Assembly: GCA_037783545.1 (NCBI GenBank)
Contig: JBBELK010000560.1
Coordinates: 285,298 to 349,297 of the forward strand
From: Henricia sp. BOLD:AAB3569
Lineage: Eukaryota; Echinodermata; Asteroidea; Spinulosida; Echinasteridae
Length of the DNA: 64,000 nucleotides
Reading direction: 5' to 3'
The first letter of the stretch is position 1. The number at the start of each line of letters is the position of its first letter. Below the pieces are notes generated by a model. It saw only the letters and a list, made by a program, of their open reading frames with translations, was not told where the DNA came from and made no database searches. The position numbers and the translations under genes are program-made. Shown piece after piece: positions 1 to 64,000 of this stretch.

Positions 1-700
1 TCGAGCAATTAAGGGTTTGCGATTTTTGCCACGAAATTTCAACGATTAGGTACGTACGACTTTCTGAAAAAGGAGGGTGGATATTTTTTTCATTAGAAAT
101 ACACGCGATCCCCTGTTCTGAAAAAGGAGGGTCGTTAAGATTTCAATTAGAAATACACGCGTCGAGAGGTTTTCCAGTATAGAAATGCACGCGACTAGGC
201 CTAATACCGACCTTTTCTGGAAAAGGAGGGTCAAGAAGTTTTCCATTATAATTATACGCCCTTTTTTTCTGGAAAAGGAAAGTCGATAAGTTTTCGATTA
301 GAAATACACGCGACTCCCCTTTTTGGAAAAGGGGAGTCAAGAAGTTTTCCATTAGAAATACACGCGACTCCCCTTTTCTGTAAAAGGGGAGTCGAGAAGA
401 GTTCCATTAGAAATACACGCGACCCCCCTTTTTCTGAAAGAAGGAGGGTCAAGAGGTTTTCCATTATAATTATACGCCCTTTTTTTCTGGAAAAGGAAAG
501 TCGATAAGTTTTCTATTAGAAATACACGCGACTTCCCTTTTTCTGAAAAAGGGGAGTCGAGAAGTTTTCCATTAGAATACACGCGACTCCCCTTTTTCTG
601 AAAAAAAGGGGAGTCGAGAAGTTTCCATTAGAAATACACGCAACCCCCCTTTTTCTGGAAAAGGGGCGTCGAGTAGTTTTCCATTAGAATTAGTGTAGGG
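1..700. repeat. Hairpin-bearing minisatellite, ~56-bp unit
   Basis: Roughly a dozen degenerate tandem units of about 56 bp fill this stretch. Each unit holds a near-perfect hairpin (GACTCCCC, a T-run, a short loop, an A-run, then GGGGAGTC) followed by a linker resembling GAAGTTTTCCATTAGAAATA and CACGC. Arms vary between CTCCCC, CCCCCC and CTTTCC types, often with matching change on both sides, so pairing tends to be kept. The short minus-strand reading frames here are by-products of the repeat. The stretch 700..1930 after it is AT-rich with no gene or clear repeat that I can support. Confidence 0.85.
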
Positions 701-1947
701 TAGTATGCAGGTAATGTGGGACTGCAGGTAATACATATGTGTATGGGACGCGTGAATTAAAATCGGCGCCTGTTTAGCTGTAGGTCCTATGCTTTGGATA
801 GTGCCTTCTATAGTTGCAATAAGTCCTTGTTATCACTTAGACTGGTTCCCGCTCCACATATAACGACTGAACTTAAATTCAGTCGAGTAAAAAAAAAAAT
901 TGGTCCGGGTACCAGACAAGCTATCACTGTCAACACGGATATGATTTGTTCGCGAAACAAAATTTCGGTGAAAAAAATCATCAAAATTTGACCAGGTATG
1001 TGAAGTTAACGTTATTTTTTTTCCCTATGATCTAAATATAGACATATCATAGAATATAATAATCTTAAGGGTATTTTTTTCGTATACATTGCACAAAGAT
1101 TTTAAGGAAATTACCTCCTGGAATCAACACATAATGTAATTTTAAGATATACTTCCTATTTGCACTTTTGTCGCAAATGTTGCTTTTCTGTAAAAAAATC
1201 ACGTTTTCTTCTTCAAAAATTGCCTTCGGTTAGTGCACAAGTAACCATTTACGCGCGCGCGCAACGCCCTCTGTTGTCGCGCTTACGCACAGACCGCTCG
1301 ACGCGTCATTTTGTGCATTACTTTATGTAGTAATTTTATCATTTATTTATCTCAGAAATGCAACATTTCCGACGGAAGTGTCAGTCGGAAGTATTATAGA
1401 ATTGAATAAGCTATCGATTCCAATATATAAATTTACCCAAATCCGTGTTCAATGTATATGAAAAAAAAATACCATATTAAAAAAATGTCCAGGGGTAGGC
1501 TGCATTTTTGACATGTTTAGGAAGTTTAGGAAGTGTTTTAAGCTGCCTTGTCGAGCGAGCGTGTGGGGTCGATCGATGTACAATTATTTACGGATTTAGT
1601 ATGCATTGAATGGGAGGCCAGCTACCGCAAGGTGCAGGTATTGGAACATGGTTTGTTTACGTGTCATACAATGTTATAGTTACTTGTGCCTTGACTCACT
1701 GTGCGTTGTAATTTTTTTCTCTGTTTGTTAGGGTATATAATAAGTGATATTGATTCAGAATTATTAATTTAGGTAGGGTTTGTTAATAATTATTGTTAAA
1801 TTTTTATTTTGCCCTTTTTTTATTCAGATGCCAGTGAATTATATTCGGAAATTGAGCCGCGCTTCATGCCGGTCGCCCGAAGTTATGCAGATGGCCATCA
1901 ATGCATGCAAAGCCAAAGAGATGTGCCTGACGATTGCCTAACGATTG

Positions 1948-2004
1948 CCCGGGGGGGGGGGGGGGGGGGGGGGGGGGTTGGGGGGGGGGGGGGAGGGGGA
2001 GGGG
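1948..2004 (+). repeat. Poly-G / G-rich simple repeat
   Basis: An almost uninterrupted G homopolymer of more than 50 bases with one TT and two A interruptions. It could form G-quadruplex DNA. Reading frames running through it encode only polyglycine and are not genes. Length in such tracts is often unreliable in assemblies. Confidence 0.85.
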
Positions 2005-2982
2005 TGACAATTGATAACGCCATAATGAGCTTGTGGTAGCCAAAAATTAACAATACAAGTAAAGTCACAATTCTGTGTGTGTTACGTACGTGTTAGTGTT
2101 GATGTCTCAATTACAGGTAGAATGCAAGATCCAACGCGCGGCTTATAAGTTGTTGAAAAATAAAACTCATATTATTGAGAAAGTTTTAAATAGTCAAAAT
2201 TAACACCACCAACTTTGTTCAGGGGTAAAAATAAGAGGTCCAAAATTGTTGGTGTCCTAGTTATGTACTGTGATGACACCATTAGTTGGCTTCAAAAATC
2301 GCAAATCATGGTCAAAAATTCTTGGTAATAGACTGCGCCCTGAATATTTTGTCCTCTGATTACTGAGACTTAAGACCATAATGGCTCATTATTTGTTCCA
2401 TGATATTGAATAGGAATTATGTGTCTCAGGTTACATACGCCAATAAAAAAATGGCTGTATATTGAGTTTGCATTAAACCTGAGTACTCTATTCACAAACA
2501 AATATTAAATTTAAGTGGCACTTTGGAAATACAAAATAAATATTTTCTGCTGGGAAACCACTTTCAATCACTAAAACACTTGAAAATCTTTAAAAGCATG
2601 TACGTCACACTTTTGGACCCCTAATTTTCAAGTTGGGAAATACCTTCAGATAGTTATCTGTTAGCAGATCTGTTACACTACACGATGTGTAGCATAATTT
2701 ATGACGTGTGTACGTGTTGAACTATCATGAGATGTACATGTAACACTAACACGTCCTAAACATCGTGTTACATCGAGTTAACACGGTGTTTGTTCCAAGG
2801 TCACAATTCCGATTAAGTTAACAAATCTGTTACACTAATTTAACTAACACGCAACCCAGAGTTGACTTCGCCCTATATGTTCAGTGCATAGAATTAACAT
2901 AGTGTTAACACCGTGTTAACATGATGTTAAGCTGGACGTTCAGTTACAGGTCGAGATTACAGCTGTGTTAACAAATCTGAGA

Positions 2983-3150
2983 CCAATTTCATAAAGCTGT
3001 TTAGCAGAAAAAAATTGCTTGCTTTATAAAATGGGTTTTCTTGCTAATACACAAGTTGACATACAATGTTTACTACCCATTTCTAAAAAAGCAGAAAATG
3101 TTTCGATTAAGCAAATTTTTCTGCTAAACAGCTTTATGAAATGGGCCCCT
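2983..3150. mobile_element. Foldback MITE, 'TTCATAAAGCTGTTTAGCAG' type
   Basis: Terminal inverted repeats of about 30 bp face each other: TTTCATAAAGCTGTTTAGCAG at the left and its complement ending in GAAATGGGCCCC at the right. There is no coding capacity. A diverged relative (GGGCCCGTTTCATGG ... CCATGAAATTGGCCCC) lies near 7016..7172. Between 2040 and 2980 I see only AT-rich sequence with scattered GTTAACAC motifs, and no gene between 3150 and 4015. Confidence 0.75.
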
Positions 3151-4017
3151 GTTAAAACTAACGATAACACGTAACACACACGTAATTGTGAGTCACCCGG
3201 CCATTGTCAATCGAACAATCTTGTATACAGAGTCGTATAGGCAAAGGAACACATGTTCATGTATAGGCCTATAGTTTGCTTTCTTGAATTTTGTTTCGGC
3301 TTTGTGGTTATGATTGCCAAGTTTTCGCACAAAGTTCGACGGAGACTTCCAGTATGGTTTTGTAAATTGTCTGTTTCTGTCAGAAAAGCTGAACATTTTC
3401 ACATAAACCCGCAGGTCCACGAGTTAGCATATATGCTGTACCGGGTTTATACGGGTAATCACAGTTTTGCAATGTTCACTTCTTAAAACTTAAATAATAT
3501 GTTATAAACAAAAAATGTTACATGTATATGCAAATATTGTCGGTTATACATGAACATGACAGTACGTTTTCTAGCTGAATGGGGGTTTCTATATACATGT
3601 ATGAATTGTGATTACAGTCACACAATTATAAACCTGCCAATTTTTGTTTTAAAAAGTAATTTTTGATTGTGGCTAAAATATAATGTACAGAAGAATATAA
3701 TTCTAGGAGTGTATAACGACGGCGTAAATGTACATGTAACAGCAAGCAAGTATAGCACAGTTGCTATGGTTTTCTCATAGTCGGTCATTATCATAAGTTC
3801 TGCCCTCTGTAGGTATGCGGTCAATGCCAGCACAGTCATAAATCACAGTCATAAACATGTCGCTACTCGAATCGCTGACACAGTGCAAGGCGTGGCCAAG
3901 AAACGCCATAACACAGCTGATTGGCCGACGGTCACTGAACAGACTGTGTACAAGGATATGGCCCATAGACATGTGTACAAACTTAAAATGACCAAAAGTA
4001 TCGAGGCCGTCCCAGTA

Positions 4018-5503
4018 ATGCCGTGTCAATTCAACGAGCTTTTGGACCTGACCATCACAGATTGAAATGAAATTTGGTGTGCTGATTGGACTCCTTGAGA
4101 AACCCCGAGAACTTAAATTTTATGTAATTCGGTCAATTAATTTTTGAGATACGGATCAACGAACTTTGGACTAATTAGCAAGACCTGCTATGTTTGGACA
4201 ATTATATCTCTAGAAGTAATGGACCTACAGAGATAAACTTTACATCATTTTAAAGCTCTTGAAATGGCCTTAATTTTATAAAATCACATCAAAATTGTAT
4301 CTCATATCATACAAAAGTTATGTGAATTTATAACCTTTGACCTTGATTTGCAAAAATGCGTAATTTTTTTTGATTTGTTAGCTTAAAGGCCCTGTAGATG
4401 ATCTGTTTTTGAGTGATTCTGCGAATAAAACCATTATAAATCAAAAGAAAGACATCAACAAACTCATCCGAAGAAATTTCAGCTTTGTCAAATATACCAC
4501 GTTTAAAAAAACCATGAAAATCCATCTGCATTTTCCTGGTCTTGGCGGGGTGTTTCAAATATTCGTTCTCAGTTGATCGGGTACTATGTGGCTTGCGTCA
4601 TGCACTCTGTGGCGCACATACTGCGTGTGCACGCGATCCATAAAAATGCATCGCGTTGGAACACGCACACGGAGTACACAGCGCCCATGCATTTTGGACC
4701 GCGTAGATGCGAACCAAAAATAAGTAAATCGTTTGCAAACGATCTAAATAATTTCATCTTTACGGATTATTTTCTGGTAAAATTATATCATTTTGAGCGG
4801 AAACCTTTCATTTGATAGTTGCTATTAATTCAATCTTTACTTTCAGAACTTCTCCCCTGTAAACTCGTCGATTACTTTTTGGGGTCATTGCAAATGATCC
4901 ACTGGGCCTTTAAGATGTAAGGAACATTTCCAGAAAGATTTGGGATGGGCACTCCAACAGTTTTTGAGTTACGATAATTTAAACATTAAATAACATTTAA
5001 ATACCATGTAAATACCATGTAAATAACATGTAACTGTGTGTGTACATGTGCTGTACATGGTATTTACATGGTATTTACATGTTATTTAATGTTAAAATTA
5101 TCATAACTCAAAAACTGTAAGAGTGCCCATCCCAAATCTTTCTGGAAATGTTCCTTACATCTTAAGCTAACAAATAACAAAAAATTACACATTTTTGCAA
5201 ATCAAGGTCAAAGGTTATAAATTCACATAACTTTTTTGTGGTACGAGATGCCATTTCATGAGCTTTAAAATGATGTAAAGTTTATCTCTGTAGGTCCATT
5301 ACTTTTAGAGATATAATTGTCCAAACATAGCAGGTCATGCTAATTAGCCCAAAGTTCGTTGACCCAAATCTCAACAATTAATTGACCGAATTACATAAAA
5401 TTTCAGTTCTCGTGGTTTCTCAACAAGTCCAATCAGTACACCAAATTTCATTTCAATCCGTGATGGTCAGGTCCAAAAGCTCGTTGAATTGACACGGAAT
5501 GAC
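4018..5503. mobile_element. Large foldback element with nested MITE
   Basis: The left arm (from CCGTGTCAATTCAACGAGC at about 4021) matches the reverse complement of the right arm ending near 5500 over several hundred bases, with a second inverted segment around a core rich in ACATGGTATTTACATG motifs at 5000..5090. Removing a 523-bp insert and its 4-bp duplication leaves about 960 bp that folds almost completely on itself. No protein is encoded. Ends of the form GGTCATTCC link it loosely to the elements at 6113 and 40609. Confidence 0.8.
4387..4909. mobile_element. TTAA-flanked MITE nested in the foldback arm
   Basis: The insert begins AGGCCCTGTAGATGATC and ends GATCCACTGGGCCT, which are inverted, and is flanked on both sides by TTAA (4383..4386 and 4910..4913). 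The other arm of the host foldback keeps the empty site with a single TTAA, which proves the insertion. A TTAA duplication points to piggyBac- or Kolobok-type mobilisation. A second, 3'-truncated copy lies at 23566..~24045. Confidence 0.85.
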
Positions 5504-5654
5504 CCTATAGTTGTCCGCCTCCAAACATGATTGGTCCAAAAACAAAGATTCATCAATCAACCTTTAACATTTAGTAAATGGATGTAAATACAGGGTCATT
5601 TTAGGCATTGCTGAGAGAATGTGATTTGGCTTGCGGGAAGATGAATATCAGTTA

Positions 5655-5830
5655 GGGTTTGTTTTGCCCTACCCGACATAACTCGATTATCACTGTATAC
5701 TTCCCCGAGACACAGAGAAAAACGTTGTGGCGTACGTGCTGGGTTGGGAATCGGGAATCAAACCCACGACCTTTTGCATCGACGTCTTAACCACTCGACC
5801 ACTGAGCTGGCCGGTGTTGCTAGTGGCCGA
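5655..5830 (-). mobile_element. tRNA-derived SINE head
   Basis: Read on minus, the sequence GGCCAGCTCAGTGGTCGAG resembles a pol III A box, followed about 40 bp later by a B-box-like GGGTTTGATTCCC. The remainder does not close into a tRNA cloverleaf, so this is a SINE relic and not a tRNA gene. It lies downstream of the last EGF exon seen in the window. Confidence 0.6.
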
Positions 5831-6112
5831 TTAGAATCATTTAGCAGGGGGTACCACAAAATGATGACAGAATGTGATTTGGCTTGCATAAGGGAGAATA
5901 AATAGACACTGCTGTTTTGCAGTGGTAATGTCATTTGGTAATACTTCATACTTCCATACCATCTAAACCAGTATTAATATTTGATGATTTTAGGTAGTCA
6001 AACTGGGTTCGTTCCATGAAAGCGTTCCATGAAAGCAGGACATGTCCCTCTTATGTAGTGACGCTTCCCCCGCCCCCACCCCCTGCTCCCCCCCAAACAA
6101 ATGGTCCACACA

Positions 6113-6268
6113 AGTTTAAAATATGCCTTGGTGTCCCCTCATTATGTCAATCAATTGTCTTCAATATTATCAAAACTATACGATACCAAGACGCGTTTAA
6201 CTGTAAATTTATTTATCAAATGTATCAAAATGTCAAACTTTGACTCCTGTTTAACAAAATGACCCATT
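6113..6268. mobile_element. Fragment of a GGTCATTCC-type repeat
   Basis: The segment from TGCCTTGGTGTCCCC through ATTATCAAAACTAT and TATCAAAATGTCA to AAAATGACCC matches, with divergence, the right part of the element at 40609..41210. It is a solo, degenerate copy without coding capacity. Confidence 0.6.
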
Positions 6269-6371
6269 GCCGTTAGATACCCAAAACCTCAATGGGGTTA
6301 AAACAGGCCTAGGTGAGTTAATCAGGATTTGATTGGAAGTTTCCAGAATTAAAATGAGCCTTGAGACTTAC

Positions 6372-6488
6372 GCGAGACGCTGCAGTCATCACCACCGAAG
6401 TTTGCCAGGCACTTGCAGAAGAATGTGTTCTTGCCATTAGTGCACTGCCCGCCATTCAAGCATGGGTTGAGTTTGCATTCGTCAAGAT
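6372..6488 (-). CDS. EGF-like exon (most 3' exon seen)
   Basis: The exon is 117 nt, with acceptor AACTAG and donor C|GTAAGT. It encodes one EGF domain starting DLDEC, with NPCLNGGQC in the middle and all six cysteines. The acidic start is of the calcium-binding kind. No further exon is recognisable between here and position 1, so the 3' end of the gene lies outside the window or in unrecognised sequence. Confidence 0.88.
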
Positions 6489-6540
6489 CTAGTTAAGTTA
6501 AAAACTGCAGGTTTTAGCTCAGTTAAAGTTCTGTTTGAGT

Positions 6541-6893
6541 ATCTGTTGCCCAAATGTACACAAGCGCAGCGCAGGGTGTCCCAACAGCCACGGTTAGGGG
6601 AATAACCACGTAGCCGAGCTCCGCTTTCCCTAAACTCTGAAATTTCTCCGAAATTTCCCAGCGAAAATCTGTCAATTTTGCATGACAAGTGCGGAATATA
6701 TACAGTTTGGAGCATGCACAATTTGAAGTTGGTTGGAAAATTCCTTGATTTACAAATTTGCCGGCATTTGGGACACACTTTGACCTAATTCCCGTCATAA
6801 TCTGGGGTGAGTCAACGGCCGTACAAATGTACACCAGCGCATGCGCAGCGCAGGGTGTCCCAACAGCCACGGTTAGGGGAATAACCACGTAGC
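6541..6893. repeat. Direct duplication overlapping a broken EGF exon
   Basis: A ~70-bp block (TACACCAGCGC...ACGGTTAGGGGAATAACCACGTAGC type) occurs at 6554..6612 and again at 6830..6893 in the same orientation. The second copy starts exactly where the EGF-like coding sequence of the neighbouring half-exon stops. It is probably part of a mobile repeat of unknown family. Confidence 0.65.
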
Positions 6894-6947
6894 GGGTGCA
6901 TGTTGCTCCAGGTGCACAGGGATTAGCATAGATGCAGCTGGTAGTTT
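6894..6947 (-). pseudogene. Broken EGF half-exon
   Basis: After a good acceptor (TTGCAG) the minus strand encodes ETTSCIYANPCAPGATC, the first half of an EGF domain with three of six cysteines. The expected second half is replaced by the duplicated block ending at 6893. A frame stays open further but without EGF features and without a convincing phase-1 donor. I treat it as a disrupted exon that may be skipped. Confidence 0.55.
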
Positions 6948-7015
6948 CTGCAATTACAAATTACAATTGGAGGCCCAACATCAATTACATACATCAGGCA
7001 GTCATTAGCTACCAG

Positions 7016-7172
7016 GGGCCCGTTTCATGGTACTATTTGCTTAGCACAGAATTTATTTGCCTTGTATTGCAAAAATGGATTGCCAGCCAAAATCATATGT
7101 GATGTGCATTTACTTGATACTATTTCTAAAAACACAATTTGACGCAATAGCTAGCGCCATGAAATTGGCCCC
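7016..7172. mobile_element. Diverged foldback MITE (GGGCCC...GGGCCC family)
   Basis: The ends GGGCCCGTTTCATGG and CCATGAAATTGGCCCC are inverted relative to each other, with GCTTAGCAC-like internal sequence typical of the same family as 2983..3150. No coding content. Confidence 0.6.
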
Positions 7173-7708
7173 AGTTGTGTGTTGCATCTTCCCCCATGTG
7201 TGGGCATCATCCACAATCGACCTTGGCCAAGATTACCTGAAAGACAATGATATACTCTTGTAATGTTCATATAAAGTCCCCACAAAAAGTAACTCAGTCA
7301 TTGTAAAAGAACAAATAAAACTAATAATCATATTTAGTATATGAAAACACCAGCAAAATACACTACTCAAAAAAAGTTATAGACCACTTTTTATTTTGTG
7401 TATAATACATACCTTTTTTATATGAGATATTTTACTGCTGAAAATACCCCAGTACAACTGTCCTGAATGACCTCAAACACACTGTAATCAATTTCACAGG
7501 TGGTTGGTTTCAGTTGTTGCATATTGTCTCTTGCATCGTTGCACATCCTGAAATGTGGGCTTTTAGGGGTATCAGCTGACCACATGGAATGGTACAAAAG
7601 TGGGTGCAAGAGCATTTTCTGTCATTGGTCTCCACAATCAGACAACATAGTGACAGCAGCAATGCCAAGACACCACCTGAGTGAACCAGAGGTTGCCAGA
7701 GCCTTGGA

Positions 7709-7981
7709 ATGCTGGAAGCTGGCTTCAGTCAGCGAAGATTAGCCGAAATGATGGGTGTGTCTCACAGTGTCATCAGCAGAGCAAACCAACGACACCGGGA
7801 GACAGGGCTGTACTCAGAGAGACCCCGCAGTGGCCGACCAGCCGCAACAACCCCAAGAGATGATCGCTACTTGATGAATCTCTGCCTCCGCAACCGCTTC
7901 CACAGCTAGTGCACGTCGACTCAATAATGAATTCGCTGCTGCCACTGGAGTGACAATCCGTAACCGACTTCACAGAGCCAA
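7709..7981 (+). pseudogene. Tc1 transposase, N-terminal half
   Basis: The frame starts MLEAGFSQRRLAEMMGVSHS, a typical paired-like helix-turn-helix that binds the terminal repeats, followed by the GRPAATTPRDDRYL linker that opens the second DNA-binding region. A one-base shift near 7900 breaks the frame; the neighbouring frame continues with ASARRLNNEFAAATGVTI and RNRLHRAN before the insertion. The catalytic half is found 13.9 kb away at 21901. Confidence 0.88.
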
Positions 7982-7983
7982 TA

Positions 7984-8720
7984 CCCTTACAAAAATTACC
8001 CATGGCGATTTCCCATGGCATTCCCATGGCGTTTTCCCTTGGTGTTTTCCCATGGTGTTTTCCCATTGGGTGGACATGGTGTTCATCATGGGGTTTTGGC
8101 CACCATGAAGCCATGGGACTTCTCATAGGACCATGACACCATGGTAATTCTCCCATGTACGACATGGTGTTTCTCCCATGCACTTCATGGTATTTTCTTA
8201 TGCTCCCTGTGGTGTTTTTACCATGTACCGCATGGCGTTTGCACTATGTACCGCATGGCATTTTCCCCATGTACCGCATGGCATTTTCCCCATGTACCGC
8301 ATGTACTACACGGCGTTTTCACCATGTACCGCATGGCGTTTTCCCCATGTACCCCATGGCGTTTCCCCCATGAAATCCAAGGTATTTCCCCGCTACTACC
8401 CCATGGTGCTACCCCATGGCGTTTTCCCATATACTGCATGGCATTTCTCCCATTCACCCCATGGCGTTTTCCCCATGTACTACACGGTGTTTCTGTCATC
8501 CACCCCATGGCATTTTCACCATGTACCCCATGGCGTTTCCCCCATGAAATCCAAGGTATTTCTTCTCTACTACTCCATGGTGCTACACCATGTACTTCAT
8601 GGTATTTCTCCCATTTACCCCATGGCGTTTTACCCATGTACTGCACAGTGTTTCTGTTGTTCACCCTATGCGTTTTCCCCATGTGCTACCTGACATTTCT
8701 CCCATCCATCCCACGGTAAT
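7984..8720. repeat. Left subterminal CCATGG-rich repeat array
   Basis: From the left terminus onward the sequence repeats degenerate units of roughly 30 bp around palindromic CCATGG or CATGG followed by CGTTTTCCC or TATTTC. Spaced variants include CCATGTACCGCATGGCG and CCCATGAAATCCAAGG. The long reading frames on both strands arise from the repeat period and are not genes. Its position matches the subterminal transposase- or TnpA-binding regions of plant En/Spm elements. Confidence 0.75.
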
Positions 8721-8901
8721 TCAGTTTTGAGATGACCCAGATAATATGGCGAAATGTTCACTTCCCTTTAATTGTACTCTATACATACGTAAACAGTTAC
8801 AAAGAATAGCTAGATTGGAATTTGGCAAGCATTTCAGCACATCTCATATAAATGTAGAAATGCGAGTCTACATATAAACATAAACAGCATTTAATTATGT
8901 A

Positions 8902-9206
8902 CAGTCGAACCTTAATAACAGAATATCTGTACTTTTTAGATTGTAAGAGGAACGTTGCTTTATCAAAAAAACAAACAATGAGAACCAAAAACTTGGGACG
9001 GACAGTTTTCCTTAATAGAGCCTTTGTACGGCGGCCATGACGGGGGCAATCACACTGTTACCATGTGTCGTGCATGAGTAGGTGCTTTGTGGTTCTATTG
9101 TTACATCATTTAAATAAAAAAACCTGCCCCGTCATGACCGCCGGTGCAGAAGCTCTATACAAGCAAACTGTTGTTAGTACTCTTATTATTAAGGTTCAGT
9201 TGTAAT
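8902..9206. mobile_element. Two nested foldback repeats
   Basis: Outer arms CAGTCGAACCTTAATAA and TTATTAAGGTTCAGTTG are inverted. Inner arms TAGAGCCTTTGTACGGCGG and its partner ending in GCAGAAGCTCTA are also inverted around 9016..9160. This suggests a MITE inserted into another short element, or one MITE with two-tier ends. Non-coding. Confidence 0.65.
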
Positions 9207-9554
9207 TTCTATTCGAGGCATTTTTATCGTTCTACCAGTGCCAACAATTAACACAAGACAATTTTAAACTAATAAATCACTGCTTGTTTTGATAATATAG
9301 TACATACATGACCATGCAAACTACAAAAACTGAATAACAATTTGGTATTATTAAATAGAACACAAACAAATGGGTTTAAAGGCAGTATACATGATTGGTA
9401 TCTCGAAAATCATAAATGTTCACGCCTTACTTACACAATATAAACGTGATGACCGTAGAAAACTTCACCTGACATGGTTTTGTCTGAAGTGCGATAGTCT
9501 TTGAGAAATGAGTAAAACAATTATTTGTCGTCTCATGAGACGAAAATTCAATTC

Positions 9555-9690
9555 ACCCCAAAACCATTTCGCCTAAGTGCCATTTCGCCCCCAAACCACA
9601 TCGCCCAAATGCTACTTCGCCCAAAAACCACTTAGTGCACGGCCCTTGTTGAGGGCGAAGTAGTTTTGGGGCGAAATGACTGCAGACCCT
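9555..9690. mobile_element. Foldback repeat, GGCGAAATGG type
   Basis: Repeated CATTTCGCC, CACATCGCCC and CTTCGCCC motifs on one side face GGGCGAAGTAGTTTTGGGGCG on the other. It is a short palindromic repeat with no coding capacity. The rest of 9210..10480 shows only AT-rich sequence without a supportable gene. Confidence 0.6.
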
Positions 9691-10481
9691 TTTTGACTGT
9701 TTTCCCAAAAGTTAGACGAAGTACGGAGCTGGTTTTTGCTCAGGATGGTTTTAATCATGCATATCTTCAATCACGAGGGGGATAAAACTATTTGTAATTT
9801 ACAGTTTACCAATCATGTACATGCATGTATACCTTTAAAATGGAGCACCATTATGCAGTTAAAGTAACAATCGACAGTAAAACAAAAACACTAAAACTAG
9901 AACTGTCTGTTTCGAAACACCTACAACAAGGAAGCTTTTCTGGCTTTGGCTAAATTATACAAAACATCACAAACACCAAGCATCACTAATACCAAGTTAC
10001 ATCTTCTTCAATTCAATAAAAATGTCTTTATCTTTAAGTATGAATCCGTGTTACTGATTAGTTGATCCACTACAAGAGCAGCGACATTCTATGTACCATC
10101 TCCAGATTGTATGTCACACTCGCAATAAAGCGCCCTGACATTGCAAGTCACGCATCGCATCCCAATGCAGGATGATTTATGGCCGTGTATAAAAGACACT
10201 ACTGTAGTGAAACTAAAAAGTGACGTGTGCGTTATGGTCCCATGCAGTTGTGCGAGATTATCTGCATGTAAGTGCTTCCCGCCATCCCCGCGGGAAGTTT
10301 GTTTAAAGACAAATTTGTTATCCATCTGGCACTTGTGGAATGCGGCATAATATTGCACATAAAATTGTAAATGTATGCATTTAGCGCTTGTACATGTAGT
10401 TCTCAATATTATTACTGCACTCTGTGACTGCCCTTCCACTTGTTTAAATACCAAGATAATTTATATCTTTCCAAGTTGACT

Positions 10482-10613
10482 TAAAGGCACAGGCTTGTCA
10501 GCGATGCGCGTGCGCATATTTCGTGCCACGAAATACGCAGCTCCATAGCAAAGCTGCGTATTTCGTGGCGTGAAATTGGCGCGCGCGCATTGCTGACGAG
10601 CCCTCTGCCTTTA
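10482..10613. mobile_element. Palindromic MITE, TAAAGGCACAGGC type
   Basis: A ~130-bp near-perfect palindrome with arms TAAAGGCACAGGCTTGTCAGC and GCTGACGAGCCCTCTGCCTTTA. The centre is built on CACGAAATACGCAG and its complement. A half copy of the same end (CCGACGAGCCTGTGCCCTTAA) occurs at about 11915..11938. Confidence 0.75.
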
Positions 10614-11234
10614 AGGATTAAAGTGGCTTGGCGAGATAATGTGAAAAATCATTGACCTAATTTAACCATATTTCTGTATAATTTAGAAAAATTTTCACAA
10701 AATCTTCTGAGAATTTGCAATGTTTTAAGTATTTTTCATCAGGCTCATCATTTTCTTTTCTTCAGATAATAGATATCAAAGTGACAAATCAGCAAAATTG
10801 GTATCATGCATGAGACATACTCTGGTTGACGTGAAAAGTGTTGTGCGCATGGGACACATGTACATTTACTTCCAAAACGAAATGTCTAGAATTAAATTTG
10901 TGGGTGCCCATATTGCTTGTTTAAGCCCAACATACAGAATATTTAATTTTTAAAAATAAGGAAAAAAAAACTGGTAAATTAACCGGCAGTTATTGCTAAA
11001 CTTTATTTTGAAATACAAAGAATGTACCTTCCGGAAGCTCCTCTTTGCAGTTCCGAGGATTAAAATTTGCGCATATCTTAAAAGGGAATTATACCACAGA
11101 AACAAAAGACCTTGTGCTTAACAAGTGCATGTCGTGAATTTTAATTTTAAAAAACAAGAAATATCACCCACTGAAAAGCGAATACGAACATCACAAAGAA
11201 GGACAGTTTCAGCGGTGCATTGCACTATGGGCAA

Positions 11235-11632
11235 TTAGTAGAGGAACAGTCCTAATGTTCCGTGACACTTTCACGGGGACAAAGGTTTGAGAGTGGGTTT
11301 GGGTTGCCTGAGGGTTACTGAAAAAAGTGCATTGACCTTTCCACATTTCCGGTCACAGTGACCTAACGAGTGGTCAGATAGGTCAAACTATATATTTTTG
11401 GATTTAGTATGACAAGACGAGTAATTTGATATGCATTTTATTAAGATTGGGGCATTATTTTTAACTTGACCCCTATTGACCCCTGTTTTGACCCATACAA
11501 AAAATGCTGACATTTTGAAGAGGGTTACCCAAGCTAGATTTGTTCAGTAACCCTCAGGCAACCCAAAACCACTCTCAAACCTTTGTCCCCATGAAAGTGT
11601 CATGGAACATTACGATTGTTCCTCTTCTAAAT
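11235..11632. mobile_element. Foldback element with ~90-bp arms
   Basis: The left arm (GAGGAACAGTCCTAATGTTCC through GAGAGTGGGTTTGGGTTGCC to GAGGGTTACTGAA) matches the reverse complement of 11545..11632. The ~220-bp centre contains TTGACCCCTATTGACCCCTG. It has no coding capacity and lies downstream of the BEN gene's stop codon. Confidence 0.75.
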
Positions 11633-12032
11633 GCCATTTTGTCCGAATACTTAGCAAAAAAAGTCCTTGTGGCAATACAGTATTTGACCAAGATGGCGGC
11701 GCAATTACTGCAATTTCCCTTTAAGATCAGAAAAATGTCAATGGTTAACTGACATTACAGTTTAAGGGCATTTTGGACCACATAAGTCTTCGTTACCAAA
11801 TAATTTAAAAAGAAGTTAGTGTAAAGGCAAGTTATTGTTAACTATTTGTACCGGTACATATTTTTTCATCATAAAATAGCGATGAAAAAAATGTGTGGGA
11901 TTTGGCGCGCTCGCATTCCCGACGAGCCTGTGCCCTTAAGCAAAAGCAAATAGAATTACATGTACATGTATATATACAATGTCCTTAAAATGTAATATCA
12001 GTTAACCATGGACTTGCAAAACAAACAAAAAG

Positions 12033-15000
12033 TTACTTGTTATCCTGATGTGATTTGGTGTTTGAGCTCCTGATGTCTTTTAGCTTGTAAGCCATCACCT
12101 GGTGGATTTGGCCACGTTCCGCCGTGGGAAATTTTTTGGTTACATATACTGTTAACAAAAAAGACAAATGTTTATAAGTTCATGCACACTGTATACTTGC
12201 TGTTAGATCGGAATTGAAAACAAGGCTAAATTACAAGCAATACGGTTCTTTTGTACTTACATACAATGGCCTTTACAGCGTCTTGAGGGAGTGCTGGTCT
12301 GCAGTCTTTACTGGAGTGCACTCCCACACCTTTCTTCCCCATCACACTGGACACTACCATCTGTTCACGTGTGAAGAGGGCACACATCAGATCTCTGGTT
12401 AGCTTTCTAAAATCTGAATGTGTGCACCTCTTCAGAACATGAACTGGCAGTGTCAAATCTGGTCCCTGAAAAGAATTTATAAATTAAACAAAATTACAAA
12501 CTCATCTTTTGACATTAAAAAAAACAATATCAAACAAGTTTTGGAAGAGCACAGAGAATGCATCTTTAAGTTAATAATTCAGAGTTACTCAGTAGTGGGA
12601 TGTCAAGAATTTAACATTCGTAACTCATAAATTGGGAGATGCAAGATTACTTGTAAATCAAACTGAACACGTTTGATTTTTTGGGCAAATAAACTTTTAT
12701 ACATAATACAAACTTATTAGGTCTTGCTATGTCTTTGTAGGCCCAATGATTTTTCTGGGATCATGAAAAAGAAGGAATTTACGGAATGTAACCATTGAAC
12801 TGGATTCAGTATTCAACACACAACAAGTTACTTCCCAATACGTTCTCAAGGAGCAGATGTTTAATTGCCATATGATTAGTGCAACCTGCCAAGTCGAGGG
12901 ATTTTTTCGTGTTACTCTTACCAATGACTGCTGGATGTTTTAAATTTTAAAGTTTTTTTTCCCGCAAAGAATGAGAGGTTGTGGAAATATTGTATCAGTT
13001 ATTGTTTAAATTGGGGTGGACACCAAACAAAAAACACGACACAGAGTTTTAGATGTTTGGAATGAAATTTTCTTCTATCTGAAACAGAAAATCATCACTG
13101 TTATTAGTTAAGTTATTAGTTTCCATTTAAAGTGATTTCGGACAGTCCCAGCGGATTTGCTTTTAATAAGAGCTGGCATTGTAAGTAATGTACATTAGAT
13201 TATAAAAAAAAATATTAAAACCAACCAGCTCATAGTTAACACCAGCACTGCAGGAAGATTCTCCCTCTGACGGTGCTCTGCTTGGTCCACTTGTACTGGT
13301 ACTGCAACTTGGGGTGCTTGGAGTGGTACAAGTACTTGTACTTGCAACAGTGCTGGGACTGCTACAAAAACTTGTACTTGCACCAGGAGTGCTTTGTATG
13401 CGTCTGACCAGGCTGTCCATTTTTGCAACTATACCAGGTAAACCTTTTGTGTGTAAAAGAATGTAATAACTGTGAATCACATTATCATTTTATTATTCCA
13501 TTAGCACGACTATCCTTAACTAGAAGATTACCAGTTCGGCCAATGATTAATGGCTACCTTTATCACAAGACAAAATTACACACTGTGCAAAGCACATGAA
13601 GCCATAAAATCCCATTTTAAAAAATGTAAAACTAAATGCAGGTCACCTTTACATCATTATAAATTCAGCGTGTTTAAAGGTGAAATTTGAAGCCAAACTT
13701 TTTGCGTGTACTTCATTGCATTTCAAAACAAGGTTTCAAAGTTTCTAGGAATTGTCACGGTCACAGAAGCAGTAAAAAACTGGTCTGAACTGCTACATTT
13801 AGCTGTGTGTCTATACGTGACAATATTTCAGTAAAATATGCCTTATTTATGTGAAGGTCAGAACAGAACAAGGAACATAAAATTCTCTTCCAAAATCTTG
13901 AGGTTTGGGATGTACAATACTTACCATTCATCAAGGCCTCGTTTTGGCTCTGTAGTTTCTTCAGCCGTTCTTGCAACACGGCACATTGTGTGCAAGTGGA
14001 GTCCTTGGCCTTGGTGCAAGCGGAGTCCTTGGCCTTCAGTTTTGTCAGTATGGCCTCCACTTGCAACTGCTTAGCCCGTTTTACCTTCAGTTAAATATGA
14101 CAATGTCAATCTTTGTACATGTAATGCCCATCTCACACAATTCTGAAATGTAATTATCTATTTCTATGCTCTTTATTTTTTTCTTTCTATTAAACCACTG
14201 ATTTTGAAGACGTTTAGCCCTCAATTAGCTATTTCTTTGGGAAAGTTCGTGTGCGTGCATGTGCAACTGTATATACATGTATTTTTCATAAACTGACAAG
14301 AACTAGCTATAGCTTACCATTTTTGATTTTTGCTTTTGCTTCGGCCTCGAGTCCAATTCGGCCGACACTCCACCCTCTTCCTCTTCATCATCCTCCAGGT
14401 CCATCTCCTCAAAAAACCTTTTTCGCTTGACGTGGCGGTGGCCTCTACCAACAATTGCCTCCTCATCATCAACATACATTTCTTCATCCGATGAGAGCTG
14501 CCCGATGAACATCTCTTCCTTCTTCCTGAGGACACTGAGCTTATCTGATGAAATGAAACAAAATATTGGTACCTACCCGTATGTTCACAGACACAGTTAG
14601 TTGACAATCTGAAAAAACCTAGATAATCAGTTTAGAAAACTAAACAATGCACATTAAATCACAACAAATCCCTCAAATCCTAACAAATACAATGTCGATT
14701 GAAACTCATGCACTGTATAAAAAAGCGGAAAAAAAAGCAAAATTATGTCCGGAGAAAAAAAAGCGGAAATTAAATTTTGGCACATTGAAAACAAAAAAGC
14801 TGAAATCAGCTAAAAATCTGAAATATGTACATGCGCGAGAGCTAGACTGGTTTGATGCTGTCCTCATATTTACTTCCCTTAATCTTGTACGACGAAGGGA
14901 GGTAAATATGAGGACAGCGAACAGTCTAGTGTTGACTTCTCCGCTCTCGCGCATGCGCATAATTGATTTGGGGGCAATTAAACAGTCACGGAGGGTCTCA

Positions 15001-15530
15001 ATTTAGCCCCACGGTTTCAATGAAACTAGACATCGGATCGATGCGTACTCTTCGCAATATTTGAACATTGGGGCCACCTATTGACATGATTAAGCAAATA
15101 TCAGAGCCAAGGGACAAATTTTATTTGTGTGAGTTTGCCACAGATTTGGGGTTAGAATATCGAGTTTGTAGGAGTCGAGTTGGCAAACGGTCGAGTTGAC
15201 TGTAAACCCCTGTAATGCTGTATATACTTATATAATAAGCTATAGATTCCAATATATAAATTTACCTATAAATTCCGTGTTGAATCTGAACGAAAAAATA
15301 ACACAAATAAATTTAATATTCCATTCATGATCATTACCATCGACTGACAAAACTCTTCCGTCGTGCTTCGTCCATCCACTAGCAGGTTCTTTTTTATTTA
15401 CAGGTGCTGCACAAATCTTTCCGACTTGTATTTCGTTCTCCAGTTGGCTTTTGTCCAAGACTGCAGACACTGGAACAACGCTGGTGCTGTTATCTGCTAC
15501 CCACAGAATCAATGCGTATTTTCCTGGCAT
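12033..15530 (-). CDS. BEN-domain protein, six exons, intact
   Basis: Six exons with consistent GT-AG sites and matching phases: 15338..15530, 14318..14544, 13925..14084, 13226..13443, 12261..12465 and 12033..12148. Total 1,119 nt, 372 aa plus stop. Exon 1 starts MPGKYALILWVADNS. Exon 2 is acidic with a basic KRKR patch, possibly a nuclear signal. Exon 3 looks coiled-coil and has a CTQC motif. Exon 4 is Ser/Thr/Pro-rich. Exons 5-6 form the BEN domain, with TRDLMCALFT, ALPQDAVKAIV and KKFPTAERGQIH. BEN domains bind DNA or act in chromatin complexes. The gene lies wholly inside the 13.9-kb transposon, divergent to its transposase, suggesting a transposon-encoded DNA-binding partner. A host gene captured by the element is the alternative. 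Confidence 0.85.
14838..14955. mobile_element. Foldback MITE, CTAGACTGG type
   Basis: The arms GAGAGCTAGACTGGTTTGAT and ACAGCGAACAGTCTAGTGTT face each other around CATATTTACTTCCCTT and its complement. It lies inside intron 1 of the BEN gene. A second member with TAGACTGGTCCCCTGTCC ends is at 15657..15757. Confidence 0.7.
15236..15300. repeat. Dispersed repeat shared with ~1400..1460
   Basis: The stretch ATTCCAATATATAAATTTACC followed by TCCGTGTT occurs here and at about 1417..1450, outside the transposon, in the same orientation. It is a short piece of an unidentified dispersed repeat. It lies in BEN intron 1, next to the exon 1 donor. Confidence 0.5.
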
Positions 15531-15933
15531 TTTAACTGATCAAAAGAATAAGGTCACAGGCCAAAGTGCAAAGAATTGAATCAATATCGACGATCTGTTG
15601 AAACGAATGTAAACTGAAATTTGCGCGCACGTGCAGTTTCTTTTTGTGCTGCCACGTTAGACTGGTCCCCTGTCCATGTGCGCTACGCTGCTAATATGCG
15701 CGCATGCGACGAAGGCTGACGAAGGGAAGTAAATATCAGGACAAGGGACCAGTCTACTGCCACGTCGCCGGGCGTGACGTTTCGTGTACACACATGAAGG
15801 AACGTCACCGGATGAGCGTACACGTATGCTGATGACGTATACCTCAACATTTACAAGGCCGGATCCGGAAGGGACATGCACGCACGACATAATTTGGGAA
15901 TCTCATGAGTAAAATCTGCACTTCTTTTCGACT
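15531..15933. promoter_or_regulatory. Divergent intergenic region between BEN and transposase genes
   Basis: This 403-bp spacer separates the BEN start codon (minus) from the transposase start codon (plus), so both promoters should lie here, perhaps as one bidirectional promoter. It is CpG-rich around 15650..15860, unlike the AT-rich surroundings. It contains a MITE at 15657..15757. No clear TATA box is visible, and promoter activity is inferred from position only. Confidence 0.5.
15657..15757. mobile_element. MITE with TAGACTGGTCCCCTGTCC ends
   Basis: The terminal inverted repeat TAGACTGGTCCCCTGTCC is matched by GGACAAGGGACCAGTCTA at the right, around a GCGCGCATGCG core. It is related to 14838..14955 through its GACGAAGGG and GTAAATAT motifs. 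It lies in the divergent promoter region, so it may alter expression of either gene. Confidence 0.8.
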
Positions 15934-18900
15934 ATGGATCGAAAGAATTGGAAACCATATCGGGTGCATTACAAACGTTATTTACTTGGAGAAGGTAGTG
16001 ATGTTCCTAGAACCACAAAACGTCGATGGAGAGACCATGAAGATTTTCGAGATCGGCAGGATGATGCCGCCGTGCACGGGCACGGTACAGCTCAAGACAC
16101 GGGTACGCTAGTACCGGAAGTTCTTGAGCTAGAAGACGGCCACGGACACTATGATAACAGAGAAGCCCCTTCGCCTCAACAAAACGCAAATGAAGTAGGT
16201 CACTCCAAAATAGGGACTTGGGGGAAATAGGAAGAGTTGGGAGGTTGATCACTGCATCATTATTGTTGATCAGAATTGTTATTCTTTAATTAGGCCTAAA
16301 ATGAATCATAGGCCTACTTTAACTTAAAAGTACATTGGAATGTGCAGATTTGATGTGAAAATCCATAATTTTGAGTGGGAAAAAATTTAAGATTTTGTGA
16401 GGAAACACTTTCAGCCCGTCTTATATGTTTTATGTCTAGCTGCATGAAGCCCTGATCAACTTCCCAATAGTGCACCGCACTAATGCTAAAAATTGAATTT
16501 TCAATGCTCGTTACGTCACGTCACGTCACGCAACCAAGCCACCTCGGACAACGAAATCAGCCATGTGCATGCTGTGAACGGGGTGTGTGTTTCAATATGC
16601 AGGAGTGTCGTTTTAAGGGTAACCGAAATAGACTTCAACCAGTTCACATGCATATTTTTACCCCCTTTTTAAATTCAAGTTTTATCATTTGCTTTGGTAG
16701 GGGTCTACGTTCGACCGTTCTACAGATGGCAGTGCATGTAGACATTTAAATGACGAGGAGCCTGCTTACTGGGACGAGGAACCTTCAGATACAGGTGGAG
16801 ATGATGGGTCTGGCAATGAGGATGAGAAGGCTTCTGATGGGGACGATGCACCTACCAATGGGGAGGACAAGCCCTCCGATGATGAGCCTTCTGATGATGA
16901 GCCTTCTGATGATGAGCCTTCTGATGATGAGCCTTCTGATGATGAGCCTTCTGATGATGAGCCTTCTGACGTGAACAGTGACCCTTCTGACAGAGACGAT
17001 GACCCTGCTGGAACGGTGACAATCAACCCATTTTTGAAGGATCGGAATTAACGGTTGGCCAAGTAGTTACCATGATTTATGCATATGCATTGAAGCATTC
17101 ACTGACCAAAGTGGCTTTACAGGATCTTTTGAAATTCATCGAAACAATCATTGGTCCTAGCAATATACCTAGCACTTTGTTTATGTTGAACAAATATATA
17201 CATAGTACAAAGGAAAGGATCAAGGTACACTTTTATTGTCCTGAATGTTTGATTTATATTGGCGATTTAGCTGAAAATGCGACGGACATAACTTGCAATA
17301 ACTGCAATAAGCAGCATTCACGTTCAGGTTTGGTTAAAGAAGGCACTTTTTTCTTGGTGAATTCCTTAAAGTTGCAGTTAATAGACGTCTTCGAGAACCA
17401 TAATATTACTCAACACTTGGCATACAAGCACAGTAGACAGAAATTAAGTGCTGAAAATATTGAAGATGTTTTCGATGGGCACATCTATAAATCAATCCCG
17501 GAACTCCAAAGTGATGATAATATATCACTTACGTGGAACACCGATGGTGTTCCAGTTTTTAAGTCTTCCAACACGTCCATGTGGCCAATCCAGTGTAGCA
17601 TCAATGAATTGCCTCCAAAACTACGAAAAAGTAACTTACTGTTGACTGGTCTGTGGTTTGGAGAGGGAAAACCCGACCCTCAAGTTTTTCTTCAACCATT
17701 TATTGATGAATGCAATAGTTTAGCAGAAACGGGTTTCACATGGACTGATCATGAATCGGGCGTTCAGAAAACATCTAAAGTTTTCAACCTAATATGTACA
17801 TGTGACTCAGTAGCGAGATGCACTTTGCAAAACATCAAACAGTTCAATGGCAAATTTGGTTGTGCATGGTGTTTGCAAGAGGGTACACGTGTAGAAAAAG
17901 GCAGAGGACATGTGCATGTTTACCCGTATGTAGATCCTCCAGCCGAAGAGCGCAATTCTAGGCAAACAATGGAGGATGCTGAAGAAGCCTTTGCATTGAA
18001 GGAAACTGTACACGGTGTTAAAGGACCATCGATCCTTATGTTGCTCACAGCATTTAACATAATTATAGGATTTCCAGTAGATTACCTCCACAACAGCCTT
18101 CTTGGGGTAACAAGATATTTTGGAAATCTCTGGCTAGACTCCACTAATAATGCTGCAGCGTACTATGTAGGAAGGGAAATTGGCAAAATAGATGAAAAAT
18201 TAACAAGTATTACACCACCTAATAACTTGACAAGGGCTCCCAGATCTTTATCTCAAAGACGATTTTGGAAAGGTTCAGAGTGGAGGTCTTGGCTATTGTT
18301 TTATTCCATTCCTTGTTTACTAGGTGTGCTTGACAACATATATCTCAAGCACTGGCTTTTGTTAGTCCACAGCTTATCTCTGTTACTGTCGGAGTCAATA
18401 TCAGAGGCCGATTTGAATAACGCAGATGTGATGTTGAACAAGTTTGTTCTAATGGTTGGGGTACTTTATGGAGAAGCACACAACACTTACAATGTTCACC
18501 AGCTACTTCACCTTGTTCCAACTGTGCGAAATACAGGACCTTTGTGGGCAAGTTCAACATTTTTGTTTGAATCGTACAATGGGAATTTGCTCAAAATGTT
18601 TCACGGTACCCAAGGCGTCTCAAGTCAGATTATCAACAATTTTACTATATGGCAACATATGCCAAAGCTAATGTCTAGGTTTGTAAACAATACATCCCCA
18701 AATGTAGAAAAATATTGCAGCATGATGTTAGACGGATTATTATCCACAAAACATGCTTTCCAAGTGGCAGTAGATGTAACCGTATTAGGGTGTCCAAAAT
18801 TCCGCCAACCAACTCTTGAAGAAAGATTAATTCTAATAATCTGAACTTTTACGACCGTGTGATTGTTAAGAGGAAGTTGATTCATATCAAGGGATATGAT

Positions 18901-19215
18901 AGAGTTTCACGTCGAAATTCTTCCATTGTCTTATTTTGTGATGGATCATTCGGTATTGTGGATGGTATCTGTGTTGCAGAGAACACATGTTATTTATTAT
19001 ATCACCCTGTACATGTGAACAGACAAAGGCGAATCTTGCATGAGCGTCAAACCGGTGCCTGTGCCCCCCATATTAAAGTTGTGACAAGCATCAGTAACAA
19101 CATTAATGTATGTCGACCGGAAACAGTTAAGAGCAAATGCATCTTTCTTGAGAAAAAGCATCTGTTCCCCCATTACTTTGTGATGACATTCCCCAACACC
19201 ATAGAGAGTGATTGA
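15934..19215 (+). pseudogene. tnp2-type (EnSpm/CACTA-like) transposase, two frameshifts
   Basis: Exon 1 (15934..16194, 87 codons, MDRKNWKPYRVHYKRYL) ends at GAA|GTAGGT. Exon 2 starts at 16701 after GGTAG in the same phase and carries an acidic run with six DDEPS repeats. One missing base near 17012 shifts to the main frame (ORF from 17072). That frame has a CPEC/CNNC zinc ribbon (residues 56-78), NTDGVPVFKSS (156-166, first catalytic Asp likely), LLTGLWFGEGKPDP, ICTCDSVAR (second Asp likely) and CAWCLQEG, all tnp2 hallmarks. A second shift near 18840 moves the C-terminal tail (DRVSRRNSSIV to FPNTIESD) to a third frame. These lesions make it a probable pseudogene unless they are assembly errors. 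Confidence 0.85.
16874..16970 (+). repeat. 12-bp coding minisatellite (DDEP-S units)
   Basis: About seven to eight near-perfect copies of the 12-bp unit GATGAGCCTTCT encode the acidic DDEPS run of transposase exon 2. The period is a multiple of three, so copy changes keep the frame. Long frames on the other strand and in the other phase (SSSEG, MMSLL) are by-products. Confidence 0.85.
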
Positions 19216-20760
19216 AGGTGTATTACATGTATTAACCTGCTTCAGCTAAATTGTCCCAAGCAAACTATCAAGTTTGCCGTTTTAATTGTTGCTAATCTTT
19301 TTGCCATAGCTACAATGTATATTAATAATTAAAATGAAAAACTGTACTAAAAATACACAGCCAAAATATGGCTCACTTTCTTTTAGTTCAAATTGCTTTG
19401 GGTATAGTGTACATGTAGTTTGGACTCATTCGGACACCATTGCTATGCAGACAACACTAAATTGTACCATTCTCTCCTGATAAGGTGGGGGATCAGGAAA
19501 CTGCCCTCAGCTAGGTATTTCCAGAGAATTCAAAAATCCACAAAAGATTTGTACATATATACTAACAGAAAGGAGTGCAGTGAATACCAACCTTATTTTG
19601 TTTCCACATTGAAATTGGGGATTTCAATTAGGTTAGGTTAAAAAGAATGACAAATCTGGTAACGCTCCTTTAATTTCACATTTGTTTAAAATTGCTTATG
19701 CTAATATTTAATTACATGTAAGTTGTACAGTATTTATAAACTGTACTTTGTAAAATTTTGCTGTAATCTTGTAATGCGCCATGAGTACACATACACCTTT
19801 GTGGTAGATATGCGCTCTGTAGAAAATCGCATTCTTTTTATTATAGGTTTTCCTGTTCAGTTTTAACAAAATACCTTTCAACAAAATACCCATGTTCATT
19901 TCAGATGCATTTTTTTTAGCGCAAATTTGAATTCAGTTGGGGATCATGCATCCTTCAATTATTTAAAGAGAGCATTCAATTTGGCTTTTCGAGCCTGCAT
20001 AATCAGGAAAAATCTGTACTCAAATTTAAAACTACGCGCATTCAATTTTAATACACCATCGAAAATCATTCAAAATCACCCAAGCCCCGAGCTTCTTTAA
20101 ATTTAATGGAAGAATCAATGCTTTGTATATTGATTGACGCAAATTATAATTTGGATGTCTTAGCGAACAAATGTTGAAATGAAACTAAATAGCGTGCAAA
20201 TGAATAAGAACTAGAGAAATTGCGTCCTGATCAAAATCACTTGAATACATGTACGTACTTCCACAAACGAAATCGAATGCATTTCTGATAAATTTGAGCC
20301 AGAAAACCTATATTATTACTAATATTTGAATGTCAATGGCACTAATATTTTTGCTGCAGCAAGCCATTTTTAAATTGATTGTACATGTATTGTATAAAAA
20401 GCTAATTACTCAGTGCACGTGTAAACAAGGTTGTATTTGACTGGAGTTAAACAAAGTTTATTTGAAAATGTGGCATTTTGAATAAATGCTTTATTTTCCT
20501 ACACTAGCAAAGAGTGTCAATGAGTATTGATTTGTGGCGGTCATGTGCCTTTTTCATGATACAACCCAAAAGATGCTACCATTTCAATGTACAAAGGAAA
20601 AAAAAACAATCACAGTAATATGGCGGTCAGATCTAAGATATGTACTGTGCAGCTACAGACTAGCCCCTATGCTTCCATTGTGTTTTGAAAAAGAAAATGT
20701 GTTCAAATATGTTGTTCATCATTGGGCTGAAACACGGTGTTCCAATAAGTGCTCGTAAAG
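19216..20760. other. Non-coding interior of the large transposon
   Basis: This ~1.5-kb stretch between the transposase stop and the right subterminal array is AT-rich. I find no supportable gene, domain or large inverted repeat in it. A run GGTTAGGTTAA near 19631 and scattered ACATGT motifs are unremarkable. Confidence 0.5.
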
Positions 20761-21898
20761 TTGTGTTCCCATGTTGTTCATATAAGCCAACATATCGGTT
20801 TCCACATGGTGGTTTATGATATTCCATGGTGTTCCAATTTTCAAACAAGTCCCTGCCTTAACGGTTTTCAATAACTCCGTATAGTTTTCTCATGGGTCCT
20901 GATGGTATTCACATGGGCTACGATGGTGCTTTTACAGATCGTCATGGTGGTTCATGACATTCCATGTTCCCATTTTTTCAAACAATTTAAGCCTACATAT
21001 ATAAGTTTCTAGTAACTCCACATGGTGGTTTATGATACGCCATGGTGTTCACTTGGGTGTTCAAACAAGCAACCATGGCGTTCAAATAGCTGTACATGGT
21101 GTTCCCATGGTGGTTTATGATATGCCATGGTGTTCTCTTGTGTGTTCAAACAAGCAACCATGGAGTTCAAATAGCTGTACATGGTGTTCTAATGGGACGC
21201 CATGGTGGTATCTTGGGTGTTCAAACAAGCAACCGTGGCGTTCAAATAGCTGTACATGGTGTTCCCATGGTGGTTTATGATATGCCATGGTGTTCTCTTG
21301 TGTGTTCAAACAAGCAACCATGGAGTTCAAATAGCTGTACATGGTGTTCTAATGGGACGCCATGGTGGTATCTTGGGTGTTCAAACAAGCAACCGTGGCA
21401 TTCCAATAGCTGTACATGGTGTTCCCATGGGATGCCATGACGTTCAAATAGCTGTACATAGTGTTCCGATGAGACGCCATGGCGTTCAAATAGCTGTACA
21501 TGGTGTTCAAATAGATGTACATGGTGTTCCCATGGGACGCCATGGCATTAAAATAGCTGTACATGGTGTTCCCATGGGACAGCATGGCGTTCAAATAGAT
21601 GTACATGGTGTTCCCATGGGATGCCATGGCGTTCTAATAGCTGTACATGGTGTTCCCATGGGACGCCATGGCGTTCAAATAGCTGTACATGGTGTTCCCA
21701 TGGAACGCCATGCCATTCAAATAGCTGTACATGGTGTTCCCATGGGATGCCATGGTGTTTCTATTGCTGTTCATCGTGTTGACATGGGACACCATGGTGT
21801 TTTTTGTGACCACCATGATGTTACCCCAAATCGCCATGGGTTTCCCATGGTACACCATGGGGAACCCATGGCGTCGCCATGGGACATTTTTGTAAGGG
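20760..21898. repeat. Right subterminal CCATGG-rich repeat array
   Basis: Units of about 40-50 bp recur from about 21030 onward with the pattern CAAATAGCTGTACATGGTG, TTCCCATGGGACGCCATGG and CG. A less regular region rich in CATGGTGGTTTATGATA precedes them. A 160-bp block at 21095..21255 is repeated almost exactly at 21255..21415. The array runs up to the inverted terminus ATTTTTGTAAGGG. It shares the CCATGG core with the left array but not its spacer sequences. Confidence 0.78.
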
Positions 21899-21900
21899 TA

Positions 21901-22541
21901 TGCATGCCAGAAGGCCAGCGCAGTGCGTCCCACTCACAGAAGGATCCGTCTCAATCCATCTCAACTGGGCTCGGGAGCATGTCGGATGGACCCAACAGCA
22001 ATGGCGCCGTATTCTGTTCACAGATGAGCAGATTCTCACTCGACCACAATGATGGACGTGTGAGAGTCTGGAGGTGAGCAGGAGAGAGATTTACCGACCC
22101 CTGTATTGCAGAACATGACCGTTATGGGGGAGGCAGCATCATGGTGTGGAGAGGCATCGCCTATGGCAACCGTACTCTACGTGGTCCCAAGGGGGATCAA
22201 TGACAGGAGTGAGGTACAGGGATGAAGTCCTTGAACCTATCGTGGTGCCATTTGCAGAAAATGCGGGGGAAATTTCATTTTCATGGACGATAAAGCCCGT
22301 CCCCACCGAGCAAGGGTGCATGGTGACACAGTTCCTGGAGAACCATGGGATCGAGCGCATGGACTGGCCAGCGAAGTCCCCAGACTTGAATCCCATAGAA
22401 CATGTATGGGACATGATGGGGATGAGTATTGAGCAGCTGGAAGCACAGCCACATGGACTGCAGCAGCTGGGTGTAGGTCTGGAGGCTGCATGGGATGAGG
22501 CCATACTCGCTACTGAGCCAATTCAAAGACATTCAGACTGA
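21901..22541 (+). pseudogene. Tc1 transposase, catalytic half
   Basis: Just after the insertion the frame continues MHARRPAQCVPLTEG, then HLNWAREHVGWTQQQWRRIL and LFTDEQ, the first-Asp region of the DDE domain. The GGGSIMVWRGIAYG block follows. The C-terminal part, FLENHGIERMDWPAKSPDL and NPIEHVWDMM, carries the third acidic region. Several shifts and stops (for example after DEQ and within the middle block) break the frame, so it is not functional. Confidence 0.88.
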
Positions 22542-22843
22542 ACATTTTGAAAAAATTGTCATTTGACTTTTCCCTGAAACTGTCCATTTTGTGATTGCCC
22601 AAGTTCTCATCATGAAAATGTGCATTTGATGTTTTGAAACATTTCGTAAATTTTGTTATTCCAATGAGAACACCATCTAGACAAACAAAAAATGAAAGAA
22701 CTAGACCTCACTCATTGCTTGGAAAAAAAATTACAAGTTAAGAAAAAAGTGGTCCTTAACTTTTTTTGAGTAGTGTACACATTTAATGTAACAAAAATGT
22801 ACATCTCATTTATAAGCACACTTCTTTCCCTGTGAAATCCTAC

Positions 22844-22978
22844 CTGATATGTCACAGAGAGAACCAATGAATCCATCTGGACACTCACAAATGTAGCTGC
22901 TTAATGCCCCTTCAACACCAGGAATAACACGGCAGACTCCCGCATTCAGGCACGGTGCACGACGACACGGATTAAGGT
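22844..22978 (-). CDS. EGF-like exon with long central loop
   Basis: 135 nt, acceptor TTTGCAG, donor G|GTAGGA. It encodes one EGF domain starting DLNPC, with a six-to-eight residue insertion (PGVEGALSS) between cysteines 3 and 4, and CECPDGFIGSLC at the end. All six cysteines are present. It lacks the full calcium-binding consensus. Confidence 0.9.
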
Positions 22979-23565
22979 CTGCAAAATCACAATACAGTTT
23001 GCTTATCATATTTTAATATAAAGTTCACCTTCACTCTATGTAGTAAAAAGATCTTACTTACATACATGCATTTCATTCAAACGGCCCCTAAAATGCCCTT
23101 TATTATCACGGTGCGTATATCTTTGTCTTGTTCCCTATAGTTGGGTATGATCAGTGCGTCTGCACGATAGCGCGTGTAATCTTCTGTTGTTTTGAGAGAT
23201 TCACTGTCCGCGCTGCACACTTTCTTGATCGCTGCACATTTTCCCGATCTTTTAATTGGGGAAATGAAAGATGGCGGCACTGTGATAAAGGTCTATTATT
23301 ACTTAAATCCATGCCAGGCAAACTGTTTCATTTTTGAAAAACTTTGTAACCCTTGGTTCTTATATTTCTTGCATTCAGTTTCCTGTAATACTCACACAAA
23401 AAAAGTGGGGGTAAAAACTTTGAATTATAATTTTTTCCTTCAAACAGCACCTCAAGGTAGAAAGCTTAAAAGTTATACAATTTAAAGTCTTGCATTGCGC
23501 TCCATTTCAGTAGCACTCATATAGTAGTTTCTTGGTATAAATAATACCATTTTGGAGCCCTTTAA

Positions 23566-24045
23566 AGGCCCTGTAGATGATCTGTTTTTGAGCGATTCTG
23601 CAAATAAAATCATTATAAATCAAAAGAAAGACAACAAACTCATCCGAAGAAATTTTAGCTTTGTCAAATGTACTACGTTTAAAAAAACCATGAAAATCCA
23701 CATGCGTTTTCCTAGTCTTGGCGATTGTTTCAAATATTCGTTCTTAGTTGATCGGGTACTAATGTGGCTTGCGTTATGCACTCTGTGGCGCACATCATAT
23801 ACTGCGCGCGTCTACGCGCGCTCCATAAAAATGCATCGCGTTGGAACACGCACGCGGAGTACACAGCGCCCATGCATTTTGGACCGCGTAGATGCAAACC
23901 AAAAATAAGTAATAATCTCATCTTTACAGATTATTTTCTGGTAAAACTGTATAATTTTGAGCGGAAACCTTTCATTGGGTAGTTGCTATTAATTCAATCT
24001 TTACTTTCAGAACTTTCCCCCTGTAAACTCGTCGAATACTTTTAT
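23566..24045. mobile_element. Second copy of the TTAA-flanked MITE, 3'-truncated
   Basis: It starts AGGCCCTGTAGATGATC immediately after TTAA (23562..23565) and follows the copy at 4387 closely, through the GGAACACGCAC, GGAGTACACAGCGCCC and TTTTGGACCGCGTAGATGC blocks. The match is lost after TGTAAACTCGTCGA near 24040, so the right terminus is missing. Reading frames in it are the same non-coding frames seen in the first copy. Confidence 0.82.
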
Positions 24046-24201
24046 ATGTACTTTTTGACCATCTTTTCATGTATCGCATCAGTTTTGCTGATGCTTTATG
24101 TTCAAACTTGGCCCAACTCGCGGTCGGGCAAAATAAAAATTAAAATGAAGTTTTGGCTCTATATTTCACCTCCACTCTGTTAGATTGAAAACAAGACACA
24201 C

Positions 24202-24315
24202 CTCTTTCACAGTCTTTGCCGGAATAGCCAGTAGGGCACTGGCATGTGTAGTCGGTCCCAACATTTGTACAAGGTGCTCCATTTCTGCATGGGTTGTTGC
24301 CACACTGGTTTAATG
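24202..24315 (-). CDS. EGF-like exon
   Basis: 114 nt, acceptor AACCTAG, donor G|GTGTGT. It encodes ALNQCGNNPCRNGAPC, then YTCQCPTGYSGKDC, with six cysteines. The start lacks acidic residues, so calcium binding is unlikely. Phase-1 ends match its neighbours. Confidence 0.92.
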
Positions 24316-24628
24316 CTAGGTTGGAAAATAAACAGATTAAGTTTTGTGTGACTGATCATAGTACTCAAAATTGGGCAGAGGAACATCCAGTTCATCAACT
24401 CAAGGTATACCACATTCCTGTGTTAAGAATTTTTCACAAAAAGTAACCTAAAATGTTCTGCCCCACATGTCTGAATGGTCTATATCGACTAAAAACGTGA
24501 CCGTGTCTGCAATAACCCGAAAAAGTCACCAGTTATTGTTTGTTTGAAGTAATTTTCTCCCATTTTTGCTAAACATAAGCTTTAATTTAATACCTGCCCC
24601 ATGTCCACTGAGAAACAAATGTCAATAC

Positions 24629-24751
24629 CTGTAGGTGTGTGGCAGTTTGTGCCAGTCCAGTATTCTGTGCATTGGCATCTGAACGAGCTACTTCCCCCAT
24701 TGGTACATGTACCACCATTGATGCATGGCTCCCTGTCACAAGGCAAGATGT
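24629..24751 (-). CDS. EGF-like exon after the CUB
   Basis: 123 nt, acceptor TGTAG, donor G|GTATTG. It encodes DILPCDREPCINGGTC, then FRCQCTEYWTGTNC, with six cysteines. The C-x4-T-C stretch fits the O-fucose consensus. It is the first EGF downstream of the CUB exon. From 24760 to 25370 I see only AT-rich intron. Confidence 0.92.
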
Positions 24752-25374
24752 CTACACAAAAACACACATTGGAAATAAGAGTGTAAAATGTACAGTTAGG
24801 TATGCTCTGCAAGTATGTGGGGTCTTTCCATAAATTAGGGGTTCATTTTTTTGTGTTCCCGTTACATCTGAAATCTTGTTTTTTTGTAAATTTAGGAAAC
24901 CTTCTTTAAATGCCTTATATCTCAAAGAGTGAGTACATGTACATAAAGTAAAATTCATAACAAAAATTGTGTGAAGGCCACTTTAATGGTACTGGCAAAT
25001 GCACATATTGGGTGTAATGGGAACGCCAACATGTCACACATTTGGACCTCTAATTTATAGAAAATGTAAAGCCTCTACAGTATTTGTTCATATGGGTACG
25101 GCATGGAAACTATTAATCTCATGATCATTCATCTTTTACATTCATTTCTTGTTCACTTTTAATGTTATAGTTGACCTTAAACATTTAAACGTAAAGGTTA
25201 TCAATAACTTTTCATGATAATGCTACATGTACCTAGCAGTAGCGTATGGATAAGGCTACCCAACAGTTTAATATCAATTTACTTTATTAGTTTATTGCCT
25301 AACAACTATATACCAACAACTTTAAGGTATTAATCTTCACATTAACATCATTACTCAGTAAGTGCCATATATAC

Positions 25375-25737
25375 CTGTGTATCCCTGATCCCGGATCTCA
25401 ATTGAGAATCCTCTTTCTGTCTTCTCAGAGTCTGTCAAGAATGTTATCCACATCATGTTACTCTGGGAGGTGAAACCCACAGGCATATTGGTTCCCGAAG
25501 CCTGAACTCGCACTGAGCTCTGATCCAGAATGTTATCGCCCAGCCCAATTTTCAGTAAGTCGTAACGGTTTTCCGTGATGAAATCTACGATGTTGACAGT
25601 CATGGTTCGTCCAGGTGCACCGCTGTGGATGAACCAGCGACAATTCTCCTGATTGCGATAGTTGGATGGGTAGTTTAGTGAGTGCAGCTCAATCTTGCTG
25701 TTGATTGCAAGGGTGAAGTTGTTTCTGCATCCAATGG
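25375..25737 (-). CDS. CUB-domain exon
   Basis: 363 nt (121 codons) in one exon, phase 1 on both sides; donor G|GTATAT, acceptor CCACAG. The product has the CUB pattern: C-R-N-N-F near the start, LHSLNYPSNYRNQENCRWFI around the second cysteine, the GRTMTVNIVDF strand, and MWITFLTDSEKTERGFSIEI at the end. CUB domains mediate protein-protein and calcium-dependent contacts outside the cell. The second disulphide pair typical of CUB is absent (only two cysteines), as in some family members. A LINE tail lies only about 10 bp upstream of the acceptor. Confidence 0.9.
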
Positions 25738-26683
25738 CTGTGGATAAGAGTGAGTGAGTGAGTGAGTGAGTTTGTGGTTTAACGCCATGCCGGCATCAGA
25801 GGCCATATTCATGGCGGGATTATGTTAATATATAAAAATGTTTGGTTTTGATTAAAATTAATAAAATCATGTAAGTTATGGAAAATATATGATCTTGGAA
25901 TTAGTTGTATAGATAACAAGTGGTATATTTCAATAAAATTGAAGAAACGTTGTATATAAGTACTACGTGGAATCTGGGTAGTTTTCCAAGGCAACCCCGA
26001 GGAGGCCGGTCATAGTGGATCCCCCAGACACACGGCACCGCGTCTAAATAATCCCGCAAGGTCGGCCGTTTCCCTTGCAGTTTAAGGGCCCGGGCCCCGC
26101 CGGTATTTTTACAGGTCCGCTTACCTCCGGGTGATGAAGGGACAATGGCACCGAGTGTCTGGTCAATCCCCCACACCCCGTCTCCCAGGATAAGTAGGGG
26201 TTCTTGTTCCACCGTCCCGTGTGAAATGCGAGTTTTATTCAAAAGGTCTAAATTGACATTGTAATATGAGTGAACTTTATTATAGGGAGATCAACCACGG
26301 GGCAGGGTAACACCTTGTCTCGCCGAGGCGAGCAAACCCCGGGATGGGTCCCTAAATAGTCTTATTTGGAAGAGTGAAGAGTAGATAATGGAGCAGAATT
26401 TTACAAAATGTGATAAAGTTGGGATGATTTGAGGAAATCAATAACAATATTAAATATGGATTAATGAGATTAAAATTATTTGTATGATCCCATACCGCAG
26501 TATAGGAGACAGCTACTGTCCCGCTGCAGAAGTTCCATACAGTAACCGCTACAGCATCATTGAAGTTACGACCATTCCGGGGGACGTGTAGCTGCCAATT
26601 AGCCTAACTAATAGCCTACCTAATATAAAAATGAGTAATCTAATTAGTTAAAGGGGCTACAAAGATATTGAGATTGATGGTGA

Positions 26684-29600
26684 TTATAAGATATGGTAAA
26701 GTTCAGCTAATTTAAGGAATAAAATTATGGTACTGGGATCTATATTGAATAAATCTTTTAGTGTGGTGACATGAAAATATCGATGTCTAATATCCATTAG
26801 TTCAACACATTCTACTAATAAGTGATGCATAGTCAATGGACTATCGCATGGGATACAATAAGGTTGGGGTTCTCCTTTTAGTAAAAAGGAATGGGTCAAG
26901 TGAGAATGTCCTATGCGGCATCTAGTTAGGATGACTTGGTCCCGTCGTGTTAAATTTCTATAAGGAATCCAAAATCCAAGGTTAGGTTGAATAGAATGGA
27001 GTTTATTTAATGCAAGAGTTGTCCATAATTCCTGCCATATTTGTTTTGTATATGAGCGGATAGAACTCCTCATGTCTGTATAAGGAAGAGGACATGGTTC
27101 CACTGGGAGATTTAAAGCTTTTTTTGCAAGAGAGTCTGCTTGCTCATTGCCTGCTAGACCTATGTGGCTTGGAATCCAGCAAAAAATAATATACTTATTC
27201 GAATATAGTACAGTTAATCTATTAAGAGTATCTATAAGAAAAGGATGATTTTTGTTTTGTCCGCTTAGTGATTGTAAAACTGACAGTGAATCACTAAAGA
27301 TGATGAATTTATTTTTTTTGGGATTTCAATCATGTCCAGGGCTAACAATATTGCTTTGAATTCAGCTGTATAAATGGAGCTATGGTTCGGCAGGCGAACA
27401 CTTCGTTTATGATGTTTGTAAATAGCAGCAGAGGCAACTCTTCCTTCATCTTTAGAACCATCTGTATAAATACAGCTGTGGTTAGGAAACTGAGTTTTAA
27501 ATTCATGGAAATCATTTTTAAATACTGAAGCATCAGTTTCTGATTTGTTGTGTTTAGTCATATGAAGAAAGACTTGGGGTTTACAAATTTCCCAAGGTGA
27601 GAATATACAGTATTCGGCATGAGCAATATCTTTTAAATTGAGATTTAAGGCCTGTATATGGGGTCGTAGGCGTAAGCCAAGTGGCTTAATTGTTTTGGGT
27701 TTAGCAGAGTAAATGTGTTGATACTTTGGGTTAAAAACACATAGGTAAGCTGGGTTTGATGGGTTGGCTGCTAATTTAGTAATATATTGCAAGGAAAGTT
27801 TAATACGTCTATTTTCAAGTGGTGGTTCATCTGCAGTGACATATAGACTTTCAACCGGTGATGTTCTAAAGGCTCCAAAAGATAAACGTAATCCCTGGTG
27901 GTGGACAGTATTTAGCTGTTTTAAATAGGACTTGGGTGCAGAACCATAGACAATGCTTCCATAGTCTAATTTTGATCGGATGAGTGATCTATACAACTGT
28001 AATAAGACTGAACATTCTGCTCCCCAGTCTTTATTCGCAACAGCTTTAATAATATCCATGGCTTTTAAACTTTTAATTTTAAGGGATTTGATGTGTGGTA
28101 AAAAGGATAGTTTTGAGTCAAAAATTACACCTAAAAATTTGGTTTTATTAACAACCTTAATCCTGTCCCCTCCAAGAAAGAGATCAGGATCAAAGTGAGC
28201 ATTTCTAATCCTACAGAAATGCATACACATAGTTTTTGGTTTAGAAAATTTAAAACCATTTTCAGTGGCCCATTTTTGAAGTTTATTCAGGGATAATTGG
28301 AGTTGGCGTTCAATTGTTTGCATACGGCTAGCTCTATAACAAATAAGTAAATCATCTACATAAAGTGATGTGAAAACTCCATTCTGTATAGTTTTCACAA
28401 TATTGTTAATTTTGATACTAAATAGGGTGACTGACAGTATACTTCCCTGTGGAACACCCATATCCTGTTCATGTGATTCAGAAAACGTAGAACCTATTTT
28501 AACTTTAAATTGTCTGTCTATTAGAAAATCTGCGATAAAGAGAGGTAATTTACCTCTTAGTCCCATTTCATGGAGGTCTTTCATTGTACCATACTTCCAT
28601 GTTGTGTCGTATGCCTTTTCTAGATCAAAAAATACTGCTACGGCATGTTCTTTTTTGATAAAGGCATCTCGGACGAAGGTTTCAAGTCTTACTAAGTGAT
28701 CCATGGTACTGCGGTTTTTCCTAAAGCCACACTGATAATTTGTTATTAGTCCATTGGTTTCGAGAAACCATACAAGTCTGTTATTAATCATCCTCTCCAT
28801 TGTTTTACATAAACATGAAGTGAGAGCTATTGGTCGATAGTTAGATGGATTTGTATGATCTTTGCCTGGTTTAGGTATAGGAATAACAGTAGCATGTTTC
28901 CACAATAGTGGAACATCACCAGTATCCCAGATAATATTAAAGATGTTTAACAAAGAGTTCAGACACTCATCAGGGAGGTGTTTTAATAGTTGATAATGAA
29001 TTTGGTCAGGTCCAGCAGCTGTATCATGGGATTTCTGGAGAGCTGTCATTAGTTCTTCAAATGTAAAGGGTTTATTATAATTTTCTTCATTTTTAGAAGT
29101 AAAATTTAAGCGATAGCGTTCATTCTTTTCTTTAATACGTTGAAATTCTTTCGAATAGTTATTAGTAGATGAATTTTTTTCAAATGTTTTGGCTAATTCT
29201 TCGGCTATATCTTCTTTGGAGGTAAGAAGCTCATTATCTTTTTTAAGGTGTTTAATTCCTGATTTTGCTTTTCTACCGTTCATTTTTTGGACCATATTCC
29301 AAACTTTGTTCAAGGGAGTATGTGTGGTTAATTGAGAGACATAATTTTTCCAGCTGTTTCTTTTTTTTTTATTAATAATTTGACGAGCTTTGGCTCTCAG
29401 AATTTTAACTTGGGCTAAATTTCCTGAGGTTGGATTGTGATTAAATCTTCGTTCTGCTTTTTTACGAGCTTTTCTGGCTTCCTTACATTCAAGGTCATCC
29501 CAAGGTAAATGTGGTTTAAATGGATTTGTTGATGTTTTAGGAATTGTTTTATCTGCTATAGAAATTAATATGTTTGTATAAGTACTGATTGGATTGGTTT

Positions 29601-30363
29601 CTTCAACAAATTCAATATTAATAAGTTTTTCTTTACATTGTTCAGAGAAGGATTTCCAATCAGCTTTATTAAAATTCCATTTAGGAATATATTCTTCACT
29701 AAGTGATTGATCACTTTCTAGAATGATGGGAAAGTGATCACTTCCGCATAAATCATCAAAAACCATCCATGAAAAGTCTGAAACTAGATCAGGGACAGTA
29801 AGTGTGAGGTCTATAGCCGAGTATGAGCCATAACCAGGGTGTAAGTAGGTATGAGAGCCATTATTGAGATAACAAAGTGTTTGATCAGCAATAAACTTTT
29901 CTATTATTTTACCCTTTGTATTATAATTATCAGAGCCCCAAATGGGGTTATGTCCATTAAAATCTCCTAGTAATATATATGGGGTTGGAAGCTGATCAAC
30001 AAGGTTATCTAAATCGGTTTGTTTTAAATTAAAGGTGGGTGGTATATAAATAGAACATACAGTAAATGACTTATGTAATGTGATTTGGGCAGCAATAGCT
30101 TGCAAATTAGTATTTAAGGGAATACAGCTGTGAATAATATTTTGTTTTATTAACAGTGAAGAACCACCTTTGGCTCGTTCTTCAGATGAGTCGTACGTAT
30201 TTTACATATGGTAGGATTTCAAGTTTATATTATCTGTTTCCTTCAAGTGAGTTTCCTGAAGGGCAAACAGTTCTGGGTTGTGTCTCTGAATTAAGAGCTT
30301 AATCTCATTAAAGTTACCTTTGAATCCTCTACAGTTCCATTGAATAATTTTAGCTTTGTTCAT
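26684..30363 (-). pseudogene. LINE ORF2: APE endonuclease, RT and RNase H
   Basis: ORF2 starts MNKAKIIQWNCRGFKGNF at 30363. An in-frame stop (30202..30204) interrupts the endonuclease, which continues with LLGDFNGHNPIWG and GSDHFPII. The reverse transcriptase shows AAGPDQIHYQLL, AVFFDLEKAYDTTW, GVPQGSILS and YVDDLLI. RNase H begins IYTDGSKDEGRV, and a one-base change in the A8 run (27312..27319 on plus) shifts the frame before FSDSLSVLQS and HIGLAGNEQADSLAKKA. The C-terminal part ends at 26684 and holds a zinc-finger-like C-x2-C...H-x4-C stretch (YCIPCDSPLTMHHLLVEC). Confidence 0.88.
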
Positions 30364-30464
30364 AAATGTAAATAGTTAAGTTAATTTGGGAAATTAAGTT
30401 AACTACGTAAATTAATTGGGTTAGTTACTTTAAGTTAAATAGGTTAATTACATTGGACATTGTG

Positions 30465-30800
30465 TCATTTCATTTTTGATTTGGGTGATCTACTTCTTGT
30501 TCTTTGTTTTACGTTGGTTGATGCATTTTGTAATTCTGTGTAGTATACTTCCATATCTTCAGCTTCATCGTCTAAACTACTGTATTTGTTTTGGATCTTG
30601 GTTGGATTTTTGTTTGCTTTTTTGTTACGCTCACTCTGATCATGATTTGATTTTTTATTTGGATCTTTTCCTGATGGTTTTTCCTTTGAGTAGCCACTAG
30701 TGGATGGTTGTTCTGTCTTACTAGTAGTAGAGCGAGTTCTGGTATGATTGTTTTCCTGGTGAGTTGTTTCTTTAAGTGGATCTGTTGGATCCTTTCCTGG
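30465..30800 (-). pseudogene. LINE ORF1, C-terminal fragment
   Basis: Only the hydrophilic end of a gag-like ORF1 remains: Lys/Ser/Thr-rich sequence, then the motif NKYSSLDDEAEDMEV near the end, which recurs in ORF1 of I/Jockey-type elements, and a basic tail RTRSRSPKSKMK. The zinc knuckles expected upstream are missing because of 5' truncation. It precedes ORF2 by about 100 bp in the usual order. Confidence 0.7.
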
Positions 30801-30857
30801 TGGGAGTGAAATACAACAACAAAAGAAAAAAATGCACTTTTTTATCAATGTCTGGAG

Positions 30858-30925
30858 CATTTTTAGTACAGCTGCATTTGCCCGGTGTGTTAGTGGTCTT
30901 GGGTTCAAATCCTGCCAAGGACCAT
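30858..30925 (+). other. tRNA-like sequence with B box
   Basis: GGTTCAAATCC at 30902..30912 matches a pol III B box, preceded by TGTTAGTGG resembling part of an A box. Paired stems are absent, so this is a SINE remnant or chance match, not a tRNA gene. Confidence 0.35.
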
Positions 30926-30999
30926 ATATAATTTCTCTCTCACCCTATATTTGGCTATTTGATTCCTACGGTGATTAGTCACTAATTTGTCACTTTTAC

Positions 31000-31113
31000 C
31001 CGTTTCGCAGTTGTCTCCAGTCCAGCCAGTGGGACATGTACAGCTGTATTCATTGATTCCATCAAAGCAGATTCCACCATTCAAACACGGCTTGGAAACA
31101 CACTCATCAATGT
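31000..31113 (-). CDS. Calcium-binding EGF exon (upstream of CUB)
   Basis: 114 nt, acceptor TCCCACAG, donor G|GTAAAA. It encodes [19 protein letters not shown], then [14 protein letters not shown]. The start and the D-x4-Y position fit calcium-binding EGF. C-V-S-K-P-C fits the O-glucose consensus. Confidence 0.93.
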
Positions 31114-31731
31114 CTGTGGGATTAAAGAGCAAAGAGCGGCTTATAAAGAGAATAGCAGTACCTGATTAAAGCTATACCGTAATTGATCTGTCAAACTCAA
31201 CAATGTATAACAATGTTCCTCTTGCCTGCGACTGAAGAATTGTAAAAACACAAAAATGTGACCGACAGCTCCTTTTAATATTTGCTTTGGGTTAGTCTAG
31301 GCTCATTGTGGGTAGCCCTAAGCACGGTGAAAGGAATGTTATCCGGGCTCTTAGTAATCAAAGTACTCAAGCCATCAAGCCTGATATTTTGCCTAGGTAT
31401 TTTTTGTCTAGACCCCAAAGTCTGACAACAAAAAACAAGTTTGATTCACGACTGTAGTTAACTACTGGTTGAACGTCGTCCTGGCAACACACATGCATAT
31501 TAACGTGCAAGTGCGAACACCTTTGGTTAGTCCATTGGTTCCGCGCAAAATACTGCATGATGGGTACCAGCGACCAGCGTGAGCGTGCCCTGTGGGCTGC
31601 ATGGTTCCAAATGGTCGACCAGACAGGATTAACCATCGTTGACTTCAGACTATGTTCGGTTGAAAATAGTCAAACTATAGTTGACTATGGCCGTGAATAA
31701 AACTTGCTCTAAGATTGTCAATCTGTAAAAC

Positions 31732-31863
31732 CAGTTGACTTGCTGTCTTCGCAATAGATGCCGGTGAATCCAGGATGGCAGAAACAGCTATAGCCAGCCA
31801 CTCCAATGTTATCAACACATGTAGCTTCATTTTGACATGGTTTGGTCTCGCATTCATTGATAT
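31732..31863 (-). CDS. Calcium-binding EGF exon with extended ends
   Basis: 132 nt. It encodes [16 protein letters not shown], then [15 protein letters not shown] and EDSKSTG. It is six codons longer than the standard exon of this gene, from an insertion between cysteines 3 and 4 (NIGVAG) and a longer tail. The acceptor CGTAAG is weak; the donor G|GTTTTA is non-optimal but phase 1. C-x4-T-C fits the O-fucose consensus. Confidence 0.85.
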
Positions 31864-34800
31864 CTTACGAATGAAAAGTAACAGTTATGCATTATGTAGT
31901 CACACATACAGCAATGACGTAAGATGTGTCTGTATTAAACGATTGAGCCGCTGTTAACATTCCATTATTGTAATTCTTCTGTGCATCTTCACTTCCATTT
32001 ATGTACGACCTGTGGAATGTCCTTTGCCCAATTATAACACCATGGTACAACTTGTCGCCTCAGGTCCAAAGGCTTCCCATCTGCACAGCACTTTTCAGCA
32101 ATGTCAAATTGACAATTTTTCAACAGCCCAGTTCGCTTTGTAAAACCTTAGAGGCAGCAAAGTGTAAAACTTACAATCGACATTTTCAAGTGTTCACCAG
32201 CCATCTCGTATATATATGTACTTAATCGAGTGACAGTTTCAAGTGTTCACCAGCCATCTAGTATGTACTTAATCGAGTGACAGTTTCAAGTGTTCAACAG
32301 CCATCTGGTATGTACTTAATCGAGTGACAGTTTCAAGTGTTCACCAGCCATCTAGTATGTACTTAATCGAGTGACAGTTTCAAGTGTTCACCAGCCATCT
32401 AGTATGTACTTAATCGAGTGACAGTTTCAAGTGTTAACCAGCCATCTAGTATGTACTTAATCGAGTGACAGTTTCAAGTGTTCACCAGCCATCTCGTATG
32501 TACTTAATCGAGTGACAGTTTCAAGTGTTCACCAGCCATCTCGTATGTACTTAATCGAGTGACAGTTTCAAGTGTTCACCAGCCATCTCGTATGTACTTA
32601 ATCGAGTGACAGTTTCAAGTGTTAACCAGCCATCTCGTATGTACTTAATCGAGTGACAGTTTCAAGTGTTCACCAGCCATCTCGTATGTACTTAATCGAG
32701 TTACAGTTTCAAGTGTTAACCAGCCATCTCGTATGTACTTAATCGAGTGACAGTTTCAAGTGTTAACCAGCCATCTCGTATGTACTTAATCGAGTGACAG
32801 TTTCAAGTGTTCACCAGCCATCTGGTATGTACTTAATCGAGTGACAGTTTCAAGTGTTCACCAGCCATCTGGTATGTACTTAATCGAGTGACAGTTTCAA
32901 GTGTTAACCAGCCATCTCGTATGTACTTAATCGAGTTACAGTTTCAAGTGTTCACCAGCCATCTCGTATGTACTTAATCGAGTGACAGTTTCAAGTGTTA
33001 ACCAGCCATCTCGTATGTACTTAATCGAGTGACAGTTTCAAGTGTTCACCAGCCATCTGGTATGTACTTAATCGAGTGACAGTTTCAAGTGTTCACCAGC
33101 CATCTCGTATGTACTTCATCGAGTGACAGTTTCAAGTGTTAACCAGCCATCTAGTATGTACTTAATCGAGTGACAGTTTCAAGTGTTCACCAGCCATCTA
33201 GTATATGTACTTAATCGAGTGACAGTTTCAAGTGTTCACCAGCCATCTGGTATGTACTTAATCGAGTGACAGTTTCAAGTGTTAACCAGCCATCTCGTAT
33301 GTACTTCATCGAGTGACAGTTTCAAGTGTTCACCAGCCATCTAGTATGTACTTAATCGAGTGACAGTTTCAAGTGTTAACCAGCCATCTAGTATGTACTT
33401 AATCGAGTGACAGTTTCAAGTGTTCACCAGCCATCTAGTATGTACTTAATCGAGTGACAGTTTCAAGTGTTCACCAGCCATCTAGTATATGTACTTAATC
33501 GAGTGACAGTTTCAAGTGTTAACCAGCCATCTAGTATGTACTTAATCGAGTGACAGTTTCAAGTGTTAACCAGCCATCTAGTATGTACTTAATCGAGTGA
33601 CAGTTTCAAGTGTTCACCAGCCATCTAGTATGTACTTAATCGAGTGACAGTTTCAAGTGTTCACCAGCCATCTAGTATATGTACTTAATCGAGTGACAGT
33701 TTCAAGTGTTCACCAGCCATCTCGTATGTACTTAATCGAGTGACAGTTTCAAGTGTTAACCAGCCATCTCGTATGTACTTAATCGAGTTACAGTTTCAAG
33801 TGTTCACCAGCCATCTCGTATGTACTTAATCGAGTGACAGTTTCAAGTGTTAACCAGCCATCTGGTATGTACTTAATCGAGTGACAGTTTCAAGTGTTCA
33901 CCAGCCATCTAGTATGTACTTAATCGAGTGACAGTTTCAAGTGTTCACCAGCCATCTCGTATGTACTTAATCGAGTGACAGTTTCAAGTGTTCACCAGCC
34001 ATCTGGTATGTACTTAATCGAGTGACAGTTTCAAGTGTTCACCAGCCATCTAGTATGTACTTAATCGAGTGACAGTTTCAAGTGTTAACCAGCCATCTGG
34101 TATGTACTTAATCGAGTGACAGTTTCAAGTGTTAACCAGCCATCTGGTATGTACTTAATCGAGTGACAGTTTCAAGTGTTCACCAGCCATCTAGTATGTA
34201 CTTAATCGAGTGACAGTTTCAAGTGTTCACCAGCCATCTAGTATGTACTTAATCGAGTGACAGTTTCAAGTGTTCACCAGCCATCTAGTATGTACTTAAT
34301 CGAGTGACAGTTTCAAGTGTTCACCAGCCATCTGGTATGTACTTAATCGAGTGACAGTTTCAAGTGTTCACCAGCCATCTAGTATGTACTTAATCGAGTG
34401 ACAGTTTCAAGTGTTCACCAGCCATCTAGTATGTACTTAATCGAGTGACAGTTTCAAGTGTTCACCAGCCATCTGGTATGTACTTAATCGAGTGACAGTT
34501 TCAAGTGTTCACCAGTTTCAAGTGTTCACCAGCCATCTGGTATGTACTTAATCGAGTGACAGTTTCAAGTGTTCACCAGTTTCAAGTGTTCACCAGCCAT
34601 CTAGTATGTACTTAATCGAGTGACAGTTTCAAGTGTTCACCAGCCATCTGGTATGTACTTAATCGAGTGACAGTTTCAAGTGTTCACCAGCCATCTAGTA
34701 TATGTACTTAATCGAGTGACAGTTTCAAGTGTTCACCAGCCATCTAGTATGTACTTAATCGAGTGACAGTTTCAAGTGTTCAACAGCCATCTCGTATGTA

Positions 34801-34893
34801 CTTAATCGAGTGACAGTTTCAAGTGTTCACCAGCCATCTAGTATGTACTTAATCGAGTGACAGTTTCAAGTGTTAACCAGCCATCTGGTATGT

Positions 34894-35329
34894 GGGTCTG
34901 TCCACAGTAATGGGGTACATTTGAAAAGTTAGTCAATAATTCCTTTCAGATGTCTTTAGTTTATCTCAGAATTAAAGAAATGTCCTTGTTTTGTTCTCAG
35001 GAGATAACTTTTGCCCAAAAAGGTAAAACATTTCTGCCACAACATACATTTTTGAAAAGCTTGTGTACAAATTTTCCTATTACGTAGGTAACGTGGACAG
35101 ACCATTTTGTGACATTTTTTTCCGTCTTTGTTACACGCGTAATAGGAAAATTTGTGCACGGGGTTTTCAGAAATGTATGTTGTAGGACTATTTTTCTTAC
35201 TCCTTGGTGAAAAAGTTATTTCGTCAGTTTAGCTTGATAATTTAAAGATAAAATTAAGACATTTGAAGTGAACACGGACCTAAGATCTTGAATGTTACAG
35301 AAATGTACCCCATTACTGTGGACAGACCC
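34894..35329. mobile_element. 436-bp palindromic MITE, copy 1
   Basis: The terminal inverted repeat of 29 bp begins GGGTCTGTCCACAGTAATGG. The site duplication is ATGT when compared with the uninterrupted satellite unit. The two halves match in inverse order along nearly the whole length, for example ACAACATACATTT and TTTTCCTATTACG near the centre, so it would fold as one long imperfect hairpin. The 67-aa minus-strand frame inside is not supported as a gene. Confidence 0.88.
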
Positions 35330-36179
35330 ATGTACTTAATCGAGTGACAGTTTCAAGTGTTCACCAGCCATCTAGTATGTACTTAATCGAGTGACAGTTT
35401 CAAGTGTTCACCAGCCATCTGGTATGTACTTAATCGAGTGACAGTTTCAAGTGTTCACCAGCCATCTGGTATGTACTTAATCGAGTGACAGTTTCAAGTG
35501 TTAACCAGCCATCTAGTATGTACTTAATCGAGTGACAGTTTCAAGTGTTAACCAGCCATCTGGTATGTACTTAATCGAGTGACAGTTTCAAGTGTTCACC
35601 AGCCATCTGGTATGTACTTAATCGAGTGACAGTGTCAAGTGTTCACCAGCCATCTAGTATGTACTTAATCGAGTGACAGTTTCAAGTGTTCACCAGCCAT
35701 CTGGTATGTACTTAATCGAGTGACAGTTTCAAGTGTTCACCAGCCATCTAGTATGTACTTAATCGAGTGACAGTTTCAAGTGTTCACCAGCCATCTGGTA
35801 TGTACTTAATCGAGTGACAGTTTCAAGTGTTAACCAGCCATCTAGTATGTACTTAATCGAGTGACAGTTTCAAGTGTTCACCAGCCATCTAGTATGTACT
35901 TAATCGAGTGACAGTTTCAAGTGTTCACCAGCCATCTAGTATGTACTTAATCGAGTGACAGTTTCAAGTGTTCACCAGCCATCTGGTATGTACTTAATCG
36001 AGTGACAGTTTCAAGTGTTCACCAGCCATCTAGTATGTACTTAATCGAGTGACAGTTTCAAGTGTTCACCAGCCATCTAGTATGTACTTAATCGAGTGAC
36101 AGTTTCAAGTGTTCACCAGCCATCTAGTATGTACTTAATCGAGTGACAGTTTCAAGTGTTAACCAGCCATCTGGTATGT

Positions 36180-36615
36180 GGGTCTGTCCACAGTAATGGG
36201 GTACATTTGAAAAGTTAGTCAATAATTTCTTTCAGATGTCTTTAGTTTATCTCAGAATTAAAGAAATGTCCTTGTTTTGTTCTCAGGAGATAACTTTTGC
36301 CCAAAAAGGTAAAACATTTCTGCCACAACATACATTTTTGAAAAGCTTGTGTACAAATTTTCCTATTACGTAGGTAACGTGGACAGACCATTTTGTGACA
36401 TTTTTTTCCGTCTTTGTTACACGCGTAATAGGAAAATTTGTGCACGGGGTTTTCAGAAATGTATGTTGTAGGACTATTTTTCTTACTCCTTGGTGAAAAA
36501 GTTATTTCCTCAGTTTAGCTTGATAATTTAAAGATAAAATTAAGACATTTGAAGTGAACACGGACCTAAGATCTTGAATGTTACAGAAATGTACCCCATT
36601 ACTGTGGACAGACCC
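36180..36615. mobile_element. 436-bp palindromic MITE, copy 2
   Basis: Nearly identical to copy 1 (single-base differences such as TTCC to TTTC near the start and CGTCAG to CCTCAG near the end), in the same orientation and at the same phase of the satellite unit. The preceding unit is the TTAACC/CTGG variant, as in the other copies. Confidence 0.88.
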
Positions 36616-37061
36616 ATGTACTTAATCGAGTGACAGTTTCAAGTGTTCACCAGCCATCTGGTATGTACTTAATCGAGTGACAGTTTCAAGTGTTCACCAG
36701 TTTCAAGTGTTCACCAGCCATCTAGTATGTACTTAATCGAGTGACAGTTTCAAGTGTTCACCAGCCATCTGGTATGTACTTAATCGAGTGACAGTTTCAA
36801 GTGTTCACCAGCCATCTGGTATGTACTTAATCGAGTGACAGTTTCAAGTGTTCACCAGCCATCTAGTATATGTACTTAATCGAGTGACAGTTTCAAGTGT
36901 TCACCAGCCATCTAGTATGTACTTAATCGAGTGACAGTTTCAAGTGTTCAACAGCCATCTCGTATGTACTTAATCGAGTGACAGTTTCAAGTGTTCACCA
37001 GCCATCTAGTATGTACTTAATCGAGTGACAGTTTCAAGTGTTAACCAGCCATCTGGTATGT

Positions 37062-37497
37062 GGGTCTGTCCACAGTAATGGGGTACATTTGAAAAGTTAG
37101 TCAATAATTCCTTTCAGATGTCTTTAGTTTATCTCAGAATTAAAGAAATGTCCTTGTTTTGTTCTCAGGAGATAACTTTTGCCCAAAAAGGTAAAACATT
37201 TCTGCCACAACATACATTTTTGAAAAGCTTGTGTACAAATTTTCCTATTACGTAGGTAACGTGGACAGACCATTTTGTGACATTTTTTTCCGTCTTTGTT
37301 ACACGCGTAATAGGAAAATTTGTGCACGGGGTTTTCAGAAATGTATGTTGTAGGACTATTTTTCTTACTCCTTGGTGAAAAAGTTATTTCCTCAGTTTAC
37401 CTTGATAATTTAAAGATAAAATGAAGACATTTGAAGTGAACACGGACCTAAGATCTTGAATGTTACAGAAATGTACCCCATTACTGTGGACAGACCC
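37062..37497. mobile_element. 436-bp palindromic MITE, copy 3
   Basis: Same length, orientation and satellite phase as copies 1 and 2. It shares CCTCAG with copy 2 and has its own changes (TTTACCTTG, AAATGAAG). The order of satellite variants before it (CTAGTATATG, CTAG, TTCAACAG...CTCG, CTAG, TTAACC...CTGG) repeats that before copy 1. Confidence 0.88.
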
Positions 37498-38507
37498 ATG
37501 TACTTAATCGAGTGACAGTTTCAAGTGTTCACCAGCCATCTGGTATGTACTTAATCGAGTGACAGTTTCAAGTGTTCACCAGCCATCTGGTATATGTACT
37601 TAATCGAGTGACAGTTTCAAGTGTTCACCAGCCATCTAGTATATGTACTTAATCGAGTGACAGTTTCAAGTGTTCACCAGCCATCTGGTATGTACTTAAT
37701 CGAGTGACAGTTTCAAGTGTTCACCAGCCATCTAGTATGTACTTAATCGAGTGACAGTTTCAAGTGTTCAGCAGCCATCTAGTATGTACTTAATCGAGTG
37801 ACAGTTTCAAGTGTTCAACAGCCATCTAGTATGTACTTAATCGAGTGACAGTTTCAAGTGTTAACCAGCCATCTAGTATGTACTTAATCGAGTGACAGTT
37901 TCAAGTGTTCACCAGCCATCTAGTATGTACTTAATCGAGTGACAGTTTCAAGTGTTCACCAGCCATCTGGTATGTACTTAATCGAGTGACAGTTTCAAGT
38001 GTTCACCAGCCATCTAGTATGTACTTAATCGAGTGACAGTTTCAAGTGTTCACCAGCCATCTAGTATGTACTTAATCGAGTGACAGTTTCAAGTGTTCAC
38101 CAGCCATCTAGTATGTACTTAATCGAGTGACAGTTTCAAGTGTTCACCAGCCATCTAGTATGTACTTAATCGAGTGACAGTTTCAAGTGTTCAACAGCCA
38201 TCTCGTATGTACTTAATCGAGTGACAGTTTTAAGTGTTCACCAGCCATCTAGTATGTACTTAATCGAGTGACAGTTTCAAGTGTTCACCAGCCATCTAGT
38301 ATGTACTTAATCGAGTGACAGTAGCAGCGATCTCTGTCAGTTTTACTGAGAAAGTTTTTGAGAGAAAGTTTTATCAAAATGTTTCAGCAATTATATTACA
38401 CACTTGCTAGAAATCAACCTTATATTTCCATACTAGTCTGGTGTGAGCACAAAGCCTTCTATCAATCATGTGAGGTGGAAGGGGAAGGTAGGCATTAGCC
38501 AACTTAC

Positions 38508-38735
38508 TTATCTCACAGCGTGACCCAGTGAAACCATCAGGACATGCACAGTTGAAACCATTGATCTCATCATTGCAAACTCCATTATTCTCACACGGTT
38601 GACTCACACACTCCAGAATGTTGAAGTCACACAGTGAACCGGTGAAGCCTGGCTGGCAGGCACAGGTGAAGGAATTGACACCGTCGATACACGTGGCTCC
38701 TGGCCCACATGGGTTCTGGTTGCATTCGATAATCT
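38508..38735 (-). CDS. Exon with two EGF domains
   Basis: 228 nt, exactly two 38-codon modules; acceptor TGTGCAG, donor A|GTAAGT. Module 1: IIECNQNPCGPGATC, then FTCACQPGFTGSLC. Module 2: ILECVSQPCENNGVC, then FNCACPDGFTGSRC. All 12 cysteines are present. It arose by fusion of two one-domain exons after intron loss or by internal duplication. C-V-S-Q-P-C and C-x4-T-C fit O-glucose and O-fucose sites. Confidence 0.93.
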
Positions 38736-38894
38736 CTGCACACATGGCATCATGAAAGCAACAAAAATAAAATCTCTGATTCTCAAATACCAAAAATATA
38801 CAACAGGTGACAAAAAGTGGAGACATTTGGAATATTACGTGGCATTTGCTCTTGTAAATTGTTCATTTTTAAGATATTGCTAATGTCAACAGAA

Positions 38895-39060
38895 TAGACT
38901 GCCGAAGTGAATACGTCACCTTTTGTTGGTTGCCTAGGCAATTGGATCTAAACTAAAAATCACTCAACCGTGTCCCAGTGCTTTTCCAATGGTAATTTTC
39001 CCGACGGCCATGATAGTTTAGATCCAATCGCCATGGCAACGCACGTCACACTTCGGCAGT
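38895..39060. mobile_element. Foldback MITE, ACTGCCGAAGTG type
   Basis: The ends ACTGCCGAAGTG and CACTTCGGCAGT are inverted, and inner blocks CAATTGGATCTAAACTA and TAGTTTAGATCCAAT also pair. About 165 bp, no coding content. Confidence 0.78.
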
Positions 39061-39385
39061 TAAAAAGACTTTTCAAGCAAGTTCTTACCTTTGTACAATG
39101 GCTTTTATTATCTTTCAAAATAAAGTTATTTTTGGTTTTTATAAGAAGACTTCAACCCAAGAACAGCAACAAATTGTGTGACATCTTTCCAAAACCAGTG
39201 TACAAATTTCCTATATAATGCAAGTACGATCGTAGGACACATACTTTGAGACTATATTGTGTCCTTGTTACAAATAAGTACAGTTTTTTTAACAAAGTAC
39301 ACAGATATAAATATTGTGAATTAATCAACAGAGAGCTGTGTTGGTGTGTTTATGTGATGTGCTCTTGCTGCAGCCATGTACCCAC

Positions 39386-39499
39386 CTGTTTCACACAGTA
39401 TGCCTGTATATCCACCTGGGCAGCTGCAGATAATGCCGTTGTCCTGATTGTAGCACAAACCACCATTGAGACAAGGAGAACTGTCACAACGATTTAGAG
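39386..39499 (-). CDS. EGF-like exon
   Basis: 114 nt, acceptor TTCCAG, donor G|GTGGGT. It encodes ALNRCDSSPCLNGGLC, then IICSCPGGYTGILC, with six cysteines. The start lacks the acidic pair of calcium-binding EGFs. C-D-S-S-P-C fits an O-glucose site. Confidence 0.93.
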
Positions 39500-39762
39500 C
39501 TGGAAAATTGTAATGTGAAAACCACCAGTTAGCCTTTTTTGGAGTAATTGCAAATGATAAAATGGACCTTAAAAAGATTCTTTGCTCCAAAGCACAGGTA
39601 TCATGACTGCGCTCGTTTCCAAGAATCTTTGTGGGACAGAGATTCTAATTAACTACATTATATTACATTACATTTTATAACATCTATATAGAACACATTT
39701 CATATGGATACATCTTCATGTGCGCTGTACATTTATATTGGGTTTTACACAGCTAAAGCCCC

Positions 39763-40058
39763 TCTACACTGGCAAACATTTCACATAAAACATGTTTTTT
39801 CAGAAAAGCTTGCAGGTGTGGACGGTACATAAAACATTAGCAAACAGCAAACTTCACCAAACCGTGTTTGCCGGTGTTTGGACATGCAGCTATTGGCAAA
39901 CATCTGTTTGCTCATGTTTTATATCTGAACCAATCAGGAATCAGTTTAAGAAGTTTGCTTCTGTTTGCCAATGTAGAGACACAGAAAAAACATCAGCAAA
40001 CAAACCTGTTTGGTCATATTTGCAAACAAAATGTTTGCAAGTGTTTGCCAATGTAGAG
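39763..40058. mobile_element. Foldback MITE, CTACACTGGCAAACA type
   Basis: The left end CTCTACACTGGCAAACATTT pairs with the right end TGTTTGCCAATGTAGAG. GTTTGCCAATGTAGAGA also recurs internally at 39963..39980. Non-coding; it abuts the SINE relic at 40085. Confidence 0.7.
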
Positions 40059-40084
40059 ATACATAGGTGGGTGGCACCATTGGC

Positions 40085-40340
40085 AATTGACGGCCAAAAA
40101 CACCGGGGAATCCCCTTACTCTTCACGAAAGAGTGTTTTGGGACCTTTTAAGTACGTTACACAACACACTGGACCAATGGCTTTACATCCCCTCCAAGGG
40201 GTGGAGCAAGTGTGATCAAGTGTCTTGCTCAAGAGCACAGGTACCACGGCCGGGTATCGAACGTGCAACCCCACGTTTTCACCAGAGTGTTGTGAGCCAG
40301 TGCCTCAAAGCACTCGGTCACGATACCCTATTCGGTATAG
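40085..40340 (-). mobile_element. tRNA-derived SINE, old copy
   Basis: On minus it shows a degraded B box near 40250 (GGTTGCACGTTCGATACC) and the body shared with the copies at 48901 and 53613: AAGCCATTGGTCCAGTGTG and GGGGATTCCCCGGTG. It is more diverged and 3'-shortened relative to them. Confidence 0.68.
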
Positions 40341-40481
40341 TCCTGTAAACTGCAAACGCGTCATACAAGCATGTCCAGTGGTAGACGCAGTTTCTGGAAC
40401 CCTCATAATAAATTAGTGTTGTTCTTTGGTCATACAGGGGGCCTTATTCAAGTAAACTCATCATAAAATTTGTCAACTCAC

Positions 40482-40595
40482 TGATTTCACAGTTGTCTCC
40501 AGAGAATCCGTCACCACAGATGCACTCATAACGATTCACCAAGTTAGAACAGGCGCCACCATTACGACATGGAGTGGATGCACATTCATCAATAT
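40482..40595 (-). CDS. Calcium-binding EGF exon
   Basis: 114 nt, acceptor ACGTAG, donor A|GTGAGT. It encodes [16 protein letters not shown], then [14 protein letters not shown], with six cysteines. The acidic start and N-x4-Y fit calcium binding; C-A-S-T-P-C fits an O-glucose site. Confidence 0.93.
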
Positions 40596-40608
40596 CTACG
40601 TACAAGAA

Positions 40609-41210
40609 CATAGGTCATTCCATAAATACGGGACCCAGTGTCCCCCTTTACGTCGTGACACTTCCGTAGTTGATTTTTATAAATACCGGGCTTCAGAGAA
40701 CGGTTACCCTCAACATATGAACAATATATGGCCTTGTAAATCGAACAACACCTTTGCCTGTTAATATTACCCAAAACATGACGAGAACGATTCAATAAAC
40801 TGGTGCGATCTTCTAAATGCAAGTGTGACATTTTAAAATTTATATTGAAGAATTATTGAAATTTCGCTCATAATATAATTTGAATTTATAAGGTACAGGT
40901 TCTACAGGTGGGTAAAACCAAAAGCTACCTTTTCCAGAAAGAACCTGGTCAAAAAGACTTGAAATGTAATCGTAAGAATTAAAAAATGCCTTGGTGTCCC
41001 CACTTACGTCGTTAAACAATTTTCTCGAATATTATCAAAACTATGACACCAAGACATGTCTAAATGTTTGGAAATTGTTTCAAATATCCTACACTATTCA
41101 GGAATTGCACGGAAATTTCTTCAAAATATTTTGGTAACTTGAAAAGGCCATTTTTACCAATGCATCAAAATGTCACACTTTGGCCCCCATATTTATGGAA
41201 TGACCCATAT
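40609..41210. mobile_element. Foldback repeat with GGTCATTCCATAAATA ends
   Basis: The left end GGTCATTCCATAAATACGG and the right end ATATTTATGGAATGACC are inverted. The right half contains the block TGCCTTGGTGTCCCC to CATCAAAATGTCACACTTTG that recurs at 6113..6268. GGGGTCTTTCCATAAATTAGG at about 24821 is a possible solo end of the same family. Non-coding. Confidence 0.72.
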
Positions 41211-41513
41211 CAAAGAATGAGTCAAGCAATGAGTTTTGCTTATTGCTAATATGACTCACGTCACAACTATTGTGGCTGGGAGTGAAAAACAATCGAATCA
41301 AAGGCCTGCATTTAAATTGCTGTTAAAGATAAACATGTATTTTTTTAGCCATGCTTGATAAGTAGGGCCTCTCAGACAACCACAAGTAACAGTAATATTT
41401 GCCTTAAAAAACTCACAGATCGCACTCCCCATTGTAAATGATAGCAAATGAAGTTAAAAGGAAAAAAGTGAACAATTGTCTGATTTCATTAATAAGGGTT
41501 AATGATCGCTTAC

Positions 41514-41627
41514 CTATGTCACACTGCAGTCCAGTCCATCCAGAAACACATCTACAGCGATAACCATTCACAAGATTTTCACAAGTGGCACCATTCCTAC
41601 AGGGGTTACTTGAACATTCATTGATAT
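41514..41627 (-). CDS. Calcium-binding EGF exon
   Basis: 114 nt, acceptor TTGCAG, donor G|GTAAGC. It encodes [16 protein letters not shown], then [14 protein letters not shown], with six cysteines. The calcium-binding start is complete. C-S-S-N-P-C and C-x4-T-C fit O-glucose and O-fucose sites. From 41640 to 42480 I see only AT-rich intron with a GTGGGGTACCA-type short repeat at 42060..42120. Confidence 0.94.
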
Positions 41628-42504
41628 CTGCAACATACATAGATAAACAAAAAAGGTGAAATCGCCAATCAATTCCACAAACATACAGCAAGCGCAGTGG
41701 CCGAGTTAGTTATAATAACGTAATATTTCTAATGTTTTGGAAAGCTCCAATTATTATGCAATTTCTTGCTTTGTGTTGATGCATCATTGTTGATGCAGAA
41801 ATTTACCTGCATCATTAAAGGCTTACCGAGGAGTCGTGTGGGACAAAAATAGCAAAAAAAAAGGGGGAAAAAGAGAGAGAAAGACTAAATGAGTACTTGA
41901 AGGTGGAGGGAATTAATTAATTTTTAATTTTAATTTTTAAGTTTACAATGTGAGTGCTTATGTCACATTGTCACGAGTATGGTCACTCATCTGTGTACAC
42001 AGGGGTTTATGGGGTACTTGCATTGTTGTCCTATTTTCCCTTTTCTTTAGAATTCCTCTGTGGGGTACCACTGTTCCTTTTGAATTTCTTTATGGGGTAC
42101 CATTGTTCCATTGTGTTTGGTACCCCACAAGTGTGTCTGTGTTAGACCACAATAACACCCAAGTTTAAGCTTTGTTGATGGCTCAGGACGTAGAGACCCC
42201 CAGTTGGACCGAGAGGTTGATTGGGTTAAGAATTGTACAATGTTAATATGTTAGTATGATAGCACTATTAGTACGTACAACATTTGCACGAGTTTTAGGC
42301 CGAGTCCTTGGAATAGTAAAACGAGTTTGTACAAGTACCAGTTAGCACAATAATACTATGATATCGTTGTAAGATACTACGATATATCAGTGCAGCCCAC
42401 AAGTTATCACAAGTTACAAAGGGAAGTTCCAACAGATCACCAATAATGCATTTAAGGACAATGCCAACACTAGAAGCATGCAAGAAACCCAATGGGAGAC
42501 TTTT

Positions 42505-42632
42505 GAAATGCGTGGTAGCAGCAAACAAACTGGTCCTTTCCATTGTTTACGTCATGTCTGAGGTAATGTTCACATTCTCAGTATGACGTAGACAATGAAA
42601 AAGGACCGGTTGGTTTGCTGCCACTAAGCATC
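42505..42632. mobile_element. Foldback MITE, GTGGTAGCAGCAAAC type
   Basis: The left arm GTGGTAGCAGCAAACAAACT with GGTCCTTTCCATTGTTTACG pairs with the right arm CGTAGACAATGAAAAAGGACC with GGTTTGCTGCCAC. A left-arm half copy, with the flank GAAACCCAATGGGAGACTTT, is repeated at 43795..43870. Confidence 0.78.
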
Positions 42633-42652
42633 TCTAAATACGATTGACTCAC

Positions 42653-42763
42653 CCAAGTCGCACAGTAATCCCGTCCAACCAGGATTGCATGAACATGTGA
42701 ATAAGCCAATCTGGTCGATACAATCTCCATTAAAACAGGGGTTCAATGCACACTCATTGATAT
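42653..42763 (-). CDS. Calcium-binding EGF exon
   Basis: 111 nt, acceptor CTCCAG, donor G|GTGAGT. It encodes [15 protein letters not shown], then [14 protein letters not shown], with six cysteines. It is one codon shorter between cysteines 2 and 3 than its neighbours, so the O-fucose site is absent. Confidence 0.93.
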
Positions 42764-43257
42764 CTGGAGTGAAAAAACACATCAAAATCCCCGAAAACTC
42801 AATTTCAATATAAATAAACTAAAGCACAGAAAAAAAACATATTCAAACAAAAGTTTTATAATGGTAAATTTAGATTCAGTTTTTTTTTACATCAGATTTG
42901 TAGTTTGTGTTTTAAGGTTTTTCCCAGACTGGTGATAAGTGCATTTTTATTATCATACTACAACACTGTTAGGGAAAGTCTACACAAGCTTTTCAAGACC
43001 TTTGGTAGAAAAGAGCATTATAACTTAATTAGCCCTATGACTCTATAGGGCATGTGAGAAACTCCAAGTGATGCTCAAGGTATTTAGAGAGAAGAGTGTA
43101 GATATTGGACATGAAAGTGTCACATGAAAATGTGATTGAGAAATGTTAGGGTCCATAATTAGCATCAACTGGCGAAGAACTGTTCAGCTTCACATCTTCA
43201 TTTTGCATAATTTGTCCGGGAAAAACATGTGTTTGCTAAACAAAATATAGAGCATAC

Positions 43258-43371
43258 AAGTTTGGCAGTAAGTCCCATTGTATCCCGTTGCACATTGGCA
43301 TTCAAATCCGTTGACTCTATCGATGCAACTGCCACCATTCTCACAAGGAAAACTGACACACTCATTGATAT
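43258..43371 (-). CDS. Calcium-binding EGF exon with mutated acceptor
   Basis: 114 nt of intact coding sequence: [15 protein letters not shown], then [14 protein letters not shown], six cysteines, donor T|GTATGC in phase 1. The base before the exon makes the acceptor CAA where its neighbours have CAG (position 43372 is T on plus where a C is expected). No other AG is placed suitably nearby. Since flanking introns are all phase 1, skipping this exon would leave the frame intact. It may be a decaying or unused exon, or a sequencing error. Confidence 0.8.
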
Positions 43372-43437
43372 TTGAAAATAAATGTTAAAAAAACAAATTA
43401 GAGGGTGGTCCATTATACACTTAATTCCAGGGCCGGT

Positions 43438-43560
43438 CGGGGGGGGGGGGGGGAGGGAGGGAGGGAGGGAGGGAGGGAGGGAGGGAGGGAGGGAGGGAGG
43501 GAGGGAGGGAGGGGGGGGGGGGGGGGGAGGGGGGGAGGGGGGGAGGGGGGGGGGGGGGAG
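43438..43560. repeat. (GGGA)n / poly-G microsatellite
   Basis: About 120 bp of GGGA repeats and G runs on plus. In the minus-strand transcript this is a long (TCCC)n pyrimidine tract about 70 bp upstream of the EGF exon whose acceptor is mutated. Frames through it encode only low-complexity Gly or Pro and are not genes. Confidence 0.92.
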
Positions 43561-44099
43561 TCCAAATTTAACCCCCTTTTTTCGGACTGAAGCAATAACA
43601 AATCTATTGCATTATATGTGCCACCTATCCACAACAATCTGACATAATCTGATGGGCCCGACCCATTCCTGTTACAATTTCTGGATCCGCAACTGAATTC
43701 AGATAACATTTTCATACTCAAGACATGTTCATGATTTGAGCTACACACCGATGTTACAGATGGCTCCTGTGTAGCCTGGCTGACAATCTAGAAGAAACCC
43801 AATGGGAGACTTTTGAAATGCGTGGTAGCAGCAAACAAACTGGTCCTTTCCATTGTTTACGTCATGTCTGTCCAAATTTAACCCCCTTTTTTCGGACTCA
43901 AGCAATAACAAATCTATTGCATTATATGTGTCCACCTATCCACAACAATCTTACATAATCTGATAGGCCCGACCCATTCCTGTTACAATTTCTGGATCCG
44001 CAACTGAATTCAGATAACATTTTCATACTCAAGACATGTTCATGATTTGAGCTACACACCGATGTTACAGATGGCTCCTGTGTAGCCTGGCTGACAATC
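43561..44099. repeat. ~310-bp segmental duplication including part of an EGF exon
   Basis: The block 43561..43789 is repeated at 43871..44099 with about 95% or better visible identity, including CCAAATTTAACCCCC and GACCCATTCCTGTTAC. The 3' copy runs into the true EGF exon at 44060. The first copy carries only about 43 bp of that exon (43747..43789; GYTGAICNIG part) before breaking into a MITE half copy (43795..43870). Confidence 0.85.
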
Positions 44100-44173
44100 A
44101 CACTCGTACATCTTGCGTAGGTTGATACACACTGCTTCATTTCTGCATGGTCTATTCAAACATTCATCTACAT
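44060..44173 (-). CDS. Calcium-binding EGF exon
   Basis: 114 nt, acceptor TCATAG, donor G|GTGTGT. It encodes DVDECLNRPCRNEAVC, then YECDCQPGYTGAIC, with six cysteines. The lower 40 bp are duplicated at 43747. The residue before cysteine 3 is V, so no O-fucose site. Confidence 0.93.
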
Positions 44174-44254
44174 CTATGAACAAAACAGAACAAAATTAAA
44201 TAAAGTGAATACTTTTTATTTTAAAGAATTAATGAGCATTGATACAAGGAGTGT

Positions 44255-47200
44255 AACAAATGGGGGTTCATCGACAATGGGGGGATAACGCCGAACCATC
44301 TTGTGACAGACGGCGTACATCTGAATTCCCAGGGTGTGTGTATTCTCGCCAAAAACATCATTCGGCACATCTACGGACCACCGAAACGGCCACATGCTGT
44401 CGACGGGGGGTTGTATTCCGACGCCCTCAAAAAACCGGCTACGGAAAATACACAAATGGATTTTCGGGATGAGAGTTCCTCACCCCCGCACTCCGAATCA
44501 GGAATGGATACAGTATCTCCAGGAGGTCAGACAACTTCTAAATCCACAAAGCAGGGGTCAAATGTTAGCCTAAAAGATGGTATCATACATAGTCATAGCG
44601 ACGGGGACTTTTCTTATGCTCACCTTAACGTAAGAAGTATCATCAACAAATTTGACCAATTTAAGATACTGTTCTCAAGAAAACCATTTGATGTTATGTG
44701 TCTAAATGAAACTTTTTGTGACGGCACGATTTCTGACGGCGAGATCGCACTGCCTGGGTATTATATTGTTAGAAAAGACAGAAATCGCCGCGGTGGCGGG
44801 GTAGCCATGTATATTAGAGACACGCTAAATTTTACTCGCCGATGTGATCTTGAACATGATGATGTCGAATGTATTTGGGTCGAAATTAGGTGTAAGCAAA
44901 GACAGCCAGTACTTATGAGTTCTGTTTATAGACCACCATCGAGTACTGTCGAGTTTTTAGATAACCTAACCGATATTACTGAAAAGGCGTCCTGTGAATT
45001 TAAAGAAATGATTGTACTCGGTGACTTTAACAGTGATGCAGCGGATGTTAATGCACCCAATCCTATACTCTCTTGCATGAATCTCTTCCAAATGGAGCAG
45101 TTAATACAAGAACCAACTCGAGTAACGCAGTTCACCCAAACAACTATTGATCTGATTTTTAGTACGCATCCCGATCTTGTTAGCGCATGCGGAGTGTTGC
45201 AAACCCTCATAAGTGATCATTTTCTTATTTACGGCATACATAATTGGAAAACGCCTCGCAAAGGGTGTCGTTTAATTAATTTTCGACGCCTGAAGGATAT
45301 TGATACCGAAACGTTTCACAATGACCTCCGCAATGCTCCATGGGAGTATGTTATAAACTGTCAACATGTTGACGAAGCGTGGTTTATCTGGCACTCGATT
45401 TTTATGGCTGTTATTAACCACCATGCTCCAATCAAGTCCAAGCGTGCTCGAAGCGGCACCATACCATGGCTTGATGGAGAATTGCTCCAACTAATGCGCC
45501 AACGAGATCGTGCACACAGTGTAGCTAAAAAGTCGCGCTCATCGAAAAATTGGGATATGTACAAAAAGTTAAGAAATTATGTTACTAACAAAGTTAGACA
45601 AAAGAAAAGCGAATATTTCACTTCGGCAATTGAGGAAAATAAGGATAACTCATCACTCTTGTGGAAGAAACTTAAAGAAGTCCTTCCCAATAAACAAAAA
45701 TGTGTCCCGAGTTCAATCATCTCCTCAAACGGAGAATATGTTGATGACCCTACCGACATCGCAAATAATTTCAATGAATATTTTTCAACAATTGGTGTAC
45801 GTATGTCCGCTGAGAATCACACAAGTTCAAATGATGCCGATGATTCTCACGACCATTCTCTTGTTTCTTCACCAGATTACGAACATTGTTCTCTCCCTAG
45901 TATCCCAGAAGAGTTTGTCAAAAAGCAAATTGCATCTTTGTCGGTTGGGAAAGCAACAGGCCCAGATGGTATTAGCGTTAATATGATTAAAATGGCTGCA
46001 CCTTTTATTACTAAGTCTTTAACGCATATATTTAACCTCTCCATAAAAAATGAACAGTATCCCAAGGCATGGAAACATGCTTCAGTTACACCTATTCATA
46101 AAGGAGGCGATAAGTGCAACGCATGTAATTACCGACCTATATCAATCTTGCCGATTATCTCTAAAATCCTAGAAAGATGGATACACTCGAACATGTACTC
46201 GTACCTTGATGAAAATAATTTCATTCCTGTTTGTCAATCTGGATTTCGGCCTTTGCACTCGACAGAAAGTACACTAAACGATTTAACAAACGAGTGTCTT
46301 CAAGCTATGGATCACGGGAGAATGACCGGAACAGTTTTCCTAGATTTCAGTAAGGCATTTGACTGCGTTGACCACAAAATTCTTTTAGAAAAATTAGAAA
46401 AGCTGAACATGTCGATTTCGGTAATAAACTGGTTTAAGTCCTATCTCAGTGATCGCAGTCAAACCGTTAATATTAGTAAACATATATCCAAATCCTTGCC
46501 TATAAGTGTCGGGGTACCACAAGGATCAATTCTGGGCCCATTATTGTTTCTTGTATATACATATGACCTGCCTCTTTATGTATCCGATAAGCTATATATG
46601 TATGCCGATGACTCTACACTAACTTGCAGTTCCGAAAGCATTGTCGAAATTGAAACTAGCCTTAACAAGTCATTAGACATGATTCATCTGTGGTCCGTTA
46701 AAAATAAAATCAAAATTAATGCCAGTAAAACTAAATGTATGCTAATTGGCTCAAAGAAAAAGATAAGCGCGCATGAGCTCAGAGTACACATTAATAATGA
46801 TCAAGTGCATAACGTTAAATCGTTTAAATGCTTGGGTGTTATTATTGACGAAACCTTAAGTTGGAACCAACATGTCGAATATGTAAAGAAGACAGTTTTC
46901 TCGAAATTAGCTATGTTAAAAAGAATTCGGGACTGTGTAACTCAACAGCACATGAACACCCTTATGTTAAGCTTAGTCATGCCTAGTCTAGATTATTGTT
47001 GCACAGTATGGGGTGACCGTTACGCATCTCATAACAATGTCTTGAACAAATGCCTCAAACGTGCAGCCAGAATAATACTGAAATGCGATTTCCTAACGCC
47101 ATCAGCTGACATGTTTAAAAAGCTCGACTGGCTTGCCTATCCAGATAGAGTTAAATACAAGAAAGCTATATTTGTCTTTAAAAGCATCAATTCCTTGGCC

Positions 47201-47846
47201 CCGCAGTATATGGCAAGTCTATTTACACCTTACGTACAAACTCGAGAAACTCGTCAATCTGCCGAAAAGACACTGAAAATTCCCTTTGCACGAAAGGGGT
47301 CTTACGCCTCGAGTTTTGCTGTAACTGGCGCCGCAATTTGGAACAGCCTTAGTGCACACCTTAGAACTATGTCTTCTTTGAGCTCATTCAAATCGGCACT
47401 TCGCCAAACATACACATAATATTCACATGATCAACTTCAAGTGAGAAATGCTAATTTACGGGGTCGTATGACTTGGTTGCCATAAAATCAAACTTTAATT
47501 TTGGAGCCGGAGGGGAATTTTCCCATTTTTGTAATTTTTTATTTTTTTTTCTCTTAAAAAGAGTTTTTGCGGGTTTTTCGCCCTTCCCGTAATTAGCGTA
47601 AATTTTAGTGTCACATGCATGTAGAATAATTACTTGTGATGTTGTTCTTCTGTAACCATTAGTTTTTTTGATGTTGTAGTTGTTGTACAAATGTATCTTA
47701 TTCCAGTTTGTTAGTAATTATGAAGTTGTTCAATTTAGTATATTTGTTCTATGTGTGTTTGCAGGGCCCCAATGGAAACCAGTTTTTGTAAACTGTTTGG
47801 GCACACCCTGGGTAAATAAATGGAATAAATAAATAAATAAATAAAA
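44255..47846 (+). mobile_element. CR1/L2-like non-LTR retrotransposon, 5'-truncated
   Basis: The element begins within the end of an esterase-like ORF1 region and continues with a full APE-RT frame, a ~400-bp 3' UTR and an (AAAT)n-type tail at 47813..47846. No RNase H is present, as expected for the CR1/L2 group. It lies in antisense orientation in the intron between EGF exons 48180 and 44173. The long intact frame implies a recent insertion. Confidence 0.88.
44303..47419 (+). CDS. LINE APE endonuclease-reverse transcriptase, intact frame
   Basis: The open frame extends upstream to about 44243; the first in-frame ATG is at 44455, giving about 988 aa, while GTG at 44303 marks only where a shared domain begins. 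The opening FIDNGGITPNHLVTDGVHLN resembles the last block of the SGNH esterase found in CR1 ORF1. The endonuclease shows LNVRSIINKFDQF, NETFCDG, RRGGGVAMYI, VLGDFNSD and ISDHF. The reverse transcriptase shows GKATGPDGIS, FLDFSKAFDCVDH, GVPQGSILGPLLF and MYADDSTLTC, all catalytic aspartates present. The end NSLSAHLRTMSSLSSFKSAL is typical of CR1/L2-type ORFs. No stop or frameshift is visible. Confidence 0.88.
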   Translation: MTDGVHLNSQGVCILAKNIIRHIYGPPKRPHAVDGGLYSDALKKPATENTQMDFRDESSSPPHSESGMDTVSPGGQTTSKSTKQGSNVSLKDGIIHSHSDGDFSYAHLNVRSIINKFDQFKILFSRKPFDVMCLNETFCDGTISDGEIALPGYYIVRKDRNRRGGGVAMYIRDTLNFTRRCDLEHDDVECIWVEIRCKQRQPVLMSSVYRPPSSTVEFLDNLTDITEKASCEFKEMIVLGDFNSDAADVNAPNPILSCMNLFQMEQLIQEPTRVTQFTQTTIDLIFSTHPDLVSACGVLQTLISDHFLIYGIHNWKTPRKGCRLINFRRLKDIDTETFHNDLRNAPWEYVINCQHVDEAWFIWHSIFMAVINHHAPIKSKRARSGTIPWLDGELLQLMRQRDRAHSVAKKSRSSKNWDMYKKLRNYVTNKVRQKKSEYFTSAIEENKDNSSLLWKKLKEVLPNKQKCVPSSIISSNGEYVDDPTDIANNFNEYFSTIGVRMSAENHTSSNDADDSHDHSLVSSPDYEHCSLPSIPEEFVKKQIASLSVGKATGPDGISVNMIKMAAPFITKSLTHIFNLSIKNEQYPKAWKHASVTPIHKGGDKCNACNYRPISILPIISKILERWIHSNMYSYLDENNFIPVCQSGFRPLHSTESTLNDLTNECLQAMDHGRMTGTVFLDFSKAFDCVDHKILLEKLEKLNMSISVINWFKSYLSDRSQTVNISKHISKSLPISVGVPQGSILGPLLFLVYTYDLPLYVSDKLYMYADDSTLTCSSESIVEIETSLNKSLDMIHLWSVKNKIKINASKTKCMLIGSKKKISAHELRVHINNDQVHNVKSFKCLGVIIDETLSWNQHVEYVKKTVFSKLAMLKRIRDCVTQQHMNTLMLSLVMPSLDYCCTVWGDRYASHNNVLNKCLKRAARIILKCDFLTPSADMFKKLDWLAYPDRVKYKKAIFVFKSINSLAPQYMASLFTPYVQTRETRQSAEKTLKIPFARKGSYASSFAVTGAAIWNSLSAHLRTMSSLSSFKSALRQTYT

Positions 47847-48179
47847 TGGGATTAGTGTCCTGAGCTATTAGGTCACTAATAGCTAAGGGCTCCCTCTAGT
47901 GGCATCTTTAAAACTACTTCAAACAAATGCCAGGCAAAAGTTTGGATATTAACATAATTACCAAACATTGCGACTGCAAATCAAGTAACTACCTTGTTAT
48001 TTAAAAAGGCAACTGAGAGATACTCATCAGATGCTCATTTGGCTGAAGATTTACAACAATTATTCAAGCTAAACCAAACCAACTTTTTTGTCTTTCGTAG
48101 CGAAAAAAATTTGAGTCTATAGGAGGAAATATATTCTAGAGGTAAAAATTATTTACCTGCCTTGAATGGAAAGACATAC

Positions 48180-48293
48180 CTTCATTGCAGTTGGTACCCT
48201 GCCATCCAGCAGTACATCTACACTGGTAACCATTGACAGCATCATCACATACACCACCATTAATACATGGATTTCTGGCACACTCATTAATGT
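48180..48293 (-). CDS. Calcium-binding EGF exon
   Basis: 114 nt, acceptor GACCAG, donor G|GTATGT. It encodes [16 protein letters not shown], then [14 protein letters not shown], with six cysteines. Position of S before P-C is taken by N, so no O-glucose consensus. Confidence 0.93.
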
Positions 48294-48566
48294 CTGGTCA
48301 AAAAATACAAGAAGAAAAATTACCTGATTGAAAGATAGATGAATTGTTAAGTAAACTACAATTGCATGGCCAAACAACATTGACACAGCTTCATCCATTG
48401 AAGATTATTCCATCCGTGTTCATTAATCACATCATCATAAGCAATTCACCATGATTTTACTTGTCAATCGTCAAATTGTAAAGAGATGGGATTCATTCAC
48501 TTTTTTCTTTTTCTTTGGCAAGAGGTTTTTTTTTAATTGATCCAGCTGTGAGCATGATTTACTCAC

Positions 48567-48680
48567 TTGTTAAGCACATGACTCCAGTCCATCCAGGGAC
48601 ACACGTACACCTAAATCGGTTTATGTCATCAGTGCAGATCCCATTATTGGCACAAGGACTGCTGCCACATTCATTGATAT
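48567..48680 (-). CDS. Calcium-binding EGF exon
   Basis: 114 nt, acceptor TTGCAG, donor A|GTGAGT. It encodes [16 protein letters not shown], then [14 protein letters not shown], with six cysteines. Calcium-binding start; C-G-S-S-P-C fits an O-glucose site. Confidence 0.93.
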
Positions 48681-48900
48681 CTGCAAATAAAGCAAACATT
48701 TTTTTAAAAAGGTAAATTTTAAACTTTATCAAGACCTCAAATTTACAAGAAACAGAAAATGTAATGCAAGCTATATTTACATGATCATTATAGTATTTAA
48801 ACTTACAAGTACACTCATACGCAACTACTTTTGATGCTGTGTAAAAGCTCTCCTAAGCACCAAGTTTACTTGGACTCGCAGGTCCAAGTTTATTCACTCA

Positions 48901-49251
48901 TTATTATTATTATTTCTTTCTGGTATTCATACCAAGGATTCCTCAATAGTGCTCATTGCACTGTCACTCGCAAGTGTGAGGAAACCCATTTAGAATTACA
49001 ATTAGAAATGACCAGAGACACCGGGGATTCCCCTTGCTCTTTCACGAAAGAATGCTCTGGAATCTTTAGAGTGCGTTACCGTTACCTCACACACTGGACC
49101 AACGGCTTTACATCCCTTCCGAAGGATGGAGCAAGTGTGGTTGAGTGCCGTGCCCAAGGGAACAGGTACTGCAGCCGGATTCGAACCCGCATCCCCAGGT
49201 TTTCCCCTATGATTGCGAGTCAATGACCCATACCACTCGGCCACGGTACCC
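48901..49251 (-). mobile_element. tRNA-derived SINE, full-length copy
   Basis: On minus, the head TACCGTGGCCGAGTGGTA resembles an A box of a Ser/Leu-type tRNA, and GGTTCGAATCC (49177..49187) is a perfect B box. A body with AAGCCGTTGGTCCAGTGTG and GGGGAATCCCCGGTG follows, and the 3' end carries an (ATA)n-like tail (48901..48917). Cloverleaf pairing is not kept, so it is not a tRNA gene. A near-identical copy is at 53613..53972. Confidence 0.85.
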
Positions 49252-49493
49252 AACATTTTCACTAGACTAGACCCGCTATCGGGCAGATGCACGGAATGTG
49301 CCCAACACGTACTTCCAATAAGTAAAAAAAATTTGGTGGGATATAACAGTTTGCCAATAATCTATTTGACAAATGTATAGGACCACCAATCGAGAATGTA
49401 CTGACACCAATATCAAATTTATTTTTTCTAAAGGCGTTTATTGCATTTTGCAATGAAACTCTTCAAATGCAAACTAATTTTGTTTACACTTAC

Positions 49494-49607
49494 TTATTTC
49501 ACAGTTTGTGCCCTGAAAGCCAGAGATACAGCTGCATGAGTAGGAGTCTACAGCGTCTGTACAGGTTGCACCATTCTGACACGGGCTGCTTATACATTCA
49601 TTGATAG
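49494..49607 (-). CDS. EGF-like exon
   Basis: 114 nt, acceptor ATACAG, donor A|GTAAGT. It encodes [16 protein letters not shown], then [14 protein letters not shown], with six cysteines. The first acidic residue of the calcium site is replaced by Ala. C-I-S-S-P-C and C-x4-T-C fit O-glucose and O-fucose sites. Confidence 0.93.
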
Positions 49608-50282
49608 CTGTATCATTGACAAACACATCCAAAATATGAAAACAATCATAAAAATGAAGTGGATGAGCACAACCAAGGGTATGAATTCCTTTTACTGGTC
49701 GCCACTGAGATGGCGTGTGTTAAGTCTATGGAACATGGCAGAAAAAGTTAAGTATTTTCAAGGAAATTGTTTAATTTTTTCACACCTAAATTCAATTTCC
49801 TTTAAAATATTAACACATTTTGGTGGTTATTGAGTCATTACAAGGAGAATAAGTGGTGACCAGTAAATGGAATTCTTTCCTAACCAAATACAAGTCTTTT
49901 TTTCTCAAATCTGTTTTCATTCCTCATAGGCAAAGAAGCAACTGCATCTGTAATTATTTTTATAATTAGTTTGGGGGTATGTTACATGTGATTTTCACTC
50001 TGTACTCATTGGGCAGTTTATGAAAAAGAACAGTAAAGATGACCAATAATACAAAATTAATAGTCACTGTAATAAATAACCAACCTGGTGCATGTTTCCC
50101 TCCATCCTACAATCTAGATTGTTTTAAGAGGAATATCAATTCCTACCTCCAGCTCCGTTGAGTTTTTTTTTCCCTTACCAAGAGTGGCTTCTAGCCTTGT
50201 TTGGGGCGAATTTGCATTTAAAAAACAACAAAAATGACAAGCTTCAGTGATAGGACATTTTACAAAGCAATCCTAAAACAAA

Positions 50283-50804
50283 TTGAGGAGTAGTACGAGT
50301 ACCACTTGCTCACAAGCTACACGAAAAGATGGCATAACACAACAAATTGTTTTCCTGCAGTATGATTCCAAACTGGGGAAGAATATGTATGATTGTCTGA
50401 TTTGTTGGGGAGGAAATGTCAGGGAATTTGACAAGGACCGAATTAACAGGATAATAAAGGAAGGAGGAAGGATCATCAATGATCATCGGCCGGATGTGGA
50501 TAAAGTATGCTACGACGATCTACTAATCAGCAAGCTTGCTGCGTTACTGGAAGATGAACGACATCCTCTTCATGCTTTATCCCAAGATCTGGCCGTATAC
50601 GAGTTCCGTATGCTTCCACAAATCGATATCCTTCCTCCTTCCTTCCTCGTGCAATACAACATCATAATGATATGTCTAAGCGATGATTTTTTTTATTTAT
50701 TTATTCTTGGTGTGTCGTATTTTGTTGTGTAATGTGGTTGTAATGATTGCGAGTGTAAATTTCCCTTTGGGGACTTAATAAAGTTTAAATTGAATTGAAT
50801 TGAA
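50283..50804 (+). mobile_element. 3' fragment of a non-LTR retrotransposon
   Basis: The plus frame contains CLICWGGNVREFDKDRINRI and DERHPLHALSQD, resembling the C-terminal end of a Rex/RTE-like reverse transcriptase ORF. A frameshift near the end breaks the final motif. A 3' UTR ending AATAAAGTTTAAATTGAATTG in an (ATTGA)n tail follows to 50804. The polymerase domain is missing through 5' truncation. Sequence between 49650 and 50280 shows no supportable gene. Confidence 0.75.
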
Positions 50805-50884
50805 TATGTATGAGGTACATGTATTTATATAGTGACAAAGGTGGAAAAGGGGAAGATGCGAGATCAAATAAGGTGAATATTTAC

Positions 50885-50995
50885 GTATTTCACACTTGGC
50901 TCCTGTAAACCCAGCATTACAGGTACATGTGTACATGTTGATGCCGTTGACGCAAGCTCCATCGACACAAGGATTGGAAAAACACTCATTGTATT
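50885..50995 (-). CDS. EGF-like exon
   Basis: 111 nt, acceptor CCTCAG, donor C|GTAAAT. It encodes EYNECFSNPCVDGAC, then YTCTCNAGFTGAKC, with six cysteines. One codon short between cysteines 2 and 3. C-F-S-N-P-C fits an O-glucose site. From 51000 to 51390 only AT-rich intron is seen. Confidence 0.93.
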
Positions 50996-51391
50996 CTGAG
51001 GAGAAAACACAAATATAAAACAATCAGAATGTGTTGCTGCTGAACTCTAAGGACTAACACCAAAAATGAGCAGAATTAACAAAAGACATTTAATTCTGAA
51101 CTCCCGAGTGCAATTTCATTTTTAAAAATTGTTTTACATGAAATTTATGCAGTGTACTTAGCATACACTTATGGACTGGCATTAAGGTCACCAGTGCATG
51201 TCTATGCAGCTATAGGGTCTTTGAGTGACCACAAAAGGGTCCTATTTCCCGAGGCTGTTGGCCACGTATATATGCAAATTCAAGAACTTAACTAATACAG
51301 GGCCTTTGTGAAACTAAATCAGCTTTCTTTTTTCTTTCTGAAAATAGCCCGAGATATCTGTTTGAAATGCGGCTTCATAATCTCCACTGAC

Positions 51392-51619
51392 CAAGTTCAC
51401 AGTTGGTCCCATAGAATCCCGCGGTACAGTTGCATTGATATCGATTGACTGCGTTCTGACACGTTCCTCCATTGACGCATGGATTACTGCTACATTCATC
51501 GAGTTCGATTTCACAGGTGGCTCCTGTCCATCCAGGACTACACAGACAGGTGAATCGGTTGAGTTGGTTTAAACAAGTGGCCTGGTTACGACATGGGTCC
51601 CCAGCACACTCGTTGATAT
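51392..51619 (-). CDS. Exon with two EGF domains
   Basis: 228 nt, two 38-codon modules; acceptor TTGCAG, donor G|GTCAGT. Module 1: DINECAGDPCRNQATC, then FTCLCSPGWTGATC. Module 2: ELDECSSNPCVNGGTC, then YQCNCTAGFYGTNC. All 12 cysteines are present, both modules are of the calcium-binding type, and both carry C-x4-T-C. The second two-module exon of this gene. From 51640 to 52260 no gene is seen. Confidence 0.94.
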
Positions 51620-52266
51620 CTGCAACAAAGTGTACGTACATATACATTACATACCTTATGTAGACTGGTGAACAAAAGATGTCAACATTTGGCAGGAGAA
51701 ATGGACGTTATGTGGACTAGCACACGTCCACAGTCAGGTTGACTACAAGTTTGAAAAATATGGTTAGGCTCTGGGAAGGGGATAGGTAACAGTTCACAAG
51801 AGAACTGTTTTGATTTTGTATTTTAAAAAGTTGTTTTCATTTTGAAAAAAAAGGAACACGAAAGTGAATACAAATGTGAATTTGAAGTCACAGCAGAGAT
51901 TTTGCAATACAATTCTGAAGCAAGTTAAACTAGTTTTAAATTACTTTTTCAAAGTATGGGTGCAACAGTCGAATAAAAGGAATTTCGTCCAAATGATGGT
52001 AAGACATCAACTATTTTGCAACAGATTTTTTAAACCACACAAAAATCAGGTTTGAAGACCAAGAACTGTGTGAAATGACTCGGTGAAAATGTCTGGGTTA
52101 CCCCTTTGTTACAAAATAATTAAAAATGTTTATGCTCCAAAAGACTCATAATCTAAAAACATTGAAAGCAACTACACCATGTATATTTATGTAAATAAAG
52201 ATTTGTTGCTAAATTTTAGACCTTTTGTGGAAATTTCACTCATTACACAAGCTCAGCCATTCCTAC

Positions 52267-52384
52267 CTGCATCACATCTGGCACCCTGGTAACCAGGAGC
52301 ACATGTACACACAAATCCATTGACTTGGTCAGTGCACCTTCCCCCATTGTTGCATGGATTGCTGGCACATGCACTCATTAATAT
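52267..52384 (-). pseudogene. EGF exon with 4-nt insertion (frameshift)
   Basis: The exon is 118 nt, not 114; acceptor TGCCAG and donor G|GTAGGA are sound. The first frame reads DINEC and then derails, while the remainder in the shifted frame reads CASNPCNNGGRCTDQVNGF and CTCAPGYQGARC. The extra bases lie at about 52370..52374 and look like a duplicated TGCA/CATG. Inclusion of this exon would truncate the protein downstream; skipping it would not, because all introns are phase 1. Confidence 0.88.
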
Positions 52385-52529
52385 CTGGCAACAAAACCAA
52401 CACAAAGATTGTATGAACACATCCGATGACATTTAACAAAGGTAAACACATTTTTAATCGAATAAGAATGCACCATATCCCAAAGCACATGAATTATGTA
52501 GTAGAGTGTCTGAACATAGCATATATACA

Positions 52530-52745
52530 GAGATGCCAACATTGCAATTTGAAGAAGAGTAATTTGCCATGGGGCACCCGCTTTGGACATGAAATGTTAT
52601 AACTTACACCAAACTGACCCAAGCACTATTTAAACCCCATATTTTAAGCTATGCATTCTAGAATTATGTCACAATACTGATCGTCATTGGCTGAAACAAT
52701 TGTACAAACTACGCCTAAATCGTAATTAATGTTGGCATCTCTGAT
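52530..52745. mobile_element. Foldback MITE, CAGAGATGCCAACAT type
   Basis: The ends CAGAGATGCCAACATTG and AATGTTGGCATCTCTG are inverted. The rest is AT-rich and non-coding. Confidence 0.75.
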
Positions 52746-52848
52746 CTGCTTATATCAAAAGATTGAACTCTGATATTTGACGAGTACTCTCAGCATAACA
52801 TGAACTCGTCACTTCAAATCCAAATATGCCAAATCTCATTGTTCTCAC

Positions 52849-52962
52849 CGAGCTGACAAATCTGGCCAGACCAACCACCTGCACACTGGCACTGGAAAAA
52901 GTTGATGTCATCGGTGCACGTAGCACTATTCAGGCATGGGGTTGTTGCACACTCATCGATAT
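52849..52962 (-). CDS. Calcium-binding EGF exon
   Basis: 114 nt, acceptor AATTAAG, donor G|GTGAGA. It encodes [16 protein letters not shown], then [14 protein letters not shown], with six cysteines. Calcium-binding start; C-x4-T-C fits an O-fucose site. Confidence 0.93.
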
Positions 52963-53119
52963 CTTAATTAACAAATGAAAAAGTAATTTATTTTGTTTAC
53001 AAGTTTTTTGTATTAAGTTACAAAAACAAATTATCACTATGAAATCACAAACGCTATAACAGAACTCGGATTTGATTTGCAATTTTTGCGACAGTCTTTC
53101 TTTTTTTCCTGTCTACAAA

Positions 53120-53230
53120 CAGAGAAAGAGAACTGAATTTAATTGAATTGAATTGGTTTATTAAAAAAGATGTCACGGCCAAAAGCCGAATTGCAACATT
53201 CTTTACAGAGTAAGAATAAATAAAATACAA
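53120..53230 (-). mobile_element. LINE 3'-end fragment
   Basis: Read on minus it shows AATTCGGCTTTTGGCCGTGAC, then TTTTTTAATAAACCAATTC and a (CAATT)n tail, a 3' UTR plus tail of a non-LTR element. Only about 100 bp remain, with no coding part. Confidence 0.6.
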
Positions 53231-53254
53231 CTGGAGACCTCACCTAGAGTATTA

Positions 53255-53569
<315 letters not shown>

Positions 53570-53612
53570 TTAAGTCTATCCCAGGCTCATTTTTTCATAT
53601 ATCACAATACAT

Positions 53613-53972
53613 TATTTTTATTATTTCTTTCTGGTATTCATACCAAGGATTCCTCAATAGTGCTCATTGTACTGTCACTCGTAAGCGTGAGGAAACCCAT
53701 GAAGAAATAGAATTAGAAATGGCCAGAGACACCGGGGAATCCCCTTGCTCTTCACAAAAGAATGCTCTGGGATCTTTAGAGTGCGTTACCGTTACCTAAC
53801 ACACTGGACCAACGGCTTTACCTCTCTTCCAAAGGATGGAGCAAGTGTGGTTGAGTGCCTTGCCAAAGGGCACAGGTACCGCAGCCGGATTCGAACCCGC
53901 AACCCCAAGTTTTCACCCATGATTGCGAGTCAATGGCCATATCCACTCGGCCACGGTATCCCACATCTTAAG
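53613..53972 (-). mobile_element. tRNA-derived SINE, second full-length copy
   Basis: The same SINE as 48901..49251, with head TACCGTGGCCGAGTGGATA, B box GGTTCGAATCC (53887..53897), shared body and an AT-rich tail near 53613. Both copies are antisense to plus and lie in introns of the EGF/CUB gene. Confidence 0.85.
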
Positions 53973-54035
53973 TTATGCATGATTTCTTCTGCAAAAAAAA
54001 ATCAATTCCCTAATGTCTCCTAAATGCAAACTTAC

Positions 54036-54149
54036 CAACACCACAGCGTACTCCAGTATAACCTGATAGACATGTACATGTATATTGGTTCACTCCATTC
54101 ATACATGAGCCACTATTCAAGCACGGAGTACTTGCACAGTCATCAATAT
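54036..54149 (-). CDS. Calcium-binding EGF exon (most 5' exon seen)
   Basis: 114 nt, acceptor GAATGCAG, donor G|GTAAGT. It encodes DIDDCASTPCLNSGSC, then YTCTCLSGYTGVRC, with six cysteines. A phase-1 start means more coding exons lie upstream, beyond the satellite that begins at 54641. The stretch 54160..54640 holds no recognisable exon. Confidence 0.93.
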
Positions 54150-54640
54150 CTGCATTCAACAACAAATAAACAATAGCACCATTCATTGTTGCTCTAAGAC
54201 ACTTTGGATGACCACATGATGAAAAAAAGAAACTTTCTTCTATACATGTTAAGGACATCCATCTTTTGGCTCAATTAATAGTGACAATGAATACTTATAT
54301 AGTATAAATATCTTCTATATTTTAGCACTGATATTTTGTCCACATTCCAACTTAATCTTGTATGTCAGATTTTTAACAGCACTTCCAAGGCTAGGTCTTT
54401 TTATGCTCACCTTCCAAATTGCGAGGCCAGCGACGATTTTGCTTATTATAAGAATACTTTAATTGATAGAGTTAAAAAACAGTTTTAGCTTGTACAAGGA
54501 TTTTTCGCTGCTTAATTGCATTATTAGTCCTTCTTTCAGACGGAAATTTAACTCTGACTTTAAGTACGTAAACTGCGTCAACCATGGTATTTGTGATAGT
54601 GTCAAAACAGTTTTGTTTCGTAACCAGTTTCTTGAAACCT

Positions 54641-57600
54641 CTATCTGGCGCTGCAGCTCAATGGTCTGTTGAGAAAACTGCATCATACACAATCATCCTC
54701 GTGTCTCTTGAGAGCTTCTGACCTTCCTTCTGCAGAGTTGTATACTTCTGGAACAAGCTGATGCTGACCTTCAAGAGGTTTAGTCTCTCCAATTTGTTGT
54801 CCCTGTTTCCTCGTTAATTTTGTTAGCCGCTCCTCTATCTGGCGCTGTAGCTCAATGGTCTGTTGAGAAAACTGCATCATACACAATCATCCTCGTGTCT
54901 CTCGAGAGCTTCTGACCTTCCTTCTGCAGAGTTGTATACTTCTGGAACAAGCTGATGCCGACCTTCAAGAGGTTTAGTCTCTTCAATTTGTTGTCCCCGT
55001 TTCCTCGTTAATTTTGTTAGCCGCTCCTCTATCTGGCGCTGCAGCTCAATGGTCTGTTGAGAAAACTGCATCATACACAATCATCCTTGTGTCTCTCGAG
55101 AGCTTCCGACCTTCCTTCTGCAGAGTTGTATACTTCTGGAACAAGCTGATGCTGACCTTCAAGAGGTTTAGTCTGTTCGATTTGTTGTCCCTGTTTCCTC
55201 GTTAATTTTGTTAGCCGCTCCTCTATCTGGCGCTGCAGCTCAATGGTCTGTTGAGAAAACTGCATCATACACAATCATCCTCGTGTCTCTTGAGAGCTTC
55301 TGACCTTCCTTCTGCAGAGTTGTATACTTCTGGAAAAAGCTGATGCTGACCTTCAAGAGGTTTAGTCTCTTCAATTTGTTGTCCCCGTTTCCTCGTTAAT
55401 GTTGTTAGCCGCTCCTCTATCTGGCGCTGCAGCTCAATGGTCTGTTGAGAAAACTGCATCATACACAATCATCCTCGTGTCTCTTGAGAGCTTCTGACCT
55501 TCCTTCTGCAGAGTTGTATACTTCTCGAACAAGCTGATGCTGACCTTCAAGAGGTTTAGTCTCTTCAATTTGTTGTCCCTGTTTCCTCGTTAATTTTGTT
55601 AGCCGCTCCTGCATCATACACAATCATCCTCGTGTCTCTTGAGAGCTTCTGACCTTCCTTCTGCACAGTTGTATACTTCTGGAACAAGCTGATGCTGACC
55701 TTCAAGAGGTTTAGTCTCTTCGATTTGTTGTCCCTGTTTCCTCGTTAGTTTTGTTAGTCGCTCCTCTATCTGGCGCTGCAGCTCAATGGTCTGTTGAGAA
55801 AACTGCATCATACACAATCATCCTCGTGTCTCTTGAGAGTTTCTGACCTTCCTTCTGCAGAGTTGTATACTTCTGGAACAAGCTGATGCTGACCTTCAAG
55901 AGGTTTAGTCTCTTCGATTTGTTGTCCCCGTTTCCTCGTTAATTTTGTTAGCCGCTCCTCTATCTGGCGCTGCAGCTCAATGGTCTTTTGAGAAAACTGC
56001 ATCATACACAATCATCCTCGTGTCTCTTGAGAGCTTCTGACCTTCCTTCTGCAGAGTTGTATACTTCTGGAACAAGCTGATGCTGACCTTCAAGAGGTTT
56101 AGTCTCTTCAATTTGTTGTCCCCGTTTCCTGGTTAATTTTGTTAGCCGCTCCTCTATCTGCCGCTCCTCTATCTGGCGCTGCAGCTCAATGGTCTGTTGA
56201 GAAAACTGCATCATATACAATCATCCTCGTGTCTCTTGAGAGTTTCTGACCTTCCTTCTGCAGAGTTGTATACTTCTGGAACAAGCTGATGCTGACCTTC
56301 AAGAGGTTTAGTCTCTCCAATTTGTTGTCCCTGTTTCCTCGTTAATTTTGTTAGCCGCTCCTCTATCTGGCGCTGCAGCTCAATGGTCTGTTGAGAAAAC
56401 TGCATCATACACAATCATCCTCGTGTCTCTTGAGAGCTTCTGACCTTCCTTCTGCAGAGTTGTATACTTCTGGAACAAGCTGATGCTGACCTTCAAGAGG
56501 TTTAGTCTCTTCAATTTGTTGTCCCCGTTTCCTGGTTAATTTTGTTAGCCGCTCCTCTATCTGGCGCTGCAGCTCAATGGTCTGTTGAGAAAACTGCATC
56601 ATACACAATCATCCTGGTGTCTCTTGAGAGCTTCTGACCCTTCTGCAGAGTTGTATACTTCTGGAACAAGCTGATGCTGATCTTCAAGAGGTTTAGTCTC
56701 TTCGATTTGTTGTCCCCGTTTCCTCGTTAATTTTGTTAGCCGCTCCTCTATCTGGCGCTGCAGCTCAATGGTCTGTTGAGAAAACTGCATCATACACAAT
56801 CATCCTCGTGTCTCTTGAGAGCTTCTGACCTTCCTTCTGCAGAGTTGTATACTTCTGGAACAAGCTGATGCTGACCTTCAAGAGGTTTAGTCTGTTCGAT
56901 TTGTTGTCCCTGTTTCCTCGTTAATTTTGTTAGCTGCTCCTCTATCTGGCGCTGCAGCTCAATGGTCTGTTGAGAAAACTGCATCATACACAATCATCCT
57001 CGTGTCTCTTGAGAGCTTCTGACCTTCCTTCTGCAGAGTTGTATACTTCTGGAAAAAGCTGATGCTGACCTTCAAGAGGTTTAGTCTCTTCAATTTGTTG
57101 TCCCTGTTTCCTCGTTAATGTTGTTAGCCGCTCCTCTATCTGGCACTGCAGCTCAATGGTCTGTTGAGAAAACTGCATCATACACAATCATCCTCGTTTC
57201 TCTTGAGAGCTTCTGACCTTCCTTCTGCAGAGTTGTATACTTCTCGAACAAGCTTATGCTGACCTTCAAGAGGTTTAGTCTCTTCAATTTGTTGTCCCCG
57301 TTTCCTGGTTAATTTTGTTAGCCGCTCCTCTATCTGCCGCTCCTCTATCTGCCGCTCCTCTATCTGGCGCTGCAGCTCAATGGTCTGTTGAGAAAACTGC
57401 ATCATATACAATCATCCTCGTGTCTCTTGAGAGTTTCTGACCTTCCTTCTGCAGAGTTGTATACTTCTGGAACAAGCTGATGCTGACCTTCAAGAGGTTT
57501 AGTCTCTCCAATTTGTTGTCCCTGTTTCCTCGTTAATTTTGTTAGCCGCTCCTCTATCTGGCGCTGCAGCTCAATGGTCTGTTGAGAAAACTGCATCATA

Positions 57601-60600
57601 CACAATCATCCTCGTGTCTCTTGAGAGCTTCTGACCTTCCTTCTGCAGAGTTTTATACTTCTGGAACAAGCTGATGCTGACCTTCAAGAGGTTTAGTCTC
57701 TTCGATTTGTTGTCCCCGTTTCCTCATTAATTTTGTTAGCCGCTCCTCTATCTGGCGCTGCAGCTCAATGGTCTGTTGAGAAAACTGCATCATACACAAT
57801 CATCCTCGTGTCTCTTGAGAGTTTCTGACCTTCCTTCTGCAGAGTTGTATACTTCTGGAACAAGCTGATGCTGACCTTCAAGAGGTTTAGTCTCTTCGAT
57901 TTGTTGTCCCCGTTTCCTCGTTAATTTTGTTAGCCGCTCCTCTATCTGGCGCTGCAGCTCAATGGTCTTTTGAGAAAACTGCATCATACACAATCATCCT
58001 CGTGTCTCTTGAGAGCTTCTGACCTTCCTTCTGCAGAGTTGTATACTTCTGGAACAAGCTGATGCTGACCTTCAAGAGGTTTAGTCTCTTCAATTTGTTG
58101 TCCCCGTTTCCTGGTTAATTTTGTTAGCCGCTCCTCTATCTGCCGCTCCTCTATCTGGCGCTGCAGCTCAATGGTCTGTTGAGAAAACTGCATCATATAC
58201 AATCATCCTCGTGTCTCTTGAGAGTTTCTGACCTTCCTTCTGCAGAGTTGTATACTTCTGGAACAAGCTGATGCTGACCTTCAAGAGGTTTAGTCTCTCC
58301 AATTTGTTGTCCCTGTTTCCTCGTTAATTTTGTTAGCCGCTCCTCTATCTGGCGCTGCAGCTCAATGGTCTGTTGAGAAAACTGCATCATACACAATCAT
58401 CCTCGTGTCTCTTGAGAGCTTCTGACCTTCCTTCTGCAGAGTTGTATACTTCTGGAACAAGCTGATGCTGACCTTCAAGAGGTTTAGTCTCTTCAATTTG
58501 TTGTCCCCGTTTCCTGGTTAATTTTGTTAGCCGCTCCTCTATCTGGCGCTGCAGCTCAATGGTCTGTTGAGAAAACTGCATCATACACAATCATCCTGGT
58601 GTCTCTTGAGAGCTTCTGACCCTTCTGCAGAGTTGTATACTTCTGGAACAAGCTGATGCTGATCTTCAAGAGGTTTGGTCTCTTCGATTTGTTGTCCCCG
58701 TTTCCTCGTTAATTTTGTTAGCCGCTCCTCTATCTGGCGCTGCAGCTCAATGGTCTGTTGAGAAAACTGCATCATACACAATCATCCTCGTGTCTCTTGA
58801 GAGCTTCTGACCTTCCTTCTGCAGAGTTGTATACTTCTGGAACAAGCTGATGCTGACCTTCAAGAGGTTTAGTCTGTTCGATTTGTTGTCCCTGTTTCCT
58901 CGTTAATTTTGTTAGCTGCTCCTCTATCTGGCGCTGCAGCTCAATGGTCTGTTGAGAAAACTGCATCATACACAATCATCCTCGTGTCTCTTGAGAGCTT
59001 CTGACCTTCCTTCTGCAGAGTTGTATACTTCTGGAAAAAGCTGATGCTGACCTTCAAGAGGTTTAGTCTCTTCAATTTGTTGTCCCTGTTTCCTCGTTAA
59101 TGTTGTTAGCCGCTCCTCTATCTGGCACTGCAGCTCAATGGTCTGTTGAGAAAACTGCATCATACACAATCATCCTCGTGTCTCTTGAGAGCTTCTGACC
59201 TTCCTTCTGCAGAGTTGTATACTTCTCGAACAAGCTTATGCTGACCTTCAAGAGGTTTAGTCTCTTCAATTTGTTGTCCCCGTTTCCTGGTTAATTTTGT
59301 TAGCCGCTCCTCTATCTGCCGCTCCTCTATCTGCCGCTCCTCTATCTGGCGCTGCAGCTCAATGGTCTGTTGAGAAAACTGCATCATATACAATCATCCT
59401 CGTGTCTCTTGAGAGTTTCTGACCTTCCTTCTGCAGAGTTGTATACTTCTGGAACAAGCTGATGCTGACCTTCAAGAGGTTTAGTCTCTCCAATTTGTTG
59501 TCCCTGTTTCCTCGTTAATTTTGTTAGCCGCTCCTCTATCTGGCGCTGCAGCTCAATGGTCTGTTGAGAAAACTGCATCATATACAATCATCCTCGTGTC
59601 TCTTGAGAGTTTCTGACCTTCCTTCTGCAGAGTTGTATACTTCTGGAACAAGCTGATGCTGACCTTCAAGAGGTTTAGTCTCTTCAATTTGTTGTCCCTG
59701 TTTCCTGGTTAATTTTGTTAGCCGCTCCTCTATCTGCCGCTCCTCTATCTGGCGCTGCAGCTCAATGGTCTGTTGAGAAAACTGCATCATATACAATCAT
59801 CCTCGTGTCTCTTGAGAGTTTCTGACCTTCCTTCTGCAGAGTTGTATACTTCTGGAACAAGCTGATGCTGACCTTCAAGAGGTTTAGTCTCTCCAATTTG
59901 TTGTCCCTGTTTCCTCGTTAATTTTGTTAGCCGCTCCTCTATCTGGCGCTGCAGCTCAATGGTCTGTTGAGAAAACTGCATCATACACAATCATCCTCGT
60001 GTCTCTTGAGAGCTTCTGACCTTCCTTCTGCAGAGTTGTATACTTCTGGAACAAGCTGATGCTGACCTTCAAGAGGTTTAGTCTCTTCAATTTGTTGTCC
60101 CCGTTTCCTGGTTAATTTTGTTAGCCGCTCCTCTATCTGGCGCTGCAGCTCAATGGTCTGTTGAGAAAACTGCATCATACACAATCATCCTGGTGTCTCT
60201 TGAGAGCTTCTGACCCTTCTGCAGAGTTGTATACTTCTGGAACAAGCTGATGCTGATCTTCAAGAGGTTTAGTCTCTTCGATTTGTTGTCCCCGTTTCCT
60301 CGTTAATTTTGTTAGCCGCTCCTCTATCTGGCGCTGCAGCTCAATGGTCTGTTGAGAAAACTGCATCATACACAATCATCCTCGTGTCTCTTGAGAGCTT
60401 CTGACCTTCCTTCTGCAGAGTTGTATACTTCTGGAACAAGCTGATGCTGACCTTCAAGAGGTTTAGTCTGTTCGATTTGTTGTCCCTGTTTCCTCGTTAA
60501 TTTTGTTAGCTGCTCCTCTATCTGGCGCTGCAGCTCAATGGTCTGTTGAGAAAACTGCATCATACACAATCATCCTCGTGTCTCTTGAGAGCTTCTGACC

Positions 60601-63600
60601 TTCCTTCTGCAGAGTTGTATACTTCTGGAAAAAGCTGATGCTGACCTTCAAGAGGTTTAGTCTCTTCAATTTGTTGTCCCTGTTTCCTCGTTAATGTTGT
60701 TAGCCGCTCCTCTATCTGGCACTGCAGCTCAATGGTCTGTTGAGAAAACTGCATCATACACAATCATCCTCGTGTCTCTTGAGAGCTTCTGACCTTCCTT
60801 CTGCAGAGTTGTATACTTCTCGAACAAGCTTATGCTGACCTTCAAGAGGTTTAGTCTCTTCAATTTGTTGTCCCCGTTTCCTGGTTAATTTTGTTAGCCG
60901 CTCCTCTATCTGCCGCTCCTCTATCTGCCGCTCCTCTATCTGGCGCTGCAGCTCAATGGTCTGTTGAGAAAACTGCATCATATACAATCATCCTCGTGTC
61001 TCTTGAGAGTTTCTGACCTTCCTTCTGCAGAGTTGTATACTTCTGGAACAAGCTGATGCTGACCTTCAAGAGGTTTAGTCTCTCCAATTTGTTGTCCCTG
61101 TTTCCTCGTTAATTTTGTTAGCCGGTCCTCTATCTGGCGCTGCAGCTCAATGGTCTGTTGAGAAAACTGCATCATACACAATCATCCTCGTGTCTCTTGA
61201 GAGCTTCTGACCTTCCTTCTGCAGAGTTTTATACTTCTGGAACAAGCTGATGCTGACCTTCAAGAGGTTTAGTCTCTTCGATTTGTTGTCCCCGTTTCCT
61301 CATTAATTTTGTTAGCCGCTCCTCTATCTGGCGCTGCAGCTCAATGGTCTGTTGAGAAAACTGCATCATACACAATCATCCTGGTGTCTCTTGAGAGCTT
61401 CTGACCCTTCTGCAGAGTTGTATACTTCTGGAACAAGCTGATGCTGATCTTCAAGAGGTTTAGTCTCTTCGATTTGTTGTCCCCGTTTCCTCGTTAATTT
61501 TGTTAGCCGCTCCTCTATCTGGCGCTGCAGCTCAATGGTCTGTTGAGAAAACTGCATCATACACAATCATCCTCGTGTCTCTTGAGAGCTTCTGACCTTC
61601 CTTCTGCAGAGTTGTATACTTCTGGAACAAGCTGATGCTGACCTTCAAGAGGTTTAGTCTGTTCGATTTGTTGTCCCTGTTTCCTCGTTAATTTTGTTAG
61701 CCGCTCCTCTATCTGGCGCTGCAGCTCAATGGTCTGTTGAGAAAACTGCATCATACACAATCATCCTCGTGTCTCTTGAGAGCTTCTGACCTTCCTTCTG
61801 CAGAGTTGTATACTTCTGGAAAAAGCTGATGCTGACCTTCAAGAGGTTTAGTCTCTTCAATTTGTTGTCCCCGTTTCCTCGTTAATGTTGTTAGCCGCTC
61901 CTCTATCTGGCGCTGCAGCTCAATGGTCTGTTGAGAAAACTGCATCATACACAATCATCCTCGTGTCTCTTGAGAGCTTCTGACCTTCCTTCTGCAGAGT
62001 TGTATACTTCTCGAACAAGCTGATGCTGACCTTCAAGAGGTTTAGTCTCTTCAATTTGTTGTCCCTGTTTCCTCGTTAATTTTGTTAGCCGCTCCTGCAT
62101 CATACACAATCATCCTCGTGTCTCTTGAGAGCTTCTGACCTTCCTTCTGCACAGTTGTATACTTCTGGAACAAGCTGATGCTGACCTTCAAGAGGTTTAG
62201 TCTCTTCGATTTGTTGTCCCTGTTTCCTCGTTAGTTTTGTTAGCCGCTCCTCTATCTGGCGCTGCAGCTCAATGGTCTGTTGAGAAAACTGCATCATACA
62301 CAATCATCCTCGTGTCTCTTGAGAGTTTCTGACCTTCCTTCTGCAGAGTTGTATACTTCTGGAACAAGCTGATGCTGACCTTCAAGAGGTTTAGTCTCTT
62401 CGATTTGTTGTCCCCGTTTCCTCGTTAATTTTGTTAGCCGCTCCTCTATCTGGCGCTGCAGCTCAATGGTCTTTTGAGAAAACTGCATCATACACAATCA
62501 TCCTCGTGTCTCTTGAGAGCTTCTGACCTTCCTTCTGCAGAGTTGTATACTTCTGGAACAAGCTGATGCTGACCTTCAAGAGGTTTAGTCTCTTCAATTT
62601 GTTGTCCCCGTTTCCTGGTTAATTTTGTTAGCCGCTCCTCTATCTGGCGCTGCAGCTCAATGGTCTGTTGAGAAAACTGCATCATACACAATCATCCTGG
62701 TGTCTCTTGAGAGCTTCTGACCTTCCTTCTGCAGAGTTGTATACTTCTGGAACAAGCTGATGCTGACCTTCAAGAGGTTTAGTCTCTTCAATTTGTTGTC
62801 CCCGTTTCCTGGTTAATTTTGTTAGCCGCTCCTCTATCTGGCGCTGCAGCTCAATGGTCTGTTGATAAAACTGCATCATACACAATCATCCTGGTGTATC
62901 TCGAGAGCTTCTGACCCTTCTGCAGAGTTGTATACTTCTGGAACAAGCTGATGCTGATCTTCAAGAGGTTTAGTCTCTTCGATTTGTTGTCCCCGTTTCC
63001 TCGTTAATTTTGTTAGCCGCTCCTCTATCTGGCGCTGCAGCTCAATGGTCTGTTGAGAAAACTGCATCATACACAATCATCCTCGTGTCTCTTGAGAGCT
63101 TCCGACCTTCCTTCTGCAGAGTTGTATACTTCTGGAACAAGCTGATGCTGACCTTCAAGAGGTTTAGTCTCTTCAATTTGTTGTCCCTGTTTCCTCGTTA
63201 ATTTTGTTAGCCGCTCCTCTATCTGGCGCTGCAGCTCAATGGTCCGTTATGAAAACTGCATCATACACAATCATCCTCGTGTCTCTTGAGAGCTTCTGAC
63301 CTTCCTTCTGCAGAGTTGTATACTTCTGGAACAAGCTGATGCCGACCTTCAAGAGGTTTAGTCTCTTCAATTTGTTGTCCCTGTTTCCTCGTTAATTTTG
63401 TTAGCCGCTCCTCTATCTGGCGCTGCAGCTCAATGGTCCGTTGAGAAAACTGCATCATACACAATCATCCTCGTGTCTCTCGAGAGCTTCCGACCTTCCT
63501 TCTGCAGAGTTGTATACTTCTGGAACAAGCTGATGCTGACCTTCAAGAGGTTTAGTCTGTTCGATTTGTTGTCCCTGTTTCCTCGTTAATTTTGTTAGCC

Positions 63601-64000
63601 GCTCCTCTATCTGGCGCTGCAGCTCAATGGTCTGTTGAGAAAACTGCATCATACACAATCATCCTCGTGTCTCTTGAGAGCTTCTGACCTTCCTTCTGCA
63701 GAGTTGTATACTTCTGGAAAAAGCTGATGCTGACCTTCAAGAGGTTTAGTCTCTTCAATTTGTTGTCCCCGTTTCCTCGTTAATGTTGGTAGCCGCTCCT
63801 CTATCTGGCGCTGCAGCTCAATGGTCTGTTGAGAAAACTGCATCATACACAATCATCCTCGTGTCTCTTGAGAGCTTCTGACCTTCCTTCTGCAGAGTTG
63901 TATACTTCTCGAACAAGCTGATGCTGACCTTCAATCGGTTTAGTCTCTTCAATTTGTTGTCCCTGTTTCGTCGTTAATTTTGTTAGCCGCTCCTCTATCT
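54641..64000. repeat. 194-bp satellite array (~48 units) with conserved frame
   Basis: Near-identical 194-bp units run to the window end. On minus nearly every unit keeps a 67-codon frame (MCMMQFSQQTIELQRQIEER ... ALKRHEDDCV) that is Gln/Glu/Lys/Arg-rich and coiled-coil-like. Since 194 is not a multiple of three, each frame ends in a TGA overlapping the next unit's ATG (ATGA), so it cannot be read through without splicing. Length variants are 155, 191, 209 and 224 bp (39-bp deletion, 3-bp deletion, one or two extra 15-bp IEERQ units). Their order repeats, showing higher-order structure. I see no proof of coding; a satellite derived from a coding exon is possible. Confidence 0.92.

Follow-up and report, generated by a model that had tools for sequence, protein, structure and literature searches.

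The segment that spans positions 7984-21898 of the window (the whole 64,000-nucleotide stretch of Henricia sp. DNA that was analysed) is a complete DNA transposon of about 14 kb. It belongs among the animal TRC (CACTA-related) elements and carries two divergent genes, one for a tnp2 transposase and one for a protein with a BEN domain. We think it likely that this is a TRC-type cut-and-paste transposon with two element-encoded proteins, one of which, the BEN protein, would recognise the CCATGG sites in the two subterminal arrays. The presence of near-identical copies in which both frames are open suggests that this large animal transposon moved recently, and a distant cousin with the same build in the same genome hints at the nature of the partner protein. 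The superfamily is known; the BEN-tnp2 pairing was not found described in the literature searched.

Ends, target sites and copies

Genome searches with the left end and with tnp2 located five further full-length copies (n = 6 in total, 13.9-16.3 kb long), which, together with further tnp2 loci, rules out a one-off insertion. The ends, CCCTTACAAAAAT, were identical in all six, and each copy had a perfect 2-bp target duplication. It is these six independent copies, and not the motif, that prove the ends, since the 13-mer is not rare by chance (at ≤2 mismatches, 3 found against 3.58 expected). The sequence-only reading had placed the ends exactly. It had also described a TA duplication and expected TA beside every full-length copy; TA does flank the window copy on both sides, but six copies showed six different duplications (TA, CT, AC, CG, AG and GA), and TA-specific integration is thereby ruled out. 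Two copies, C1324 and C1776, both interrupt a satellite, in which the predicted empty 26-mers occur 20 and 23 times (counted in the non-overlapping loci L012, L013, L016 and L017).

The co-occurrence of tnp2 and BEN between the same ends, proposed earlier as a check, was found in every one of the six copies, with the six-exon BEN gene always divergent from the transposase gene. The transposase frame was open in five copies, the window copy being the exception, the BEN frame in four, and both frames in three. In C1776 the BEN gene is frameshifted while tnp2 is open, and C1324 has an insertion in BEN exon 4. In the single comparison of C1368 with C1776, divergence was far lower in both genes than in non-coding DNA (284/8481), with 8/1098 for BEN (Fisher p 6e-8) and 16/2847 for tnp2 (p 5e-20).

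Table 1. Features of the transposon and its flanks, in window coordinates.
Feature	Position	Strand	Basis or remark
Target-site duplication, left (TA)	7982-7983		equals 21899-21900
Left terminal inverted repeat, CCCTTACAAAAAT	7984-7996	+	exact; same in 6/6 copies
Left subterminal array, CATG/CCATGG-rich, ~23-bp units	7997-8720		motif counts and repeat analysis
BEN exon 6, end of BEN domain and stop	12033-12148	-	gene model
BEN exon 5, BEN domain	12261-12465	-	PF10523; PDB match
BEN exon 4, Ser/Thr-rich	13226-13428	-	gene model
BEN exon 3, coiled-coil-like by eye	13925-14084	-	gene model
BEN exon 2, acidic and basic stretches	14318-14544	-	gene model
BEN exon 1, start codon	15338-15530	-	N-terminal stretch resembles that of family 2
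tnp2 exon 1	15934-16194	+	gene model; comparison with other copies
tnp2 exon 2, acidic repeats	16701-17011	+	3' edge lost to 498-bp deletion
tnp2 exon 3, catalytic core	17012-18832	+	PF02992; candidate DDE; CxxC; HxxxH
tnp2 C-terminal part	18833-19215	+	out of frame via 28-bp deletion; in frame in other five copies
Right subterminal array, CCATGG-rich, 42-bp units	20760-21885		motif counts and repeat analysis
Right terminal inverted repeat	21886-21898	-	exact, 13-bp; same in 6/6 copies
Target-site duplication, right (TA)	21899-21900		equals 7982-7983

The two genes

Both parts of the gene pair named in the sequence-only reading were recovered by domain searches. The stretch 17003-18841 matches Transposase_21 (PF02992; E 2.8e-9, 36.9 bits against a cut-off of 28.6). 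Two deletions break the window tnp2 relative to the other copies: one of 498 bp at 17012, which takes out intron 2 plus exon edges, and one of 28 bp at 18833. The frame jump near 17003 is not a natural exon border: C1368 has an intron there, which the window copy lacks along with the exon edges. In an alignment of 24 sequences, D268, C287 and C290 were invariant and D181, H499, H503 and E523 nearly so; by eye, these were assigned putative catalytic roles in a DDE triad with C(2)C and H(3-4)H between the second D and the E, the arrangement of CMCT transposases. The predicted fold is RAG1-like (model pLDDT 84.6), and the 44 PDB matches at E ≤0.001 were 43 RAG chains and HzTransib. Relatives were sought in viral_contigs and genome_contigs, and none were found there; homologues do occur in genomes of Acanthaster, sea urchin, Hydra and fish.

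The spliced minus-strand gene encodes a protein of 367 aa that matches the BEN domain PF10523 with 40.6 bits (E 3e-10), the cut-off being 23.2. Its best PDB match was BEND6 (7yul, E 4.9e-6), and Insv (4ix7) matched at 0.032. The base-contacting residues D462, T465 and R469 of NACC1 correspond here to Q, A and K, as mapped through the BEND6 alignment and residue spacing, so that none of the three is identical and only K for R is conservative; on this mapping, the D/T/R contacts in helix 5 of the CATG-binding BEN group (NACC1/NACC2) are absent. Word-based searches with length limits found no BEN relatives among 5.8 billion proteins: a search of the protein database that covered proteins of ~202-642 aa with words in common with the query gave no homologue at E 1e-3, and the BEN exons gave no candidate. 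A single-sequence fold prediction for BEN exon 1 had a pLDDT of 47, too low for use. Between the two divergent genes lies a short intergenic stretch that belongs to both (15531-15933).

Subterminal arrays

The earlier description of CCATGG-rich arrays at both ends was borne out. The left 737 bp contain 14 copies of the motif and the right 1139 bp contain 29, whereas the 12.0-kb middle has a single one; order-1 Markov sequences gave about 1.4 per end (maximum 7 in 1000), which rules out a chance origin. CATG spacing in the right array, measured in copy C1368, was mostly 10, 11 or 21 bp, while the left array had spacings of 9, 14 and 23 bp, without the helical phasing of the right. One motif is common to the two arrays, whose repeat units otherwise differ. 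Short motifs are likewise repeated in the subterminal regions of the plant element En/Spm.

A second family and further tnp2 loci

The co-occurrence of tnp2 and BEN extended to a second family in the same genome (two copies, with CCC ends and 2-bp duplications), whose transposase is 40% identical. Its BEN gene is again divergent from the transposase gene, with a BEN exon above the PF10523 cut-off (E 2.8e-6), and its subterminal array motif is CAACTG/CAGTTG in place of CCATGG. At the tnp2 locus C921 a weak BEN match fell below the cut-off (E 0.049), and a candidate end pair there was not accepted because the BEN-like gene would fall outside it. Locus C245 had no BEN match in the stretch examined. 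A weak BEN-like match inside the tnp2 of L033/L034 was judged to be chance.

Proposed role of the BEN protein

The most likely reading is that the BEN protein acts as a TnpA-like partner which would bind the element's own arrays. The transposase, as a RAG1/Transib-like DDE enzyme, would cut at the CCC/GGG ends and make 2-bp target duplications, an action suggested by its family and fold; the ends and duplications themselves were observed. The BEN protein would bind the CCATGG sites of both arrays, oligomerise via its coiled-coil-like stretch, bring the two ends together and help to load the transposase. It may have a further role in the control of the promoters of the element, by analogy with TnpA in En/Spm. 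In this scheme BEN protein and array motif would be matched separately within each TRC family.

Binding to CCATGG is proposed because the BEN domain of human NAC1 selects ACATGT, with the core CATG that lies within CCATGG (PMC7764960); a NACC1-DNA structure has been described (PMC11472053). The motif of NAC1 in vivo is reported to differ from the selected one (PMC7764960), and the NAC1 and Insv motifs come from other, distant BEN proteins, which weighs against such binding. Also counting against the proposed role are the lack of identity at the NACC1 contacts, the unphased left array, the weak match at C921, the lack of one at C245, and the failure of the protein searches to find a BEN relative. 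The sequence-only reading had cast the BEN protein as the counterpart of TnpA; architecture, constraint, a family-specific array and the CATG preference of one BEN domain (PMC7764960) favour this, and the binding itself we infer.

The alternatives overlap in part, and their odds do not sum to one. It is unlikely that the arrays serve as binding sites for the transposase or for some host protein, with no connection to BEN. The mismatch with the NAC1 contacts would fit that explanation, and replication slippage can spread tandem arrays; but one motif is present at both ends despite the different repeat units, and each of the two families has a motif of its own. Rather improbable is a BEN protein that regulates transcription or chromatin (as insulator, silencer or protection from host silencing) and not transposition, the arrays being regulatory sites. 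Most human BEN proteins are described as having chromatin-related functions (PMC11472053), maize TnpA acts on a promoter too (PMC1636069), and the genes have their short intergenic stretch in common, but the arrays adjoin the terminal repeats and are separated from that stretch by ~6.8 kb on the left side and ~4.8 kb on the right, a position in keeping with action at the ends. Very improbable is a host gene captured once and carried as a passenger without a role for the element, for although animal host genes contain BEN domains and the BEN gene is damaged in C1776 and C1324, the same divergent layout recurs in a second family with only 40% transposase identity, and BEN divergence between C1368 and C1776 is low.

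If the BEN protein is indeed the TnpA-like partner, these elements offer a possible identity for the partner protein of animal CACTA-related elements, for which no recognisable relative was reported in 2006 (PMC1636069). A BEN gene stands beside CATG-rich arrays, and again beside another motif in family 2, and the partner question is therefore directly testable. BEN chromatin factors would also be tied to transposon-end binding, as in Tn3 (PMC9579193). More tentatively, and with somewhat less than even confidence, the BEN protein could be the general TnpA-equivalent of animal TRC/CACTA elements, with BEN specificity matched to the array motif in each family (CATG-type, CAGTTG-type and others), and with co-evolution as a source of new BEN specificities that possibly fed host BEN transcription factors.

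Comparison with known systems

Placement among the TRC elements follows from the CCC ends (CCCTTACAAAAAT, 6/6), the 2-bp duplications (6/6) and the Transposase_21 transposase with its predicted RAG1-like fold; the CCC ends and 2-bp duplication rule out a plant-type CACTA/EnSpm element (CACTA, 3-bp). Described TRC elements include SmTRC1 of Schistosoma mansoni, those of Tribolium and Aedes, and Spongebob of Hydra (PMC1636069, PMC4298943; DeMarco 2006), and share with this one the Transposase_21 domain, TIRs beginning CCC, the 2-bp duplication and, in SmTRC1, accessory coding capacity (PMC1636069, PMC4298943). The sequence-only reading knew of no described animal element with this pairing. The described TRC group fits the transposase and ends (PMC1636069), while the BEN-tnp2 pairing was not found in the papers searched, among which PMC5704228 had 'BEN domain' in its reference list only. 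The copies described here (13.9-16.3 kb) are larger than the elements of Tribolium (~5.2 kb) and Aedes (9.2 kb) and than Spongebob (5.8 kb) (PMC1636069, PMC4298943). The accessory proteins of SmTRC1 are described as alternative splicing products that resembled nothing its authors could find, and a TnpA-like role was proposed in 2006 for such a protein (PMC1636069); the partner here is unlike them in that it is encoded by its own divergent gene, has a BEN domain that can be recognised, and comes with large arrays that are specific to the family.

Plant En/Spm also combines a tnp2 transposase (TnpD) with a DNA-binding second protein (TnpA), but differs in its CACTA ends, its 3-bp duplication and its single alternatively spliced unit, against two divergent genes, one with a BEN domain (PMC4158355, PMC1636069). 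With the CMCT clade, to which RAG1/Transib belong, the transposase shares the predicted RAG1-like fold and the CxxC and HxxxH between the second D and the E, whereas most CMCT lineages have CA..TG termini and not CCC..GGG (PMC12730594). NAC1/NACC1, BEND6 and Insensitive have the BEN domain in common with the element's protein, and NAC1 the core motif CATG, but the BEN protein here is transposon-encoded, with a different N-terminus and different base-contacting residues. In favour of the proposed role, DBD1 of the Tn3 transposase TnpA is a BEN-like fold described as binding transposon ends, although there the domain lies inside a bacterial transposase and here it forms part of a separate protein (PMC9579193).

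Copies of the element and their insertion sites

The element has defined ends, 2-bp target duplications, several copies at different sites and two conserved genes. In the window, both ends carry an exact copy of its 13-bp inverted repeat, CCCTTACAAAAAT, with TA on either side, and the precise ends read there from the sequence alone recur without mismatch in all six full-length copies. The search with an element end suggested at that stage (215 bp of the left end against the 740.7-Mb, 2104-contig assembly that contains the window) gave seven matches, comprising six ends, the window's among them, and one 74-bp scrap, and so yielded five further full-length copies. All six copies are flanked by perfect 2-bp duplications; the duplicated TA noted earlier stands for the window copy but not as a shared target.

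The host site of the window copy is a degenerate reading frame, Tc1-like by appearance, which the element interrupts. The copies C1324 and C1776 were inserted at different points of one tandem satellite (flanks L002, L006, L012, L013, L016 and L017), which thus supplies natural empty sites for both: the 26-mers predicted for the uninterrupted sites were counted 20 and 23 times, respectively, in the non-overlapping stretches L012, L013, L016 and L017 (29 and 30 times when overlapping loci are counted). No empty sites of C8, C1368 or the window copy were found in the fetched sequence. The empty site predicted for C899 lies in a G run, and one further occurrence, possibly a local duplication, was seen in the right flank of the same locus (L015).

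Two LINE-like regions were recognized by eye elsewhere in the window. An intron of an EGF/CUB-like host gene is the probable location of both the transposon and the Tc1 relict.

Features of the window and of related copies and loci
Feature	Location	Strand	Detail
Window copy	7984-21898		duplication TA
Other full-length copies	C8; C1368; C1324; C899; C1776		duplications CT; AC; CG; AG; GA
Predicted tnp2 exons	from 15934 and 16701, long exon to ~18832	plus	
tnp2 C-terminal part	to 19215		out of frame
tnp2 deletion vs C1368	17012	plus	498 bp
tnp2 deletion vs C1368	18833	plus	28 bp
Short tandem array	9552-9633		TTCGCCC...ACCAC units (16/32 bp), inside element, outside CATG arrays
Host-gene exons	22806-23012, 25355-25795, 38407-38862	minus	EGF-like and CUB-like (by eye)
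LINE-type frames	27265-30201 + 26684-27325	minus	long open frame, endonuclease/reverse transcriptase, then RNase H-like frame (by eye)
Different LINE-like frame	44243-47419	plus	reverse transcriptase, 1058 aa without stops (by eye)
Same-family tnp2 fragments	C684, C809		97%, with stops
Same-family tnp2 fragments	C254, C95		pieces at 44-91%, stops in nearly all
Tandem array	L040 4313-4731		TACCATGGTAC-type, beyond right end of the C842 copy

The tnp2 and BEN genes

Gene models built from sequence alone comprise a predicted tnp2 gene (Pfam PF02992, 2.8e-9 in the window) and, divergent from it on the minus strand, a predicted six-exon gene with GT-AG borders that would encode a BEN-domain protein of 367 aa, the nearest solved structures being BEND6 (E 4.9e-6) and then Insensitive (0.032). 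The expectation of the sequence-only reading that the two genes co-occur between the same ends held in all six full-length copies, but not all genes are intact. The tnp2 ATG-to-stop frame is open in five of the six (940-950 aa); the exception is the window copy, which differs from C1368 by only three substitutions, 4 extra bases and two deletions. The BEN frame is open in four copies: the window, C1368 and C899 share one and the same sequence, and that of C8 is eight residues shorter, with one nucleotide difference. It is broken in the other two, by a ~798-bp insertion into exon 4 (C1324) and a 2-bp frameshift in exon 1 (C1776). Three of the six copies have both frames open.

C1776, which has diverged most, differed from C1368 at 284 of 8481 non-coding positions versus 16 of 2847 in tnp2 and 8 of 1098 in BEN (Fisher p 5e-20 and 6e-8, respectively, over sites that are not fully independent). 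For tnp2, dN was 0.0040 and dS 0.0133 (codon alignment, 17 differences), while the open BEN copies differ too little to give a ratio.

A protein database search with tnp2 gave 541 matches. Among the best 120, the nearest were a protein at 66% identity encoded on an assembled contig, a partial Acanthaster planci sequence at 74% and another partial one at 63%, followed by proteins of sea urchins, a hemichordate, Lingula, Hydra, an octocoral and fish, mostly at 37-48%. An AlphaFold2 model of tnp2 (24 sequences, pLDDT 84.6) had RAG1 as its top structural match; hits with E no higher than 0.001 numbered 44, namely 43 RAG chains (TM-scores 0.44-0.59, identity 10-12%) and then HzTransib.

Other tnp2 families

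The genome-wide tnp2 search returned at least 74 matches (125 candidates, 72 scored), among them the six full-length copies, same-family fragments and other tnp2 loci at 28-60%. Two bounded copies, C842 (16,970 bp) and C363 (16,618 bp), represent a second family, with terminal inverted repeats CCCAGGTGAAAATTCC/CCCAGGAGGAAATTCC, 2-bp duplications CC and CT, and a tnp2 that is 40% identical to that of the element (792-aa open frame). Divergent from this tnp2 are an N-terminal exon like BEN exon 1 (a likeness equalled in 3 of 1000 shuffles), a coiled-coil-like exon and a BEN exon that in C842 matches PF10523 above the cut-off (E 2.8e-6, 27.9 bits), the same exon being present in C363; these are candidate exons of a partial gene model.

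At the unbounded tnp2 locus C921, divergent frames of the same kind were found, the final stretch of which matches BEN below the cut-off (E 0.049), and the locus was not among the matches of a four-sequence BEN profile. At another unbounded locus, C245, one exon looks by eye like the N-terminal domain, and BEN was not detected in the 10 kb searched, with incomplete flanks. Among the four tnp2 families examined, BEN is therefore shown in two; a third gives a weak hint of it, and in the fourth (incomplete flanks) it was not seen. For other tnp2 families the screen covered the short loci L025-L038 at most. A distant tnp2 (32%, 658 aa open) occurs on C189, C411, C593, C603, C809 and C929 (match list G000) with equal E-values, scores and frame lengths, and represents another, possibly recent, family.

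Subterminal arrays and the BEN protein

The CCATGG-rich arrays reported earlier at both ends were confirmed, with 14 sites left and 29 right versus 1 in the middle of the window copy (9-15, 25-31 and 1 across the six copies). In C1368 no other 6-bp palindrome comes near its enrichment (44 array sites versus 1 in the middle), the runner-up, TGTACA, having 13 and 19. The repeat units are unlike between the ends (~23 bp and ~42 bp). CATG spacing in C1368 is mostly 10, 11 or 21 bp in the right array, about one or two helical turns, and often 9, 14 or 23 bp in the left. The arrays are family-specific: CCATGG is absent from both arrays of family 2 (two in the middle), where CAACTG/CAGTTG numbers 32 in the left 900 bp, 44 in the right 900 bp and 6 in the middle of C842, and 29, 43 and 6 in C363.

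We infer that the BEN protein would bind the element's own arrays, because BEN domains are DNA-binding and because of the precedents of NAC1, Insv/Elba1 and Tn3 TnpA. Its coiled coil, recognized by eye, might then bridge sites and ends. The NAC1 BEN domain selects ACATGT, with CATG required (PMC7764960), a selection that the NACC1 structure accounts for (PMC11472053), and Tn3 TnpA recognizes its terminal repeat through a BEN-like fold (PMC9579193). Insv and Elba1 of flies bind CCAATTGG (PMC7764960), close to the CCAGTTGG (nine) and CCAATTGG (four) of the family 2 right array; the left array is without either. Counting against array binding, NACC1 helix 5 has D/T/R where the element's BEN, by an inferred mapping, would have Q/A/K.

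Relationship to known elements

The pairing of BEN with tnp2 was not found in the literature surveyed (titles, abstract starts and passages; few subscription journals), and may already be recorded in Repbase, outside that literature. The accessory proteins of SmTRC could be related to nothing by their authors, who proposed a TnpA-like DNA-binding role (PMC1636069). The three features given there by DeMarco et al. 2006 for animal TRC elements, namely Transposase_21, CCC ends and 2-bp duplications, are all present in the element, and CCC ends with 2 bp have elsewhere led to TRC assignment (PMC4298943). The residues conserved in tnp2 (D181, D268, CxxC 287-290, HxxxH 499-503 and E523, with roles judged by eye) agree with the CMCT signature described in PMC12730594.
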